Part shown: piece by piece, positions 1 through 64,000 of the stretch
Layout of the letters: each line of letters opens with the position of its first letter
Position numbering within the stretch: position 1 is the first letter of the stretch
Source: Haloactinopolyspora alba
Lineage (GTDB): Bacteria; Actinomycetota; Actinomycetes; Jiangellales; Jiangellaceae
Length of the DNA stretch: 64,000 nucleotides
Direction: 5' to 3'
Assembly (NCBI RefSeq): GCF_003014555.1
Contig: NZ_PYGE01000016.1
Location: forward strand, 1 to 64,000
Translations under genes and position numbers: made by a program
The notes under the pieces: generated by a model
Seen by the model: the letters and a program-made list of their open reading frames with translations, nothing else
Told to the model about the DNA's origin: nothing
Databases searched by the model: none

Positions 1-102
1 CGGTGACTGCCCCAACAGCACCACCGCACCCGCCACCACCACAGCCGACAACCGCCGCACCACAACAGGCCACCCACTCCCACGATCCTCCGCCGTCATC
101 AT
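1..102 (-). CDS. 5' end of an exported protein, cut by the window edge
   Basis: Only the first 34 codons are inside the window. Reading leftwards from tandem ATG codons at 102 and 99, preceded by a GGAG ribosome site about 5 nt upstream, the frame stays open to base 1. The peptide has a short charged start, two arginines around residues 16-17, then a run of Val, Ala, Leu and Gly typical of a signal peptide or membrane anchor. The function is unknown because the mature part lies outside. It could instead be a chance open frame, but the ribosome site plus the textbook signal sequence makes a real gene more likely. Confidence 0.45.
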   Translation of the reverse strand, partial: MMTAEDRGSGWPVVVRRLSAVVVAGAVVLLGQSP

Positions 103-1376
103 CCAGCTCCAATCACGATTGCAGGTTCGGCACCCAGACCAACCGCCCACTCATGCGACCCGGGCGCGTGCCCACGAAACACCCAGACACCACCGACAGT
201 GTTGATCCGTTTCAATCTCATGGGCAACCCCACGCCCATGTCAACACCATGGCCGGTACCGGCCATCGACCAGCGGTGCACGATATGTCATGTGGGCCGT
301 GTACCGCAGACAGTCGTGACATCGGTCGACTTTGAGGTGAGCGTATGAATGGGCCGACAGGGATAAGTGCGGATATAATTTCCCCGATCACAGGCTGGAC
401 ACGCGAACATTGGACCGAGTTTGCCGATCGCATTCTGCTGGCGGTCCGTAGTTGCGCCTCGTCTGGTCGTGCTCAAAAGTGGATGCTCGTCACTCCAGTC
501 ACACTGTCATTCTGATTCTCGCACCACGACTGACTCCGCAGCACACAGCGTTCGATGTCAACAGCACGGCCGGCGCTGATCGGCAACAGAATTTTCCGGT
601 TAAAGGAAACGTCCGGCCCGCGGTGTCGGGTTCCAGATGCTGTGCTGTTCCGGTTGCTCCGGAACGCCTGGTGACCATGCAGCTACGGGCGGGGTTTCGC
701 GGCCCGACGGTTCGAGCCGATCGCACCGGCACGTCGGGCCGTGCTCGACGTGCCGGACATCTCGCGTGCGGCTGGCGCCCTCAAGCGACGTTCAGTTGGC
801 CCTCGTGAGGTGGTTCTGACGGTAGGTGGTCAGTGTCGAAAGAGGGTTACCGCTGGGCCATGGCTTGTGGAACCAAACGTCTACAGGTAAGTCTATCTAT
901 CGACAGATCGGGTCAGAGGAGGTGTTCCGCTGCCGCGGCCGGTATCGCGGTGTTCCCGTGCGTGCCGGAGGGAAACTGCCGCTGACCGAACACGGCTACA
1001 CCGCCGCTACCACAGACCCCGGCCAGGTCCAGTCGTTCGACTGGACCACCGCACGCGATAGCTCCGACCACGCGCACCCACGCCGGCCCCGGACGTCGGC
1101 ACGGCGGGCCGTGGGCACCTGGGCCAGTGTTTGTAACGTTTGAAGCCAAAGTGCCAGGCATGGGCTCGGCCCCCACCGTCTTGTTCGCTTATGACCTGGC
1201 GGTATGGTGTATCTTTACGTTTTAAGATGTTGATCACGCGTCGTGACAACGCGGCAGTTCGTGGGGGTATCGCCCTCGTAATCCTCCATGCCGCGATCAG
1301 GTGCGACGCCAGAAGTGTCGTGACCTGGGGGTACGCCCCCGCGATGTGGTCCGGCGGAGCGCGGAAGGATACGTAG
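103..1376. other. gene-poor stretch with no intact gene
   Basis: About 1.27 kb with no convincing intact gene. Frames here are short, mutually overlapping and of low-complexity composition. The one recognisable trace is a frameshifted primase-polymerase fragment near 911-1060. A weak inverted repeat, ATCTT-N8-AAGAT at 1211-1228, sits in a local AT-rich patch about 150 bp before the LacI gene and might be an operator. The stretch looks like decayed accessory DNA between the exported-protein gene and the LacI gene. Confidence 0.5.
911..1060 (+). pseudogene. remnant of a bifunctional DNA primase/polymerase (Prim-Pol) domain
   Basis: One frame reads AAAAGIAVFPCVPEG from 926 onwards and then hits a stop. 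The next frame continues as AGGKLPLTEHGYTAATTD. Joined by a single-base shift around 960-970, the two pieces give the typical opening of the Prim-Pol family: a small-residue helix, a GIAVFP strand, then a GGK-P, HG and ATTDP motif. The rest of the domain, including the catalytic acidic residues, cannot be followed. Such genes are usually carried by phages, plasmids and actinomycete integrative elements, so this is probably the trace of a lost element. The identification rests on short motifs. Confidence 0.4.
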
Positions 1377-2402
1377 TTGTCCGATGTCGGTCTTCGTGAC
1401 GTAGCGGCGCGCGCTGGGGTGTCTTCAGGCACCGTTTCGAACTTCCTGAACCGCCCTGACAAGGTGGCGCCCGAGACGTCCGCACGCATTCGGGCCGCCG
1501 TGCGTGAGCTCGGGTACGTGGGCAACGGCGCGGCACGACAGTTGCGTGTCGGCGAGAGCACGACAATCGCCCACTTGGCGCTTGAGGTCGGTACGCCCTC
1601 CTTCTCCGATTTCGCCAAGGGAATCGAAGAACGGGCAACCGAAGCGGGATATTCGGTCCTCACTGCCAACAGCACCGGATCCGTCGAACGAGAGACGTCC
1701 TACCTCGATCTGTTCGAATCTCAACGGGTCCGAGGCATTCTGCTCTCGGCTGTGGGTTCGCACGACCAGCGCATCGTCAAACTCGCGGACCGAGGAATCC
1801 CCACCGTCGTCGTCGGCAAACGAGTGGACACCAGCACGTGCTCGTCCGTGTCCATCGACGACGTGGCCGGCGGCCAACTCGCCGTCGAGCACCTGCAGAA
1901 GATCGGCCGACGGCGGATCGCGGTCGTCGGCGGCCCGTTCGACATCGAGACGGTCGCGGACCGGCTGGACGGCGCCCGGCGGGCCCTTGCTCACGTGCGG
2001 GACGCGAAGCTGGACGTTGCCGAGACTACTGATCGGACCATCACCGTCGGCCGCTGTATCGGCGAGGAGATCCGCCGCCGTCCGAAAGCGGACCGGCCTG
2101 ATGGGATCTTCGCTGTCAACGACCTCCTCGCTATCGGCATACTGCACGCCTTGTTGGAGGAGCCGAGTATCCGTGTGCCCGAGGACATCGCCATCGTCGG
2201 TTACGACGACATCGAGTTCGCCGCGGACGCTGTCATCCCGCTGACATCGGTCCGGCGCCAATCGGAACTTCTCGGGCGAACCGCTCTCGACCTGCTACAC
2301 CAGGACATGTCGCGTGGAGCGACCACGAAGCATCAGCGGGTCGTCTTTCAACCTGAACTCGTCGTCAGGCGCAGCACTCTCCCGGCGGCGACGGCTTCGT
2401 GA
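1377..2402 (+). CDS. LacI-family transcriptional regulator
   Basis: A 341-aa repressor. Residues 4-50 form the LacI helix-turn-helix (LRDVAARAGVSSGTVSNFLN) followed by the hinge helix region ending near GAARQLR. Residues about 60-335 are the periplasmic-binding-protein-like sugar-sensing domain, with the usual GYDD segment near residue 280. Start is TTG at 1377, preceded by GGAAGG at 1363-1368. No sugar gene adjoins it on the same strand, so its target is not evident; most LacI proteins control a neighbouring sugar operon or themselves. The nearest candidate site is the weak inverted repeat at 1211-1228. Family assignment is firm, ligand unknown. Confidence 0.9.
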   Translation: MSDVGLRDVAARAGVSSGTVSNFLNRPDKVAPETSARIRAAVRELGYVGNGAARQLRVGESTTIAHLALEVGTPSFSDFAKGIEERATEAGYSVLTANSTGSVERETSYLDLFESQRVRGILLSAVGSHDQRIVKLADRGIPTVVVGKRVDTSTCSSVSIDDVAGGQLAVEHLQKIGRRRIAVVGGPFDIETVADRLDGARRALAHVRDAKLDVAETTDRTITVGRCIGEEIRRRPKADRPDGIFAVNDLLAIGILHALLEEPSIRVPEDIAIVGYDDIEFAADAVIPLTSVRRQSELLGRTALDLLHQDMSRGATTKHQRVVFQPELVVRRSTLPAATAS

Positions 2403-2655
2403 CCCGGCCGGGTTGGCCGACGCGGGAGCTGCACTGTTGACTCTTTGTGGTCCGGAGCAAAGCCCTCGGAGCCAGTAGAGTCGATCATTGACAGTGCGTT
2501 GCACCCGGCTTGGGAGAATACAGCTGTCAACTGGGTGCAGATGAGAGTCTGTCAGAAGTAACCTTCTACGAAGGTGTCGCAGGTCCACAGGGGGTCTGGT
2601 TGGGGCTGCGGTCAGGTATTTGTACGAAAAGTAGGTCCATCTTGGGTGGTTCGTC

Positions 2656-2910
2656 GTGGAACGTTCCAAACAGTCGTGCAATTGTCCGTGGGAGGAAATC
2701 GAGGAGTTTCGGTCGCTCATCGAATTTCGACAGTTCGAGCGTCAGTTGAACGAAAAGCTGCAAAGGGAAGAGATTGCCGAGGTTTCTGTCGAGCAAAGGT
2801 ATGCAGATTCATCGATGTTCAACGAACGTTGGTTCAAATTCGGCGACGGAGATGTGTGGCGGTTGGTCTCCCCTGATCCTCCATTCAAGGGAGTCTTTCT
2901 CAAGATCTAA
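2656..2910 (+). CDS. small hypothetical protein (84 aa)
   Basis: A short open frame starting with GTG at 2656, with a weak GGGTGG ribosome site about 5 nt before it. The product is rich in Glu, Arg and Phe, with a helical first half and a second half that reads SSMFNERWFKFGDGDVWRLV and ends in a PDPPFKGVF segment. That aromatic, structured ending looks like a genuine folded protein and recalls short uncharacterised actinobacterial proteins, but I cannot name a family. Codon use is less GC-biased than in the neighbours, which may indicate recent acquisition. No signal peptide or membrane segment. It stands alone between the LacI gene and metH. Confidence 0.5.
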   Translation: MERSKQSCNCPWEEIEEFRSLIEFRQFERQLNEKLQREEIAEVSVEQRYADSSMFNERWFKFGDGDVWRLVSPDPPFKGVFLKI

Positions 2911-3226
2911 AGTCACCTCTGTGCGTTAGTTGCGACCAACTTACGTGGAGGTGGCTCGGGGTGTGCCCGGTCATGCAGGAATGCCGAGCGCTGCGAGCCG
3001 GTGGTTGCGGCCGACGTGGATCACGCTGTCGTGGGCGAAGGACGTGCCGTCAGTTCCCGATCGCCGCGACGCATGGTGGAAGGACCTCGACGCCGGAGCG
3101 ATGGCGGCTGGTCGGGGTCTGGACGACGCGGGCGCTCGTCGATGCGCGTGTCAGCGGCGGTGAGGTCGTGGTCCGTCGACGCTCCGGTCCCCGTCTACCT
3201 CCCGAGCCGAGGCCGCGGACGTCTCA
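2911..3226. other. intergenic stretch without a recognisable gene
   Basis: About 315 bp between the small hypothetical gene and the metH terminator. Short frames exist on both strands, but none has a ribosome site or a recognisable motif. No repeats or promoter-like hexamers stand out. Confidence 0.4.
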
Positions 3227-3289
3227 TGATCGCGACTTCGATCTGCGCCCAGCCCGGCGAGCTGGGCGCAGATCGATCGACTGTCGCGA

Positions 3290-3292
<3 letters not shown>
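3227..3292 (-). terminator. nested hairpin terminator of metH
   Basis: A perfect 14-bp inverted repeat (arms 3240-3253 and 3261-3274, 7-nt loop) lies inside a second perfect 10-bp inverted repeat (TGATCGCGAC at 3227-3236 and GTCGCGATCA at 3283-3292). The outer right arm contains the metH stop codon at 3290-3292, so termination begins at the very end of the gene. No T-tract follows, as is usual in high-GC actinomycetes. Confidence 0.8.
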
Positions 3293-7018
<3,726 letters not shown>

Positions 7019-7100
7019 GACGCAAGCTCCTCTCACGGCCGCTTGTGGCAGCCGGGTTGGTACATCCGTGGAACGTCCACGTTACGGACAACAGTCCCGA

Positions 7101-7130
7101 ATGGTGACACCAGTTCCAGATGGTGACACC
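7101..7130. promoter_or_regulatory. direct repeat upstream of metH, possible operator
   Basis: ATGGTGACACC occurs twice, at 7101-7111 and 7120-7130, with a 19-bp period and about 85-110 bp before the metH start. GGTGACACC is itself nearly palindromic (GGTG-N-CACC), as expected for a dimer-binding site. I looked for cobalamin-riboswitch landmarks in this leader and did not find them, so protein-mediated control is the alternative. The binding protein is unknown. Confidence 0.35.
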
Positions 7131-7745
7131 GGCGCGGCAAAGCCAGTGGTGAACGACGACGGTGTCGATCTGCCCTCAGGCATCCGGGTGACGTCCACAT
7201 CGTCGACCCGGCCCGGCGCCGACAGCCCAGGGTCCGGGCGGTCAGCGCGTCCACGTGTTCGTGTGGACCGAATACATCAGCCTCCACACTACCGTCTGGC
7301 AGATTTCGTGTGGAGCCCGTCACCCCTGACCGCCGCGCCTCACGGCGGCTTGGACCCTAAAAGTGCACGTCAGCGAGGATCGATGTGCGTCGGGCCACGG
7401 CGACGACTCCGAGGCGACAGTAGCAATACACCCAGACACGTCTCCGCCGCTCGTGATGCCGCTCGTGCCGACGCTGCTCTGATGTCGTGCGCCTCGCCGT
7501 CCACCACGGCTGGCCAGGCGACTCGCGCGTGCACATCAAGGACAATGTGGTGCCATGAGTGGACAGTCGGCGGCCCGTTCGCAAGCGGTGCGGGACGTCG
7601 TCGAGCTGTTCGGTCCACTGCGTGACGTTGCGGCCGGGGTGTCGGGGCGGCTGCGATGCCTGCACGTTCGTCGCCCTCGCTGATGAGCGTAGCGACGCGA
7701 TCGAGCAGTGAGGCGCAAGCTCGCGCGTGTCCGGCTGCAAGCGCG
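7131..7745. other. non-coding or decayed stretch upstream of metH
   Basis: About 600 bp between the metH upstream repeats and the decayed DUF1593 copy. Open frames on both strands are Arg- and Thr-rich and look like antisense noise of GC-rich DNA. A short inverted repeat, GTCCAC-N8-GTGGAC, occurs at 7249-7268. The right half (about 7370-7745) may be scrambled remains of older genes, but no family can be recognised. Confidence 0.4.
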
Positions 7746-8068
7746 GCCGGACAGCGCCGGCGAGCCGTTGTCCGTGGCTTCGAGGATGACGTGGATGGTC
7801 TGGCCGGGTCGGGTGTCGGCCGGGATCCTCAGCCGTGCGGCGCCTGCTGGGGTGCTGTGGAGGTCCGACGTCGGAGACGTCGGCCTAGGTCCACTCGGCG
7901 GTGTGGTAGAAGGCGTCCTCGGGCAGGACCACGTCGCGGGAGCCGTATCCCCAGAAGGTCCTGGATCGACTTGAGCGCGCGAGCGATGGTGATCGCGCCT
8001 CTCCACGCTTGCAGGAACACCAGCCCGGGTTCGTCGTGTCGCGCGTCAGGAGGGTGCTTGAGAACATT
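7746..8068 (-). pseudogene. decayed fourth copy of the DUF1593/Sde182-type gene
   Basis: Three fragments in three frames line up, in order, with the intact paralogs next door. At 8068-7952 one frame reads DEPGLVFLQAWRGAITIARA, matching the central DEPGPVY-QAWGG segment. At 7953-7885 another reads GYGSRDVVLPEDAFYHTAEW and then stops, matching the GYGTRNSILPED segment of the 8246-9961 gene. At about 7855-7746 a third reads LRIPADTRPGQTIHVILEAT, matching the C-terminal beta domain. Blocks of about 45 and over 200 codons are missing between the fragments. This is a dead, internally deleted paralog at the 3' end of the tandem array. Confidence 0.75.
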
Positions 8069-8245
8069 CGGTCGTGCCTCGATCTCCTGCGCACCCTCCT
8101 GACCTGTCACCTGCGACGACACCAAACATCCAGTTGGACTTACAAGACATCGGCCACGCCCGTGTTGGGGCGGGATGCCAAGCGCCATAGGGCCATGTCT
8201 CGACTGCCGTGTGTGCGGCTACGGCAGCCCGTGACCTTGGGTGAG

Positions 8246-9961
8246 TTACCTGACTGTTGCGATAACTCGTTGGTAGCTGGTCATCTGTGGTGTGCCGTCA
8301 TCTTTCACCTCGAATATGAGATGGATCGTCTGCCCCAGCTGGGCGTCTTCGGGCACGACGAAGTGAGCAACTGGGCTGCGGCCCTGATCCTTCTGAATGA
8401 CGTCGACCGTGCCGGGATAGGTCCCTGCCTCAGGGTATTGCCACCAGTTCGACGTGACGTCGTCTCCATCGGAGTCGCGCGCGATGCCGACGAGATTGAC
8501 GCGTTGCCCAGGCCGGACGTCGATGTTCAGCATGCCTTGGGGGACTCGGGCAGTGGGCTCATGGTTGGCGTCGCTGTGGTTGGGCGTCACCGACCACTGC
8601 AAGCGCGCGGCGAAGTCCATCTGGATGTCGTTCCACCAGCGTGAGGCGTGGTACCCGTTTGGCCTGGTGCCCGTTTCCGGGTCGACATCGCCGGCTTCAT
8701 CAGACGGCGGCGTGTAGAGGTAGGGGGTGGTAGCACTTTGAACTTGCCGACCGCCCCAGCCGCCGTACGTGGCGCTTTCGTAACTGCGGAGGCCGTTGTC
8801 GATCAGCAGTGCGAAGTTCGGCGAGTCCCCTTCGGAGATGAACGCGCCCGGTTCTTGCAAGTCGGTCCAAAGCCGGGTGTAGCCGCGCGCGATCAGGTTC
8901 TCGCGGCTGTTCTCTGGAAGCGAAGTGTCGAAGCCGAAGAAGTCCGTGTAATCGTGGAACGGACCCATGTAGCAATCATCGGGCGGGAAGCAGCGTTCGT
9001 AGACCGGATTTCCCTCCCACTCAGGACCGGCATTTATCCCCATGAACTTGCCATCGCCCCACACCCGGTAGAGGTCCCCTAGCGGCCCGACCTCAGATAC
9101 GTTCTCTTGAGTCCATTCGGCGTCGACGAGGTAGCGATCTTCTGGCAGGATGGAGTTGCGGGTGCCGTAGCCCCAGATACCCGTACTGACCCGCCGGTTC
9201 TCGACCTGCGGCCAGTTCGGCGCGATGTAGTCGGCGTACGTGTTGTCTTGCGTGCCCCAGCTCGTGATGATCGCCTTGTTGGACACCTTCTCGTAGATGG
9301 CGTCCCACTCAGGAGTGTCCTTGTAGCGCTCCTCGATGTCTTTGAGTCCGCGAGCGATCGTGCTCAGGCCACCCCAGGCCTGCAGGTACACCGGCCCGGG
9401 CTTGTCGTCCAGCAGCACGTCCGCGATGAGCTGGGAGCCGGGCGTCGATTCGGAAATGTCGTGGACCACCTCGATGTTGCCGACGCGGTACTTGGAGCGC
9501 AGATCCTCGACCGTGGGATAGTCCTTGTCGTGCACGCGCAGGTTGTCCTCTACGAGGGCGTACGCGTCGAGCGCGTCCTCGATGTGCGACTGACCGGCCT
9601 TCCACCGGTACGGCGCAATGCCGGCTTCAGGATCACCCGTGTAGTGATGCTGGCCTGAGGCGTAGACGAGCCCCTCGATTCGAATCTCATTGCTGTACAG
9701 CAGCATACGAATCAAAGAGTTGAGATCGTCCAGTTCAGGGTCAGTAGTCACGATCGCGCGCGGTTTATAGTTCCGGTGCCCGGACTCGTTGACCGCGCCC
9801 TGCGCATTGTCAGATGTCGCGATATTCGGTGCCGCGGGTGCGGCGCTGGTGAAGGCCAGTGGAGCGATCAGAGCCGCTCCGGCGCCGGCAATGGCGAGTT
9901 GTAGAAGCCTAGATCGTTTTTGTTTTCGGACTGTCTGGCACCGTGGTCCTTGTACTCCCAT
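8246..9961 (-). CDS. secreted nucleoside-hydrolase-like protein, DUF1593/Sde182 type (copy 1)
   Basis: A 571-aa exported protein. After a basic start and a hydrophobic signal segment (residues about 15-45, ending in AAPAAP) comes the nucleoside-hydrolase-like domain, with the acidic metal-site motif TTDPELDDLNSLIRMLLYSN near residue 65 and QAWGG near residue 200. The last about 100 residues form the C-terminal beta domain (GQTIHLIFEVKDDGTPQ). Named Sde182-type from a cellulose-binding homologue; activity on furanosides is inferred from the fold, not shown. Start is ATG 9961 after AAAGGACAAGGACGAC; upstream in-frame codons lack a ribosome site. Last intact gene of a minus-strand array of three. 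Confidence 0.85.
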   Translation of the reverse strand: MGVQGPRCQTVRKQKRSRLLQLAIAGAGAALIAPLAFTSAAPAAPNIATSDNAQGAVNESGHRNYKPRAIVTTDPELDDLNSLIRMLLYSNEIRIEGLVYASGQHHYTGDPEAGIAPYRWKAGQSHIEDALDAYALVEDNLRVHDKDYPTVEDLRSKYRVGNIEVVHDISESTPGSQLIADVLLDDKPGPVYLQAWGGLSTIARGLKDIEERYKDTPEWDAIYEKVSNKAIITSWGTQDNTYADYIAPNWPQVENRRVSTGIWGYGTRNSILPEDRYLVDAEWTQENVSEVGPLGDLYRVWGDGKFMGINAGPEWEGNPVYERCFPPDDCYMGPFHDYTDFFGFDTSLPENSRENLIARGYTRLWTDLQEPGAFISEGDSPNFALLIDNGLRSYESATYGGWGGRQVQSATTPYLYTPPSDEAGDVDPETGTRPNGYHASRWWNDIQMDFAARLQWSVTPNHSDANHEPTARVPQGMLNIDVRPGQRVNLVGIARDSDGDDVTSNWWQYPEAGTYPGTVDVIQKDQGRSPVAHFVVPEDAQLGQTIHLIFEVKDDGTPQMTSYQRVIATVR

Positions 9962-10096
9962 GTCGTCCTTGTCCTTTCTTCTCTGGAGGGCCTGGATGGA
10001 GCCATGCGGGCGGTCCCGCGAGCTACTCCCTCTGTGGGCGGCAGAACCGCGGCGCAAGGTAGGCGCCGACATCTTCTGCGCGCACTTTCGCGGTCA

Positions 10097-11758
10097 CTAC
10101 TTGACCTCGATCACCACCTGCCCGTACTCGGAGAGGGTGTGAACGCCGTCGTCGGTAGCAGTGAGGTTCAGCACGATTCGTTCACCTGGCTGCGCATCGG
10201 CGGGCACTGTGATGAATGCATTTTGTGCAGTCCCGCGGCCCGCGAGCCGGATGGATATGTCGGATGTGACAGTGCTCGCCTCTTCGTAAAACGACCACTC
10301 GCGGGTGACGTTGTCGCGGTCGGGGTCTCGCACTTGAGAGTGCACCTTGACCGTCGCGCCGGGCGTCGCCGTGAGGTTCTCGTCGCTGAGCGTGATGACA
10401 GGGGCGTGGTTCGCGTTGCTGAAGGAACTGACTCCCCAATCCGCTCGCGCTGCGAAGTCGTCCTGAGCGTCCGGGACCCATCGGTACAGGGAATACCTTG
10501 GCTCGCGGTCGTCAGTGACGGGGTTGAGATCTCCCTGGGGCCTGAACTGTGTGGGGTTCGAAGTGTTAGAGGCGAACCGCCCGCCCCAGCTCCCGAGCGT
10601 CGGGTCATCCAGGAAGCGCAGTCCGTTGTTGATCAGTGGGAGGAACGCCGGCGTGTCGCCTTCGGACACCATGTCGTACTGCTCGAACGGCCCGAGGAAG
10701 TCCCACATCCGCCACGTCTCGAGGTCGTACACGACACCGGCAAGCCCCGGTTGCCATCCTGGGGCGTCTGACTCGCCGTTGAGGTACTGACCGTCGCCGA
10801 TGAGATGAAAGTCCTCGAGGAGCGGGCCGTGATCGAACTTGATGTGATTGGTGAAGAACGGGTATTTGTAGTAGCTCTTGATTTCGCTCGGAATAGCTGC
10901 GTTCTCCTTGGCCCCGCCCCAGGCGGTGAAGGTGAAACCCCAGTTGTAGACCCTGATCTCGGGCCATGCCTGGCCGATGTAGTCGGCGTAGGCGTTGTCC
11001 TGATTGCCGATCGTGGCGATGACGGCTTTGTCGATGACGCGGCTGCGGACGGATTCCCAGTCGGGTGAGTCCGCGTACTCCTCCTCGATCGACTTCAGAG
11101 CGCGCGCGATCGTGTTCTGCCCGCCCCAGGCCTGCAGCCAGACGTCGCGCTCATCGTCGTCGAGCAGGACCTCCTTGATGAGGTCCGAGCCGGGTGTGTC
11201 GGCACTGAAGTCGTTCTCGAAGGCGACGTTCCCGACCGCGACCTTGGACAGCAGGTCTTCGGCCGACGGGTAGTTCGGATCGTGCTGGCGTAGGTTGCCC
11301 AGGATCTCCCCGTACTGGGCGATCTTCTCCTCGATCCACGGATCGGGGTTCCAACGCCAGGTCATCGCGTCGCTCGAGTGCTCCGGCGTGCCGGCCGTCT
11401 CCCCTCTGAAGCTGGTGACGATCCCTGCGTCTCGGGCCTCGCTCAGCGTGTGGACGCCATCACCTTTCCAGTGGTGGACAGAAGATGAGTACACGATTCC
11501 GGCGACGTCGATCTCGTTGGTGTAGTAGAGGAAGCGCGTGAACGAGTTCATGTCGTCCAGCTCACCGTCGGTGGTGATGATGGTGCGAGGCATGGTCTCC
11601 CGGTCGACGATCGGAGGAATTGAGGCGGCCGGGATGGTCGAGCTGGCCGGCGGCGCAGCCGAGCTGGCCGGCGGCGCAGCTGAGAGCATGACGCCAAGTG
11701 CCGCTGCCGCCGCGACGGCCAGGCGTCCCGATCGTGGGGAATGGATGCTGTGTTTCAC
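10097..11758 (-). CDS. secreted nucleoside-hydrolase-like protein, DUF1593/Sde182 type (copy 2)
   Basis: A 553-aa paralog of its neighbours. A signal peptide (residues 1-35) is followed by an Ala/Pro/Ser linker in which AAPPASS is repeated. The nucleoside-hydrolase-like domain has TTDGELDDMNSFTRFLYYTN near residue 62 and QAWGGQNTIARAL near residue 207. The C-terminal domain shows NHAPVITLSDENLTA, a bacterial immunoglobulin-like start. Start is GTG 11758 with GGAGG a few bases upstream. It lies 42 bp after copy 3 and about 135 bp before copy 1, so probably co-transcribed. The three copies differ widely outside the motifs, suggesting different substrates rather than recent duplication. Confidence 0.85.
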   Translation of the reverse strand: MKHSIHSPRSGRLAVAAAAALGVMLSAAPPASSAAPPASSTIPAASIPPIVDRETMPRTIITTDGELDDMNSFTRFLYYTNEIDVAGIVYSSSVHHWKGDGVHTLSEARDAGIVTSFRGETAGTPEHSSDAMTWRWNPDPWIEEKIAQYGEILGNLRQHDPNYPSAEDLLSKVAVGNVAFENDFSADTPGSDLIKEVLLDDDERDVWLQAWGGQNTIARALKSIEEEYADSPDWESVRSRVIDKAVIATIGNQDNAYADYIGQAWPEIRVYNWGFTFTAWGGAKENAAIPSEIKSYYKYPFFTNHIKFDHGPLLEDFHLIGDGQYLNGESDAPGWQPGLAGVVYDLETWRMWDFLGPFEQYDMVSEGDTPAFLPLINNGLRFLDDPTLGSWGGRFASNTSNPTQFRPQGDLNPVTDDREPRYSLYRWVPDAQDDFAARADWGVSSFSNANHAPVITLSDENLTATPGATVKVHSQVRDPDRDNVTREWSFYEEASTVTSDISIRLAGRGTAQNAFITVPADAQPGERIVLNLTATDDGVHTLSEYGQVVIEVK

Positions 11759-11800
11759 GGCCGTACCTCCAGTGATCGAGCGTCTGGGTGCGGTGTTGGG

Positions 11801-13405
11801 TCAGCGGACGGTGACGACGACGCGCTGGTAGTGAGTGAGGGCTGGCGTGCCGTCGTCGGTGGCTTCGAGGATCAGGTGGATGGTCTGGCCGGGCTGGGCG
11901 TCGTCCGGCACGCGGAAGCGGGTGACGCCGCCGGGGTTCGTCGTCAGGTCGACATCGCCGGGGTAGGTTCCGGCCTCTTGGTACTGCCACCAGTCGACGG
12001 TGACGGCGTCGCCGTCGGGGTCGGTGACACGCGGCGTCAGCACGACCGGGTGGCCGGGGCGGCGGGTGCGGTCGAGGCCCTGCGGCACCCGGGCGCGGGG
12101 GTTGTGGTTGGCGTCGTCGTAGCCGCTCACGCCCCAGTCGGCACGGGCGGCGAAGTCGTTCTGGATGGCCTCGACCCAGCGGGTCTGTGGAAAACTCCGG
12201 TCGTTCTGGCCGGTGAACGGGTTGTAGTCCGAGGTGTCCAGCCAGCCGTAGCCGACTTCGGCGAACCTGCCGCCCCAGCCGCCCCACGTGGGGTTCTCCC
12301 GCGCCCGTAGGCCATTGCCGTCGAGCAGGTGCATGAACGCGGGGGAGTCGCCTTCAGAGATGAAGTCGTACTTGTCGTAGCGCTCGTACTGGCCGCCGGG
12401 TGCGATCGATTCCGGCGTCCATCGGATGTCGCGGTCCTCGCCGGGCACCGGCTTCTCGTCACCGTAGGTGCGGTACCGCTCGAGCAGGCTCCCGTGGCCC
12501 TCAAGGAAGTTCGACACCATGTAGTCGGCCTTCAACGTGTACTGGTACGGCTCCGGCACGGTGCGGTCCCAGTTGTAGGCGAAGCTCCAGAACTGACTCT
12601 GGTTGTCGATGATCTTGACGTCGGGCCAGTTCGGCCTGATGTACGCGGCGAGCGTGTCGTCCTGGGTCAGGATGTTGTAGATGACCAACTTGTCGCTGAT
12701 CTTCTGCTGGATGGCGTGCCACTTCGACGTGCCGGAGTAGTCCAGCTCGATTGACTTCAGCGCGCGCGCCAGCGTGTTCAGGCCACCCCAGGCCTGGACG
12801 TAGACCGGCCCGGGTTCGTCGTCGAGGAGCACCGACTTGATGAGGTCGGACCCGGCGGTGTCCTTCGACATGGCTCCGCTCCAGTCGACGTTACCGATCC
12901 GGTAGATGCTCCGCAGGTAGTCCGGCGTCGGATAGCCATCGGCATGCTTGATCAGGTTCGGGTAGATCTCCTCGTACCGGTCGATGTATTCGTCGACCCA
13001 CTCGGTCCCGGTCCAGCGCCACGGCTCGGTGCACGGTCCTCGCCCAGCCCAGCCGCCGCACGCGGTTGGACCAGCGGGCGCGTCCGGGTCGGCGCCACGC
13101 CAGTGGAAGATCGAGCTGGAATGGACGATGCCTTCGATATCGAACTCGTTCGCGTAGTACAGGAAGCGGATGAACGAGTCCATGTCGTCCACCTCGCCGT
13201 CCTGCGTGATGATCGTCCGAGGCTTCGGACTGGCGGCGTCCGGTGCCGCGGCGATGGTCGGCTCGCCGGGTGTCGACCGGGCGACACCGGTGCCGCCGAG
13301 TTCCAATGGGACGACGAGGCTTGCCACTGCGCCGATGAGGACGAGCCGGCGTAGACGGCCGTCCCTGAGGGCGGCCAGGTACCTGCCTGCAGTGCTGTCG
13401 CTCAA
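11801..13405 (-). CDS. secreted nucleoside-hydrolase-like protein, DUF1593/Sde182 type (copy 3)
   Basis: A 534-aa exported paralog and the first gene of the minus-strand array. It has an N-terminal hydrophobic segment (residues about 20-42), then the nucleoside-hydrolase-like domain with ITQDGEVDDMDSFIRFLYYA near residue 66 and DDEPGPVYVQAWGGLNTLAR near residue 190. The C-terminal beta domain ends in GQTIHLILEATDDGTPA. An insertion around residues 105-120 carries two cysteines (ACGGWAGRGPC), possibly a disulfide. Start is TTG 13405 preceded by GGAGGG. Its promoter faces that of the kinase-transporter operon, and an operator-like palindrome lies between them. Enzymatic activity is inferred from the fold only. 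Confidence 0.85.
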   Translation of the reverse strand: MSDSTAGRYLAALRDGRLRRLVLIGAVASLVVPLELGGTGVARSTPGEPTIAAAPDAASPKPRTIITQDGEVDDMDSFIRFLYYANEFDIEGIVHSSSIFHWRGADPDAPAGPTACGGWAGRGPCTEPWRWTGTEWVDEYIDRYEEIYPNLIKHADGYPTPDYLRSIYRIGNVDWSGAMSKDTAGSDLIKSVLLDDEPGPVYVQAWGGLNTLARALKSIELDYSGTSKWHAIQQKISDKLVIYNILTQDDTLAAYIRPNWPDVKIIDNQSQFWSFAYNWDRTVPEPYQYTLKADYMVSNFLEGHGSLLERYRTYGDEKPVPGEDRDIRWTPESIAPGGQYERYDKYDFISEGDSPAFMHLLDGNGLRARENPTWGGWGGRFAEVGYGWLDTSDYNPFTGQNDRSFPQTRWVEAIQNDFAARADWGVSGYDDANHNPRARVPQGLDRTRRPGHPVVLTPRVTDPDGDAVTVDWWQYQEAGTYPGDVDLTTNPGGVTRFRVPDDAQPGQTIHLILEATDDGTPALTHYQRVVVTVR

Positions 13406-13471
13406 TTTGCCCTCCTCGATAGACGCTGTGTGACCGACGACGGGGTGGTGCGGCGTGTGGCGAGCAAGGGG

Positions 13472-13487
13472 TTGAATAAAATTTCAA
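13472..13487. promoter_or_regulatory. operator-like palindrome A (DUF1593 operon)
   Basis: TTGAATAAAATTTCAA, a TTGAA-N6-TTCAA palindrome in an AT-rich island. It lies about 20-30 bp downstream of the predicted start of the minus-strand transcript and about 70 bp before the copy 3 start codon. The same motif occurs before the kinase operon and the SorC-type regulator gene. It resembles the DeoR operator of Bacillus subtilis (a SorC/DeoR-type protein), which supports the regulator at 22545 as the binder. Confidence 0.55.
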
Positions 13488-13510
13488 GCCTGCATGAGAT
13501 GTCGGCTCAA

Positions 13511-13539
13511 GCTACATGTGCGTTCCCGTCGAGTGTCAA
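13511..13539 (-). promoter_or_regulatory. predicted promoter of the DUF1593 operon
   Basis: On the minus strand a perfect TTGACA (-35, bases 13539-13534) is followed after exactly 17 bp by TGTAGC (-10, bases 13516-13511). Transcription would begin near 13504, just before operator A. The -10 is only a partial match. Confidence 0.45.
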
Positions 13540-13565
13540 GACTCTGGCCGGCAGGCAAACGACCC

Positions 13566-13595
13566 TTGACACCGTGGCGCCGACGTGAACAGAAT
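13566..13595 (+). promoter_or_regulatory. predicted promoter of the kinase-transporter operon
   Basis: TTGACA at 13566-13571 and CAGAAT at 13590-13595 are separated by 18 bp. The predicted transcript start near 13602 lies just upstream of operator B. The -35 is a perfect match and the -10 is moderate. Confidence 0.45.
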
Positions 13596-13606
13596 GCTGC
13601 AGATTG

Positions 13607-13630
13607 TTTCAGGCATGAAAATCTATTCAA
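13607..13630. promoter_or_regulatory. operator-like palindrome B (kinase-transporter operon)
   Basis: ATGAAAATCTATTCAA at 13615-13630 fits the (T/A)TGAA-N6-TTCAA pattern of site A. It overlaps a second inverted repeat, TTTCA-N4-TGAAA, at 13607-13620. It sits between the predicted transcript start and the kinase start codon and touches the AAGGA ribosome site, a good position for repression. Confidence 0.5.
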
Positions 13631-13640
13631 GGACAGTCGC

Positions 13641-15107
13641 ATGCCGCTAGCGTTCCTGGCGATCGACCAAGGCACGACGAACACGAAAGTGCTGCTCGTG
13701 GCGGAGGACCTGCGCGTGCTGGCCCGAGGTTCGAGTGCGGTGCCGCTCGACATGCCCGCTCCGGCGTGGTTCGAGCAGGACGCCGAGGTCATCTGGGCCG
13801 GCGTACTGGACGCGGTCGAGCAATGCATGAACGCGGTTCCGAACGTGGTGCTGGCCGGCGTCACGATCTCGGTGCAGCGCGAATCGGTAGTCGCCTGGAG
13901 AAGGTCGGACGGGCGCGCCCTGGCGCCGGTGATCGGTTGGCAGGACGGACGCATGGCCGAGTTCTGCGCCGAACTTGCCGCGGAAGGCGCGGACGCGATG
14001 ATCCGGGCCCGCACCGGGCTGCGGCTCGATCCGATGTTCTCCGCTCCGAAGATGCGCTGGCTCGTCGACTCTCTCCGCAGCGCCGGCGCCGCGAGCGATG
14101 ATCTCTGCCTCGGCACCGTCGACGCCTTCTTGGTCCACCGACTGACCGGCGGCGATACGTTCGCGACCGAGGCTGGATGTGCCTCGCGCACCCTGCTGCT
14201 CGACGTCGACAAGACGGCCTGGAGCCCGGAACTGCTGGACACCTTCGGGATCCCCGCAGAGGTGTTGCCCGAGGTGCGTACCTCCGCCGGCGGTTTCGGC
14301 CGAACAGCCGGCGCCGGGTCGATCCCGGCGGATCTGCCAGTGCTTGCAGTGCTCGGCGATTCCCATGCCGCGCTGTACGCCCAGGGATGCCGCACCGAAG
14401 GCGCAGCGAAAGCGACCTACGGCACCGGGTCATCGGTGATGGCGCCCGCCGTCCGCCGTCATGGGTTCTCCGGGCTCCTGTCGACGACGCTGGCGTGGCA
14501 GATCGACGACCCGGCATTCGCGTTGGAGGGCAACATACTGGCGACCGGTGCCGCGCTCGCCAGCACGGCGCGCCTGCTCGGAGTGGCGGACGGCCCGGCC
14601 CTGGCCGCGCTCGCCGCGACCGTGAGCGATGCGGGTGGGCTGATCATGGTGCCGGCGTTCGCCGGGCTGGCCGCGCCGCACTGGGATCGGGATGCTCAGG
14701 GACTGCTCGTCGGCTTGGCCGGGGACACTGAACCGGCACAGGTCGCGCGCGCCGCCATCGATGCGGTCGCCCATCAGGTGTGCGACGTCGTCGACGTCAT
14801 CGACGACGAGAACGCACCTCTGGTCGAGTTGCGCGCCGACGGCGGCGGAAGTCGTAGCGACGTGCTGATGCAGGCACAAGCGGACCTCCTCGGCCGCCCG
14901 GTGGCGGTTTCGGCGGCGGCCGAACTGTCGGCGTTGGGCGTGGTCGAACTGGCATTGAACGTGGAGCGGGGTGAGCGCGGGGCGGGTCCTGGCGGGGCCG
15001 TCGCCAGGGTGTACGAGCCGCAGATCGATGTCGACCGCCGCGCGGTGGCCCGCGCTCGCTGGCGCGATGCGATACGCCGCTCACGCGGATTGGACACCGG
15101 CCGATGA
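13641..15107 (+). CDS. FGGY-family carbohydrate kinase
   Basis: A 488-aa sugar kinase of the glycerol kinase/xylulokinase superfamily. The N-terminal phosphate-binding motif is AIDQGTTNTKVLL (residues 6-18), the second half has GDSHAALYAQG and an ATP-binding segment around residues 250-290, and a late GGGSRSDVLMQAQADLLGRP motif near residue 410 binds adenine. Start is ATG 13641 with AAGGACAG about 6 nt upstream; the longer open frame has no ribosome site. First gene of an operon with a pentose-type importer, isomerase and split transketolase. In that setting D-apulose kinase is the best specific guess; ribulo-, xylulo- or erythrulokinase remain possible. Confidence 0.9.
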   Translation: MPLAFLAIDQGTTNTKVLLVAEDLRVLARGSSAVPLDMPAPAWFEQDAEVIWAGVLDAVEQCMNAVPNVVLAGVTISVQRESVVAWRRSDGRALAPVIGWQDGRMAEFCAELAAEGADAMIRARTGLRLDPMFSAPKMRWLVDSLRSAGAASDDLCLGTVDAFLVHRLTGGDTFATEAGCASRTLLLDVDKTAWSPELLDTFGIPAEVLPEVRTSAGGFGRTAGAGSIPADLPVLAVLGDSHAALYAQGCRTEGAAKATYGTGSSVMAPAVRRHGFSGLLSTTLAWQIDDPAFALEGNILATGAALASTARLLGVADGPALAALAATVSDAGGLIMVPAFAGLAAPHWDRDAQGLLVGLAGDTEPAQVARAAIDAVAHQVCDVVDVIDDENAPLVELRADGGGSRSDVLMQAQADLLGRPVAVSAAAELSALGVVELALNVERGERGAGPGGAVARVYEPQIDVDRRAVARARWRDAIRRSRGLDTGR

Positions 15108-15811
15108 GCGAGGCAGCGAACGGAATGGGACCGGAGATCGTGGGATCCGAAGCACGAGTGACGCAACGCGTGACCTGGTGGCGCCGCCGTGGGTTGATAC
15201 TCGGTGCGTGCACGGTCGTGCTCGCGGCGCTGATGGTGACGGACACGACTTTCGTGTCCACGGACGAGCGGGACGCGGCTGCCGAGACGGCCGTCGAGTA
15301 CGCCGAGCAGAACTACCTCTCCGAGGTCGTGCCGACGATCGAGGAGTCGGCGACACCCGTCGACGAGTTGCTGACCGCGATCGTCGCCGATCCGGAGGCG
15401 GCCGGCGAGGAGTTCGGTAGCCGTGAGGGGGAGAACAAGCCCTATTCGTACGCGACACGGGCGAGCGGCACCTTCGTCGAGGGTGAGTTCGGGGAGATCG
15501 GGCTCGACGTCTCCGGGATTCCCGACGGCCTGTCAGTCGGCGTCGCGGTGCCGCCGCTCGGATCGTCGACGGCAATACGTGACGCGGGCACGGAGGCGAC
15601 CTTCGGTCAGTTCGAGAACCAGACCGAGTACCAGAACGTCGCCATCGAGTTGAACAAGCAGGTCGTGGCGCACGTGTTCGAACCGATCGACATCGAGTCG
15701 CTGGTCGGTCAGGAGGTCGTGGTCACCGGCGCGTTCACGTGGGCGTCGGACACCGGGGGCGAGATCGACCACGTGACGATCGTGCCGGTGTCGATCGAGG
15801 TCGCGTCGTGA
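15104..15811 (+). CDS. DUF2291 family membrane-anchored protein
   Basis: A 235-aa protein with one N-terminal transmembrane or signal segment (residues about 27-48) and an extracellular part. The C-terminal half (YATRASGTF ... GSSTAIRDAGTEATFGQFEN) matches DUF2291, a family repeatedly found with RbsABC-type sugar transporters and assumed to help them. The gene overlaps the kinase by 4 nt and the ATPase gene by 4 nt, so translation is coupled. No lipobox cysteine is present, unlike many relatives, so it is probably held by an uncleaved N-terminal helix. Molecular role unknown. Confidence 0.75.
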   Translation: MSEAANGMGPEIVGSEARVTQRVTWWRRRGLILGACTVVLAALMVTDTTFVSTDERDAAAETAVEYAEQNYLSEVVPTIEESATPVDELLTAIVADPEAAGEEFGSREGENKPYSYATRASGTFVEGEFGEIGLDVSGIPDGLSVGVAVPPLGSSTAIRDAGTEATFGQFENQTEYQNVAIELNKQVVAHVFEPIDIESLVGQEVVVTGAFTWASDTGGEIDHVTIVPVSIEVAS

Positions 15812-17373
15812 GCGCCGCGCCGGAGGTGTCCTCGGACGTGGTCGTGCGTGCGCTCGGGGTCACGAAGATCTACGGCGGCACGCACGCGTTGCGGGGCGTG
15901 GACTTCGAAGTCCGAGCCGGGCGGGTCGTCGCGTTGCTCGGCGAGAACGGTGCCGGTAAGTCGACGCTGATGAAGATCCTGGCCGGTGTGGAGCAGCCGA
16001 CAGCGGGGCAGCTCGAGCTGTATGGCCGTCCGGCATCCTTCGACTCGCCGGCCGACGCCCTCAGCCAGGGTGTGGCGATCATCCACCAGGAACTCAACCT
16101 CTGCCCCAACCTCTCCGTCGCGGACAACATCTTCCTTGGGCGTGAGCGTGGCAGGGGCGGGGGGTTCGTCGACTACTCGGAACAGAGCGAGTTGGCTCAT
16201 CGTCTGTTCGAGCGCCTGGAGGAGCCCATCGATCCGGGGCGGCTCGTCGAGGACCTTCGGCTCGGTCAGCAGCAGCTCGTGGAGATCGCGCGGGCGCTCA
16301 GCGAGCAGACGCGGGTGTTGATCATGGACGAGCCCACGTCGGCCCTCTCCGGCTCCGAAGTCGAAGTGCTGTTCCGAGTGATACGCGAGCTGACCGCCCA
16401 AGGGGTCGCGATCATCTACATCTCACACCACCTCGACGAATGCCTCGAGATCGCCGACGACGCTGTCGTCCTGCGCGACGGCTCGGTGGTGGCGGCCGCG
16501 TCCATGGCCGACGTGGATCTGTCGTGGATCGTTCAGCAGATGGTCGGGCGTGACGAGGGTGAGCTCTACGCTCCGCTGGCGTTCGATCCTGGCGTGCCAC
16601 TGCTCGAGATCCGCGACGTTGTTGTCGCCGACCCCGAGAACGCCGGCCGGCTGGCCGTGCGCGACGTCTCGCTGACAGTGCACGAGAACGAGGTGGTCGG
16701 GCTCTACGGCCTGATGGGGGCAGGCCGGACCGAGCTGCTCGAGGCTGTCGCGGGGCGCAACGCCGTCGCGGCCGGCGACATCCGGCTCGACGGGGCGTCA
16801 CTCGTCGGAAAGCGCATCAGCGAGCGCATCAGGGCCGGTGTCGCGCTGGTGCCGGAGGACCGGCACCGCGACGGCCTGGTGCCGGCGCTGTCAGTCGGCC
16901 GCAACCTGTCGCTCGCGGCACTCAGCAGATTCCTCAAGGGCGTGTTCCTGGACCGGCGAACGGAGGCCACGGCCGTGCAGTCGGCGATGTCGGACGTACG
17001 GGTCAAGGCCGCCGGAGCGCACGCCGAGATCGGCTCGCTCTCCGGTGGCAATCAGCAGAAGGTCGTCGTCGGAAAGGTGCTGCTGACCTCACCCCGGGTG
17101 GTCGTGCTCGATGAGCCCACCAGGGGGATCGACGTGGGCGCCAAGGCCGACATCTTCGCCCTGATGGCAGACCAGGCGAAGGACGGACGCGGCGTGCTGT
17201 TCGCGACGTCCGAGGTCGAGGAGGTCCTGCACGCCGCCGACCGGATCATCGTGATGTCGCGCGGCCTGGTGGTTGGAGAGTTCGACCCGAGAACGACGAC
17301 AAGAGAGGAACTCATGGCTGCCTCCGGTGAGGCGCTGGAAGGCCTGACCACGAACGGAGGCGACCCAGCATGA
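15808..17373 (+). CDS. sugar ABC transporter ATP-binding protein, RbsA type
   Basis: A 521-aa protein with two fused ATPase domains, as in ribose, xylose and galactose importers. Domain 1 has GENGAGKST near residue 48, LRLGQQQLVEIARAL and MDEPTSALS. Domain 2 has the usual degenerate Walker A (GLMGAGRTEL, near residue 300), LSGGNQQKVVVGKVL and LDEPTRGIDVGAK. Start is GTG 15808, inside the GTGA overlap with the DUF2291 gene; it ends in a 4-nt overlap with the permease. It energises uptake through the permease at 17370 and binding protein at 18536. Confidence 0.93.
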   Translation: MSAAPEVSSDVVVRALGVTKIYGGTHALRGVDFEVRAGRVVALLGENGAGKSTLMKILAGVEQPTAGQLELYGRPASFDSPADALSQGVAIIHQELNLCPNLSVADNIFLGRERGRGGGFVDYSEQSELAHRLFERLEEPIDPGRLVEDLRLGQQQLVEIARALSEQTRVLIMDEPTSALSGSEVEVLFRVIRELTAQGVAIIYISHHLDECLEIADDAVVLRDGSVVAAASMADVDLSWIVQQMVGRDEGELYAPLAFDPGVPLLEIRDVVVADPENAGRLAVRDVSLTVHENEVVGLYGLMGAGRTELLEAVAGRNAVAAGDIRLDGASLVGKRISERIRAGVALVPEDRHRDGLVPALSVGRNLSLAALSRFLKGVFLDRRTEATAVQSAMSDVRVKAAGAHAEIGSLSGGNQQKVVVGKVLLTSPRVVVLDEPTRGIDVGAKADIFALMADQAKDGRGVLFATSEVEEVLHAADRIIVMSRGLVVGEFDPRTTTREELMAASGEALEGLTTNGGDPA

Positions 17374-18500
17374 CGACGACAGCCAAGGACCCGGTCGAGA
17401 CGGGTCAAGGTCGGTCGCCGCAGATCCCGAAGCGCAAACGCGGTGTCGGAGAGTTCCTGATCGATCAGCGGGCGTTCGTCGCGCTCATCGTGCTGGTCAT
17501 CATCTTCGGCCTGCTGTCGGACAACTTCTTGGATCCCTCCAACCTCGTCACCATGACCCGGCACGTCGCCTACAACGCGATACTCGCCCTGGGCATGCTC
17601 TTGGTGATCACCACAGCCGGCATCGACCTGTCTGTCGGCTCCACGGTGGGCCTGTCCGGCGTCGTAGCCGGGACGATGCTCCAAGGCTGGGGAATCTCGT
17701 TGTTCGATGTCACGGCGTACCCAGCCGTGTGGGTCGTGGTCATCGTGTCGCTGGCGGTGGGTGCGGCGGTGGGTGCGCTCAACGGATTGCTCGTCACCAG
17801 ATTCAACGTCGCGCCCTTTATCGCGACACTCGGCATGATGTACGTCGCCAGAGGAGCGGCCCTGCTCATCTCGGACGGCGCCACTTTCCCGCGGCTGCAG
17901 GGAGACCCGGAGCTCGGCAACACCGGTTTCTCGTTCCTCGGCACCGGACGACCGCTCGGCATCCCGACCGCGATCTGGATCATGGGGGTGTTCGCGATCG
18001 TCATCGGGCTCCTGATGACACGCACCCGGTTCGGCCGCTGGGTGTACGCGACCGGAGGAAACGATCGCGCCGCGGACCTCGCCGGTGTGCCGGTCAACAA
18101 GGTCAGAATGCGTGCGTACATGATCTCCGGTCTGTGTGCCGCGATGGCCGGGCTCATCATCGCGTCGGAACTCACCTCCGCGGCGCCACAAACCGGTCAG
18201 ACCTTCGAACTGAACGCCATCGCGGCCGTCGTGATCGGCGGTGCCTCGCTGGCGGGCGGACGCGGCACCGTCAAGGGCGCGCTCATCGGTGCCTTCGTCA
18301 TCGGGTTCCTCTCCGACGGGCTGGTCATGGTCGGCGTTTCGAGTTTCTGGCAGATGGTCATCAAGGGCCTCGTGATCGTCTTGGCGGTCATGCTCGACCG
18401 GGGCCAGGAGAAGTTGAAAGAAGCCCGTGCGGCTGCGGCCGCGGCGCAAAGCAACCAGCAGGAACCGGCACCGAGCTCTTCCGGCACCCGGTCCACCTGA
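17370..18500 (+). CDS. sugar ABC transporter permease, RbsC type
   Basis: A 376-aa multi-spanning membrane protein of the BPD_transp_2 family, with about 9-10 hydrophobic segments between residues 30 and 345. Typical motifs are AGIDLSVGSTVGLSG near residue 85 and VVIGGASLAGGRGTVKGALI near residue 290. The first 28 residues and last 25 (Ala/Gln/Ser-rich) are polar and cytoplasmic. It overlaps the ATPase gene by 4 nt and is followed after 35 bp by the binding-protein gene. It forms the transmembrane channel of the pentose-type importer. Confidence 0.93.
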   Translation: MTTTAKDPVETGQGRSPQIPKRKRGVGEFLIDQRAFVALIVLVIIFGLLSDNFLDPSNLVTMTRHVAYNAILALGMLLVITTAGIDLSVGSTVGLSGVVAGTMLQGWGISLFDVTAYPAVWVVVIVSLAVGAAVGALNGLLVTRFNVAPFIATLGMMYVARGAALLISDGATFPRLQGDPELGNTGFSFLGTGRPLGIPTAIWIMGVFAIVIGLLMTRTRFGRWVYATGGNDRAADLAGVPVNKVRMRAYMISGLCAAMAGLIIASELTSAAPQTGQTFELNAIAAVVIGGASLAGGRGTVKGALIGAFVIGFLSDGLVMVGVSSFWQMVIKGLVIVLAVMLDRGQEKLKEARAAAAAAQSNQQEPAPSSSGTRST

Positions 18501-18535
18501 GATGTCCGAGACCCTTCATCCGAAAGAAGTGAGGC

Positions 18536-19546
18536 ATGATGCGACGTACGCTCCGCAACGGCGCGGGACTGGTAGCGGCCCTGACTGCGATGGTCCTCGT
18601 CGGTTGTTCGAACGGAACCAGCACGACAGCGGCGGAGAGTCCGGACACGGACGAGTCGCAGACCGCATCCGGCGAAGCCGGCGGCCTGATCTCCGTCATC
18701 ACACCGTCCCACGCGAACCCGTTCTTCAAAGCTGAAGCCGACGCTGCCGTGGCCAAAGCCGAAGAGCTCGGATACGAGGCCCAAGCCAACTCCCATGACG
18801 ACGACCCGAACCGGCAGAGCCAACTGATCGACTCGGCGATCTCCAACGGCGCGAAGGCGATCATCCTCGACAACGCCGGCGCCGACGTCACCATCGGCGC
18901 CGTGCAGAAGGCCGAGGACGCCGGCGTCCCGGTCTTCCTCATCGACCGCGAGATCAATCAGACGGGTATCGCCAAATCCCAGATCGTCGCCAACAACTCC
19001 CAGGGTGCCGGGCTGGTGGCCGAGGCGTTCGTCGAGGCACTCGAAGGGAAGGGCAAGTACATCGAGCTCGTCGGTCGCGAGACCGACACGAATGCGCAGG
19101 TCCGTTCCGACGCCTTCCATGCCGTGCTCGACCAGTATCCCGATCTCGTCCAGGCCGCACGCGAGACGGCGAACTGGGACCAGCAGGAAGCATTCACCAA
19201 GGTCGAGACACTGCTGCAGAAAGATCGCGACATCCAAGGCATCATCGCCGGCAACGACACCATGGCCCTCGGCGCCGTGGCCGCGGTCGACGCGGCCGGA
19301 CTGACCGGCGAGGTCGTCATCGCGGGTTTCGACGGCAGTCCTGACGCCGTGCAGGCCATCAAGCAGGGGAAGATGCTCGCCACCGGTCTACAGCCCGCCG
19401 TCCGGATCGCCGAGATGGCCGTCGAGCAGGCCGATCGATACGTCCGGACGGGGGAGACCGGCGCAGAGGAGAAGCAGTCCATCGACTGCGTCCTCATCAC
19501 GGCCGAGAACGCCGATCGGTACACGAACTTCGCCATGTCGGAGTGA
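18536..19546 (+). CDS. sugar ABC transporter substrate-binding lipoprotein, RbsB type
   Basis: A 336-aa lipoprotein of the periplasmic-binding-protein-4 (ribose-binding) family. The signal peptide ends in a LVGC lipobox with Cys24 as the lipidated residue. A Ser/Thr/Glu-rich linker (about 25-50) precedes two Rossmann lobes. Binding-site segments include PSHANPFFKAEADA near residue 60, DNAGADV and FLIDREINQTG near residue 135, and FDGSPDAVQAI near residue 265. The double Phe after NP and the DRE motif are as in pentose binders. Start is ATG 18536 with AAAGAAGTGAGG upstream. Confidence 0.92.
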   Translation: MMRRTLRNGAGLVAALTAMVLVGCSNGTSTTAAESPDTDESQTASGEAGGLISVITPSHANPFFKAEADAAVAKAEELGYEAQANSHDDDPNRQSQLIDSAISNGAKAIILDNAGADVTIGAVQKAEDAGVPVFLIDREINQTGIAKSQIVANNSQGAGLVAEAFVEALEGKGKYIELVGRETDTNAQVRSDAFHAVLDQYPDLVQAARETANWDQQEAFTKVETLLQKDRDIQGIIAGNDTMALGAVAAVDAAGLTGEVVIAGFDGSPDAVQAIKQGKMLATGLQPAVRIAEMAVEQADRYVRTGETGAEEKQSIDCVLITAENADRYTNFAMSE

Positions 19547-19623
19547 CGTCACCGCTGCGGCTGACGGCTCCCAGCAGTCGCCGCCGACGTCTGCCTCGGA
19601 CTGAATGAATCAGAAGGGCCTGA

Positions 19624-20619
19624 ATGATGATGCAAGAACCGCGGTTCGGTGCCGGCCTCTGGCATTTCGCCAGCTACGTGGATCGATACGCTGTGGACGG
19701 CTACGGACCTCCGCGCACGACACTCGACGCGATCGCACTTGCCGGCTCCGTCGGTGAGCTGTCGGTCGTGGACCTCAACTTTCCGTTCACTCCCGGAGTC
19801 GGACAGGACGAGGTCAAGGACGCGTTGGCCGAGGCAGGCCTCTCGGCCATCGGAATCACGCCGGAGATCTACCTGAGGCGTTGGTCGCGAGGGGCGTTCA
19901 CCAACCCGGACCCCGCGGCGCGCGGCGCCGCGCTGGACCTGATGCACGAGGCAGCTGGTGTCGTGCGCGATCTCGGCGCGGACTACGTGAAGATCTGGCC
20001 CGGTCAGGACGGTTGGGACTATCCGTTCCAGGTGAATCACCACGAGGTCTGGAAACTCGCTGTGGACGGCATGGTCGAGCTGGCCGGCGCCCATCCCGAC
20101 CTGAGATTCGCCATCGAGTACAAGCCACGCGAACCGCGGGTCAAGATGCTCTGGGACTCCGCCGCCCGCACCATCCTCGGGATCCAGCAGACCGGGCTGG
20201 ACAACGTCGGCGTGTTGCTGGACTTCGGGCACTCGCTCTACGGCGGGGAGTCACCGGCCGATGCGGCCCAGTTGCTGATCGACCACGACCTGCTCTACGG
20301 GATGGACGTCAACGACAACCTGCGCGGCTGGGACGACGACCTGGTGGTCGGCACGGTCCACATGACGGAGATCTTCGAGTTCTTCCACACCCTTCGTGCC
20401 AACGGCTGGGACGGGGTGTGGCAGTTGGACCAGTTCCCGTTCCGGGAGGACAGCGTGGACGCGGCGCGTACCTCGATCCGTTTCCTCAAAGCCATCCACC
20501 GCGCACTGGATCTCCTGGACGTGCCGGCGCTGCGGGAGGCACAGGCGCGCCAGGACGCGATGGCCGCACAACGGCTCGTGCAGGACGCGCTGCTCCAGTC
20601 GATGGCAGGTGACCGATGA
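19624..20619 (+). CDS. sugar isomerase/epimerase, xylose-isomerase-like TIM barrel
   Basis: A 331-aa single-domain TIM barrel (AP_endonuc_2 superfamily). Candidate metal ligands appear as EYKPREPR near residue 160, [11 protein letters not shown] near residue 200 and GMDVNDN near residue 223. Start is the first ATG of a run at 19624, with AAGGG about 5 nt upstream. It ends with a 4-nt overlap with the transketolase gene. With an FGGY kinase and a split transketolase in the same operon it would make the ketose that the kinase uses; D-apiose isomerase (giving D-apulose) is the best match to a described pathway. Epimerase or other aldose isomerase activity cannot be excluded. Confidence 0.8.
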
Positions 20620-21512
20620 CGGGAGTCCAGACGAAGGCCGGCACGGACGAGGCCTTTCCGTTGTTCGGCCGGATCGGCGCCGACGCCGGCCGTGAAGCCG
20701 TGCTGGCACATCTGGCCGAGGCCGCCCGAACGGTGCGGCGGCGTGACATCCAGGTGGTGCACGACGCCGGGCAGGGTCACATCGGCGGCGAGTTCTCGGT
20801 GATCGATCTCCTGGTCACCCTGTACATGCACGTCATGAACGTCTCGCCGGAGCTGCTCGACGCCCCGGAGCGTGACCGACTGATCCTGTCCAAGGGACAC
20901 GCGGCGGCCGCCTTGTACACCGTGTTGGCCGCACGAGGCTACATCGGTCGCGACGAGCTGAAGACGTTCGTGCAACCGCTGTCCCGGCTCAACGGTCATC
21001 CCGCTCGCACGAAGATCGACGCGGTCGAGGCGTCCACCGGTCCACTCGGACACGGCTTGCCCATCGCGGTGGGGACGGCCGTCGCGGCCAAGCTCGACAG
21101 GTCGGAGCGGCGCACCTTCGTGATCCTCGGCGACGGCGAACTACAGGAGGGCTCGAACTGGGAGGCCTTCATGACGGCCGGGAACCAGAGACTCGACCGC
21201 TTGGTCGCCGTCGTCGACCGGAACCGTCTCCAGCAGGGCGCCGACGTCGCACAGACGAACGACCTCGAGCCGTTGGCGGACAAGCTCCGGGCCTTCGGAT
21301 GGGACGTCCATGAGGTCGACGGCCACGATCACGGCGCACTGATCGACACGTTCGCCGGCGTGCCCGCCCTGTCCGGGCGGCCCACGTTCGTGATCGCGCA
21401 TACCGACAAGGGCTACCCGGTGAGCTACATGCGCGACCAGGTGTCGTGGCACCACAAAGTACCTACCGCCGAACATGTCCGGATCGCACTAGACGAGCTG
21501 GGGAACCAGTGA
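20616..21512 (+). CDS. transketolase N-terminal subunit, thiamine-diphosphate binding
   Basis: A 298-aa protein equal to the first third of a transketolase. Diagnostic pieces are [17 protein letters not shown] near residue 50, [10 protein letters not shown] near residue 91, [13 protein letters not shown] near residue 140 and [13 protein letters not shown] near residue 170, the Mg/ThDP-binding GDG-N motif, in which the asparagine is seen as SNW. It overlaps the isomerase gene by 4 nt and the C-terminal subunit gene by 4 nt. Split transketolases are common in sugar catabolic operons; apulose-4-phosphate transketolase is of this type and is the leading candidate here. Confidence 0.9.
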
Positions 21513-22462
21513 CAACAGCACTCGAACGACAGCTGCACGATTGCCGCGAAACGTGGGCGGCCACACTCACGGACCTCGCCAGAAACGATCGCGACATCGT
21601 CGCCGTCGTGAACGACTCGGTGGGATCGAGCAAACTCAACGCTTTCCAGACCGAGTTCTCCGACCGCGTGATCAACGTCGGCATCGCCGAGCAGGACATG
21701 GTCGGCGTCGGCGCCGGGCTCGCGAACGGTGGGAAGATCCCGTTCGTCTCCGCCGCGGCGTGCTTCCTCACCGCGCGAGCGCTGGAACAGATCAAAGTCG
21801 ACGCGGCATACTCCGAATCCAACATCAAACTCATCGGCCAGAGTCCCGGCATGGCGTACGGGGAGCTCGGGCCGACGCACCACTCGATCGAAGACCTCGC
21901 GTGGCTGAGAGCGATCCCCGGGCTGACGGTGATCGTCCCGGCTGACCGGCGGGAGACGGCCGAAGTCATCCGATGGGCTGCCGAGCACCCCGGGCCGGTG
22001 TTCGTGCGCGTGAGCCGGATGCCGGTTCCGGATGTCATGCCCGAGGACTACCGGTTCGTCCCGGGACATGCCGTGACCCTCCGCGACGGCAGGGACGTGA
22101 CGATTGCCGCCACCGGGACGGTCGTCTCCCGCGCTCTGGAGGCCGCCGAGCTCGCCGGCGCCGAAGGTATCGACGTTCGCGTCCTTGCCGTCCCGACGAT
22201 CAAGCCCTTCGACAACGACGCCATCGTCCGTGCAGCCCGGGAAACCGCCGGAATCGTCACGCTCGAGGAAGCCAGCGTCGTCGGAGGCCTGGGCGGGGTG
22301 GTCGCCGAGACCGTCGTCCGCCGTCATCCGGCACCCGTGCGCATCCTCGGCGTCCCCGATGAATTCGCGCCCACAGGCTCGGCGTCGTGGTTGCTGGACC
22401 ACTACGGGGTCAACGCCACCGAGGCGCTGCGCGCATGTCGGGAGCTCGTCGCCACCGAGTAG
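21509..22462 (+). CDS. transketolase C-terminal subunit, pyrimidine-binding and C-terminal domains
   Basis: A 317-aa partner of the preceding gene. The pyrimidine-binding domain shows RVINVGIAEQDMVGVGAGLA (residues about 50-70; the Glu activates ThDP) and GPTHHSIEDLAWLRAIPGL near residue 125. The C-terminal transketolase domain includes EEASVVGGLGGVVAE near residue 253. Start is GTG 21509, sharing a GTGA overlap with the N-terminal subunit; there is no need for the longer upstream frame. Together the two genes give one complete enzyme that moves a two-carbon unit between sugar phosphates. Confidence 0.9.
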   Translation: MTTALERQLHDCRETWAATLTDLARNDRDIVAVVNDSVGSSKLNAFQTEFSDRVINVGIAEQDMVGVGAGLANGGKIPFVSAAACFLTARALEQIKVDAAYSESNIKLIGQSPGMAYGELGPTHHSIEDLAWLRAIPGLTVIVPADRRETAEVIRWAAEHPGPVFVRVSRMPVPDVMPEDYRFVPGHAVTLRDGRDVTIAATGTVVSRALEAAELAGAEGIDVRVLAVPTIKPFDNDAIVRAARETAGIVTLEEASVVGGLGGVVAETVVRRHPAPVRILGVPDEFAPTGSASWLLDHYGVNATEALRACRELVATE

Positions 22463-22475
22463 AATCCATTCAGCA

Positions 22476-22491
22476 CTGATAGAAATTCAAG
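22476..22491. promoter_or_regulatory. operator-like half palindrome C (SorC-type regulator gene)
   Basis: CTGATAGAAATTCAAG, just after the transketolase stop and about 54 bp before the regulator start. Its right half is the TTCAAG(CC) seen in operator A, while the left half has decayed. Its place upstream of the regulator suggests autoregulation or a weaker internal promoter. Confidence 0.4.
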
Positions 22492-22544
22492 CCCGGTACC
22501 CCAACCAGATCGCCAGGGGCCGAGCTGGATGTTGAGGGGGAAGG

Positions 22545-23531
22545 GTGACCGGAGTCGACGCCATGAACACGCGGCATGCCGGTCACTCTGGCGAGCAACT
22601 TCGACTGATGGCGAAGATCGCCCGCATGTACCACACGCGCGGCATGCGCCAGAACGAGATCGCGGCTGAGCTGCATCTCTCGCAGGCGCGTGTTTCGAGG
22701 CTGCTCAAGAAGGCTACCGAGGTGGGCATCGTGCGGACGACAGTGTCCGCCCCGCCCGGCGTCCACACCGAGCTCGAGGAAAAGCTGGAGCAGCGCTTCG
22801 GCCTCCTCGAAGCGGTGGTCGTCAACGTCTCCGGCGACGAAGAGACGGCCATTCCGGCCATCGGCGCGGCCGCCTCCGGCTACCTGGAGAACACGTTGCT
22901 CGGTGGCGAGATCGTCGGAATCTCGACCTGGAGCGCCAACCTGCTCGCCACCGTCGAGTCCATGCGGCCCCCGTCCAGCCGCGTCGTGGAGAAGGTCGTC
23001 CAGCTCATGGGCGGTATGGGTGACCCGATCGCCCAGGTGGAAGCGACCCGCATCATGACGGCCTTCTCGAGCGCCACCGGAGCCGATCCGATCTACCTCG
23101 CGGCGCCGTGCCTGCTCGGAAGCGCCAGCGCGCGAGACACGCTCAGCGCAGATCCGCTGCTGACCAAGGTCACCGCACTGTGGGACGAGCTCAGCACGGT
23201 CCTGGTCGGCATTGGCACCCTCGAACCGTCCCCGCTGCTACGCAGCAGCGGCAACGCCGTGGACCCGAACGATCAAGACATGCTCCGATCGCTCGGTGCC
23301 GTCGGAGACGTGTGCATGCGGTTCTTCGACAAGGACGGCAACCCGGTGGACTCCTCCCTCGGCGAACGCGTCATCGGCATCCAAGCAGAACAGTTGCGCG
23401 CCGTGCCCCGGCGCATCGGCGTCGCCGGGGGCATGCGAAAACTCACCGCTCTGCACGGAGCGCTGGAGGGTCGCTGGATCAACGTCCTGATCACCGACGT
23501 CGACGTCGCGCACGCGCTGCTCGAAACATGA
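22545..23531 (+). CDS. SorC/DeoR-type sugar-responsive transcriptional regulator
   Basis: A 328-aa regulator. The N-terminal helix-turn-helix (MRQNEIAAELHLSQARVSRL, residues about 35-54) is the SorC type. Residues about 75-325 form the sugar-phosphate-binding domain related to glucosamine-6-phosphate deaminase, with GISTWSANLLATVESM near residue 125 and FDKDGNPVDS near residue 260. Two starts are possible: GTG 22545, close to a GAGGGGG ribosome site, or ATG 22563. It follows the transketolase genes by 82 bp and overlaps the RibB-like gene. A sugar phosphate made by the neighbouring kinase is the likely inducer. Confidence 0.88.
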   Translation: MTGVDAMNTRHAGHSGEQLRLMAKIARMYHTRGMRQNEIAAELHLSQARVSRLLKKATEVGIVRTTVSAPPGVHTELEEKLEQRFGLLEAVVVNVSGDEETAIPAIGAAASGYLENTLLGGEIVGISTWSANLLATVESMRPPSSRVVEKVVQLMGGMGDPIAQVEATRIMTAFSSATGADPIYLAAPCLLGSASARDTLSADPLLTKVTALWDELSTVLVGIGTLEPSPLLRSSGNAVDPNDQDMLRSLGAVGDVCMRFFDKDGNPVDSSLGERVIGIQAEQLRAVPRRIGVAGGMRKLTALHGALEGRWINVLITDVDVAHALLET

Positions 23532-24199
23532 CATCCTCCCAACGGCGCGACGTCCCCCCGACCGTCGCCGGCGGCCGCGTGTTCGACGCTGTCGAGGCGA
23601 TCCGGCGCGGTCGGCCGGTTGTCGTCACCGATGCCGCATCGCGGGAAGACGAAGGCGACCTCGTCCTGGCGGCCGAGCACGCCACCCCGGAATGGATCGC
23701 GTTCATGATGGATCAGTGTCGCGGTCTCATCTGCGTGCCCATGACGGCAGAGCGCGCCGCGCAGCTCGACCTGCCGCCAATGGTGCAGAACAACACCGAG
23801 CCGCACCGCACCGCATTCACCGTCTCCGTCGACGCCGCCGCGGGAGTGACGACGGGCATCTCGGCCCGGGACCGCGCCACCACGGTCGCCGTCCTTCGCG
23901 GCCCGGCCAGCCTTCCGGCTGACCTCGTCCGCCCCGGACACGTCTTCCCGCTGGTTGCCGCGGCACGGGGTGTCACGGAACGGCCCGGGCACACCGAGGC
24001 CGCGATCGACCTCGTCCGCCTCGCCGGGTTGGCGCCCATGGGGGTCATCGTCGAGGTGGCCGGACCCGATGGCGAGATGCTCCGCGGTGGTGACCTCGCG
24101 GCCTTCTGCCGGCTACACGGCCTCGTCCACGTGTCGATCGCTGACCTCGTCGAACACGTCACACCTGACGGTTCGTCCGAGCAAGTCCGCGGGTCGTGA
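23528..24199 (+). CDS. RibB-like 3,4-dihydroxy-2-butanone-4-phosphate synthase
   Basis: A 223-aa stand-alone RibB domain. Family enzymes turn ribulose 5-phosphate into 3,4-dihydroxy-2-butanone 4-phosphate plus formate. The acidic active-site loop SREDEGDLVLAAEHAT (about residues 37-52), the TTGISARDRATT segment near 115 and RPGHVFPL ... RPGHTEAAIDL near 140-160 (catalytic His in HTEA) are intact. Start is ATG 23528 in an ATGA overlap with the regulator gene. No other riboflavin gene is near, and no ribA or ribH follows. In this operon it may have been adapted to a branched or four/five-carbon sugar phosphate, but plain riboflavin supply is possible. Confidence 0.85.
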   Translation: MTSSQRRDVPPTVAGGRVFDAVEAIRRGRPVVVTDAASREDEGDLVLAAEHATPEWIAFMMDQCRGLICVPMTAERAAQLDLPPMVQNNTEPHRTAFTVSVDAAAGVTTGISARDRATTVAVLRGPASLPADLVRPGHVFPLVAAARGVTERPGHTEAAIDLVRLAGLAPMGVIVEVAGPDGEMLRGGDLAAFCRLHGLVHVSIADLVEHVTPDGSSEQVRGS

Positions 24200-24254
24200 G
24201 TCCGACGGTGGCCGGTTACGCTCACTCTACGGTGCCGTATCCGGAGGTGACCCG

Positions 24255-25988
24255 GTGACGTTCGAGAATGAAGTTCGCCGCAGTCGAGCCTGGTTCGGCG
24301 CGGCCGGCCGCTCCGGCATGATCTACCGGTCGTGGCTGCGTAACCAGGGCTATGGAGCGGAGGTGTTCGATGGCCGGCCGGTCATCGGCATCGCCTCCAC
24401 ATGGTCCGAGCTGGCCCCGTGCAACGCGCACCTGAACCGGGTGGCCGAGTCGGTGAAGCACGGAGTGTGGCAGGCCGGCGGTTTTCCGCTGGAGTTCCCG
24501 GTCATGGCCACCGGCGAGACGCTGATGCGGCCGACCGCGATGCTTTACCGCAACCTGCTGGCCATGCAGGCCGAGGAGCTCATCCGGGCGAATCCGTTGG
24601 ACGGGGTCGTGCTGTTGTCCGGCTGCGACAAGACCACGCCGGGCATGCTCATGGGGGCGGCCAGTGTCGACCTTCCGGCCGTCATGGTCACGGGTGGGCC
24701 GATGCTCAACGGCAAGTTCCGCGGCCAGGACGTCGGTTCCGGCACGCATGTGTGGAAGTTCGAGGAGGACCTCAAGGCCGGCCGGATGAATCAGGAGGAG
24801 TGTTTCGTCGCCGAGGGCTGCATGGCCCGGTCCAACGGGCACTGCATGACCATGGGCACCGCGTCCACGATGGCCTGTATGGCTGAGGCGCTGGGTATGC
24901 AACTTCCCGGTTCGGCCACGTGGCCGGCTGTCGACGCGCGCCGGTTCGAGGTGGCGCAGGAGGCCGGCAGGCGCATCGTCGCCATGGTCGAGGAGGATCT
25001 GCGGCCCAGCGCCATCATGACTCGGGCGGCGTTCGAGAACGCGATCCGCGCCAACGCCGCCATCGGCGGGTCGACCAACGCGATCGTGCATCTGAGCGCG
25101 CTGGCCGGCCGGCTCGGCGTCGAACTCGACCTGGACGACTTCGACGAGCTGGCCCGGCCGGTGCCCACCATCGTCGACCTGATGCCGTCGGGCCGATTCC
25201 TGATGGAGGACTTCTGCTACGCCGGCGGGCTGCCGGTGGTGTTGCGTGATCTCGCCGAGGCCGGGCTCCTCGACGCGGACGCGCAGACCGTCACCGGGAA
25301 AGGCGTCGGCGCGAACGTCGCCGCCGCCGAATGCTGGAACCGTGACGTCGTCCGGCCGCTGGCCGAACCGTTGCAGGCGGCGGGAACCGGCACCGCGGTG
25401 CTTCGCGGCAACCTCGCGCCGGGTGGCGCCGTGATCAAGCAGTCGGCCGCCTCACCGGGGCTGCTACGGCACACCGGCAGGGCGGTCGTGTTCGACACCC
25501 CCGAGGACTACCACTCCGTCTGCGACGACCCCGACCTCGACATCGCCGCCGACGACGTCATCGTCATCCGCGGTGCCGGCCCGAGTGGCTACCCCGGTAT
25601 GCCGGAGGTCGCCAACGTCCCCGTCCCCACGAAGCTGCTGCGCGCCGGGGTCACCGACATGGTGCGCATCTGTGACGGCCGGATGAGCGGCACCGGCTAC
25701 GGCACCGTCGTGCTGCACGTGACGCCGGAGGCGGCGGTGGGCGGTCCGTTGGCGCTCGTGCGCACCGGCGACGCCGTGACGCTCGACGTGCCGGCGCGTT
25801 CGCTGACGGTCGAGGTGTCCGACGACGAGTTGCAGCGTCGGCGGGCGGTGTGGAAACAGCCGGAACCGGCGCATGCCTCCGGCTACGGCTGGCTGTACAT
25901 CCAGCACGTGCTGCAGGCCGACCAGGGCGCCGACTTCGACTTCCTGGTGGGCGCCCGCGGCGCGGCGGTCCCGCGTGAGTCCCACTGA
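24255..25988 (+). CDS. IlvD/Edd-family sugar-acid dehydratase
   Basis: A 577-aa dehydratase of the dihydroxyacid/phosphogluconate dehydratase family. Iron-sulfur motifs are visible: SGCDKTTPGMLMG near residue 120 and NGHCMTMGTASTMACMAEAL near residue 195. The C-terminal part has KQSAASPGLLRHTGRAVVF and RMSGTGYGTVVLHV. Start is GTG 24255 with GGAGGTG 6 nt upstream. Sequence and length place it with the sugar-acid (arabinonate/xylonate-like) branch rather than with true IlvD; it is clearly a paralog of the gene at 56764. A 55-bp gap separates it from the RibB-like gene, so it may have its own promoter. The sugar acid is unknown. Confidence 0.88.
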   Translation: MTFENEVRRSRAWFGAAGRSGMIYRSWLRNQGYGAEVFDGRPVIGIASTWSELAPCNAHLNRVAESVKHGVWQAGGFPLEFPVMATGETLMRPTAMLYRNLLAMQAEELIRANPLDGVVLLSGCDKTTPGMLMGAASVDLPAVMVTGGPMLNGKFRGQDVGSGTHVWKFEEDLKAGRMNQEECFVAEGCMARSNGHCMTMGTASTMACMAEALGMQLPGSATWPAVDARRFEVAQEAGRRIVAMVEEDLRPSAIMTRAAFENAIRANAAIGGSTNAIVHLSALAGRLGVELDLDDFDELARPVPTIVDLMPSGRFLMEDFCYAGGLPVVLRDLAEAGLLDADAQTVTGKGVGANVAAAECWNRDVVRPLAEPLQAAGTGTAVLRGNLAPGGAVIKQSAASPGLLRHTGRAVVFDTPEDYHSVCDDPDLDIAADDVIVIRGAGPSGYPGMPEVANVPVPTKLLRAGVTDMVRICDGRMSGTGYGTVVLHVTPEAAVGGPLALVRTGDAVTLDVPARSLTVEVSDDELQRRRAVWKQPEPAHASGYGWLYIQHVLQADQGADFDFLVGARGAAVPRESH

Positions 25989-26337
25989 CGTTTCCAGGGC
26001 ACCTCGTTCAGCTGCGTCACGTCCTCGGTTCGCCGGTCGTCGTGGCCGCCGGTTCGACGACGACCGAACACCCGTAGGCCTTGGGTGTCGGTAGCCCGTC
26101 CCGGTCGTGGTCGTAGAAACCCGGATGGCCGACTGGTAGGCGGAGCGGCGTGTCCAGGGGTGCAGGGTTGCGGCCCGGCTCTAGGGAGTCCTCACCACGA
26201 GTGTTCTCAACTGCGCACTTACGCGTTTCGGCAGTCGTCACGGCCTTGTGGCTGCTGACCCGGGCTTCTAGGTTTCACCACACCCAAGGGCGCGACGCCG
26301 TGCCACGGGACTCATCAGCCGCCGGCCGGAGGACGTC
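25989..26337. other. intergenic stretch with a terminator-like hairpin
   Basis: About 350 bp. The left part holds the hairpin at 26035-26065. A minus-strand open frame (26241-26017) contains YDHDRDGLP, recalling calcium-binding ends of secreted proteins, but it has no ribosome site or upstream domain and may be a fossil. The GGAGG just before 26338 is the ribosome site of the protease gene. Confidence 0.35.
26035..26065 (+). terminator. hairpin terminator after the dehydratase gene
   Basis: A perfect 9-bp inverted repeat, GGTCGTCGT (26035-26043) and ACGACGACC (26057-26065), with a 13-nt GC-rich loop, begins 46 nt after the dehydratase stop. There is no T-tract. It likely ends the plus-strand operon. 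Confidence 0.55.
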
Positions 26338-29300
26338 ATGCGCCCACGAGACCCTGCTCGCGCCACCCGGACCGCCGCCACCATGGCCGCCGTCGCCGTG
26401 CTCACCGCCGGTGGAGTCCTCACGGCCGGCGCCGGTCCGGCCGCCGAGTCACCAACCGCGCCGACCGGGCCAGCCGCGTCTACCGGGCCGGCCGCGCCGA
26501 CCGGGCCGGCCGCATCGACCTCGTCCCTCGCACCCTCCACGCCGCGGTCGACGGACGCCGCGGCGACGGCTCCCGAGGACAAGCTCACGGCAGGCGTGAA
26601 GGCCGCCCTGCGGGAGCAGCCGGAGACCGACTACTGGGTACGCTTCGCCGACCAGCCGGACCTCAGCGCCGCGGCTGAGATCACCGACTGGGCCGAGCGC
26701 GGCCGGTACGTCGTCGACACGTTGCGCGCCGCGGCCGAGGAGAGCCAGGCCGGTGTCGTGGCCCAGCTCGAAGCGGCCGACGTCGCCCACGAGTCGTACT
26801 GGGCGGCGAACGCCGTCCTGGTCGAGGGCGGTGACGAGGAGCTCGCGGAAGAGCTCGCCACCTCCGACGAGGTCGAGGCGATCGCCGAGACCACGACGTT
26901 CGCGCTGGAGGAGCCGGTCGAGGTCGGTCCGGCGGACACCACCGCGGACGACTCGCCGGGCGACGAGGCCGAGTGGGGAGTCGAGGCCATCAACGCCCCG
27001 GACGTCTGGGCGCAGGGCTTCACGGGCGAGGGCATCACCGTCGCGAACATCGACAGCGGAGTGGACGTGACCCACCCGGCGCTTGCCGAGAGCTATCGGG
27101 GCACGACCGCCGACGGCACCGTGACCGGTGACTACTCCTGGTGGGAACCATCGACGTTCTGCGGCGGCAAGCCGTGCGACACCGACTACCACGGCACCCA
27201 CACGATGGGCACGATGGTCGGAGACGGCGGGCCGGGCAACCACATCGGCGTCGCGCCCGGTGCGGACTGGATCGCGTCGAACGCCCTCGCCTACGGTTCC
27301 GACGCCGTCATGCTCGAGGCGGCGCAGTGGTTCCTCGCGCCCACTCGGACGGACGGCACGGCTGCCGACCCCGCGCAGCGTCCGCACGTCATCAACAACT
27401 CCTGGGGCGGAGGCGGCCCCGCGATCAGGTCGGTCATGCCCGACGTGCTCCGCGCCTGGGAGGCGGCCGGAATCTTCGCCGTGTGGTCCAACGGCAACAC
27501 CGGGCCGTTGTGCGAGACGACGGGGCGCCCGGGCGGGCTCGACGGTGCCTACTCGGTGGGCGCCTTCGACGAGGCGGGGGCGATCGCGGGGTTCTCGTCG
27601 CGCGGGACGGGCCCGGACGGCACCGTCAAGCCGGACATCGCCGCGCCGGGTGTGCAGGTGCGGTCCGCGTTCGCCAACCACGAATACCGGCCGATCGACG
27701 GCACCTCGATGGCGTCGCCTCACGTGGCCGGCGCCGTCGCGCTGCTCTGGAGCGCCGCACCGTCGCTCGTCGGCGACGTCGACCGGACCAGGGCGCTGCT
27801 CGACGACAGCGCGCGGGACAAGGACGACACCACGTGCGGCGGGACCGCCGACGACAACCAGGTGTGGGGCGAGGGCATGCTCGACGTGGAAGCGCTCGTC
27901 GCCGCCGCACCCACCGAGGCTGCCGCGATCGAGGGCACCCTGCTCGGTCCTGAGGGCGCCGCTCTGGACGGGGCGACCGTGACCGTCGGCGAAGGCCCGG
28001 ACGCCCGCTCGACCGCGACCGACGCCGAAGGCCGCTTCACCCTGCGGGTAGCCCCGGGTGAGCACACGGTGACGGCGCGAGCGCCCGGATACCTGCCGGC
28101 GACGTCGTCGGTGACGGTGGCCGACGGCGCGACGGCACGCCTGGACCTCACCCTCGAAGTCTCGCCGAGGTACTCGCTGTCCGGAACCGTCCAGGACAGC
28201 GCGCACCAGCAGATCGCCGGCGCCACCGTCACGGTGTCGGCGCCCGGAGCACCGACCGTGTCGACGACCACGGACGCGACCGGCGCGTTCGTGGTCGAGG
28301 ACCTGCCCGTGGACAGCTACATGCTGCAGGTCACCGGTGATCGATGCACCGAGGATCTCACCGACCGGGTCGATGTCGACGCCGACACGGTGCACGACGC
28401 CACGCTGGACCGGCGGAGCGACACCACCGGGTACACCTGCACCGTCGGCACGGCCGGGGTACGGACGGGGGACACCCCGCTGGCGATGGAGGAGGCGGAG
28501 TACTCCGGTGAGCTCGGCACCACCGAGCTGCCTTTCGCGTTCCCCTTCTACGGCGAGACCTACCGGGACGTCACCGTCGCCGACAGCGGCTGGATCTCGT
28601 TCCTGCCGCAGGACGGGGCGTGGGACCGGGCGTTCCGGTTGCCCGCCGAGCGGCGGAACCCGAAGGCCGCGATCTTCGCCCATCACAACAGCTTCGTCCT
28701 CGACGAGCAGTCGGGAATCTACACTGCCGAGACGACCCTGGACGGCACGGAGGCGTTCGTCGTCGAGTGGCGCAACGTGGTGCTCAGCTTCCGCGATTCG
28801 CGGGCGACGTTCTCGGCGACGTTGTACGCCGACGGGCGGGTGGAGCTCGGCTACGGCGACACCGACCCGGTGTGGCTGACCGGGGTCCGCGCGACGATCG
28901 GTATCGAGAACGCGTCCGGCACCGATGCGTTCCAGTACTCGCACAGCTCACCTGACGCGATCCACGACGGCAAGTCGGTCATGTTCGCCCGGCCGGAGTG
29001 GGGCCGGGTCACGGGCACGCTCGTCGACGCACTCGACCACGAGCCCGTGGCCGACGTCGAGGTGCGCCTCGTCCCGGAGGGCGGCGGGAGAGCTCACAGC
29101 ATGTGGACGGGCGACGACGGCAGCTACGCCCTGGCGGCGCCGCCAGGCACGTACGACCTGTCGATCGCGCCGCAGCACTACGAGCGCATCACCGAGCGGG
29201 TCGTCATCACCGAGGACCTGCAGGAGATCGACCTGTCTCCGCAGCTGCGCACCGGCGCCGCCGAGGTGACCGGCGGCGACTGGACGCGGCGTCTGGTCCA

Positions 29301-30879
29301 GGGCGAGAGCGTCACCACCGAGCTGACGGTGCGGAACGCCGGCACGGCGCCGCTGACGGCATCGGTGGGCACGATGGTGCCCGCCGACGACCTCGACGCG
29401 CCGCCCGCGCCGACCGGCCGCAGGGTCGCCGGAAGCCCTCCGGTGGTGTCAGCGCCGGGTGCCGAGCGGGCGCCGTCGAGCCGCGGCACGGCGATCGGCC
29501 AGTTCTACTCCGATGCCGCTACTCCGCTGGGCGTCGGGCTGCACCCCGACGGTGAGGTGTGGAACTCCGACATTCATTACCGCAGCCCGCGGAACCTACG
29601 CCACTCCCGTGCGGGCGAGCTGCTCGGCGAGCACGACGCCCGGGTCGATCCGGGCGACGATCTGCGCGCCCTGACCTGGGACAGCACGAGCGAAGCGATG
29701 TGTCAGAGCGTCTATCGCGCCGACCGGACCAGCGTGATCCGTTGCTACGACGACGAGCAGAAGCCGGCACACGAGCTCACCGGTGTCTGGTCGGCGAACC
29801 CGGTCTACGGCATCGCGCACGACTCGCGGACCGACGTGTTCCACGTCGCCGTCCCGAGCATCGACGCCATCCTCACCGTCGCCGGGACCACCCACGACAC
29901 GCCCGGCGAGCTGCTCTCGCGCTGCGCACCGGAGCACACGGATCCGGTGGGGCTGGCGTTCAACACGACGTCGGACACGTTGTGGATGTCCTCCAACTGG
30001 GCGGAGCAGGCGTTCATCCAGCTCGACCCGAAGGACTGCAGTACGTTGCGCACCGTCGCGGCGCCGGCGGGCGTGATCGACGGCGCCGTCCTGGACCTCG
30101 CCACCGACGTCACCGGGGCCCTGTGGGCTGTCGATCGGCCGACGAACCGCATCCGGCTCGTCGACGTCGGAGACCCGCAGTTCGCCTCGGTTGCCTGGGT
30201 GTCGGCAGACCCGGCGCCCATGACCCTCGAACCCGGCGAGAGCGCGTCCGTGCCGGTGACGTTCGACACGGCCGGGCTCGACCCGGGTACGTACACGACC
30301 GACGTCGCGGTGGTGTCGTCGGCCGGGCGCGCCCCGGTCCAGCGCTTGCCGGTGACCGTCGAGGTCGTCGCCCCGTACGACGCGGCGATCGACGTCGGCG
30401 GACCGGGCCGCACCGACACGGCCGGAAACGTGTGGGCCGGCGACCGTGCGCTGCCCGCCGGCCCGCTCCCGGACGGCGAGCATGCCTGGGGGTGGACGGA
30501 CACTTCCGAGGTCAAGACCACCAAGAAGGAGATCGCAGGCACGGACGAGGACGCGCTCTTCCGCACCATGCAGATCGGCGCCGTCGCCTATACGTTCCGG
30601 GACGTGCCCGCGGGGAGCTTCGACGTCGCTCTCGGGTTCGTGGACCGGCAGCCGAACCCGAGGCCGGGCGGTCGCATCGTCGACGTGCTCGTGGACGGAC
30701 GGGTCGTGGTCGACGACCTGGACGTCGCGGCGGAAGTGGGCGGGCTCAGCGCGCTTCAGCGCACCGTCACCACGCAGCACGACGGCGGCGACCTGGACGT
30801 CGTCGTGCGCCCGGACAACGCCGACCGGACGCCGGGCCTGGCGACGTTGCGTCTCGTCCAGCGCTCGCTCGGCGGGTGA
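26338..30879 (+). CDS. large secreted subtilisin-like serine protease with repeat and malectin-like domains
   Basis: A 1513-aa exported S8 peptidase. A signal peptide (about 1-40) is followed by a low-complexity linker with three near-copies of TGPAAST, and a propeptide (about 80-200). Catalytic residues are Asp near 239 (NIDSGVDVTHPAL), His near 285 (DYHGTHTMGT) and Ser near 457 (GTSMASPHVAGAVALLW). Then come two carboxypeptidase-regulatory-like beta domains (about 530-610 and 615-690), a PFYG beta domain (about 720-880), a third regulatory-like domain, a beta-propeller-like region (about 1050-1280), and a C-terminal malectin-like domain (about 1345-1510) that may bind carbohydrate. Start ATG 26338 has GGAGGACGTC before it. 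It stands alone and should degrade extracellular protein. Confidence 0.9.
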   Translation: MRPRDPARATRTAATMAAVAVLTAGGVLTAGAGPAAESPTAPTGPAASTGPAAPTGPAASTSSLAPSTPRSTDAAATAPEDKLTAGVKAALREQPETDYWVRFADQPDLSAAAEITDWAERGRYVVDTLRAAAEESQAGVVAQLEAADVAHESYWAANAVLVEGGDEELAEELATSDEVEAIAETTTFALEEPVEVGPADTTADDSPGDEAEWGVEAINAPDVWAQGFTGEGITVANIDSGVDVTHPALAESYRGTTADGTVTGDYSWWEPSTFCGGKPCDTDYHGTHTMGTMVGDGGPGNHIGVAPGADWIASNALAYGSDAVMLEAAQWFLAPTRTDGTAADPAQRPHVINNSWGGGGPAIRSVMPDVLRAWEAAGIFAVWSNGNTGPLCETTGRPGGLDGAYSVGAFDEAGAIAGFSSRGTGPDGTVKPDIAAPGVQVRSAFANHEYRPIDGTSMASPHVAGAVALLWSAAPSLVGDVDRTRALLDDSARDKDDTTCGGTADDNQVWGEGMLDVEALVAAAPTEAAAIEGTLLGPEGAALDGATVTVGEGPDARSTATDAEGRFTLRVAPGEHTVTARAPGYLPATSSVTVADGATARLDLTLEVSPRYSLSGTVQDSAHQQIAGATVTVSAPGAPTVSTTTDATGAFVVEDLPVDSYMLQVTGDRCTEDLTDRVDVDADTVHDATLDRRSDTTGYTCTVGTAGVRTGDTPLAMEEAEYSGELGTTELPFAFPFYGETYRDVTVADSGWISFLPQDGAWDRAFRLPAERRNPKAAIFAHHNSFVLDEQSGIYTAETTLDGTEAFVVEWRNVVLSFRDSRATFSATLYADGRVELGYGDTDPVWLTGVRATIGIENASGTDAFQYSHSSPDAIHDGKSVMFARPEWGRVTGTLVDALDHEPVADVEVRLVPEGGGRAHSMWTGDDGSYALAAPPGTYDLSIAPQHYERITERVVITEDLQEIDLSPQLRTGAAEVTGGDWTRRLVQGESVTTELTVRNAGTAPLTASVGTMVPADDLDAPPAPTGRRVAGSPPVVSAPGAERAPSSRGTAIGQFYSDAATPLGVGLHPDGEVWNSDIHYRSPRNLRHSRAGELLGEHDARVDPGDDLRALTWDSTSEAMCQSVYRADRTSVIRCYDDEQKPAHELTGVWSANPVYGIAHDSRTDVFHVAVPSIDAILTVAGTTHDTPGELLSRCAPEHTDPVGLAFNTTSDTLWMSSNWAEQAFIQLDPKDCSTLRTVAAPAGVIDGAVLDLATDVTGALWAVDRPTNRIRLVDVGDPQFASVAWVSADPAPMTLEPGESASVPVTFDTAGLDPGTYTTDVAVVSSAGRAPVQRLPVTVEVVAPYDAAIDVGGPGRTDTAGNVWAGDRALPAGPLPDGEHAWGWTDTSEVKTTKKEIAGTDEDALFRTMQIGAVAYTFRDVPAGSFDVALGFVDRQPNPRPGGRIVDVLVDGRVVVDDLDVAAEVGGLSALQRTVTTQHDGGDLDVVVRPDNADRTPGLATLRLVQRSLGG

Positions 30880-31202
30880 CTCCACAGCAGATCTGCGCGG
30901 CCATGATCAGCCAGCATCCCCGCGCCAAGCCGCATCCGAAGGATGTGCCGTCGAACCGTCATTTCCGCGGTTCGGCCGGTCACGCTGACGACCACTGTGC
31001 GGGCGGCATCAGCGGACGGCGCCGTCGGGCCAGATGACGTCCACGGTGATGCCAGCTGAGCCCGACGAGGTCACCGTCGAGCGTGGCGAGGTGGCCCCCT
31101 GGTGGCGTGGTCGACGAGTCTGGCGGGTGGTGTCGTCCAGGCCGTGGTGTCCACTAACGGCGATCCTCGTACGTGTGGACAACGGGCCCGTCCCTCACCC
31201 GG
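30880..31202. other. intergenic stretch after the protease gene
   Basis: About 320 bp without a convincing gene. A weak hairpin, CGAACCG at 30952-30958 with CGGTTCG at 30968-30974, may help terminate the protease transcript. Short frames on the minus strand near 31010-31060 have no ribosome site. The following inverted-repeat element starts near 31203. Confidence 0.4.
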
Positions 31203-31320
31203 CGTTGGTTGGCAGACCTCACCTCAGGGACCTGAACACACCTCGGTGAGAAAAACGACGCATCCGACACGAAAACCCGCGCCATCCGTCAGTTTTCTCA
31301 CCGAGGTGCGCCCAGATCCC
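31203..31320. repeat. inverted-repeat element, copy 1
   Basis: A perfect 16-bp inverted repeat, CACCTCGGTGAGAAAA at 31239-31254 and TTTTCTCACCGAGGTG at 31293-31308, frames a 38-bp core. The similarity to the second copy (48031-48146, opposite orientation) extends beyond the arms: both carry a shared flank reading GACCTCACCTC, then GGGACCTGAAC before the left arm, and related cores. No coding capacity. It behaves like a small non-autonomous mobile or REP-type element. Confidence 0.7.
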
Positions 31321-31408
31321 CACACCGAGCGCCGCGTCTCCCGGCTCAGACGAGGCTGCCGCGGTCGAACATCAGGCCGTCGAGCTCCTGCACTGCGGCG
31401 AGGCCGGC

Positions 31409-31801
31409 TCAGCTGCCGCTGTCGTCGGCGGCGTCTCGTCCTGCCTCGTTCGCCTTACGGGTGCCGATCAGCAGTAGCACGACCAACGTCACCGTCGCGC
31501 AGCAGGGAATGACCAGCAGAGCGGGGTAGGGCCTCCCCGTGAGTGCCGGCACGAGCGCGGCTACTGCCGTTGCTGCACCGGCGACGTAACCGGTACGTGC
31601 GGCGGCGAGCAGCGAGGGCGCTGCCGCGAGGTGTCCGGCGTGCCAAGCCACGTCGGAGGATTTGGTGACCTTGGTCCTGACCCCTACGGCGGCGTTGCGC
31701 TCCAGGTTGCCGCCGACGATTGCTCTGTTGACCGAATGCAGGACGACCGCCAGGCCGAGCAGTCCCACGGCGAAGACGACGAATCCTCCGACCACTTCCA
31801 A
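31409..31801 (-). CDS. SdpI-like small membrane protein
   Basis: A 130-aa protein with three hydrophobic segments (about residues 3-27, 66-85 and 90-112). Between the first and second lies NLERNAAVGVRTKVTKSSDVAWHAGH, written here in part, the signature of the SdpI/YhfL family, in which SdpI is an immunity protein against a toxic peptide in Bacillus. In actinobacteria most members have no known toxin partner, and none is visible here. Start is ATG 31801. The tail is polar and Asp-rich. It lies 30 bp downstream of the TetR gene on the same strand, so it could be co-transcribed. Confidence 0.7.
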   Translation of the reverse strand: MEVVGGFVVFAVGLLGLAVVLHSVNRAIVGGNLERNAAVGVRTKVTKSSDVAWHAGHLAAAPSLLAAARTGYVAGAATAVAALVPALTGRPYPALLVIPCCATVTLVVLLLIGTRKANEAGRDAADDSGS

Positions 31802-31831
31802 CGCACCTACCTCGTGAATTCGCCGAAACGG

Positions 31832-32389
31832 TCACTTCAAGGCACGTAGCGCCGCCGCGTTCTCGGCGATGCAGTCGGTGAGGGCGAGGGGCTGCTGCGC
31901 CGAGACCCAGCGCGTGAACGCGACCTGGAAGACGGTCACGGCGCTGTGACCGGCGAGGGCGGCACTGGGCTCGCTGACCCCGCGGATGCGCAACGCCTCG
32001 GCCGTCACTTCGACCACCCCCGCGAGCTTGAGCAGTTCGCGTTCCTGCAGGCTCGGGTTGGCCGCGACGATCCGGGAGCGGCGCACGGCGTGCTCGCGGC
32101 GGTCCTCGAGCAGTTCGCCGGCCGCGACCATCCCGGCCAGCGCCGCGTCGAGCGGCGAGTGGCCGGCGGGCGCGGCGAGTATCGCGTCGTGCGCCGTGCA
32201 CTCCATCGTCTTGGAACCGTCGAAGAGGACCTCGCGCTTGTCGGCGAAGTGCCGGAAGAAGGTGCGCTCGGTGACGCCGGCACGCTCGGCGATGTCGCCG
32301 GCGGTCGTCTGCTCGAACCCGCGTTCGTCGAAGAGGTCCATCGCCGCACGGATCATCCGCCCCTCCGCGTCCGGCTCCCAACGACCCAT
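31832..32389 (-). CDS. TetR-family transcriptional regulator
   Basis: A 185-aa repressor. Residues 8-54 are the TetR DNA-binding domain (AERAGVTERTFFRHFADKREV), and the rest is a helical ligand domain of unknown specificity. Start is ATG 32389; longer in-frame starts would run into the operators. It is divergent from the NAD-dependent epimerase gene, and two 19-bp palindromes occupy the 86-bp gap, so it should repress itself and its neighbour. Confidence 0.88.
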   Translation of the reverse strand: MGRWEPDAEGRMIRAAMDLFDERGFEQTTAGDIAERAGVTERTFFRHFADKREVLFDGSKTMECTAHDAILAAPAGHSPLDAALAGMVAAGELLEDRREHAVRRSRIVAANPSLQERELLKLAGVVEVTAEALRIRGVSEPSAALAGHSAVTVFQVAFTRWVSAQQPLALTDCIAENAAALRALK

Positions 32390-32405
32390 GCCGTGCAGTC
32401 TAGAT

Positions 32406-32456
32406 GATGACAGTCGCTGACATCGCGTGCTACCGTCGATGTCAGGCACTGACATC
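32406..32456. promoter_or_regulatory. two 19-bp operators between the TetR and epimerase genes
   Basis: GATGACAGTCGCTGACATC at 32406-32424 and GATGTCAGGCACTGACATC at 32438-32456. The second is a perfect palindrome with 8-bp arms, and the first differs by one arm position. Their centres are 32 bp apart, about three helical turns, so two dimers would sit on the same DNA face. The location between divergent TetR and SDR genes makes them the expected TetR operators. Confidence 0.75.
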
Positions 32457-32475
32457 ACCCAGGAAGGAAACCGTC

Positions 32476-33375
32476 ATGCGTCTCTTCGTCACTGGTGCGT
32501 CCGGCTGGATCGGCTCGGCCGTCACCGACGAGCTCCTCACCCACGGCTACGACGTCATCGGCCTCGCACGCTCCGACGAGGCCGTCGCTGCCCTCGAGAC
32601 GAAGGGCGCCAAAGCCCATCGCGGCAGCCTCGACGATCTCGACAGCCTGGCCGCGGCCGCCACTGCGGCGGACGGGGTCATTCACCTCGCCTTCAAGCAC
32701 GACTTCACCAACCCTGCCGGCGCCGGCCACACTGAGCACGCCGCCGTCCAGCGGATGCTCGACACGCTCGAGGGCAGCGATCGGCCGTTCATGCTCGCCT
32801 CGGGGGTCGGGGGAAACAGCGGCGGACGACTGCTGACCGAAGACGATCCATCACCGTTCCACGGCGCCGACTCGCCGCGAGGTGGCAGCGAGAACCTCGC
32901 CCTGTCCTACGCGTACCGCGGGGTCCGTCCCGTGGCGCTGCGCTTCGCCCCGACCGTGCACGGCATGGGTGATCACGGCTTCACGGCAGTGTTGACGACG
33001 ATCGCGAAGGAACACGGGGCGGCCGGCTACGTCGGCGACGGCTCGACCCGCTGGTCGGCCGTGCACCGTTCCGACGCCGCCCGGATGGTCCGGCTCGCAC
33101 TCGAGAAGGCTCCGGCGGGTTCCCGGATGCACGCGGTGGCCGAGACCGGGCTCCCTTCCCGCGACATCGCTGCGGCGATCGGCGACCACCTGGGGGTGCC
33201 GACGGTGTCGGTCGCACCGGACGACGCTCAGGCGCACTTCGGCTGGATCGCGGGATTCTTCGGAGCCGACCTCTTCGCGTCGAGCGCTCGTACCCAGGAA
33301 CTGCTGGACTGGACGCCCACCGGCCCCACGCTGCTCGAGGACATCGCCGCGGGGGCCTACGCCCAGTCGGCGTGA
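32476..33375 (+). CDS. NAD-dependent epimerase/dehydratase-like oxidoreductase (extended SDR)
   Basis: A 299-aa atypical/extended short-chain dehydrogenase. The nucleotide-binding motif TGASGWIGSAV lies at residues 5-15; an SYAYRG segment near 140 takes the place of the usual YxxxK, so the catalytic lysine appears replaced. Relatives are annotated as NAD(P)-binding or nucleoside-diphosphate-sugar epimerase-like proteins, often induced by small toxic compounds. Start is ATG 32476 with AGGAAGG 9 nt upstream. It is controlled, by inference, by the divergent TetR protein. Confidence 0.82.
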   Translation: MRLFVTGASGWIGSAVTDELLTHGYDVIGLARSDEAVAALETKGAKAHRGSLDDLDSLAAAATAADGVIHLAFKHDFTNPAGAGHTEHAAVQRMLDTLEGSDRPFMLASGVGGNSGGRLLTEDDPSPFHGADSPRGGSENLALSYAYRGVRPVALRFAPTVHGMGDHGFTAVLTTIAKEHGAAGYVGDGSTRWSAVHRSDAARMVRLALEKAPAGSRMHAVAETGLPSRDIAAAIGDHLGVPTVSVAPDDAQAHFGWIAGFFGADLFASSARTQELLDWTPTGPTLLEDIAAGAYAQSA

Positions 33376-33435
33376 GCAGTTCTCGCCGGCCGGCAGCCGA
33401 CCTCCACCACAGCGTGACGCGGGGCCGGCACGCTC

Positions 33436-34536
33436 CTACCGATGCCGGACGAGCACGTCCAACGCCGTGTCCACGGCCTCGTCCGTGACGTACAGATGGA
33501 ACCCCATGCGCAGCATGCCGCGGCGGACCGCTGCGCGCACGCCTGCCCGTTCCAGGTCGGCGAGTACGTCGCCGGGCGCCTGGACGGGCAGGCTGACGAC
33601 GGGACTCGGCCGGTCGCCGTCGACCACCGGGAAACCGGCGTCCGCGAGCCCGTCGTGAAGCCGCCGAGCCAGCCGGAGCGAGTGCTCTTCGCGCGCGGCG
33701 ACGGGGATACCACCCAGGAACTCCAGGCCCGCACGCGCGCCGACCCAGCTGAACCACGCCGGCGACTGATCGAGCCGGGCGGCCCCGGTGAACGGGAGCA
33801 ACGGCGGCCCGTACGGGCCGACGACGCTGGTGTCGGCCATCCCGTACGGGCTGGGATGCGCCGGCACGTCGTCGGTCAGGTCCGGCCGGACGATGCCGTA
33901 GCCGGTACCCCGTGGTGCGAGCAGGCCCTTGTAGCCGGCTGCGACGATCGCCGCCGGTGCCTCCGCCGGCACGTCGAGCGCGATCACGCCGAGGGACTGG
34001 GTCGCATCGACGACCAACTCGGCGCCGGCCTGGTGACAGGCGTCCAGCAGCCCTGGCAGGTCGACCCGTGAGCCATCGTGCGAACCGACCGTCGAGACGA
34101 CCACGGCGGAGACGTCGTGGTCGAGGGCGTCGGCGAACGTCGCGGCCACGTACGGCCCGTCGACCCAGCGCACCCGTTCCTCGCCGTACGCCTGCATCGC
34201 AGGCAGCAGCAGGGAGCGGAACTCGCTACGGTGCGCCAGCAGGACGCCGCCCCGCCGGGCCAACTGGGTGCTCACGTAGGACACCCCGGGTACGACCGAC
34301 GGAATCAGCGCCACGTTCGTCTCGGCCGTTCCCACCTCGCGTGCGATCAGGGAACGGCACTGCGCGTGCGTGACGTCCCAGTGCTCGAACCCGGCCGACG
34401 CCGCGGACCACGAGCGCAGCGCATCTTCGACCGCGGCCACGGTGCTCTCCGGAGGGACCCCCATGGATGGCGTGTCCAGGTAACCCGCGGCCGTCGCCGG
34501 AAAAGCCCGCTGGGCGCCGCCGATGACGTCAACCAT
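33436..34536 (-). CDS. class V aminotransferase-fold PLP enzyme
   Basis: A 366-aa PLP-dependent enzyme of the class V group (cysteine desulfurase, serine-pyruvate and isopenicillin-N epimerase relatives). The PLP lysine is about residue 203 in AAGYKGLLAPRGTGYG, and DATQSLGV near 180 supplies the PLP-binding Asp. Its start codon overlaps the end of the TRAP large-permease gene by 8 nt, so it is the last gene of a TRAP operon. Placement with a transporter and opposite a peptidase, RidA and D-serine-dehydratase-like enzyme suggests a role in transamination, racemisation or cleavage of an imported amino-acid derivative. Confidence 0.82.
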   Translation of the reverse strand: MVDVIGGAQRAFPATAAGYLDTPSMGVPPESTVAAVEDALRSWSAASAGFEHWDVTHAQCRSLIAREVGTAETNVALIPSVVPGVSYVSTQLARRGGVLLAHRSEFRSLLLPAMQAYGEERVRWVDGPYVAATFADALDHDVSAVVVSTVGSHDGSRVDLPGLLDACHQAGAELVVDATQSLGVIALDVPAEAPAAIVAAGYKGLLAPRGTGYGIVRPDLTDDVPAHPSPYGMADTSVVGPYGPPLLPFTGAARLDQSPAWFSWVGARAGLEFLGGIPVAAREEHSLRLARRLHDGLADAGFPVVDGDRPSPVVSLPVQAPGDVLADLERAGVRAAVRRGMLRMGFHLYVTDEAVDTALDVLVRHR

Positions 34537-35803
34537 CGATCAGCCCTGGTATCCACGTGGTCAGCGCCGGGACGAACATCAGGAGGAACACGACGGCCGC
34601 GCCCACGGCGAAGTACGGCACCAGATCCCTGGTGACCTGTTCCATCCGGATCTTCGCCAGGTGGCAGGAGATGAACAACGTGGTGCCGATCGGCGGGGTG
34701 AAGAGCCCGAGCGCCAGCGTGCACAGCATCACGATGCCGAAGTGCACCGGGTCCATCCCGAGCTCGGTGGCGATCGGGAAGAAGATCGGGATGAAGATGA
34801 ACAGGTTCGGCACCAGATCCATCACCGCGCCGGCCACCAGCAGAACCAGCACCAGGGCGACCTTGATGCCCCAGTCGGGCAGCCCCATGCCCAGCAGTCC
34901 GTCGGAGATCAATTGCGGAACCCGTTCGCTGATCAGGACATAGCTGAAGATCGTCGAGGTGCAGACGATGAGCATGATCACCGTGGTGCCGTACGCCGCA
35001 CCCTTGATGGCGCGCACGAGGCCGCGCACACTCAGCGTCCGATACACCAGGAAGGACACGATGAACGCGTACACCGCGGCGATGGCGGCGGCCTCCGTGG
35101 GCGTGGCCACCCCGGTGACGATCACGTAGATCAGCACGATCGGCAGCAGCAGCGCCCAGAACGCGCGCCGGACGTCGACGACGAACTCCTTCAGCCGGGG
35201 ACGGTCCCCGCGCGGATATCCGCGGCGTAGCGACGTGACGATGGTCAGCGCCAGGTAGGCCAGCCCGATGAGGATGCCGGGGATGATCCCGGCCAGGAAC
35301 ATGTCCGCGACCGACAGGTCGGCCAGCCAGGCGATGATGATCATCGTGCTGCTCGGCGGGATGATGATTCCCACGACCGAACTCGAGGCGTTGATCGCGG
35401 CCGCGAAAGACGAGCTGTAGCCCTTGCGCTTCATCTCCGGGATCAGCACGCTGCCGACCGAGGACGCGTCGGCGACCGACGAACCCGACACGCCGGCCAT
35501 CCCCATGCTGGTGACCACCGAGACGCAGCCCAGCCCGCCGGGCAGTTGCCGCACTCCGGCATGGACCACGTTGATGATCCGCTGGGCTATCTGGCCCTCG
35601 ACCATCAGGTTGCCCATGAGTATGAAGAACGGAACGGCGAGGAACGCGAACGACTGGGTGTTGGACAGGAACCGCTGCGAGACGATCTCGAGGGGCACGC
35701 CCTCGACCAGGATGTAGAGCAGAGCTGAGGAGCCCATCGCGAAGGCCACAGGCATGCCCAGGGCGACGAACACGAAGAACGTCGCGATCATGACCCAGAT
35801 CAT
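34529..35803 (-). CDS. TRAP transporter large permease, DctM type
   Basis: A 424-aa membrane protein with about 11-13 transmembrane helices, belonging to the DctM/ion-transporter superfamily. Typical segments are GSSVADASSVGSVLIPEMKR near residue 110 and PPSSTMIIIAWL near residue 155. It overlaps the small subunit gene by 4 nt upstream and the aminotransferase gene by 8 nt downstream. TRAP systems use a sodium gradient, not ATP, to import carboxylates and amino-acid-like anions. Confidence 0.93.
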   Translation of the reverse strand: MIWVMIATFFVFVALGMPVAFAMGSSALLYILVEGVPLEIVSQRFLSNTQSFAFLAVPFFILMGNLMVEGQIAQRIINVVHAGVRQLPGGLGCVSVVTSMGMAGVSGSSVADASSVGSVLIPEMKRKGYSSSFAAAINASSSVVGIIIPPSSTMIIIAWLADLSVADMFLAGIIPGILIGLAYLALTIVTSLRRGYPRGDRPRLKEFVVDVRRAFWALLLPIVLIYVIVTGVATPTEAAAIAAVYAFIVSFLVYRTLSVRGLVRAIKGAAYGTTVIMLIVCTSTIFSYVLISERVPQLISDGLLGMGLPDWGIKVALVLVLLVAGAVMDLVPNLFIFIPIFFPIATELGMDPVHFGIVMLCTLALGLFTPPIGTTLFISCHLAKIRMEQVTRDLVPYFAVGAAVVFLLMFVPALTTWIPGLIDG

Positions 35804-36342
35804 TCGGCACCTCCGACCATGCCCTCGGCGCGCTCACCGAGCTCGTCCTCCTCGGCCGGCGTGCGCAGGTGTGGGAAGAACAGGTCGACGACGATCTGCA
35901 CCACCAGCACGACGCTGATGGCGATGAAAGCCACGGCGACCGACGCGTTCAGCCAGCTGGTCGAGATCTGCAGGGCGGGCAGCTTCTGATCGGCCAAGGC
36001 GGTCGTGAGCTCCAGGCTCGATCGCGTCAGGTAGCCGGCGAAGACCAGCATCATCATCTTCATGACCGCCTCGACCAGCCGCTCGACCAGCGCCGGCAGT
36101 TTCGAGCGGAAATACGTCACCGCGATGTTGTCCTGGTGATGGGTCACCGAGATCGCGGCCAGGAAGACGAGCCAGGCGAAGATCAGTCCGGACATCTCCG
36201 TCGTCGAACGGATCGGCAGGTCGAAGGCGTAACGGCTCACGACCGCGGTGGTCACGACGACCGTCAGGGCCACCATCAGCAGGCCCGCCACCGTGGCGAA
36301 CACGTCGACGATGCGGTCGACCACGCGCAGCAACGATTTCAT
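35800..36342 (-). CDS. TRAP transporter small permease, DctQ type
   Basis: A 180-aa protein with four transmembrane helices (about residues 15-40, 50-68, 92-112 and 130-155) and the DctQ signature RSTTEMSGLIFAWLVFLAAI around residue 45. The tail is acidic and cytoplasmic. Start is ATG 36342. It partners with the DctM-type protein, with which it shares a 4-nt overlap, and with the binding protein 70 bp upstream. Confidence 0.9.
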   Translation of the reverse strand: MKSLLRVVDRIVDVFATVAGLLMVALTVVVTTAVVSRYAFDLPIRSTTEMSGLIFAWLVFLAAISVTHHQDNIAVTYFRSKLPALVERLVEAVMKMMMLVFAGYLTRSSLELTTALADQKLPALQISTSWLNASVAVAFIAISVVLVVQIVVDLFFPHLRTPAEEDELGERAEGMVGGAE

Positions 36343-36411
36343 AGAACTCTCGCTTCACGTCCGGCGCAGCATGGGCGCGGGGGTGTGTACGACTCGGGTT
36401 CCGGGCGGTCG

Positions 36412-37449
36412 TTACTGGTTCTCGGCCCGGTAATCCTCGATGAAGTCGCGCGCCTCCTGGATCTTCGCCGGGTCGACGATCTTCTCGAACTCGCTGAAGG
36501 CGGGTTCGACGGCCGTCCGGAACGCTTCCAGGTCCGGGTCCTCGACGATCTCCTCGAACTCCGGGCGCAGGGTCTCGAGCATCTCCTTGTCGTTCTGCTG
36601 AGTCTGTTCGCGCGAAACGGTCTGCGCCTCGTCTGCCGCCTTCTGGACGATCTCCTGGAGCTCCGGATCGAGTCCGTTCCAGACGTCGGGGTTCATGATG
36701 AAGTTGACGTGGTAGTAGAAGATGTTGACCAGGGTCAGATGGTCCTGGACCTCGTGGAATTTCGTCTCGTAGATGGCGTCCAACGGGTTGAACTGGCCCT
36801 CGATGACGCCCTGCTGCAGGCCCGGGTAGACCTCGGTGAACGGTAGCGTGCTGACGTTGGCGCCCATGGCCTCGAACGTGGCGATCGACGTCGGCTCGTC
36901 GGGGCTACGCATCGCGATGCCCTCGAGGTCCTCGGGTGTACGGATCGGCCGGACGTTGTTGGTGATCTGGGCGAAGCCGAGGTCGTGGTGGGAGAGCACC
37001 TTGTAGCCCTGCTCCTCGGCCTGCTTCTTCCACCCCTGCCCGATGGGGCCGTCGAGAAGGGCGTAAGCCTCGTCGAAGCTCTGCACCATGAACGGCAGAG
37101 TCATGATCGCGTACTCGGGCACGATGTTCTGCATGCTGCCGCCGCCGGCCATCTGCAGCTCCAGGCTGCCGGTCTTGACGCCGTTGAGCATCTCCTGCTC
37201 ACTGCCCAGCGCTTCCGCGGGGAAGATCTCGATGGTGATGCGGCCGTTGCTTTCCTCCTCCACGATCTCCTTGAACTTCTCGGCGGCCGCGGCGCGTACC
37301 GAGCTCTCGTTGGTGTTGAAGCCCAGCCGCCAGGTGTAGGAGTCGCCGCTGCCGCCGTCGGAGCCGCCACAGGCTGTCAGAGCCAGGAGTGCGGACAGAG
37401 CGACGGCTCCGAAGAGCCGAGCCCGAAGGTGGGTCCGAGACGTGCGCAT
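36412..37449 (-). CDS. TRAP transporter substrate-binding lipoprotein, DctP type
   Basis: A 345-aa extracytoplasmic solute receptor. The signal peptide ends in an LTAC lipobox (Cys27). Family features include KTGSLELQMAGGGSMQNIVP near residue 95, an arginine-bearing IRTPEDLEGIAMRSPDEPTS near residue 160 (the Arg typically binds the substrate carboxylate) and the TLPFTEVYPGLQQGVIEGQF motif near residue 200. Start is ATG 37449, 5 nt after GGAGGAT; the longer frame lacks a ribosome site. First gene of the minus-strand TRAP operon, divergent from the M20/GntR/RidA operon. The bound ligand should be a carboxylate. Confidence 0.93.
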   Translation of the reverse strand: MRTSRTHLRARLFGAVALSALLALTACGGSDGGSGDSYTWRLGFNTNESSVRAAAAEKFKEIVEEESNGRITIEIFPAEALGSEQEMLNGVKTGSLELQMAGGGSMQNIVPEYAIMTLPFMVQSFDEAYALLDGPIGQGWKKQAEEQGYKVLSHHDLGFAQITNNVRPIRTPEDLEGIAMRSPDEPTSIATFEAMGANVSTLPFTEVYPGLQQGVIEGQFNPLDAIYETKFHEVQDHLTLVNIFYYHVNFIMNPDVWNGLDPELQEIVQKAADEAQTVSREQTQQNDKEMLETLRPEFEEIVEDPDLEAFRTAVEPAFSEFEKIVDPAKIQEARDFIEDYRAENQ

Positions 37450-37505
37450 TGATCCTCCAAGGGCCTGCTTCACGGGTTCTGGCTGAACTCCGAAAGAGAA
37501 GCATA

Positions 37506-37516
37506 TGGTCTAGTCC
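37506..37516. promoter_or_regulatory. HutC-type GntR operator candidate near the TRAP promoter
   Basis: TGGTCTAGTCC lies 57 bp before the DctP-type gene. It resembles the GGTCTAGACC core bound by HutC-subfamily GntR proteins such as DasR. A second and better site lies before the M20 gene, which supports shared control by the GntR protein at 38957. Confidence 0.45.
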
Positions 37517-37711
37517 TAGTCAACGGTTCGTGTTAGTTGGCCGACTGCGGCTGGGTGTCGAACTCCGGCGTGAAAGCCCATCGACGGGCCACTTCGCCGT
37601 TCCGGCGATCATGGTGTCTATGCAGGTGAGCGCCCTATTGTCGGCCGCGACCCCGGCGTTGGTGCCGGGCTCGCGCGGCGACTGCGAGATTGCTTCGCCC
37701 GGCCGAACCTG

Positions 37712-37733
37712 ATAGGTCTATTGTCTAGACCTT
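37712..37733. promoter_or_regulatory. HutC-type GntR operator candidate before the M20 gene
   Basis: GGTCTATTGTCTAGACC at 37715-37731 is an inverted repeat with 6-bp arms (GGTCTA/TAGACC) and contains TGTCTAGAC, close to the HutC-subfamily consensus. It lies about 50-65 bp upstream of the M20 start codon. The GntR regulator of the same operon has the HutC-type domain, so autoregulation is likely. Confidence 0.55.
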
Positions 37734-37778
37734 GGCTGGTTGAGGTCATTCGTCCCAACACCACACGGAGTTTCGATC

Positions 37779-38960
37779 TTGGACGTCTTGGACTTCACTC
37801 GTACCCTGGTCGCCATCGATTCGCAGAACCCCGGGGTGGGAGAACGGGAGATCGTCGCGCACCTTCGTGAGGTCTGTGCGACGTTCGGATTGCCGGCGCG
37901 TGTCGTCGAACCGGTCGCGGGTCGTCCGAACCTCGTCGTCACCGTCGACCGCGGTCCGGGCCGGCACCTCGCCTTGTCGGGACATGTCGACACCAAGCCG
38001 GTCGGGGACGCCCGCGACCAGTGGCACACGGACCCGTTCGAGCTCACCGTCGTCGACGGCGACGCCTACGGGCTCGGTTCCTCGGACATGAAGGGCGCGG
38101 TGGCCGCGATGCTGCTGGCGATGCGCCGCTTCGCGGAGGACGGTCCCTCCGGCAGCCTCTCCCTGGTGCTGACCGCCGACGAGGAGCAGGGCTCCGCTGC
38201 CGGGGCACAGGCACTCGCCGCCGGGACGAGCATGCCGCAGATCGACGCCATGGTGATCTGCGAGCCGAGCGGGATCACCGAGCCCTGGGAGGCCATGCAT
38301 CTGGTGTCCCGCGGCATCTGCTGTTTCGAGATCGACATCCGGACCGCGCAGGGCCACAGCGGCCTGTCACCCGCATTGGGCCGCAACGCCGTCCTGGTCG
38401 CCGCCGACGTGCTGCGCGCATTCGAGTCCTTCCAGCCCACGGTTTCCGAGCCCGGGCGCGTGCCGTGCGACGTCACCGTGAACTCGGGGATGCTGGCCGA
38501 GGGCGGGGTCGCGTTCGGCACCTGGCCGGGGCTGTGCACCGTTGGCGTAGAGCTGCGGCTCGTCCCAGGCATGGACCGCGACGTCGTCCGTGCCGAGATC
38601 CAGAGCCTGGCGGAGGAGGCGGCGAAAGGCGCTGCCGGAGTGGACGTGCGCTACCGGCCGGGATCGCTCGGCTGGATGCCGGCGGTCGAGCTCGACCCTG
38701 GCCACGACGTCGTCGCCGCGAGTCAACGTGCGGCCCGCCGGGTACTCGGAGGTGCGCTCGCCGTACGCGGATACCCCGGTGGCACCGACGCCTCCTACTT
38801 CATGCGCGATGCCGGCATCCCCACGGTGACCAGCCTGGGGCCCGGCTGGCTGAGCGTGGCGCACGGACCCAACGAACGTGTCGGCGTCGGGCAGTTGTCC
38901 CAGGCTGTCGACCTCTACGAAGCGCTCACCGGAGAGTACCTGCGAAGCGGGGTGTCTTGA
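37779..38960 (+). CDS. M20-family metallopeptidase/deacylase (ArgE/DapE type)
   Basis: A 393-aa zinc hydrolase of the M20 family, which removes acyl groups from amino acids or cleaves small peptides. Metal and catalytic motifs are LSGHVDTKPVGD near residue 68 (His, Asp), YGLGSSDMKGAVAAML near residue 99 (bridging Asp), LTADEEQGS near residue 134 (catalytic and metal Glu) and the late AHGPNERV near residue 365 (His). A dimerisation lid lies at about 180-300. Start is TTG 37779 with CACGGAG 8 nt upstream. It overlaps the GntR gene by 4 nt. It may deacylate the compound imported by the TRAP system. Confidence 0.88.
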   Translation: MDVLDFTRTLVAIDSQNPGVGEREIVAHLREVCATFGLPARVVEPVAGRPNLVVTVDRGPGRHLALSGHVDTKPVGDARDQWHTDPFELTVVDGDAYGLGSSDMKGAVAAMLLAMRRFAEDGPSGSLSLVLTADEEQGSAAGAQALAAGTSMPQIDAMVICEPSGITEPWEAMHLVSRGICCFEIDIRTAQGHSGLSPALGRNAVLVAADVLRAFESFQPTVSEPGRVPCDVTVNSGMLAEGGVAFGTWPGLCTVGVELRLVPGMDRDVVRAEIQSLAEEAAKGAAGVDVRYRPGSLGWMPAVELDPGHDVVAASQRAARRVLGGALAVRGYPGGTDASYFMRDAGIPTVTSLGPGWLSVAHGPNERVGVGQLSQAVDLYEALTGEYLRSGVS

Positions 38961-39736
38961 CCATCCAATACCCGACCGATGGACGCGACGACGGTTCGGT
39001 CAGTGCTCCGGAGGCCGGCGGCGCGGATCACCAGCCGATGCCGAAGTACCTGGTGATCGCGGCCGAACTCGCCGACCGGAGCCAGACGCTGCCCACGGGG
39101 AGCCAGCTGCCCACGGAGAAGGCACTGGCCGCGGAGTTCGGCGTGAGCCGGATGACCGTGCGCCATGCACTGGAGCGGCTGGAGGAGCAGATGGTGGTCA
39201 CGCGGCTACGGGGCCGGGGCACGTTCGTGCAGCATCCGGTGGTCGCCAAGGGCCAGTCCCTGACCTCGTTCACCGAGGACCTGCGTTCGCGGGGGATGGT
39301 CCCGTCGACGCGGCTGGTGGCCCTGGAAGAGACCACGCAGGTCGACGACATCGTTCGCGAGTTCGGCATGGAACCCGAATCCCGGATCGTCCGGGCACAG
39401 CGGCTCCGCTTCGGCGGGGACGAGCCGATCTGCCACGAAACCGTGCACATGCCGGTGGCCCTGGCCTCGCGGCTCAAGGCACAGGACTACGAGTCCTCGT
39501 TGCACGCCGGACTGCGCGACGTGGGGGCCGCGCCGGCATCGGCCGTGCGGCGAACCTCGGCCATGTCCGCGCCGCCACACGTCGCCGAGCTACTGCGCAT
39601 CCCGGTCGACTCACCAGTGTTGCGGATCGCGCAACTCTTCCGGGACGAACACGCGACGCCCCTGTACGTGGCCGAGTCGTGCTACCGGGCCGACCGGTAC
39701 GAAATCGTCACGCATGTCCGCCGGATCGAGTCGTGA
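38957..39736 (+). CDS. GntR-family regulator, HutC subfamily with UTRA domain
   Basis: A 259-aa regulator. After a 25-residue disordered start, the winged helix-turn-helix reads LPTEKALAAEFGVSRMTVRHAL (about residues 50-71) with the wing RLRGRGTFVQ near 85. Residues about 105-250 form the UTRA effector domain. Start is TTG 38957 in a TTGA overlap with the M20 gene. HutC-like sites lie before both the M20 and TRAP genes, so it probably controls both directions. The effector is not evident. Confidence 0.9.
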   Translation: MTIQYPTDGRDDGSVSAPEAGGADHQPMPKYLVIAAELADRSQTLPTGSQLPTEKALAAEFGVSRMTVRHALERLEEQMVVTRLRGRGTFVQHPVVAKGQSLTSFTEDLRSRGMVPSTRLVALEETTQVDDIVREFGMEPESRIVRAQRLRFGGDEPICHETVHMPVALASRLKAQDYESSLHAGLRDVGAAPASAVRRTSAMSAPPHVAELLRIPVDSPVLRIAQLFRDEHATPLYVAESCYRADRYEIVTHVRRIES

Positions 39737-39788
39737 CCGTCGGCTTCCCCGGCACACCAATCGAGAAACCAGAAAGGACGTCGAATCC

Positions 39789-40166
39789 ATGACGAAGAAC
39801 GCCCTCGTCATCCCGAACCTGCCTGCTCCGGCCGGCCCTTACAGCCAGATCGTCGAGGCCGGCGGGTTCGTCTACACGGCAGGGTTCGGACCGCAGGATC
39901 CACAGTCCGGCGCGGTGCCGGAGGGCGTCGCGGCCCAGACCGAGCAGGTCATCACCAACCTGCAGACCGCCCTGGAGGCGGTGGGGCTGTCGCTCGACGC
40001 CGTGGTGAAGACGACCGTGCACCTCGAGCACCTCGACCGGGACGTCGCCGAGTACAACCGCGTGTACGCGCAGCGCTTCGCCGAGCCCTACCCGGTGCGC
40101 ACCACCGTCGGCAGCACGCTGGCCAACATCCTGGTCGAGATCGACGCCGTCGCCGTCAAGCCATGA
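39789..40166 (+). CDS. RidA-family enamine/imine deaminase
   Basis: A 125-aa RidA (YjgF/YER057c/UK114) protein. It shows GPYSQIVEAGGFVYTAGFGP near residue 16 and the arginine of YPVRTTVGS near residue 105, the residue that binds the carboxylate of imine substrates in active RidA. Family members hydrolyse reactive enamines and imines, such as 2-aminoacrylate, released by PLP dehydratases. It overlaps the D-serine-dehydratase-like gene by 4 nt, fitting a role in clearing that enzyme's product. Start is ATG 39789 with GAAAGGAC 9 nt before it. Confidence 0.9.
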   Translation: MTKNALVIPNLPAPAGPYSQIVEAGGFVYTAGFGPQDPQSGAVPEGVAAQTEQVITNLQTALEAVGLSLDAVVKTTVHLEHLDRDVAEYNRVYAQRFAEPYPVRTTVGSTLANILVEIDAVAVKP

Positions 40167-41410
40167 CCGGGCCGGGTGACGACCGCTGGGGTCCGGTACC
40201 GGAGCTCTCCGGGCACCGCCCGCCGCCGGGCACGCCGCTGCTCGGCGGCGAGTTCCACTCGCCCGTCATGGCGCTGCGCGAGAACGCGGTCCTGCACAAC
40301 GTGTCGACCATGGCGCAGTACTGCCGCGACCGCGGGGTGGAGCTGGCGCCGCACGGCAAGACCACGATGTCGCCGGAACTGTTCCGGCTCCAGATCGAGG
40401 CCGGCGCCTGGGGCATCACCGCGGCGACCGGAGCGCACGTGCGCACCTACCGGCGGTTCGGGGTGTCCCGGATCTTCCTGGCGAACGAGCTGGTCGATCC
40501 GGTCGCGATCCGCTTCGTCGCCAGTGAGCTGGCCACCGACCCCGAGTTCGAGCTGATCTGCTACGTCGACTCGGCCGACGGAGTGGACATCCTGGAGACC
40601 GAACTGGCTGCCCGCGGCGGGGACTCGGTACGTCTCGACGTCGTCGTCGAGCTGGGAGTCCCGGGCGGCCGGACGGGCTGCCGAAGCGGCGACGAGGCGC
40701 TGGCCGTCGCCCGTCGTGTCGCCGAGGCTGCCCACCTGCGGTTGCGGGGCGTGTCCGGGTACGAGGGCGCCGTCGGAGGAGACCGGTCCGAGCAGAACGT
40801 GGCCGCGGTGACGGCCTACTGCGCCGAGATCCGCGGCACCGCCGAGCGGATGGCGGCCGAAGGGCTGCTGAGCTCCGAGCGTCCGGCAGTGGTCAGCGCC
40901 GGCGGCAGCTTGCTGTACGACCTCGTGGCCGATTCGCTCGCCGGCACGCAGCTGGCGGGACGGCCCGCGCAGGTGCTGCTGCGCAGCGGCGCCTACGTCA
41001 CTCACGACCACGGCATGTACCAGCGGACCTCGCCGTTCGAGCAGCCGGGTTCGGCCTATCGGTTCGAACCCGCCCTGCAGCTGTGGGGGCGGGTGCTGTC
41101 CCGGCCGGAACCCGAACTCGCCGTGGCCGACTTCGGCCGCCGCGACGCCCCGTTCGACCAGGGCTATCCGATTCCGTTGGAGACCCGGGCCGCGGACGGG
41201 ACGGGCGGCGAACCGGCCACCGACCTGACCGTGACGCAACTGAACGACCAGCACGCCTTCGTGCGCGTCCCCGCCGATCGCCGGCTCGCGCCGGGCAGCT
41301 GGCTGGGCTGCGGAATCTCGCACCCGTGCACCGCCTTCGACAAGTGGCGCGCGATGCCCGTCGTCGACGACGAGGGGACCGTCGTCGGGGGGATCGAGAC
41401 CCACTTTTAG
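40163..41410 (+). CDS. D-serine dehydratase-like / D-threonine aldolase-like PLP enzyme
   Basis: A 415-aa fold-type III PLP enzyme. The N-terminal alanine-racemase-like barrel carries the PLP lysine at about residue 66 (LAPHGKTTMSP), and the C-terminal domain carries a metal site, His387 and Cys389 in GISHPCTAFDKW, as in eukaryotic-type D-serine dehydratase (DSD1). It may dehydrate D-serine or a related D-hydroxy amino acid, or act as an aldolase. ATG 40163 overlaps the RidA stop. The operon context (TRAP importer, M20 deacylase, aminotransferase) suggests breakdown of an N-acyl or peptide-linked D-amino acid. Confidence 0.85.
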   Translation: MTGPGDDRWGPVPELSGHRPPPGTPLLGGEFHSPVMALRENAVLHNVSTMAQYCRDRGVELAPHGKTTMSPELFRLQIEAGAWGITAATGAHVRTYRRFGVSRIFLANELVDPVAIRFVASELATDPEFELICYVDSADGVDILETELAARGGDSVRLDVVVELGVPGGRTGCRSGDEALAVARRVAEAAHLRLRGVSGYEGAVGGDRSEQNVAAVTAYCAEIRGTAERMAAEGLLSSERPAVVSAGGSLLYDLVADSLAGTQLAGRPAQVLLRSGAYVTHDHGMYQRTSPFEQPGSAYRFEPALQLWGRVLSRPEPELAVADFGRRDAPFDQGYPIPLETRAADGTGGEPATDLTVTQLNDQHAFVRVPADRRLAPGSWLGCGISHPCTAFDKWRAMPVVDDEGTVVGGIETHF

Positions 41411-41473
41411 AACCTGCATCTCCCGGATCCGGCTCCGTCGGCCATCGGGCCGCGGAGACCGGACCCGCCCGGC

Positions 41474-41511
41474 GTGCGACGGCCATCGTGCGACGGCCGT
41501 CGTGCGACGAG
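41474..41511. repeat. short 14-bp tandem repeat
   Basis: GTGCGACGGCCATC (41474-41487) is repeated as GTGCGACGGCCGTC (41488-41501) and a partial third unit (to 41511), in the 180-bp gap before the F420 oxidoreductase pseudogene. No function is apparent; it may be replication slippage. Confidence 0.6.
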
Positions 41512-41591
41512 CCGCGCCGGCGGTGCCGGGTTTGTGCGTGGCCCGCTCGGGTGCCGCCAGCGCAAACGCGCAGCGCCGGTTGGGAGATGCG

Positions 41592-42580
41592 ATGCAGGTG
41601 GGGTACAAGCTCCTGGCGGAGTCCTACGGGCCGAAGGAGCTGGTTCGACAGGCGGTGCGTGCCGAGGCCGCCGGGTTCGACTTCATCGAGATCAGTGACC
41701 ACTTCCACCCGTGGCTGGACGTACAGGGCCACTCGCCGTCCGCCTGGACGGTACTCGGCGGTATCGCGGCGAACACGCGAAGCATCGGGCTGGCGACCGG
41801 CGTGACCTGCCCGACGGTCCGATATCACCCGGCGGTCGTCGCGCAGTCCGGGGCGACCCTCGCGCTGATGTCCGACGGCAGGTTCAGCCTGGGTGTCGGG
41901 GCGGGTGAGCGCCTCAACGAGCATGTCGTCGGCAGGGGGTTCCCCGCCGCGGCCGAACGGCAGGCGATGCTGCGCGAGGCGTTGGAGATCATTCGGCTGT
42001 TGTGGTCCGGCGGATACGGTCCTACGACGGCCGGTACCTGCGGTTGGAGGACGCGAGGGTGTTCGACCTCCCGGCAACCGCGCCGCCGATCGTGGTCGCG
42101 GCCGGAGGGCGCAATGCCGCCAGGCTGGCCGCGGAACTCGGGGACGGACTGTTCGCGACCGAGGCGGATCCCGATCTCGTCGACGCCTACCGGACGGCCG
42201 GCGGGTCCGGCCCGACGTACGCGGAGGTTCCCGTCTCGTGGGCGCGCGACCACGACACCGCTGTGCAGGCGGCACTGCGGACGTCACGCTGGGCGGTGAC
42301 CGGGTGGCCGGTCATGAGCGAGCTGCCGAACCCGGCCAACTTCGAAGCCGCGACAGCCACGGTGCGTCCCGAGGACATCGCCGCGTCCTTCGCCTGTGGA
42401 CCGGACGCTTCGGCCGTCCTGGAGGCGACGCGACCGTACCTCGAGGCCGGGTTCGACCGGATCGCGTTCATGAACGCCGGTCCCGACCCGGACGGGTTCA
42501 TCGACGCGTTCCGTGACGAGCTCGGCGACCGCGTCCGCGCCGACGCTCCGGCTGCCGAGCGTGGACGTCCCACCGGATGA
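41592..42580 (+). pseudogene. frameshifted F420-dependent LLM-class oxidoreductase
   Basis: A luciferase-like TIM-barrel enzyme of the F420-dependent glucose-6-phosphate dehydrogenase-like group, in two frames. The first frame (41592 to about 42017) reads MQVGYKLLAESYGPKELV ... ISDHFHPW ... RFSLGVGAGERLNEHVVG ... REALEIIRLLWSGGY. The second (about 42014 to 42580) continues with RSYDGRYLRLEDARVFDLP and runs to a normal C-terminus. Restoring one missing base near 42013-42018 would give a continuous GGYRSYDGRYL and a typical length of about 330 aa. Either a real single-base deletion or a sequencing error. A GGGAG ribosome site precedes ATG 41592. Confidence 0.85.
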
Positions 42581-42671
42581 CCGCTGAAGGCCACGGTTCC
42601 CGTGACGGCCTGCGTCCCGGCTCGGACGGCCTGCTCGACCGGCACGCCGAGCTCTGGTGTCGCGGACGGGT

Positions 42672-43316
42672 TCACTCTCGCCCCAGTTCGGTGCAGACGC
42701 AGGCCTTGTTGCCGTCCGGGTCGGCCAGCACGACGAAGGCCGGGGCACGGCCGTCGTCGACGACGCGCCCGCCCGCGGTGACCGCTGCCGCGATCCGCTG
42801 GTCGGCCGCTTCCGGTGGGACCGTGACGTCGAGGTGGAAACGTTGCCGATCGGGTGCGGTCGAGTCGGTCGCCTGGAACCACAGCAGCGGGAGCTCTCTG
42901 GCCGGGTCGACGATCTCGCCGTTTTCTTCACCGCCGCTGAGAACGGCTAGCCAGAACGGGCGCACGGTTTCCGAAAACGGCGTGTCCAGGGCGATTTCCA
43001 GCACTTGTACCTGCTCTGGGCGCGGGTCCAGCCCCTGGTCGGATGCGAGCGCGCTGATCTGCTCGGCCAGCTGGACGTCCCGTTCGGTGACCCCGCCGAC
43101 GTCGGGACTGCGCAACACGAACTGAACGTGCCCCGCACGCAGATCGACGTCGGGATGGTGACCGGCTTCATCGGAGAGACGGCCCACTGCCGCGACGAAT
43201 GCGGCCCCCGCTCCGAACGAGTCCGTCTCGAACCGAGCCCGCAACGCCCCCAGCAACCACCGCCAATCCGCCAGATCGACCTGCCGGACGCCGAGACGAG
43301 CGGACTGCTGCACCAT
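42672..43316 (-). CDS. pterin-4a-carbinolamine dehydratase-like and glyoxalase-like fusion protein
   Basis: A 214-aa two-domain protein. Residues about 18-95 resemble the pterin-4a-carbinolamine dehydratase fold, with the DEAGHHPDVDLRAGHVQFVL stretch and GGVTERDVQLAEQI; the two His of the usual HHP active site are present. Residues about 110-212 are a glyoxalase/bleomycin-resistance-like (VOC) domain with RFHLDVTVPPEAAD and FVVLADPDGNKACV. Actinobacterial proteins with this layout are generally annotated only as VOC proteins. Start ATG 43316 is tentative; in-frame codons exist upstream. It lies 44 bp downstream of the small conserved gene on the same strand. Confidence 0.75.
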   Translation of the reverse strand: MVQQSARLGVRQVDLADWRWLLGALRARFETDSFGAGAAFVAAVGRLSDEAGHHPDVDLRAGHVQFVLRSPDVGGVTERDVQLAEQISALASDQGLDPRPEQVQVLEIALDTPFSETVRPFWLAVLSGGEENGEIVDPARELPLLWFQATDSTAPDRQRFHLDVTVPPEAADQRIAAAVTAGGRVVDDGRAPAFVVLADPDGNKACVCTELGRE

Positions 43317-43360
43317 GCCTGGACGATAGACCACGCCTCCGACACCCCCGGGGTGCCGGC

Positions 43361-43621
43361 TCATCCGCCGTCGCGCCGGCCGGCCCAGTGCCTGAGCGTG
43401 TGCGCCATGCGTAGCGGGAACATCCCGAGCCACGGAGCCCTCCGGCCCACGTCGTCGCGGTCCTCCCGGTCGAACGCTGCAGCGTACATCCGTGCTTCGT
43501 CGGGGGTGGCGTAGGTCTTCGATCCTCCGTGTCCGCACTCCCGCTCGCAGTTCCAGGACATCGTGGCTCCGTCGGCGTGGAACCGGTAGCGGTGGCCGAG
43601 CACGGCGCATCGTCGTTGCAT
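43361..43621 (-). CDS. small conserved actinobacterial protein of unknown function (86 aa)
   Basis: A compact protein reading MQRRCAVLGHRYRFHADGAT, then a CERECGHGGSKTYAT segment and AAAFDREDRDDVGRRAP, ending in a basic tail. I recognise the H-R-F, G-A-T, C-x3-C-G-x-GGSK and AFDRED-D-GRRAP pattern as common to a family of short proteins in many actinobacteria, without an assigned role. Two cysteines spaced CxxxC plus Cys5 might bind metal. Start ATG 43621. It is divergent from the MFS transporter gene. Confidence 0.72.
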   Translation of the reverse strand: MQRRCAVLGHRYRFHADGATMSWNCERECGHGGSKTYATPDEARMYAAAFDREDRDDVGRRAPWLGMFPLRMAHTLRHWAGRRDGG

Positions 43622-43701
43622 GTCCGGTGCGTTACCCGAATCACCGTCGCGATAACGAGCTCACGTTATTGATCCACGCGTTGGGGGTATGCGTCCGTCT
43701 C

Positions 43702-45783
43702 ATGGGAGCAGGAGTGCAGACGGGAACCATCCAGACCCAGGTTCCGGCGCGCATGGACCGGCTGCCGTGGTCGAGGTTCCACTGGCGAGTGCTCGTCGGG
43801 CTCGGCACGGTGTGGATTCTCGACGGGCTCGAGGTCACCATGGTCGGGTCGGTGGCCGCTCGGCTGACCGAGAACGGCAGCGGAGTCTCGATGAACGCCG
43901 CCGACATCGGCACGGCTGCGGCGTTCTACATCGCGGGTGCGTGCCTCGGTGCTCTGTTCTTCGGCCAGCTGACCGACCGCTTCGGCCGGAAGAGGCTGTT
44001 CATCCTGACGCTGGCGGTCTACGTGGGGGCCACGGTCGCAACCGCGTTCGCCTTCGCCCCCTGGTACTTCTTCCTTGCGCGGTTCGTCACCGGCGCCGGT
44101 ATCGGCGGCGAGTACGCCGCGATCAACTCCGCCATCGACGAACTCGTGCCGGCGCGCGTGCGCGGCCGCGTCGATCTGGTGATCAACGGAACGTACTGGG
44201 CAGGAGCTGCGGGCGGGGCGGCACTGGCGCTCGTGTTCCTCGACACCGACCTCTTCGCCATCGACGTCGGCTGGCGGCTCGCGTTCGGCGCCGGCGCCGT
44301 GTTGGGGTTCGTGATCCTCCTGGTGCGCCGGAACGTTCCGGAAAGCCCGCGGTGGCTGTTCATCCACGGCCGCGAGGACGAGGCCGAGCAGATCGTGCGG
44401 GGCATCGAGGACGACGTCCGCGCCGAGACCGGCCAGTCGCTGGACGAGCCGGAGAGCACCATCACGGTCCGGCAGCGCACCAAGATCCCGTTCCGCACGA
44501 TCGCCCGGACGGCGTTCAAGGTCTACCCGCGCCGGTCAGTGCTCGGTGTCTCGTTGTTCGTGGGACAGGCGTTCATCTACAACGGCATCACGTTCAGCCT
44601 GGGGACGCTGTTCACCACCTACTACGGAGTGGCCTCCGGCTTCGTCCCGGTCTTCGTGATCATCTACGCCGTCGGGAACTTCCTCGGTCCGGTGACGCTG
44701 GGCCGGCTGTTCGACACCGTCGGCCGTAAACCGATGATCGCCTCGACGTATCTCGGCTCCGCGGCCATGACCGTCCCGCTGGCTTGGGTCTTCTTCACGG
44801 CCACTGGAGGCGAGTGGCTCCTGCTCGTGTTCGTGGTGGTGACGTTCTTCCTGGCCTCCGCCGGTGCGAGTGCCGCCTACCTGACCGTGAGCGAGGTCTT
44901 CCCGATGGAGACCCGCGCGCTGGCCATCGCGTTCTTCTACGCCGTTGGCACGGGACTCGGGGGTATCGCGGGCCCGCTGCTGTTCGGCCGGATGATCGAG
45001 TCCGGCGACCGCGGACTGGTCGTGATGAGTTTCGGCGTCGGCGCGGCGGTGATGGCACTCGGGGGGATCGCCGAGCTCGTCCTGGGCGTACGAGCCGAAC
45101 GGGCGTCCCTGGAGAACATCGCCACACCGCTCACCGCGCAGGAGGCGCAGCAGACCGACACCGAATCAGCGGGCGCCGGGGGCACGTCGTCGTCCGCCGC
45201 ACGTGACGGCCGCGACGGGCGCGGAGGCCGTGGCGGAAGCGACGGTGGCGGCGACGTGGGTGAAGGCGGCGACGTGGGTGAAGGCGCCGACATCGAGGCG
45301 GACGAAGCCGCCAGGCTGCGGGAACGAGCCGCGGCCATGGAGGAGTGGGCCGCAGCCGACCGGACCCTCGCCGAGGCCCGACCCGAGGCCGCTGAACAGG
45401 CCGAACGAGAGGCCGAAGAGCACGAACAGCGCGCCCGCGAGCACGAGCGGCGTGAGGAACGCATCCGTGCCCGCACGGCTCGCGGTCTGGAACACGAGCG
45501 CTCCGGTCGCCGCAGATGGCGCCCGGGGCCGGCTCGGACCGGCACCTGGGGCCTGGGCTCCGACGAGTCGACGTCGCGGGCCGAGGCGGAGGCGCTGGAT
45601 CGTGAGATCGAGATCCTGGTCCGTGCGGTCAACGAGAACGGCCCCACCGACCGTGGTGAGCTGTCCCGCCTCGTCGCGGCGAATTACTGGGGCCCGGGAA
45701 GGTTCGGTTCGGCGTTGCGTGCGGCCGTGGACGAGGAACGGATCCGCCGGTTGCCACGTCGGCGCTACGGCCCGCTGCCCTGA
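43702..45783 (+). CDS. MFS transporter (sugar-porter type) with a long charged tail and winged-helix-like end
   Basis: A 693-aa protein. Residues about 25-465 are a 12-helix major facilitator with the sugar/metabolite-porter motifs DRFGRKRLFI near residue 93, ESPRWLF near 214 and DTVGRKPMI near 340. The remaining about 220 residues are unusual: a Gly/Asp-rich linker containing two copies of GDVGEG, an Ala/Glu/Arg-rich coiled coil (about 535-600), and a C-terminal module reading NENGPTDRGELSRLVAANYW that looks like a winged helix. Two starts are possible, ATG 43702 and GTG 43714. The tail should be cytoplasmic. Substrate unknown; no metabolic neighbour indicates it. Confidence 0.82.
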   Translation: MGAGVQTGTIQTQVPARMDRLPWSRFHWRVLVGLGTVWILDGLEVTMVGSVAARLTENGSGVSMNAADIGTAAAFYIAGACLGALFFGQLTDRFGRKRLFILTLAVYVGATVATAFAFAPWYFFLARFVTGAGIGGEYAAINSAIDELVPARVRGRVDLVINGTYWAGAAGGAALALVFLDTDLFAIDVGWRLAFGAGAVLGFVILLVRRNVPESPRWLFIHGREDEAEQIVRGIEDDVRAETGQSLDEPESTITVRQRTKIPFRTIARTAFKVYPRRSVLGVSLFVGQAFIYNGITFSLGTLFTTYYGVASGFVPVFVIIYAVGNFLGPVTLGRLFDTVGRKPMIASTYLGSAAMTVPLAWVFFTATGGEWLLLVFVVVTFFLASAGASAAYLTVSEVFPMETRALAIAFFYAVGTGLGGIAGPLLFGRMIESGDRGLVVMSFGVGAAVMALGGIAELVLGVRAERASLENIATPLTAQEAQQTDTESAGAGGTSSSAARDGRDGRGGRGGSDGGGDVGEGGDVGEGADIEADEAARLRERAAAMEEWAAADRTLAEARPEAAEQAEREAEEHEQRAREHERREERIRARTARGLEHERSGRRRWRPGPARTGTWGLGSDESTSRAEAEALDREIEILVRAVNENGPTDRGELSRLVAANYWGPGRFGSALRAAVDEERIRRLPRRRYGPLP

Positions 45784-45793
45784 TCATCAACGG

Positions 45794-46510
45794 TCACGGT
45801 GTGGCTGGCCGATCAGGTCGGCTGAGCCATTCGGACAGCAGGGCGCGTTCGGCGTCGGTGAGCATCGGCAGCTGTGGGGCGACGGCCCGGAACGCGACGG
45901 TCGCCGCGGTGGTGCTGTCGGTGCGCACCGCCGGCGCGTCGGTGAGGATCTGTTGCATCACCGCGTCGTACATGGCGTCGGCCACGCCGAGGTCCCGGTC
46001 CTGGGCCGGGACGGACAGCAGCGTGAGCACGGCGCCGGTGCCGGCGGCGTGGATGAGCTCGACGGCACGCCGTTCGGTGACCCGGAGCCGGCCGGCAGCG
46101 GCGACGCGGCGCACGCGAGCGCCGAGAACCTGCATTCCCGCGGCGGCGGCCGTTGAACGGGTGCCGCGTTGGGGGTCCACGAGAAGCCCGAACAGCGCCT
46201 CGTTGGCGAGGCCGAAAGCGATGTGCGCGTCCCACCCCGCCCGGAGACCGGCCACCGCGTCGCCGCCGTCCTCGGCGAGCGACTTTCCGGCGACGTAGGT
46301 GCTGAACACGTGCTCGGCGACAGCGTCGAGCAGTGCGTCCTTGTCCTCGAAGAACCGGTAGATGGTCGGTGCCTGCATGCCGGCCGCCTGTGCGACAGCG
46401 CGGGTGGTGACCGCGGCGGCGCCCTGCTCGTGCAGGAGCTGCGCGGCAACCTCGACGATGCTCGCGCGCATCTTGTCCCTGCTGTCGCTGCCCGGTGTCA
46501 CCTTCACCAT
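45794..46510 (-). CDS. TetR-family transcriptional regulator
   Basis: A 238-aa repressor whose DNA-binding domain (residues about 12-58) includes TTRAVAQAAGMQAPTIYRFF. The C-terminal domain is helical with no recognisable ligand motif. Start is ATG 46510. It is divergent from an NmrA-like oxidoreductase gene, with a 13-bp perfect palindrome in the 83-bp gap. Regulator-SDR pairs of this type commonly respond to quinones or other electrophiles; that is inference here. Confidence 0.88.
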   Translation of the reverse strand: MVKVTPGSDSRDKMRASIVEVAAQLLHEQGAAAVTTRAVAQAAGMQAPTIYRFFEDKDALLDAVAEHVFSTYVAGKSLAEDGGDAVAGLRAGWDAHIAFGLANEALFGLLVDPQRGTRSTAAAAGMQVLGARVRRVAAAGRLRVTERRAVELIHAAGTGAVLTLLSVPAQDRDLGVADAMYDAVMQQILTDAPAVRTDSTTAATVAFRAVAPQLPMLTDAERALLSEWLSRPDRPATP

Positions 46511-46546
46511 GCTTCCAATGGTAGCTGGAGGTTGATAACGACGTTG

Positions 46547-46559
46547 CTAACACTGTTAG
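46547..46559. promoter_or_regulatory. TetR operator candidate, CTAACACTGTTAG
   Basis: A perfect palindrome CTAACA-C-TGTTAG in an otherwise AT-richer 83-bp gap between divergent TetR and NmrA-like genes. Similar CTAACA-N-TGTTAG sites are typical of TetR proteins that control a neighbouring oxidoreductase. It overlaps a TAGTAT sequence (46557-46562) that could be a -10 box for the plus-strand gene. Confidence 0.6.
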
Positions 46560-46593
46560 TATCATTGTTCACCACCAACTGAGAGGTTGAACC

Positions 46594-47463
46594 ATGATCG
46601 TCATCACCGGAGGGACCGGCCAGCTCGGCTCGCAGATCGTCGACCGGCTGATCGAGCGGGTCCCGGCCGACCGGGTCGGAGTCAGCGTCCGCGACACCGA
46701 CCGTGCTACTGACCTCGCCGCGCGCGGAGTGCGCGTGCGGCGAGGCAACTTCTCCGATCCGGGCTCTCTCGCCGAGGCGTTCGAGGGTGCTGCCCAGGTA
46801 CTCGTCGTCTCGACGAACGAGTCCGGCGAGACGGCGGTGGCCCAGCACGCCACCGCGATCGAGGCCGCCCGCGACGCCGGTGCGAAGCGCATCCTCTACA
46901 CCGCCCACCAGGGCACCGCCGACGACTCGGCCTTCGTGCCGATGGTCGACCACGCCGCCACCGAGCGCCACCTGGCGAAGGCGGGCACGCCGTTCACCGC
47001 GCTACGGAACGGGTTCTACGCCAGCACCGTCGCGCACCTGATCGGACGGGCGCTCGAGACCGGCGAGCTGGTCGCGCCCGCCGACGGGCGGGTGTCATGG
47101 ACGGCGCACGCGGACCTCGCCGAAGCCGCGGCGGTGATCCTCGCCGACGAGGGCAGGTTCGACGGCCCGACCCCGCCGCTGACCGCGCCGGACGCGCTCG
47201 ACCTCGACGACGTTGCCGGGATCCTCACCGAGCTCACCGGCCGCTCGATCCGGCGTGTCGTCGCCGACGACACCGAGTGGGCGGCCGCTCTGGCCGGGAA
47301 CGGAGTGCCGGCGGAGCGGGCGGACATGCTGGTCGGCATGTTCCGCGCGGCGCGGCGCGGAGAGTTCACCACCACCGGGCCCGACCTCGAGAATCTCATC
47401 CAGCGCCCGGCTGTTCGGGTCCGTTCGATGCTGGAGGAGGTCGTCGACCAGCGCCGGGCGTGA
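46594..47463 (+). CDS. NmrA-like NAD(P)-binding oxidoreductase
   Basis: A 289-aa atypical short-chain dehydrogenase of the NmrA/quinone-oxidoreductase-2 type. The nucleotide-binding motif is ITGGTGQLGSQI (residues 4-15). There is no YxxxK catalytic pair, as usual for this group. NAD(P)H-dependent quinone reduction is the known activity of QOR2 relatives. Start is ATG 46594 with GAGAGG 8 nt upstream. It is likely repressed by the divergent TetR protein. Confidence 0.85.
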   Translation: MIVITGGTGQLGSQIVDRLIERVPADRVGVSVRDTDRATDLAARGVRVRRGNFSDPGSLAEAFEGAAQVLVVSTNESGETAVAQHATAIEAARDAGAKRILYTAHQGTADDSAFVPMVDHAATERHLAKAGTPFTALRNGFYASTVAHLIGRALETGELVAPADGRVSWTAHADLAEAAAVILADEGRFDGPTPPLTAPDALDLDDVAGILTELTGRSIRRVVADDTEWAAALAGNGVPAERADMLVGMFRAARRGEFTTTGPDLENLIQRPAVRVRSMLEEVVDQRRA

Positions 47464-47484
47464 GCGCGGAGTTCGGGAAGACGT

Positions 47485-47513
47485 GGAGCCCAGTGGAGCT
47501 TCCCCTGGGCTCC
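47485..47513. terminator. bidirectional hairpin terminator
   Basis: A perfect 9-bp inverted repeat, GGAGCCCAG (47485-47493) and CTGGGCTCC (47505-47513), with an 11-nt loop, fills the short gap between the convergent NmrA-like gene (ends 47463) and the secreted-protein gene (ends 47521). Confidence 0.65.
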
Positions 47514-47520
47514 GGTGCCA

Positions 47521-47871
47521 TCAGAGCGTGCAGTCGGGCTTGATGTAGTTGATGCCGCGCACGTTCCCGATCGGCGGGCCCATGGGAACAGCGCTGCCGA
47601 CGTACATGATCTGGTACGCAGGCACGCAATGGAACTGATCCGGGGCCCACACGTGGTCGACTTTGATGTAGTCACTCCTGTGGGTGCAGTTTCGCCAGAA
47701 GAACTTGGTTTCGCCGGGGCGGGCCGTGGTCGATTGCCCGCACGGCTTTGCCCGTGCCGCTACCGTCTCCGCGGAGGATTCTGGTGCCGCGGCCATGGCC
47801 GAAGTGCTACCGACGACGAGGGCCGGCGCGGCCAGAAGCGCGGCCACACCCGCTCGCAACGCAGTACGCAT
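47521..47871 (-). CDS. small secreted cysteine-containing protein (116 aa)
   Basis: The first 28 residues are a classic signal peptide ending in AMA-A. The mature part is about 85 residues and has four cysteines (in PCGQ, NCTH, HCVP and PDCT), likely forming two disulfides. The pattern of a Cys-Gly start, a charged RSDYIKVDHVW strand and a C-terminal Cys recalls the DUF6355 group of small secreted actinomycete proteins, but I am not sure of that. Start ATG 47871 follows AAAGGACGGATCC. No operon partner on the same strand. Role unknown. Confidence 0.65.
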   Translation of the reverse strand: MRTALRAGVAALLAAPALVVGSTSAMAAAPESSAETVAARAKPCGQSTTARPGETKFFWRNCTHRSDYIKVDHVWAPDQFHCVPAYQIMYVGSAVPMGPPIGNVRGINYIKPDCTL

Positions 47872-48387
47872 GGATCCGTCCTTTCATCGAGAAGATCGCG
47901 CTCTGCGGTCGGTATCGATGAAATCACCAGCCACTTTCAGTGTTCTCACATCTCACTCACGCCGGTGGACGTGTACTACAGCCGTAGTTCGTGATGTTTC
48001 ATGTTCGTCCGTCTGATGGCGGTAACGGCGGGGATGTGAACGCACCTCGGTGAGAAAACCGACGGACGGCGCCCGTTTCTCGCTGCGACGCGTCACATTT
48101 CTCACCGAGGTGCGTTCAGGTCCCCGAGGTGAGGTCGGCCAACGACGCTGCCGTGCCGGTGCCCGTCGACGCCCACCGGCCCTCCGACAAAGCAGATGCT
48201 GCAACCCTGCCGGCGACGCGCCCCGGACTTCTCGGCGATCGTCCAGCAACGCCCGGCGGCCACCGTGACGTGTTCCTGTGTCACAAACCAAGATCACCAA
48301 GCGGTGGCCGCCCCATATCCAGCACCGACACGACCATGATCACGATCTACGGCTGGAGTACGTCGCTGGTCTCCGGATCTCCGGTTG
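47872..48387. other. intergenic stretch containing the second inverted-repeat element
   Basis: About 515 bp without a gene. The left part is the AT-richer upstream region of the secreted-protein gene. The middle holds inverted-repeat element copy 2. On the minus strand, 48284-48102 is open and ends in GRPHLGDLNAPR; the same GRPHL-DLN-PR ending occurs at copy 1, so this is shared element sequence rather than a gene. Confidence 0.5.
48031..48146. repeat. inverted-repeat element, copy 2
   Basis: The arms are CACCTCGGTGAGAAAA at 48044-48059 and TTTCTCACCGAGGTG at 48099-48113. Compared with copy 1 the element is in the opposite orientation: reading the minus strand gives GACCTCACCTCGGGGACCTG, then the arm, a related core with a shared CCGTC near the end, and the second arm. 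The core carries many differences, so the copies are old. The GGGGA/TCCCC ends just outside the arms suggest longer imperfect inverted repeats. Confidence 0.7.
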
Positions 48388-49410
48388 TCACCTACCGGGG
48401 CTGCCGGGCCGTGTGCCGTCGGCGTCGGCGAAGATCGCCTCGATCACCCGCATGTTGTCGACCGCGTCCGCCGGCGGCGTGGGAACCGGCGTGTCGTCGC
48501 GGATCGCCGCGGAGAACAGCTCGCCCTGGATCTGGTACTGGTCCGCGGGTGGAAACTCGATCACCTCGACGTCCGGCGCCACCGGTCGTGTGCCGCCGGA
48601 GGCGCGGGTGATGTGGGTGGGGAGATCCGGCGGGATGTTGAACGGGATCTCCACGGACAGCCGGCCCTCGGTGCCGAGCACTTGTACGTGCTGGTACGGC
48701 TCGTGCTGCGTGGAGCAGGACAGGACGGCGTGCCGGCCGTCGAAGTCCAGCACCGCCGACGTGAGGCTGTCGGTGCCGAACGACGGATCGCGGTGGACCG
48801 ACGCGCGTACGTCCGTCGGCTCCGCGCCGAACATCATCCGCGCGACGTTGACCGGGTAGCAGCCGATGTCCATCAGGCCGCCGCCGCCGAGCTCGGCGAT
48901 GTTGCGGATGTTGGCCGGGTCGAGGTTGGTGTAGGAGAAGAAGCCGTGGACGGCCCTGAGCTCGCCGATGCCGCCGGCGGCGACGAGGTCGCGGACACGG
49001 ACCCAGCTGGGATGCAGGCGGTACATGAACGCCTCCATCAGCTTGACGCCGGCCTTCTCCGCGCCCGCGACCATCGTCGCGGCCTCGTCCGCGCTCATCG
49101 CGATCGGCTTCTCGCACAGGACGTGCTTGCCCGCCTCGGCCGCGCGCAGGGTCCACTCGGCATGCAGATTGTTCGGCAGCGGGATGTAGACGGCCTCGAT
49201 GTCGGGATCGTCGAGCAGCGCCTGGTACGACCCGTGCGATCGATCGATTCCGAGCGCGGCGGCGGTCTCGGCCGCCCGGCCCGCGTCACGCGACGCCAGG
49301 CCCAGGATCTCGCAGTTGTCGGCCTTCTGCATGCCGGGGATCACCTTGTTCACCGCGATCGCGGCGGACCCCAGGACACCCCAGCGGACCGGATCGGTCA
49401 TCGTCGTCAT
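48388..49410 (-). CDS. Gfo/Idh/MocA-family oxidoreductase
   Basis: A 340-aa NAD(P)-dependent dehydrogenase. The N-terminal Rossmann motif is GVLGSAAIAVNKVIPG (residues 11-26), and the EKPIAMSADEA segment near residue 100 has the conserved EKP lysine. The C-terminal substrate domain contains GGGGLMDIGCYPVNVARMMF near residue 180, with the catalytic Asp and nearby residues typical of the family. Start is ATG 49410, or an internal ATG 4 codons later. It lies downstream of the FadR-type regulator on the same strand and may oxidise a sugar from the nearby galactoside locus. Confidence 0.88.
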   Translation of the reverse strand: MTTMTDPVRWGVLGSAAIAVNKVIPGMQKADNCEILGLASRDAGRAAETAAALGIDRSHGSYQALLDDPDIEAVYIPLPNNLHAEWTLRAAEAGKHVLCEKPIAMSADEAATMVAGAEKAGVKLMEAFMYRLHPSWVRVRDLVAAGGIGELRAVHGFFSYTNLDPANIRNIAELGGGGLMDIGCYPVNVARMMFGAEPTDVRASVHRDPSFGTDSLTSAVLDFDGRHAVLSCSTQHEPYQHVQVLGTEGRLSVEIPFNIPPDLPTHITRASGGTRPVAPDVEVIEFPPADQYQIQGELFSAAIRDDTPVPTPPADAVDNMRVIEAIFADADGTRPGSPGR

Positions 49411-49494
49411 CCCGCCTCCTCGGCTTCACGTCCGTGCACCGGCCTCACCGTAGCCGCCGGGCGGGCGCGGCCGGGCGTGCCCGGTCGCCGGCGC

Positions 49495-50196
49495 TCAGCC
49501 GTCCCAGGACACGTCGCGCTGGGTTTCGCGCAGGTGCTCCTCCATCGCGGCCGCGGCTTCGGCCGGCTGACCGGCCCGGACCGCGCGCAGGATGTGTCCG
49601 TGCGCGGTCACGGCGGCGTCGTGGCCCTCGTTCCGGCGCTCCCGGGTGGCGTAGGTCGAACGCCTCGCCCGCAGCAGGACCGACTCCAGCGACGAGAGGA
49701 TGAGCTGAAGGAACGTCGCGCCCGAAGCCTCGGCGATGAGCGCGTGGAAGCGGACGTCGAGCTCGACGAAACGTTCCCGGTCGCCTGCCGACTCGGCCAT
49801 CTGGTCCAGGATCTCGGACGCGGAATCGATCGACACGACGCCGCGGTTCACACGTTCGGCGGCGAGCCGGGCCAGCTCGCATTCGATCAGCCGCCGGGTC
49901 TCGAGCAGATCGTCGAGATCCAGTGACTGTTGTGCCACCCGGAAATCCAGCATCTCCGCGAAGACCCGCGCGGAAGGAACGCTCACCCGGGAAGGACGGC
50001 CCTGGCTGGAAATCAGGATCTCGCGCGCGACGAGAGTGCGCACCGCCTCTCGTACCACCAGCCGGTTGACGCCGAACTCCTGCGCCAGTTCCGACTCGGG
50101 CGGAATCTCGTCGCCGGGGCGCAGACCGTCCCGTTCGATCCGCGTGATGAGCTCTTTCGCCACCTGGTCGGCAAGGGTCGTCCTCGACAGGTTCAT
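49495..50196 (-). CDS. GntR-family regulator, FadR subfamily with FCD domain
   Basis: A 233-aa regulator. The winged helix-turn-helix spans residues about 10-70 (PPESELAQEFGVNRLVVREAVR), and the all-helical FCD ligand domain about 90-225, with metal-ligand-type residues in VELDVRFHALIAEASG. Start is ATG 50196. It is separated from the ABC transporter operon by a strong hairpin, so it has its own promoter. The palindrome in the promoter of the ABC operon (53675-53691) is a plausible target. Confidence 0.9.
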   Translation of the reverse strand: MNLSRTTLADQVAKELITRIERDGLRPGDEIPPESELAQEFGVNRLVVREAVRTLVAREILISSQGRPSRVSVPSARVFAEMLDFRVAQQSLDLDDLLETRRLIECELARLAAERVNRGVVSIDSASEILDQMAESAGDRERFVELDVRFHALIAEASGATFLQLILSSLESVLLRARRSTYATRERRNEGHDAAVTAHGHILRAVRAGQPAEAAAAMEEHLRETQRDVSWDG

Positions 50197-50340
50197 CGCA
50201 CCGACAACCCCCTCCGTGTCACGTGCTCATTCATCGCCCACCCCGAACCGCCCAGCCGGGCGGAAACCGCGAGCGTGTGCAGCGGCGGAGCCGAGCCGAC
50301 GGTACGCGCGGCACACGCGCGGGCCAGCCAGTGTACAAGC

Positions 50341-50371
50341 CGGTCGCCGGCGCCCGTGTCGCCGGCGACCG
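50341..50371 (-). terminator. strong hairpin terminator of the ABC sugar importer operon
   Basis: A perfect 12-bp inverted repeat, CGGTCGCCGGCG (50341-50352) and CGCCGGCGACCG (50360-50371), with a 7-nt loop. It starts 19 nt past the permease stop codon. The GC-rich stem without a T-tract is the common actinomycete form. It insulates the regulator gene that follows. Confidence 0.8.
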
Positions 50372-50389
50372 CGTCGCCGAACCGGTCCG

Positions 50390-51277
50390 TCACTTCATTC
50401 CGGTGCTGGCGATGCCCTGGACGAAAGAGCGCTGGAAGATGACGAACACGATCAGCATCGGAATGATGGAAAGCAGCGTCATCGCCATCGACCCGGTCCA
50501 GTCGGTGTAGTAGAGGCCCTTGGCGAAGTTCAGTCCGAGCGGGACGGTGAAGGAGGACAACTCCTGCATGGTCACCAGCGGCAGGGCGAAGTCGTTCCAC
50601 CGCCACATGAAGGTGAAGATCGTCAGCACCGCGATGACCGGTTTGCACAACGGCAGGACCACCGACCAGAAGATGCGGAATTCGCTGGCTCCGTCCAGCC
50701 GCGCGCTCTCCATCAGTTCGTTCGGCACCGACACGAGATACTGGCGGACCAGAAAGATGCCGAACGCCTCGGCGCCGCGGGGCAGGATCACGCCCCAGAT
50801 CGAGTTCACCAGCCCCATCTCCGAGACCACCATGAACGTGGGCACCAGGATCACCTGGATCGGCACCATCAGGGTGCTGATCATGAGGATGAAGATGACG
50901 TCGCGGCCCTTGAACGAGAATTTCGCGAACGCGTAGCCGGCCAGGAGGTTGATGAAGACCGTGATGCAGGTGCCGATGACGGCGATGAGGACGGAGTTCT
51001 GGTAGAAGGTGCCCCACGGCAGCTTGTCCCACGCGGCCGAGAAGTTGCTCCACGCGAACTCCGAGGGCACGAGGTCGAACTTGCCGGTGAACAGTTCGGC
51101 GGCCGGCCGCACGGCGGTCGCGAACATCCAGTACAACGGGAAGGCCATGACGAGCGCGCCGCACACCAGTGCGAGCCAGATCACCAGGTCGGCGCCTCGC
51201 GGCAGCCGCTTGGCCCGCTTCGTGCGCTGTTCGCGGCCCGCCGTCTCGGTGGCGGGAGGTTGCACTTCGACTACCAC
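50390..51277 (-). CDS. carbohydrate ABC transporter permease, MalG type
   Basis: A 295-aa membrane protein with six transmembrane helices (about residues 30-285) and the cytoplasmic EAA loop ESARLDGASEFRIFWSVVLPLCKP near residue 200, part of which contacts the ATPase. The first 27 residues are polar. Start is GTG or ATG at 51277, about 10 nt after the MalF-type gene. No ATPase gene is present in the operon, so a shared MsiK-type ATPase encoded elsewhere is expected, as is usual in actinomycetes. Confidence 0.93.
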   Translation of the reverse strand: MVVEVQPPATETAGREQRTKRAKRLPRGADLVIWLALVCGALVMAFPLYWMFATAVRPAAELFTGKFDLVPSEFAWSNFSAAWDKLPWGTFYQNSVLIAVIGTCITVFINLLAGYAFAKFSFKGRDVIFILMISTLMVPIQVILVPTFMVVSEMGLVNSIWGVILPRGAEAFGIFLVRQYLVSVPNELMESARLDGASEFRIFWSVVLPLCKPVIAVLTIFTFMWRWNDFALPLVTMQELSSFTVPLGLNFAKGLYYTDWTGSMAMTLLSIIPMLIVFVIFQRSFVQGIASTGMK

Positions 51278-51286
51278 GCAGTCCTC

Positions 51287-52279
51287 CTAGGCCGCATTGT
51301 TCGATTGCCGGGACAGGCGCCAGTACGTGAGCGTGAACGCCATCAGGAGCAGGTACAGCACGACGCCGACCGCGCTGGCCGAACCCATCTCGCCGGTCTG
51401 GAACGCCTCGCGGTAGATGTACTGCACGAGGACGGTGGTGGAGAACCCCGGCCCGCCGTTGGTCATGACCAGGATCAGGTCGAAGACGTGCAACGAGAAG
51501 ATGACGTTCAGGATGACCAGCAGGAACGACGTCGGCGCGAGCAGCGGCCAGGTGACGTACCGGAAGCGCTGCCATCCTGTCGCTCCGTCGACCTTGGCCG
51601 CCTGGATCAGCTCCGTCGGAATGCTCTGCAGCGCGGCGAGGTAGATCACCATGTTGAATCCGAGACGGATCCAGATGGTGACGATGATCAGTGACGGCAT
51701 GGCCCAGCTGGACGACGAGAGCCACGGAACCGTCGGGATCTCGACCGTCCTGAGCAGGTTGTTCAACACCCCGTAGCTGTCGTTGAAGATCCACAGCGAG
51801 ATCAGGCCGACGGCGACCAGCGAGATGCAGACCGGCACGAAGTAGACCGCGCGGAGGAACGTCCGCCCGGGCATCTGCCGGTTCAGGCCGATGGCCACCA
51901 CCAGGCCCAGCGCCATCGTTGTGGGAACGGTGCCGGCGACGTAGTAACCGGTGTTCGCGAACGCCTGCCAGAACACCCCGTCGGTGAAGAGCCCGACGAA
52001 GTTGGACAGGCCGACGAACGTCGACTCGCCCATGAGGGTCCAGTCGTTGAGGCTCATGTAGAACGAGCCGACGATCGGGACGAACATGAACAGCGTGAAC
52101 AGGATCAGGTTCGGGGTGATGAACAGGTAGGGGACGAGTTTCTGTTTCAGCCGTCGGCGCCGGGCGGGGTTCGACGCCGGCGCGGACGGTGTGGCGGTGG
52201 TCGTGGTGTGTGGTGTCATGACCATCCCGGTGTCGTCGTTCCCTCGGACGGGCTGAACGTGGCCGCCGTCACGGCTCAC
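51287..52279 (-). CDS. carbohydrate ABC transporter permease, MalF type
   Basis: A 330-aa permease with six transmembrane helices between residues about 50 and 320. The EAA loop reads IQAAKVDGATGWQRFRYVTW near residue 235. The start is GTG 52279, sharing GTGA with the end of the binding-protein gene and using its upstream CCGGAGG as ribosome site; a shorter start at the internal ATG of MTPHTTT is possible. The N-terminal 45 residues are Thr/Ala-rich and polar. It pairs with the MalG-type permease just downstream. Confidence 0.92.
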   Translation of the reverse strand: MSRDGGHVQPVRGNDDTGMVMTPHTTTTATPSAPASNPARRRRLKQKLVPYLFITPNLILFTLFMFVPIVGSFYMSLNDWTLMGESTFVGLSNFVGLFTDGVFWQAFANTGYYVAGTVPTTMALGLVVAIGLNRQMPGRTFLRAVYFVPVCISLVAVGLISLWIFNDSYGVLNNLLRTVEIPTVPWLSSSSWAMPSLIIVTIWIRLGFNMVIYLAALQSIPTELIQAAKVDGATGWQRFRYVTWPLLAPTSFLLVILNVIFSLHVFDLILVMTNGGPGFSTTVLVQYIYREAFQTGEMGSASAVGVVLYLLLMAFTLTYWRLSRQSNNAA

Positions 52280-53610
52280 CCTCCGGGTTCGGATCCGAGA
52301 CTGTCCTGGATCCGCTGGTCGAGGTGGGCGACGGTGTCGTCGGGCGACTGGCCGCTCTTGAACGCGGCCTCCAGCTCGTCCCCCAGGGCCTGGTTGATCT
52401 CGCCGAACGCGGGGGAGGTGGTCTCACTGACCGCGGTCTCGGACACCGTGGGCAGGTGTTCGAGTGCGAGATCCTTGATGTCGGGTCTGAACTCGTACCC
52501 GAGTTCTTTGGCGGACCGGCCGGCCAGGCTTCGTCTCGTGGGCAGCAACTGAGAGGTCAGCACGATCCGTAGCTGGTTCTCCTCGTTGTTCAAGAACTTC
52601 AGGAAGTCCGCGGCCAGCTCCGGCTCCGCGCAGTTGTTGGTCACCGCCAGTCCGTTCCCGCCCAGCATGTTGCCCGTGTCGACGTCTCGGATCAGGTAGG
52701 TCGCGTCCCACCCCTCGGGCATGTTCGCCTGCAGGAACGACGTCTGGAAGTCGCCGTTGATCATCATCGCGATGTCGCCGTTGGCGAACAGGGTCTGGAT
52801 CTGTGTCCCGCTCTTGATCGACGTGTCGGGTGGGGCCAGGCCGTCGGTGAACCACGAGCGGGTGAACTCCACGGTCTCGCGCGCCGCGTCGGTGTTCACC
52901 TCGGACCGCGTCAGGTCAGCGTTCAGCAGCCGGCCGCCGTGCTGGTACAGGTACCCGGTCCACCGGTACGCGTTGTCGGCCGGCTGCCATGACATCGCCA
53001 CCGAATAGGGCACGATGCCGGACTCCTTGATCCGGTGCGCCACACTCAGGAACTCGTCCCACCTCCACGCATCCTCGAGGCTGTTCGGAGTGGTGATGCC
53101 GAGCCGGTCGAAGATCTCGGTGTTGTAGAAGAGCACGTGCGCGCCGGTGTCGACCGGGAAGCCGTACGGCCGTTCGTTCTCGGTGACCGCCGACCACACG
53201 TTCGGGACGAACTCGTCGGCGTAGCCGGGCGGGAGGTGGTCCGAGAGGTCGGCGAGCGCGCCCTCCTGGATGTAGCGCCCCATCCGCTGGTACTGGATGC
53301 GCACGATGTCCGGGCCGGTTCCGGCCATCAGCCGGGTGTTCAGTTTCTGGTAGTGCTGCGGGAACGGGATGCGTTCCAGTTGGACGTTCGCGTCCGGGTT
53401 CTGCTGTTCGTACGCGTCGATCGCGTCCTGGAACACCTGGGCGGCGGCGGGCGTGCCGAACGTCTGGAACGTCAGTCGCCCGGAGCCGGAACTGGACGCG
53501 CCGCCCCCGCATCGGCCGAGGAGCGCTGCACCGGCCGCGCCCGCGCCTGCGCGCAGGACCTGCCGCCGGTTCAGCAGCCCGGGTCGCCGGTCTCGGTCGC
53601 TCATGTTCAT
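52276..53610 (-). CDS. carbohydrate ABC transporter substrate-binding protein
   Basis: A 444-aa extracellular binding protein of the family-1 (maltose/oligosaccharide) type. The N-terminus has a twin-arginine-like NRRQVLRAGAGAAGAALLG, then a cysteine at residue 34 in LLGRCGGG; Arg just before the Cys is atypical for a lipobox, so lipidation is uncertain. Family features include RIPFPQHYQKLNTRLMAGTGPDIVR (shown in part) near residue 80 and GDIAMMINGDFQTSF near residue 275. Start is ATG 53610 with GGAGG about 9 nt upstream. First gene of the importer operon, divergent from the sulfatase operon; the ligand is probably a galactose-containing oligosaccharide. Confidence 0.92.
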   Translation of the reverse strand: MNMSDRDRRPGLLNRRQVLRAGAGAAGAALLGRCGGGASSSGSGRLTFQTFGTPAAAQVFQDAIDAYEQQNPDANVQLERIPFPQHYQKLNTRLMAGTGPDIVRIQYQRMGRYIQEGALADLSDHLPPGYADEFVPNVWSAVTENERPYGFPVDTGAHVLFYNTEIFDRLGITTPNSLEDAWRWDEFLSVAHRIKESGIVPYSVAMSWQPADNAYRWTGYLYQHGGRLLNADLTRSEVNTDAARETVEFTRSWFTDGLAPPDTSIKSGTQIQTLFANGDIAMMINGDFQTSFLQANMPEGWDATYLIRDVDTGNMLGGNGLAVTNNCAEPELAADFLKFLNNEENQLRIVLTSQLLPTRRSLAGRSAKELGYEFRPDIKDLALEHLPTVSETAVSETTSPAFGEINQALGDELEAAFKSGQSPDDTVAHLDQRIQDSLGSEPGG

Positions 53611-53667
53611 CTACTCGCCTCCGAGCGCCTGGCAGTGCGCAGCGTCGCGTCTCCGGTCTGAGGTTGG

Positions 53668-53696
53668 ACAGTAAAGCTTAGCTGCTAAGCTGTCAA
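53668..53696 (-). promoter_or_regulatory. ABC-operon promoter with a built-in operator
   Basis: On the minus strand TTGACA (53696-53691) and TACTGT (53673-53668) are separated by exactly 17 bp. That spacer is almost filled by a perfect 17-bp palindrome, AGCTTAGCTGCTAAGCT (53675-53691; 7-bp arms). A bound regulator would block RNA polymerase directly. The site lies between the binding-protein and sulfatase genes, so it may control both. The FadR-type protein at 49495 is the likely binder. Confidence 0.65.
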
Positions 53697-53740
53697 CGAC
53701 CTGGAGGCGCCGTGAGATGCCGTGATCTTTGGAGTATGCG

Positions 53741-55309
53741 ATGGACGACGTGAACCGGCCGCCCAACATCGTGTTGGTCGTCTCGGATCAGCAACGGGCC
53801 GACCTCGTCGGGGCGTTCGGCGAGATTCCGGTGCGCACGCCGACGCTGGACCGGCTCTGCAGCGAGGGAACGGCCTTCCGCCGCGCCTACACCGCCACGC
53901 CGGTCTGCACCCCGACCCGGGCGACGCTGCTCAGCGGCCAGTACCCGAGCCGCCACGGGGCGTGGAACATCGGCACCGACGTGCCGGAGGACACCTTGTC
54001 GTTGCCTGCCATGCTCACCGAGCAGGCCGGATACCGGACCGCGATCTTCGGCAAGAGCCACTTCAAGAGCGTGCTGCGGCCAGGCAGCCCGGAAGCGCTG
54101 CCCTGCTCACGCGACTGGGACGCGTACGAGAACTGGAGCGGCCCCTGGTACGGATTCCAGCACGCCAGGCTCTCGAACGGGCACGTGGACGAGCCGCACG
54201 CGTACTCCATGCACTACGGGGCATGGCTGCGTGAGAAGGGCATCCCGCCGGCGCCTCCGTACTTCCTGCCGGACCCGGCCAGCACCGTCACCCCGAACAA
54301 GGATCCCGGTGAACGCGTCGGGCGCTGGGAGCTGCCGGAGGAGTACCACAGCAGCCGCTGGATCGCCGACGAGGCGATCTCGTTCCTGCGTGACCACGTG
54401 GCCGACAACGGCTCGCAGCCGTTCTACATGGTCGTGAACTTCCAGGACCCGCACATGCCGTTTCGTGCGCCCGACCCCTGGCATGCCATGCACGACGACG
54501 TCGACCTGCCGGAACCGGTGCGGCGCCAGGACGAGTGGCAGGACAAACCCAGCTTCTACCGGGCCACCATCGAGGGCCGCCAGGACGACCTCGGCCTGCA
54601 GGAGAACCCGCAGGTGGGGATCCCCTGCCAGCAGGCGCAGTACGTCGGCCACGAGGGGCGTACCGCCGAGGAGGAGCAGATGTGGCGCACCTACCTGGGC
54701 ATGCAGAGCCTGCTCGATCACCATCTCGGCCGCATCTGCGACACCCTCGACGAGCTCGAGCTCACCGGCGACACGCTGATCGTCTACACGTCCGATCACG
54801 GGGACTACATGGGTGACCACTGGCTGTGGTCGAAGGGGCCGAGCCACTACGACGGCGCCGTCCGGGTGCCGATGATCGTGCGCTGGCCCGGGCGCGTACC
54901 GGCCGGCGTGCACAGCGACGCGCTGCAGAGCCTCGTCGACGTTCCGGTGACGTTCTCCAGCGTCGCCGGGGTCGGACCGGACCCGCGGATGCAGGGTGTC
55001 GACCAGTCGAGCTGCTGGGCCGAGCCGTCCGAGCCGGCCCGCGACGGCGTGTTGATCGAGCACCGTGCCGAGCAGGGCCTGTACGTCAACAGCTGGGTGA
55101 CCGGCCGGTTCCGGCTGAGCGTGCACTCGTACACCACCGAGGGACGGGACGAGGTCGAGCTGTACGACTTCGCCGACGACCCGGACGAGTTCGTGAACCT
55201 GGCCGCCGACGGCGGCTCCCCCGAACTCGCGGAGAAGCTGACGCTGGAGATGGTCCGGTACCGCATGGGCCGTGACCGTGGGTGGCAGCCACGGCAGGCG
55301 TTCTCGTGA
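53741..55309 (+). CDS. sulfatase (type I, formylglycine-dependent)
   Basis: A 522-aa alkaline-phosphatase-superfamily sulfatase. Metal ligands near residue 15 (VVSDQQRADL), the formylglycine motif at Cys56 (VCTPTRATLLSGQYPSRHG) and the late DHGDYMGDH near residue 350 are intact. Cys rather than Ser in the motif means aerobic maturation by formylglycine-generating enzyme, which is not encoded here. There is no signal peptide, so it acts in the cytoplasm on imported sulfated sugars. Start is ATG 53741 with GGAG 7 nt upstream. It heads a plus-strand operon with an alpha-galactosidase and acid-sugar enzymes; a galactose sulfate ester is the likely substrate. Confidence 0.92.
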   Translation: MDDVNRPPNIVLVVSDQQRADLVGAFGEIPVRTPTLDRLCSEGTAFRRAYTATPVCTPTRATLLSGQYPSRHGAWNIGTDVPEDTLSLPAMLTEQAGYRTAIFGKSHFKSVLRPGSPEALPCSRDWDAYENWSGPWYGFQHARLSNGHVDEPHAYSMHYGAWLREKGIPPAPPYFLPDPASTVTPNKDPGERVGRWELPEEYHSSRWIADEAISFLRDHVADNGSQPFYMVVNFQDPHMPFRAPDPWHAMHDDVDLPEPVRRQDEWQDKPSFYRATIEGRQDDLGLQENPQVGIPCQQAQYVGHEGRTAEEEQMWRTYLGMQSLLDHHLGRICDTLDELELTGDTLIVYTSDHGDYMGDHWLWSKGPSHYDGAVRVPMIVRWPGRVPAGVHSDALQSLVDVPVTFSSVAGVGPDPRMQGVDQSSCWAEPSEPARDGVLIEHRAEQGLYVNSWVTGRFRLSVHSYTTEGRDEVELYDFADDPDEFVNLAADGGSPELAEKLTLEMVRYRMGRDRGWQPRQAFS

Positions 55310-55337
55310 GCACGTGCCGAGCCGGAGGAGAGCAACC

Positions 55338-56780
55338 GTGACAGGATTCGAGCCCATCGACGACGCGGCGCCGCTGCCGGTCGACCCCGTCCAGGGGCGG
55401 GTCTACGAGTTCGGGTGGCAGTCGTGGTCACCGAGCACCGTGTACCCGGTCACGGCCGGGCACGGATACCGGCCGACCGACGACGTGTTCCTGACGCCCT
55501 ACTACCGCCGTGAGAAGCCGCCCTCGACGACGAGCTTCCAGGGTGAAGGGCTGCTGGCCGTCGAGCCGGCACCTGGCGAGCCGGTCCACGTCGTCGCCCT
55601 GGACGACGGCCGCGTCGAGGTCCCGACCATCCGGGCCGCGTATCGCGACGGTGCCGTGCGCATCGTCGTCGACGGCGCGGTCGAGCACACCGTCGACGAC
55701 GGGCCGGGCGGACTGTACGGGGCGCTGGCGCGCTTCGCCGACCGCTACACCGCGTCGGTCGGCCGGCCGACGATCCGTTCGGCGCCGCCGGTGTGGGCGA
55801 GCTGGTACCAGTACTTCACCGAATTCACCGAGGACGACCTGGTCCGCAACCTCGACCTGATGGACCGCCTGGAGCTGCCGGTCGGTGTCGTCCGTCTCGA
55901 CGACGCCTTCCAGGCCGGCATCGGCGACTGGCTGGAGCCGTCGGAGGGGTTCACCTCGGTGGAGGGCATGATCGGCCGGGTCCTCGACCGCGGGCGCCGC
56001 GCCGGCATCTGGACCGCGCCGCTGCTGGTCGGGGCGCACAGCCGGACGTTCGCCGAGCACCCGGACTGGCTGGTCCGCGACTCCGCGGGTCAGCCGATCC
56101 TGGCGATGCACAACTGGGACCAGGACTGCTACGTGCTCGACCCGACGCACCCGGGAGCGGCGGAGTACCTGCGCGAGGTGTTCACCACCTACGCCGGATA
56201 CGGCGCGACGTACTTCATGGTCGACTTCATGTACGCGGGCGCCGTCGAGGGCGTGCGCCACGACGACGTCGCCGCGCTCACCGCCTACCGCGGTGCGCTC
56301 GAGCTGATCCGCGAGTCCATCGGCCCGGACGCACTGCTGCAAGGGTGCGGTGCGCCGATGTTCCCGTCGATCGGGCTGGTCGACACGATGCGGGTGGGCA
56401 CCGACGTGGCGCCGCACTGGGACGCGGCCGGGGAGTTCTCCCGCCCGGCGACCCAGGCGGCCGTCGTCTCGACGGTCGGGCGCGGATTCACCCAGGGACG
56501 GTTCTGGGTGAACGACCCGGACTGCCTGGTGGCGCGCCCGCAGATCGAGCGGCGCGAGGTCTGGGCCGACGTCGTCGAGCGCTACGGCGCGGTCCGCATC
56601 AGCAGCGACGGACTGGACCAGCTCGACGACTGGGGCCTCGAGACCACCCGGCGGCTCCTCGAACCCGCCCGGACCGAGCCGTTCGAGCCGGCGCGCGTGC
56701 CGATCGATCCGAGTCTGCACGGATCCGGGCCCACGACCGCCGCCGCGACGCAGGAGGCAACGGATGACGCCGACGGATGA
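55338..56780 (+). CDS. GH36-type alpha-galactosidase-like glycoside hydrolase
   Basis: A 480-aa retaining glycosidase. GWQSW near residue 31 is typical of clan GH-D members. The (beta/alpha)8 barrel has the nucleophile Asp at about 296 (YFMVDFMYAG) and the acid/base Asp at about 356 (MRVGTDVAPHW), with QGCGAPMFPSIG between. It lacks a signal peptide and has a shortened N-terminal beta domain compared with typical GH36 enzymes of about 700 aa. Start is GTG 55338 with GGAGGAG 7 nt upstream; it overlaps the dehydratase gene by 17 nt. It should release galactose (or a galactose-like sugar) from imported oligosaccharides after desulfation. Confidence 0.88.
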   Translation: MTGFEPIDDAAPLPVDPVQGRVYEFGWQSWSPSTVYPVTAGHGYRPTDDVFLTPYYRREKPPSTTSFQGEGLLAVEPAPGEPVHVVALDDGRVEVPTIRAAYRDGAVRIVVDGAVEHTVDDGPGGLYGALARFADRYTASVGRPTIRSAPPVWASWYQYFTEFTEDDLVRNLDLMDRLELPVGVVRLDDAFQAGIGDWLEPSEGFTSVEGMIGRVLDRGRRAGIWTAPLLVGAHSRTFAEHPDWLVRDSAGQPILAMHNWDQDCYVLDPTHPGAAEYLREVFTTYAGYGATYFMVDFMYAGAVEGVRHDDVAALTAYRGALELIRESIGPDALLQGCGAPMFPSIGLVDTMRVGTDVAPHWDAAGEFSRPATQAAVVSTVGRGFTQGRFWVNDPDCLVARPQIERREVWADVVERYGAVRISSDGLDQLDDWGLETTRRLLEPARTEPFEPARVPIDPSLHGSGPTTAAATQEATDDADG

Positions 56781-58506
56781 TGGCGCGACCGGGGCGGCGC
56801 TGCGCAGCAGCGCGTGGTTCGCCGACCGGGGCAAGAACGGCTTCATCGCCCGGTCGCACCTGCGCGCGGCCGGGCTGACCGACGAGGCGTTCGACGGCCG
56901 CCCGGCGGTCGCGATCGTCAACAGCTGGTCCGACCTGACACCGTGCCATTCGCACATGCGCGGCCTGGCCGAGGCGGTGCGCCGCGGGGTGCTCGCCGCC
57001 GGCGGTGTCCCGTTCGAGGTGCCCACGATGTCGCTGGGTGAGCCGTTCATGCGGCCGACGACGATGCTGTACCGGAACCTGATGAGCATGGACGTCGAGG
57101 AGACGCTGCGAGCCAACCCCGTCGACGCGGCGGTCCTGCTCGGCGGGTGCGACAAGACCACGCCGGCGCAGCTCATGGGCGCCTGCAGCGTGGACGTGCC
57201 CACCCTCGTCGTCACCGGCGGGCCGATGGTCTCCGGCTCGTTCCGGGGCCGCACCATCGGCAGCGGGACCGACCTGTGGCGGTTCAGCGAGGACGTCCGC
57301 GCGGGCCGGATGAGCGAGGCGGAGTTCGCCGAGGCGGAGAGCTGCATCCACCGCAGCGCAGGGCACTGCATGACCATGGGCACGGCGTCGACCATGGCGT
57401 GCCTGACCGAGGCGCTGGGCATGCAACTGTCCGGCGGCGCCGCCGTCGGCGCGGTCGACTCCGGCCGGGCGCGGGTCGCCGAGCGGTCCGGCCGGCGCGC
57501 GGTCGAGATGGCAGCCGCCGGGCCGTCGCCGTCGACCATCCTGACCAGGCAGGCGTTCGAGAACGCGATCCGGGTCAACGCCGCCGTCGGAGGGTCCACG
57601 AACGCGGTGCTGCACCTGCTGGCGGTGGCCGGACGGGTGGGCGTCCGGCTCGACCTGGACGACGTGGACCGGCTGGCCCGGGACACCCCGCTGCTCGTCG
57701 ACCTGAAACCGAGCGGGCGGTTCCTGATGTCGGAGTTCGCCGACGCCGGCGGCCTGCCCGCGGTACTGCGCGAGCTGTGGCCGATGCTGCACACGGATGC
57801 GCTGACGGTGGACGGGACGACCGTGGGCGAGAACGTGCGCCATGCCGGCCGGTACCTGCCCGAGGTGATCCGCGGCCGCGACGACCCCGTGCTGCCCCCG
57901 GACAGCGGGACCGCCGTGCTGCGTGGCAGCCTCTGCCCCCGCGGGGCCGTGATCAAACAGTCGGCCGCCAGCCCGGCGCTGATGCGGCACCGCGGACGTG
58001 CCGTCGTCTTCGACGACGTCGAGACGTACCAGAAAGCAGCCGAGGACCCCGCTCTCGACGTCACGGCCGACTCGGTGCTGGTGGTGCGCAACGCCGGCCC
58101 GCGCGGTTACCCCGGCATGCCCGAGATCGGGAACCTGCCGATCCCCGTCCGCCTGCTCGAGGAGGGAGTCACCGACATGGTGCGCATCTCCGACGCCCGG
58201 ATGAGCGGGACGTCCTACGGCACGGTCGTCCTGCACGTCGCCCCCGAGTCGGCCGTCGGCGGGCCGCTGGCGCTCGTGCGCGACGGCGACCCGGTGGTGC
58301 TCGACGTGCCGGCCAGGAGGCTCGACCTGGACGTCGACGACGCCGAGCTCGAACACCGACGACGGGAATGGTCGCCGCCGACGCCCCGGCACGACCGGGG
58401 GTACAGCCGGATGCACGTGGAGCACGTCCTCCAGGCCGACCAGGGGGCCGACCTGGACTTCCTGGTCGGAGCCAGCGGCCACGACGTCCCGAGGACGCCG
58501 TTCTGA
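56764..58506 (+). CDS. IlvD/Edd-family sugar-acid dehydratase (second copy)
   Basis: A 580-aa dehydratase paralogous to the gene at 24255. Iron-sulfur motifs are GGCDKTTPAQLMG near residue 125 and GHCMTMGTASTMACLTEALG near residue 200; KQSAASPALMRHRGRAVVF and RMSGTSYGTVVLHV mark the C-terminal domain. Start is ATG 56764 with GGAGG 9 nt upstream; its stop shares one base with the next start. In a galactose-oxidising route it would convert galactonate to 2-keto-3-deoxygalactonate. The exact sugar acid is inferred from neighbours. Confidence 0.9.
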   Translation: MTPTDDGATGAALRSSAWFADRGKNGFIARSHLRAAGLTDEAFDGRPAVAIVNSWSDLTPCHSHMRGLAEAVRRGVLAAGGVPFEVPTMSLGEPFMRPTTMLYRNLMSMDVEETLRANPVDAAVLLGGCDKTTPAQLMGACSVDVPTLVVTGGPMVSGSFRGRTIGSGTDLWRFSEDVRAGRMSEAEFAEAESCIHRSAGHCMTMGTASTMACLTEALGMQLSGGAAVGAVDSGRARVAERSGRRAVEMAAAGPSPSTILTRQAFENAIRVNAAVGGSTNAVLHLLAVAGRVGVRLDLDDVDRLARDTPLLVDLKPSGRFLMSEFADAGGLPAVLRELWPMLHTDALTVDGTTVGENVRHAGRYLPEVIRGRDDPVLPPDSGTAVLRGSLCPRGAVIKQSAASPALMRHRGRAVVFDDVETYQKAAEDPALDVTADSVLVVRNAGPRGYPGMPEIGNLPIPVRLLEEGVTDMVRISDARMSGTSYGTVVLHVAPESAVGGPLALVRDGDPVVLDVPARRLDLDVDDAELEHRRREWSPPTPRHDRGYSRMHVEHVLQADQGADLDFLVGASGHDVPRTPF

Positions 58507-59471
58507 TGGGGGCGCACGCGGACACTCGGTCCGATGGCCGCGCCGGCGTCCGTGCTCCCGCGCCGGCCGGTGTCTGCCCGGTGCTGCTGACCCCGTTCCG
58601 GCCGGACGGCGAGGTCGACGAGGACGGGTTCGTCCGCGTCGTCGACCACCTGCTGGCCGTGGGCGCGCGGTCGGTGATGTTCCCCGGCTTCGCCTCGGAG
58701 GTGCTCGCGCTCTCCGACGACGAGCGCGAGCACCTGTCGATGGTGCTGCTGGAGCGCACCGCCCGGCGCGAGGACGTCACCGCCGTCGTCTCGGTGCCCG
58801 ACTACGCCACACACCACGCCGTCCGGCGAGCGGCGCGGCTCGTGGAGGCGGGAGCCGACGCCATCAACGTGTTGCCACCGCACCAGCTGGCGCCACCCGT
58901 CGAGTCGGTGCTCGCACATCTGGAGCAGCTGCTCACGGCGGTGCACCCGGTGCCGGTCGTGCTGCAGCACGCGCCGCTGCAGACCGGGACGGCGCTGACC
59001 GTGCCGACCATCCGGGCGCTGGCCGAACGCCACCGTAACCTCGCCGCCGTCAAGGTGGAGTCGCAGCCGCCCGGCCGGACGATCTCGGCGTTGCTCGACT
59101 CGGAGACGCCGATCCCGTCGATCATCGGGCACGCCGGCCAGCAGCTGCCGGACGCGCTGGACCGCGGCGCGATCGGCGTGCAGCCGGGCTGCTCGTTCAC
59201 CGAGCTGTACCTGCGGGTGTGGCACCAGTGGGAGGCCGGCGAACCAGCAGCGGCACGTCGCCTGCACACCCGGATGCTTCCGTACCTGTCCTCGTGGATG
59301 CAGGATGTCAACGTGATCGTCGGGGCGGAGAAGATCGTCGCGATGCGGCGCGGGCTCATCGGCAGCGACCACTGCCGTGCGCCCGTGCGCGAGTTGGACG
59401 ATGGTGAGCGGGCGTCGGTGGATGCGTTTCTGGACGAGTTCGGCGCCGAGTTGCCGGAGGTGGGGCCGTGA
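58506..59471 (+). CDS. dihydrodipicolinate-synthase-family aldolase
   Basis: A 321-aa class I aldolase of the DapA/N-acetylneuraminate-lyase family. The barrel starts at VCPVLLTPFRPDGEVDEDGF near residue 24, and the Schiff-base lysine lies in LAAVKVESQPPG near residue 185. After a dehydratase of the Edd type, such proteins usually cleave 2-keto-3-deoxy sugar acids to pyruvate and an aldehyde. True DapA is unlikely because no lysine-pathway gene is near. ATG 58506 overlaps the dehydratase stop by one base, and the 3' end overlaps the SDR gene by 4 nt. Confidence 0.87.
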   Translation: MGAHADTRSDGRAGVRAPAPAGVCPVLLTPFRPDGEVDEDGFVRVVDHLLAVGARSVMFPGFASEVLALSDDEREHLSMVLLERTARREDVTAVVSVPDYATHHAVRRAARLVEAGADAINVLPPHQLAPPVESVLAHLEQLLTAVHPVPVVLQHAPLQTGTALTVPTIRALAERHRNLAAVKVESQPPGRTISALLDSETPIPSIIGHAGQQLPDALDRGAIGVQPGCSFTELYLRVWHQWEAGEPAAARRLHTRMLPYLSSWMQDVNVIVGAEKIVAMRRGLIGSDHCRAPVRELDDGERASVDAFLDEFGAELPEVGP

Positions 59472-60250
59472 GCGCCGGCGGGACGCCGGGCCGGCTGGCC
59501 GGCGAGGTCATGGTCGTCACCGGCGGCGCACGCGGCATCGGACGGGCGATCGCCGAGGTCGCGCTGCGTGAGGGGGCACGAGTGATCGCCGCCGACGTCG
59601 ACGGGGAGTCCGGCGCCCAGCTGATGGCCGACATGGGTGACGACGCCCGCCTGTGGTTCCGCCAGGTGGACATCACCGACGCGGACGCGGTGGCGGCCCT
59701 GGTCAGTGAGATCGAGACCGCGTACGGGGCGGTGACGGTGCTGGTGAACAACGCCGGGCGGAACGTCTACGCGGACCCGGTGGCGATGACCGAACGCGAG
59801 TGGGACGACGTGTTCGCCGTCGACCTCAAGGCGCCGTGGATCTGCACCAAGCACGTGCTGCCCGGCATGATCACGTCCGGGCGGGGGAGCATCGTGAACA
59901 TCGCGTCGCTGCACGCGACGCTGACCATCGGCGGCATGTTCCCGTACGCCGCGGCCAAGTCGGGGCTGCTGGGCTTCACTCGCAGCCTCGCGCTCGAGGT
60001 CGGCCGGCACGGCGTCCGCGTCAACGCGGTCAGCCCGGGGTACGTCCGCACCGCGCTGGTCGACGAGTACTTCGCGCAGCATCCGGAGCCGGACGCCGAA
60101 GCGCTCGAGACCGACAAACAGCCGCTCGGGCGCTTCGGCGAGCCGGCCGAGATCGCCGAGGTCGTGTGCTTCCTCGCCTCGCCGGCCGCGTCGTACGTCA
60201 CCGGCGCCGACTGGGCCGTGGACGGGGGACTGGGCTCACGGTTCGCCTGA
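59468..60250 (+). CDS. short-chain dehydrogenase/reductase (SDR)
   Basis: A 260-aa classical SDR. The cofactor motif is TGGARGIG (about residues 18-25), NNAG lies near residue 97, and the active site YAAAK near residue 160 with an upstream Ser (IASLHA region). An Asp at the end of beta-2 (AADVDG) favours NAD over NADP. Start is GTG 59468 in a GTGA overlap. In this operon a galactose dehydrogenase role (sugar to lactone) fits best. It overlaps the convergent DUF6194 gene by 15 bp. Confidence 0.9.
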   Translation: MSAGGTPGRLAGEVMVVTGGARGIGRAIAEVALREGARVIAADVDGESGAQLMADMGDDARLWFRQVDITDADAVAALVSEIETAYGAVTVLVNNAGRNVYADPVAMTEREWDDVFAVDLKAPWICTKHVLPGMITSGRGSIVNIASLHATLTIGGMFPYAAAKSGLLGFTRSLALEVGRHGVRVNAVSPGYVRTALVDEYFAQHPEPDAEALETDKQPLGRFGEPAEIAEVVCFLASPAASYVTGADWAVDGGLGSRFA

Positions 60251-60748
60251 CCTTGCGCTACGGCGTTCGTAGCGCGCCCGCGCCAGCTCGTGCGCCTTGA
60301 GCAGCAGCTCGCGTGTCGCCGCACCCGTCCGCTCTCCGGGGTTCACCACCGCGAGCCAGCCGAGGCTGCCGTAGACGGGGTGTGCGATGACGGTGTCGTC
60401 GGCGTCGGTGTCGGCGTCGGCGTCGGTGCCCGTGCCGGGGCCGGTCGCCGTGCTCGCGGCCGGTGCGCGTGGGTCGTGGCCGGTCCAGTGCACGAAGGAA
60501 TCCTTGCCGGCGGCGACGTTCACCCGGAACGCGTCCGGACGGTCGAGGCGTGACGCCTCGTCGTCCGGGTAGTTCTTCGTCACGATCGTCGCGAACGGCT
60601 GCGTCGTCGTCGGCATGACGCCGTCCGGAGCGTAGTAGAAGAACACATCGCCCCAGGCGATCTCCGGCGTGCCGTCACCGGGTCCCGGCCGGACGGTCAG
60701 GACTCCGTCGAGGTCGTCCACCAGCGCGGTGATCTCGTCGATCTTCAT
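60236..60748 (-). CDS. DUF6194 family protein
   Basis: A 170-aa protein with the features I associate with DUF6194: a short helical start, WGDVFFYYAPDG near residue 35, and PFATIVTKNYPDDEASRLDR near residue 55 followed by FRVNVAAG. Residues about 105-120 are a low-complexity Asp/Ala/Thr stretch encoded by GTCGGC-type triplet repeats, probably a slippage product. Function unknown; the fold resembles YjbR/MmcQ-like proteins. Start is ATG 60748. Divergent from the tandem MerR gene. Confidence 0.75.
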   Translation of the reverse strand: MKIDEITALVDDLDGVLTVRPGPGDGTPEIAWGDVFFYYAPDGVMPTTTQPFATIVTKNYPDDEASRLDRPDAFRVNVAAGKDSFVHWTGHDPRAPAASTATGPGTGTDADADTDADDTVIAHPVYGSLGWLAVVNPGERTGAATRELLLKAHELARARYERRSARSGEP

Positions 60749-60810
60749 GGCTTCCAGCGTTCCATTAAAGTGCTCGTGGAGACTTTTGCCTCTGCATCCC
60801 AGGAGAACGG

Positions 60811-61548
60811 TTGCCAACCCTCGACTCGTGGCACCTGCGTACCGCGGACGTGGCGGAGCGGTCCGGCTACTCGGTGCAGCAGGTGCGCAACCTCGAACGC
60901 GACGGCGTGCTGCCGCGCGCGACGCGCACCGCTTCGGGGTATCGCGTCTACACCGAGGTCCATCTACGTTCCGCGCTGGCCTACCGCGCCCTCGCGGCCG
61001 GGACCGGCCCGGTCGAGGCGAAGCGGATCGTCCGTGCTGCGCACGAGCGTCCTGCGGCGGAACTGCTGGCCATGCTCGACGCAGTGCACGCCCGGCTGGA
61101 CCGGGAACGCGCGGAGCTGAAGGCGGCTGAGGAGGCGGTCGAAGTGATCTCCGCCGAACCGATCGGCGACGTGCGCCCGGGCGATGCGATGAGCGTGTCC
61201 GAACTCGCCGGGGCGCTCGGTGTGCGCCCGTCGACGCTGCGGCACTGGGACGCAGAGCGGCTCGTGGTGCCGGACCGCCTCACCGGCCGCGGAACGCGGC
61301 GGTACTCGCCGGCCCAGGTGCGTGACGCCCGGATCGTCCACCAGCTACGCAGCGCCGGATACCGCGTCGATACGCTGCGCGCCCTGATGGCCGATCTTCC
61401 GCGCGGGCGCCGCTCGGAGGAGCTCGCCGCCGCGCTGGCCGCCCGGGACGCCAGCATCGCGGCGCGCTCCCGCGCCCTCCTTGAGGCCGCCGGCGCTCTC
61501 GCCGTGATCATCAACGATCCTCGGTACCATGACCTGGAGTATCGTTGA
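60811..61548 (+). CDS. transcriptional regulator with two MerR-type DNA-binding domains
   Basis: A 245-aa protein. Residues about 8-75 are one MerR winged-helix domain (RTADVAERSGYSVQQVRNLE ... GYRVYTEVHLRSAL). After a helical linker, residues about 127-190 form a second (MSVSELAGALGVRPSTLRHW ... GTRRYSPAQVRDARIV). The C-terminal tail is helical, and no metal-binding cysteines are present. Typical MerR proteins have one such domain and dimerise, so a single chain here could act as a pseudo-dimer. Start is TTG 60811 after GGAGAACGG. It is divergent from the DUF6194 gene with 62 bp between, so it may regulate that gene. Confidence 0.85.
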   Translation: MPTLDSWHLRTADVAERSGYSVQQVRNLERDGVLPRATRTASGYRVYTEVHLRSALAYRALAAGTGPVEAKRIVRAAHERPAAELLAMLDAVHARLDRERAELKAAEEAVEVISAEPIGDVRPGDAMSVSELAGALGVRPSTLRHWDAERLVVPDRLTGRGTRRYSPAQVRDARIVHQLRSAGYRVDTLRALMADLPRGRRSEELAAALAARDASIAARSRALLEAAGALAVIINDPRYHDLEYR

Positions 61549-61661
61549 CGATCACCAGAGGGGACGAGCCGACGGCTTTCCGAACACCTGCCGCCACACG
61601 CAGCCGTGGTGGCTATGCTGTCGCTTCAGCGTCTCGGGAGCTGCGGAGGAACGGAACAGCA

Positions 61662-62693
61662 ATGAAGATCGTCTTACATATCGGCATGCCCAAGGCCGGC
61701 TCCACGGCCCTTCAAGAAGGGCTGAGGAGCCTCCGCGACCCGCTGGCGGAAGCCGGAGTGCTCTATCCGAAGAGCCCCGTGATCCGTAACAAGCAAGCAC
61801 TGCTGGTCTCCGGCCTGACGTCGCACGGGCGGTTGCCCCGCCATTTGCGCCACAAGTACAACGATGACAGCGAGAAGATCGAGCAGGACGCGCAGACCTG
61901 GCTCCAACAGTTGCGCGAGCGGATCACGAACTCCAGTCTCGACACGGTGGTCCTCTCGGACGAGTCACTGTTCCGCATCAACAGCGAGAGCGCGCTCACG
62001 ACGTTGGCCGAACGGCTACGGCCGCTGGCCGACACGATCGATGTCGTCGTCTATGTCCGTCAGCCGTCCGACTACTACCTGTCGATGGCGCAACAGACGC
62101 TGAAGGCGTCACACGAGATTCGGTCGGTAGAGCCGATCAATTACCGGGCCACGCTGGAAGGCTACGCCAAGCACGTTGCCGACACGCTTCACGTGCTGCC
62201 GTACGACCGCCGGAACTGGCCGAACGGTGACATTCTGCGGCACTTCTTCGAGAAGTTCCTGCCGAACGTAGACGTGTCACTCGACGACGTGCCGAAGCAA
62301 CCGAACACCTCACTGAGCGCCGAGGCCATGTCGGTGGTGGCCGAGTACCGCAGGTTGTTCTGGTCGGACGCCAACCAGCGGTTCACGCCGGACACGGGGC
62401 GCCTCATCCGGGCCCTGAACGCTGCCGACGCGGAGGTGGACGGCTCGCGGCGCCCGCGTCTGCACGAGTCGGTCCGTCAGGCGGTCGACAACGCGTCCAC
62501 CGAACTGCTGTGGCTACGCGACATGCACGGCGTCGTGTTCGACGAGCTGGGCGACTACGAAGGTGTGGGCGAGTCGGTCGAACTCCCGCCGCGCCCCGAG
62601 CGGGTCGAAGACATCTGCCAGGTCGACACCGAGCGCAAAACGGCCCTCGTCTATCGCGCCCTGCGCGAACTGGCCGAACCACCCGCGAAGTGA
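61662..62693 (+). CDS. sulfotransferase-family protein
   Basis: A 343-aa P-loop protein. The PAPS-binding loop IGMPKAGSTALQEGL lies at residues 6-20, and a second region (VVYVRQPSDYYLSMAQQTLK, near residue 130) carries the Arg-x-Pro and downstream Ser expected to contact the 3'-phosphate. It resembles distant bacterial carbohydrate sulfotransferases. No signal or membrane segment, so it acts in the cytoplasm on a sugar or lipid precursor. Start is ATG 61662, with GGAGGAACGG 11 nt upstream. The following genes, convergent to it, are methyltransferases. The acceptor is unknown. Confidence 0.82.
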   Translation: MKIVLHIGMPKAGSTALQEGLRSLRDPLAEAGVLYPKSPVIRNKQALLVSGLTSHGRLPRHLRHKYNDDSEKIEQDAQTWLQQLRERITNSSLDTVVLSDESLFRINSESALTTLAERLRPLADTIDVVVYVRQPSDYYLSMAQQTLKASHEIRSVEPINYRATLEGYAKHVADTLHVLPYDRRNWPNGDILRHFFEKFLPNVDVSLDDVPKQPNTSLSAEAMSVVAEYRRLFWSDANQRFTPDTGRLIRALNAADAEVDGSRRPRLHESVRQAVDNASTELLWLRDMHGVVFDELGDYEGVGESVELPPRPERVEDICQVDTERKTALVYRALRELAEPPAK

Positions 62694-62701
62694 GTGGCGC
62701 C

Positions 62702-62749
62702 GCCGGGGTTTCGCCCGTCGCCACGACGCGCAACGGGCGAAGCCCCGGC
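62702..62749. terminator. bidirectional hairpin terminator
   Basis: A 17-bp inverted repeat (62702-62718 with 62733-62749; 14-nt loop) with a single G-T mismatch, rich in GCCGGGG and CGCCCGT, fills the 61-bp gap between the convergent sulfotransferase (ends 62693) and FkbM (ends 62755) genes. Confidence 0.85.
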
Positions 62750-62754
62750 GCCGT

Positions 62755-63585
62755 CTACGGGGTCGAGGCGACCTCGGCAGGCACACAGGTTGCCACGGCG
62801 GAGTACCACTCGCGGAAACGGTCGTCGAGCTCGGCGGGGATCGTTCCGGGCCAGAACAGCCAGTCGCGCTCCGGCTCGTCGCCCGCCTGCGCTTCCGGCG
62901 GCTCGATGTGCCGGGCCTCGTATCCGTGCGCGGCGAGGAGATGCTGTACCTCGTCACTCTCGCTCCGGCCCGGTAGCAGCTCGGCGACGATAACCGGACG
63001 GTGCGTGTCGAGCAGTTCGGCCGCACCTCGGATGACCGCCGGCTCGTGCCGCTCCACGTCGATCTTGACGACCGAAGGAACCAACCCGGACGAACGGACG
63101 TAACTGTCCAGCGTGATGGCCGGTACCGTGACGGTGCCCTTCGGCTCACGATGCCGGCTGACGAGGGAGTTGGACGCGTCGGTACGTGCGGACAGGTACA
63201 GCGTCGCCTCACCTGCCGTGTCGCTGACGGCGGCACGCTCCCAACGGACCTTGAGATCGTTGGCGGCCTGGAACGACTCACCGGCGTCGGCGACGTCCGG
63301 CGTCGGCTCGAACGCCACGGTCGTCCCGTCCGGCCGGAGCCGACCGTGCAGCGCCGCGTAGATGCCGATGTTGGCACCGACGTCGAAGAAGACGGGAGAC
63401 GGTGCGAGGTCCCACGTGGCCAGCAGCGCCGCTGTCGTGGCAGCCTGCCAGCCGCTCAGGCCGTCCTCGCGGAGCAACCGTCCGATGAAGAGGCTCTTGC
63501 CATACGGCACGCTCAACTCGCCGAGCTGAGCGTCCATGCCCGCGGCCAGTGGGATCGAGATCGTTGTCCATTTCAGGTTCTTCAC
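62755..63585 (-). CDS. FkbM-family SAM-dependent methyltransferase
   Basis: A methyltransferase of about 276 aa. The SAM motif I is FFDVGANIGIYAALHGRL near residue 68, then AFEPTPDVADAG near residue 95, and the FkbM signature VVKIDVERHEPAVIRGAAEL near residue 175. Such enzymes O-methylate sugars or hydroxyl groups of secondary metabolites or cell-surface glycans. GTG 63585 gives a normal length; in-frame codons further upstream would overlap the next gene, and no strong ribosome site decides between them. It follows the methyltransferase fragment on the same strand. Confidence 0.85.
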   Translation of the reverse strand: MKNLKWTTISIPLAAGMDAQLGELSVPYGKSLFIGRLLREDGLSGWQAATTAALLATWDLAPSPVFFDVGANIGIYAALHGRLRPDGTTVAFEPTPDVADAGESFQAANDLKVRWERAAVSDTAGEATLYLSARTDASNSLVSRHREPKGTVTVPAITLDSYVRSSGLVPSVVKIDVERHEPAVIRGAAELLDTHRPVIVAELLPGRSESDEVQHLLAAHGYEARHIEPPEAQAGDEPERDWLFWPGTIPAELDDRFREWYSAVATCVPAEVASTP

Positions 63586-63631
63586 AGTTCGGAACTCTAC
63601 CTTCTCGGCATAGCCGTTGTACTCGCCCAGC

Positions 63632-64000
63632 TCAGCTCGCGCTCCGGTGGCCGCGGATCCGCCCCTTGCGCACCGGCGGCCAGGGAACACCGTGATCAGC
63701 GGCCGGATCGACACGGCCCAGCGGTCCCACGAGGCCCTCTTTCATGCCGACCACCGCGAACTGCTTGCCGGTCTGGCGGACATAATCGGCGAAGTGGCTG
63801 TTGTCGCGGATGTCGTCGAAGACGACCGTGGCATCACGTGACAGCGCTGGCTCGACGGCGGCCATGGTGCGCTCGCGGCCCTCATACTCCTTGTCCGAGT
63901 CGTAGTGGAAAAAGTCCACCTCGCCACCGACGAGACGGAGAGCCTCCGGTAGGTGCTCCTGATCGGAACCGAGGAGCAGGGTCCACCGGTCGCGAAGGTG
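63632..64000 (-). CDS. class I SAM-dependent methyltransferase, 5' end outside the window
   Basis: The last 122 codons of a gene that continues past base 64000. The visible part reads WTLLLGSDQEHLPEALRLVG, then VDFFHYDSDKEYEGRERTMA and ATVVFDDIRDNSHFADYV. The D-x-HYDSDKEYEG and VFDDI pattern matches the C-terminal half of the Methyltransf_24-type family, in which these acids lie near the active site or metal. It ends 47 bp upstream of the FkbM start and so is probably in the same operon. Confidence 0.75.
   Translation of the reverse strand, partial: HLRDRWTLLLGSDQEHLPEALRLVGGEVDFFHYDSDKEYEGRERTMAAVEPALSRDATVVFDDIRDNSHFADYVRQTGKQFAVVGMKEGLVGPLGRVDPAADHGVPWPPVRKGRIRGHRSAS

Follow-up and report, generated by a model that had tools for sequence, protein, structure and literature searches.

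Which glycoside is taken up and degraded by the divergent gene set at 48388-60250, and where does its degradation end? The window analyzed here, a stretch of 64,000 nucleotides of Haloactinopolyspora alba DNA (contig NZ_PYGE01000016.1), carries at these positions an ABC sugar importer next to a sulfatase, a glycoside hydrolase, and sugar-acid enzymes, which an earlier note had read as a complete route from a sulfated galactoside to pyruvate and glyceraldehyde.

Organization and recurrence of the locus

The gene inventory and divergent arrangement given in that note are confirmed by open reading frames (ORFs) and family matches (Table 1). The genes for the sugar-binding protein (SBP), the MalF- and MalG-type permeases, the GntR regulator, and the Gfo/Idh oxidoreductase are divergent from a sulfatase-GH36-IlvD-DapA-SDR operon, in which GH36 and IlvD overlap by 17 nt, IlvD and DapA by 1 nt, and DapA and SDR by 4 nt. 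The sulfatase and GH36 ORFs open at 53729 and 55272, respectively; from the sequence, the likelier starts are an ATG at 53741 and a GTG at 55338. Among the ORFs and family matches at 48.4-60.3 kb, neither an ATP-binding ABC subunit nor a lactonase gene was seen. The palindrome AGCTTAGCTGCTAAGCT in the divergent promoter is a candidate GntR operator, and a related palindrome lies in the same divergent gap of Phytoactinopolyspora endophytica. The GntR/FCD regulator was missing from the gene list of the earlier note.

Table 1 Features of the divergent locus in the window
Feature	Position	Strand	Remarks
Gfo/Idh/MocA oxidoreductase	48388..49410	-	nearest NCBIfam model is D-xylose 1-dehydrogenase Gfo6
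GntR/FCD regulator	49495..50196	-	counterpart in P. endophytica 62% identical
ABC permease, MalG type	50390..51277	-	
ABC permease, MalF type	51287..52279	-	
Sugar-binding protein (SBP)	52276..53610	-	by eye, N-terminus shows a twin-Arg and is lipobox-like
Perfect palindrome AGCTTAGCTGCTAAGCT	53675..53691	not assigned	arms of 8 bp; in divergent promoter
S1 sulfatase	53741..55309	+	CTPTR formylglycine motif; predicted to lack a signal peptide
Compact GH36, TmGalA/TtGalA type	55338..56780	+	Lys325 equivalent is Met
IlvD/EDD sugar-acid dehydratase	56764..58506	+	L-arabinonate/D-galactonate-type subgroup
DHDPS/NAL-family protein	58506..59471	+	Gln for aldolase Tyr; Lys-x-Glu; L-KDA-dehydratase-like
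SDR oxidoreductase	59468..60250	+	probable aldose 1-dehydrogenase

The core order GH36-IlvD-DapA-SDR is also present in three further genomes (Phytoactinopolyspora halophila, P. endophytica, and Humibacillus), and the divergent locus recurs in P. endophytica without Gfo/Idh, for which no counterpart was found in that version of the locus. This recurrence argues that the locus is more than a chance assembly. A sulfatase gene is present in two of the four clusters, that of the window genome and that of P. endophytica, which has a second one; the sulfatase is therefore an optional rather than a fixed component of the pathway. The Humibacillus operon also encodes a PfkB kinase, whose nearest relatives are KDG/KDGal kinases, and a KDPG-type aldolase, both with Pfam matches above the cut-off and NCBIfam scores below theirs (for the kinase far below, 168 versus 400 with the nearest model), and these two enzymes fit a hexose substrate. 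Its two GH36 copies adjoin two possible endings, the DapA-like protein and the kinase with the aldolase. Homologs of both kinase and aldolase are encoded outside the cluster in the window's own genome. Thus, the earlier statement that no sugar kinase is involved holds for the window cluster but not for the Humibacillus version, and the window genome has a kinase homolog elsewhere.

The sulfatase is predicted to act inside the cell

The earlier proposal of a cytoplasmic sulfatase is supported: the Pfam Sulfatase domain starts at ORF residue 12, or residue 8 counted from the likely start, and the protein is predicted to be cytoplasmic because this Pfam boundary leaves no space for a signal peptide. 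The CxPxR formylglycine motif and the predicted residues that we take to bind metal and sulfate are invariant in five of five aligned sequences, and the genome encodes a formylglycine-generating enzyme (FGE; PF03781, 281 bits) together with 25 matches to PF00884 (sulfatase). The protein is without a close characterized relative, the best PDB match, an entry named choline-sulfatase, reaching 168.8 bits over two separate stretches. Close homologs (E <= 1e-75) were found in three of 23 genomes, the own genome counted, and among 396 genomes of the phylum only in the own genome. Bacterial choline-sulfatases (BetC), which are intracellular, provide a precedent for desulfation after uptake, and a literature search on cytoplasmic sulfatases gave no match. 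The locus is a clear test case for the idea that some actinobacteria may import sulfated sugars first and desulfate them inside.

A GH36 clade without the sugar-contact lysine

In fold comparison, the nearest relatives of the window GH36 are TtGalA and TmGalA (Z 38.0-36.2), followed by an entry at Z 25.2; an assignment to GH31 or as a sulfoquinovosidase was rejected on this basis, the GH31 rows being far lower. The window protein keeps the equivalents of the TmGalA nucleophile Asp327 and acid/base Asp387 as well as those of Asp220, Asp221, Trp65, Trp190, Tyr191, Trp257, and Arg383. It differs from TmGalA and TtGalA at Lys325, two residues before the nucleophile, which is replaced by Met. According to the structural descriptions in PMC5132143 and PMC6089974, the GH36 contacts to galactose include Asp to the C6-OH and Lys325 to O3 and O4.

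An alignment of 58 rows contains 52 with Lys at this position and six, representing four genes, with Met; in a tree of 31 rows (27 Lys), the four Met-type genes group as a single clade (100/99). Each of them adjoins IlvD-DapA-SDR genes, whereas 33 of the 34 Lys-type rows with neighborhoods do not, and the substitution is thus found only in the clade beside this pathway. Searches covering 99 relatives, 396 genomes of the phylum, 186 genomes of the family of Humibacillus, a set of genome contigs, and plasmids gave no fifth Met-type gene among the matches in which the residue was read (from the 99 relatives the stronger ones, from the plasmids none). With the lysine lost, the sugar may differ from plain D-galactose. 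Of the earlier designation as a compact GH36 alpha-galactosidase, the family, the compact type, and the catalytic residues therefore stand, while the residues argue against a plain alpha-galactosidase; the automatic name alpha-galactosidase is probably wrong in detail for a clade that has lost this lysine and is tied to one pathway.

Sugar-acid enzymes and the DapA-like protein

The IlvD/EDD protein scores 808.5 bits against the L-arabinonate dehydratase model NF009559, under the curated cut-off of 882, and 865.3 bits against the wider subfamily PRK06131, over the cut-off of 539; it resembles L-arabinonate/D-galactonate dehydratases, and a relative from R. leguminosarum is described as accepting D-fuconate, L-arabinonate, and D-galactonate (PMC9795676). 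Because GH36 keeps the Asp for the C6-OH and IlvD resembles these dehydratases, a galacto configuration of the substrate is plausible. The Gfo/Idh protein reaches 154 bits against the Gfo6 model, far under the cut-off of 350. The best PDB relative of the SBP is Lmo0181, and a ligand is not assignable from such relatives; among the relatives of the SDR, sulfoquinovose 1-dehydrogenase is one of many similar enzymes. Both sets of relatives were rejected as guides to sugar identity as too generic. A sulfo-Entner-Doudoroff route for sulfoquinovose was likewise rejected, the locus having an S1 sulfatase and GH36.

The nearest fold of the DapA-like protein is L-2-keto-3-deoxyarabonate (L-KDA) dehydratase of Azospirillum brasilense (7C0C, 3FKK), tied with DHDPS in VIA-align and about 25% identical. 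All 37 rows, which represent 20 genes, and two further genes have the Schiff-base Lys; in the same 22 distinct genes the position of the aldolase Tyr, described as the base in aldolases in a review (PMC9795676), is occupied by Gln. The GxxGE-type motif reads GxASE in 20 of 20 genes. A Glu lies two residues after the Lys, as in L-KDA dehydratase, and equivalents of Gln143, Lys171, and Glu173 of that enzyme are present. Its Glu200, reported as one of four catalytic residues and as the base for the C5 proton (PMC9795676), is Ala or Gly in all 37 rows and the two further genes (22 genes). With only three of the four residues kept, neither an aldolase nor an L-KDA dehydratase can be assigned. Of 22 genomes searched in the window's family, 16 contain the clade without the Tyr, and the automatic name dihydrodipicolinate synthase/aldolase is probably wrong in detail for it. 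One crude motif, a regular expression, revealed no aldehyde dehydrogenase near 20 DapA loci, one of which was only 3.2 kb long and one of which had an incomplete gene call.

Discussion

From the observed gene order, family membership, active-site residues, and recurrence, we infer a model for the activities, substrate, step order, and regulation of the locus whereby a galacto-configured and, here, sulfated glycoside would be imported, desulfated inside the cell, cleaved by GH36, and degraded by an oxidative sugar-acid route, a reading that we regard as evenly poised between right and wrong. A small sulfated oligosaccharide or glycoside would enter through the SBP-MalFG importer, which would use a shared ATPase encoded outside the locus. 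The S1 sulfatase, after maturation by the FGE that the genome encodes, would remove the sulfate, and the compact retaining GH36 would free an alpha-linked sugar, for which D-galactose and a C4-modified galactose are the likeliest candidates. The SDR would then oxidize C1, the lactone being opened by another enzyme or spontaneously, and the IlvD/EDD enzyme would remove water between C2 and C3 to give a 2-keto-3-deoxy-aldonate. The Tyr-less DHDPS homolog would form a Schiff base and its Glu would take the C3 proton, with elimination at C4 likelier than C3-C4 cleavage, while unmodified 2-keto-3-deoxygalactonate could be taken by a KDG-type kinase and a KDPG-type aldolase encoded elsewhere. The GntR regulator would control the locus at the divergent palindrome, with induction by the substrate. 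We propose a sulfated glycoside for the window species and P. endophytica. Of the sulfated galactoside route claimed earlier, the importer, intracellular sulfatase, compact GH36, and oxidative sugar-acid route are thus retained as predictions, and its ending is not.

That ending, in which D-galactose passes through D-galactonate and 2-keto-3-deoxygalactonate to pyruvate and glyceraldehyde by a DapA-type aldolase, is unlikely. The DHDPS/NAL-family fold and the Schiff-base Lys would suit it, and aldolases of this family acting on 2-keto-3-deoxygalactonate are described (PMC9795676), but Gln replaces the Tyr that the same review names as the base in 22 of 22 genes, GxASE replaces the GxxGE-type motif in 20, and the Lys-x-Glu arrangement is that of L-KDA dehydratase. 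Lacking both the Tyr and the second Glu, the protein supports neither the label aldolase nor a complete route to these products. Rather doubtful is a (sulfated) beta-L-arabinopyranoside, the five-carbon counterpart of an alpha-D-galactoside, as substrate: GH36 would be a beta-L-arabinopyranosidase, the SDR an L-arabinose dehydrogenase, IlvD an L-arabinonate dehydratase, and the DapA-like protein an L-KDA dehydratase yielding alpha-ketoglutarate semialdehyde. The proximity of IlvD to the L-arabinonate dehydratase model and the fold and three residues shared with L-KDA dehydratase point this way, as do reports of GH36 beta-L-arabinopyranosidases (PMC10688797) and of sulfated arabinans in Codium, and the two Humibacillus GH36 copies stand beside two endings, an arrangement that would suit one copy for a pentose and the other for a hexose. 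However, both Asp residues at the galactose C6 group are present in the window GH36, whereas GH27 beta-L-arabinopyranosidases are described as replacing the Asp that gives C6 room, a GH27-derived criterion that is not fully decisive for specificity (PMC5853685); the GH27 beta-L-arabinopyranosidase 4nxk lies at Z 21.4, far below the GH36 rows. Moreover, the changed Lys325 contacts O3 and O4 rather than C6, Glu200 is missing in 22 of 22 genes, and the crude motif gave no aldehyde dehydrogenase near the 20 DapA loci. D-galactose is favored over L-arabinose as the sugar probably released.

It is very unlikely that the locus degrades a sulfated glycan of the organism itself or its kin instead of one from algae or plants. 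The DNA immediately downstream encodes FkbM methyltransferases, a GT2 glycosyltransferase, a PF03567 sulfotransferase, and, at 61545-62693, an ORF that by eye resembles a sulfotransferase. That ORF, however, is without a Pfam match, and in P. endophytica the 6.4 kb beyond the SDR gene showed no genes of this kind.

Returning to the galacto-configured glycoside, we speculate, as a quite unlikely extension, that the Met-type GH36 represents a new specificity for O4-modified galactosides and the Tyr-less, Glu-bearing DHDPS homolog an eliminase that expels the substituent or hydroxyl at C4 of the 2-keto-3-deoxy acid. The lost Lys contacts both O3 and O4, but the dehydratase needs an unmodified O3, which would leave O4 as the modified oxygen. 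If true, the two enzymes would define an oxidative route for C4-modified galactose that is new, and the sulfatase would be an add-on in some species.

The locus shares a candidate aldose dehydrogenase, an IlvD/EDD enzyme, a DHDPS-family enzyme, and an ABC sugar importer with the De Ley-Doudoroff and non-phosphorylative galactose and L-arabinose pathways in their IlvD/EDD version. In contrast to them, no lactonase or aldehyde dehydrogenase was seen in the window cluster, the final enzyme lacks the aldolase residues and has an incomplete set of those of L-KDA dehydratase, and the input would come from an intracellular sulfatase and GH36. Marine carrageenan loci described in PMC7939477 combine sulfatases with a GH110 alpha-galactosidase, and desulfation is likewise thought to precede the alpha-galactosidase; there, GH110 has a predicted signal peptide, whereas here GH36 is combined with an ABC importer and a sulfatase predicted to be intracellular.

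Layout and conservation of the locus

The genes that the earlier note had assigned to the locus were all recovered, in their places and families, by ORF calls and family profile matches, together with a GntR/FCD regulator gene absent from its list. Because the plus-strand genes overlap or nearly abut, the five from the sulfatase to the SDR probably form a single operon. A perfect 17-bp palindrome (53675-53691) sits in the 130 bp between the divergent genes. The 64 kb as a whole contain only 7 that are as good, with arms of at least 8 and a loop of 0 or 1, and the corresponding gap in Phytoactinopolyspora endophytica carries a related sequence with 3 mismatches and a palindrome of its own.

Plus-strand genes of the locus
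Gene	Start	End	Strand	Basis
Sulfatase		55309	+	ORF
GH36	55338		+	likely start codon
IlvD	56764	58506	+	ORF
DapA-like	58506	59471	+	ORF
SDR	59468	60250	+	ORF

Downstream, at 61545-63714 and on along the contig (L145, 1546-10884), sulfotransferase-like (by eye), FkbM methyltransferase, GT2 glycosyltransferase and PF03567 sulfotransferase genes resemble a set for a sulfated, methylated surface glycan; the 6.4 kb next to the P. endophytica locus showed no such run. Elsewhere in the window are three neighbouring look-alike ORFs (8246-13405), the middle one matching PF07632 (cellulose-binding Sde182 nucleoside-hydrolase-like), and, next to them at 13.5-23.5 kb, by eye, genes for a sugar kinase, an ABC importer, a split transketolase and a TIM-barrel isomerase-like protein (PF01261).

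Among named records, the closest GH36 (78%) is that of P. halophila, of the same family (Jiangellaceae), where GH36, IlvD, DapA-like and SDR genes adjoin a GH42 beta-galactosidase and a different ABC importer, with no sulfatase within 10 kb. P. endophytica has the gene arrangement of the window, with an extra S1 sulfatase at the GntR end and the Gfo/Idh gene missing (SBP 63%, MalF 71%, MalG 76%, GntR 62%, sulfatase 69%, GH36 74%, IlvD 76%, DapA-like 62%, SDR 73%). The Humibacillus cluster contains two GH36 genes, an importer, IlvD, a DapA-like gene, a PfkB kinase closest to KDG/KDGal kinases, a KDPG-type aldolase and an SDR, and no sulfatase; its kinase and aldolase score above Pfam and below NCBIfam cut-offs. 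The conserved core is thus the set of GH36-to-sugar-acid genes, and the sulfatase, present in two of four clusters, is an add-on.

In the five aligned sulfatases, the CTPTR motif and the expected Asp, Lys and His, which we take to be active-site residues, are invariant. The Pfam domain begins at residue 12 of the ORF and therefore leaves no room for a signal peptide. An FGE gene lies on a different contig of the genome. No characterised protein came out as a close relative; the best match in the PDB is named choline-sulfatase (168.8 bits) and does not indicate the position of the sulfate. PF00884 matches number 25 in the window's genome, 47 in P. endophytica, 5 in P. halophila and 6 in Humibacillus, some of the matches in the last three being pieces of a single gene. 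Related sulfatases (37-38%) stand directly behind an ABC sugar importer in P. endophytica (L148) and in G010 (L147), a genome sharing its genus code; with a LacI-type regulator (by eye), importer and cytoplasmic-looking sulfatase, these loci look like a second type.

A GH36 clade with a lost lysine

The AlphaFold model of the GH36 (mean pLDDT 83.5) matches the folds of TtGalA and TmGalA best: Z runs from 38.0 to 36.2, with an rmsd of 2.5-3.1 across 399-430 residues, and the entry after them has Z 25.2. According to excerpts of PMC5132143 and PMC6089974, TmGalA holds the C6-OH by Asp221, the C4-OH by Asp220, Trp257 and Lys325, and the C3-OH by Lys325, Arg383 and Tyr191; its catalytic residues are Asp327 and Asp387. 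In our alignment all of these are kept in the window's enzyme except Lys325, which is replaced by Met316. Across 58 aligned rows, which include certain genes twice, this position is Met in 6 (four genes: window, P. halophila, P. endophytica and Humibacillus) and Lys in 52. The four Met-type genes form one clade (support 100/99; tree of 31 rows), and all four adjoin IlvD, DapA-like and SDR genes. None of these genes stands beside 33 of 34 Lys-type rows with loci of at least 6 kb (31 of all 37 rows in this comparison had at least 5 kb to each side); the exception is the tandem partner of the Met-type gene in Humibacillus. A class-V aminotransferase-family gene (L041, 8686-9906) separates those two. 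The trait is common by descent and so marks a single change in evolution, linked to one pathway, and does not count as four independent ones.

The DapA-like protein

By sequence, the top three PDB matches of the DapA-like protein are 3dz1, named dihydrodipicolinate synthase, and 7c0c and 3fkk, both L-2-keto-3-deoxyarabonate (L-KDA) dehydratase. Its modelled fold (mean pLDDT 90.4) places 7c0c/3fkk at the top in Foldseek (E 1.3e-19) and first in VIA-align (Z 38.7), there tied with DHDPS (Z 38.0). L-KDA dehydratase, as described in the review PMC9795676, has Gln143 in place of the aldolase Tyr, forms a Schiff base on Lys171 and uses as bases Glu200 and Glu173, the latter a residue that other DHDPS/NAL enzymes do not conserve. 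Each of the 37 DapA-like rows from the window's family, which stand for 20 distinct genes, keeps the counterparts of the Gln, the Lys and Glu173 and has Ala or Gly at the position of Glu200; two further genes, first left out, have the same four states. These residues speak against an ordinary aldolase and for a predicted enzyme that would abstract the C3 proton and eliminate at C4, yet, with Glu200 replaced, they lend no support to a putative L-KDA dehydratase proper.

A search of 99 genomes (E <= 1e-40) recovered the DapA-like protein in 16, every one from the window's own taxonomic family; its contexts there vary, with ABC importers in many. Among 396 genomes of the phylum, 5 have it. Both counts include the window's genome. 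In one of these 5 (L137) the DapA-like gene is paired with IlvD (64%) and a GH88-family gene, and a D-galactonate dehydratase lies ~7 kb away, above the NCBIfam cut-off (550 vs 311 bits). The GH88-family gene (5868-6977) is two genes ahead of IlvD; its closest NCBIfam model is Agrobacterium beta-galactosidase BglB (77 vs 420 bits). At two loci in genomes of the window's family (L134 in G020, L135 in G016), the DHDPS homologue lacking the Tyr is accompanied by an SDR and by an ABC importer of oligopeptide type (by eye), and sulfatase genes lie within 10 kb.

Discussion

We favour D-galactose or a modified D-galactose as the substrate sugar, because the GH36 keeps the C6-OH-binding Asp, Humibacillus has a kinase and a KDPG-type aldolase, and a galactonate dehydratase sits near L137. 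The main rival is L-arabinopyranose: IlvD is close to L-arabinonate dehydratase, the DapA-like protein is close to L-KDA dehydratase, and GH36 beta-L-arabinopyranosidases exist (excerpts of PMC10688797). The replacement of Lys325 by Met speaks against the plain form of either sugar.

The earlier note had the galactose route end in pyruvate and glyceraldehyde without a sugar kinase. A single match to the KDPG aldolase family is present in the window's genome. It lies on contig C6 (41% to the Humibacillus aldolase over 160 residues), adjoining a stretch homologous to the Humibacillus kinase (37% over 314 residues), and because of these homologues a phosphorylative ending within the same cell is possible.

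Searches directed at this gene combination within an open-licence library, judged from listings and abstracts, gave no description of it. The parts belong to known families, and the logic of import, trimming, oxidation and dehydration is already known. Choline-sulfatase is located inside the cell. The system of this enzyme (betC, treated in excerpts of PMC4602150) is a precedent for an intracellular sulfatase acting after uptake.
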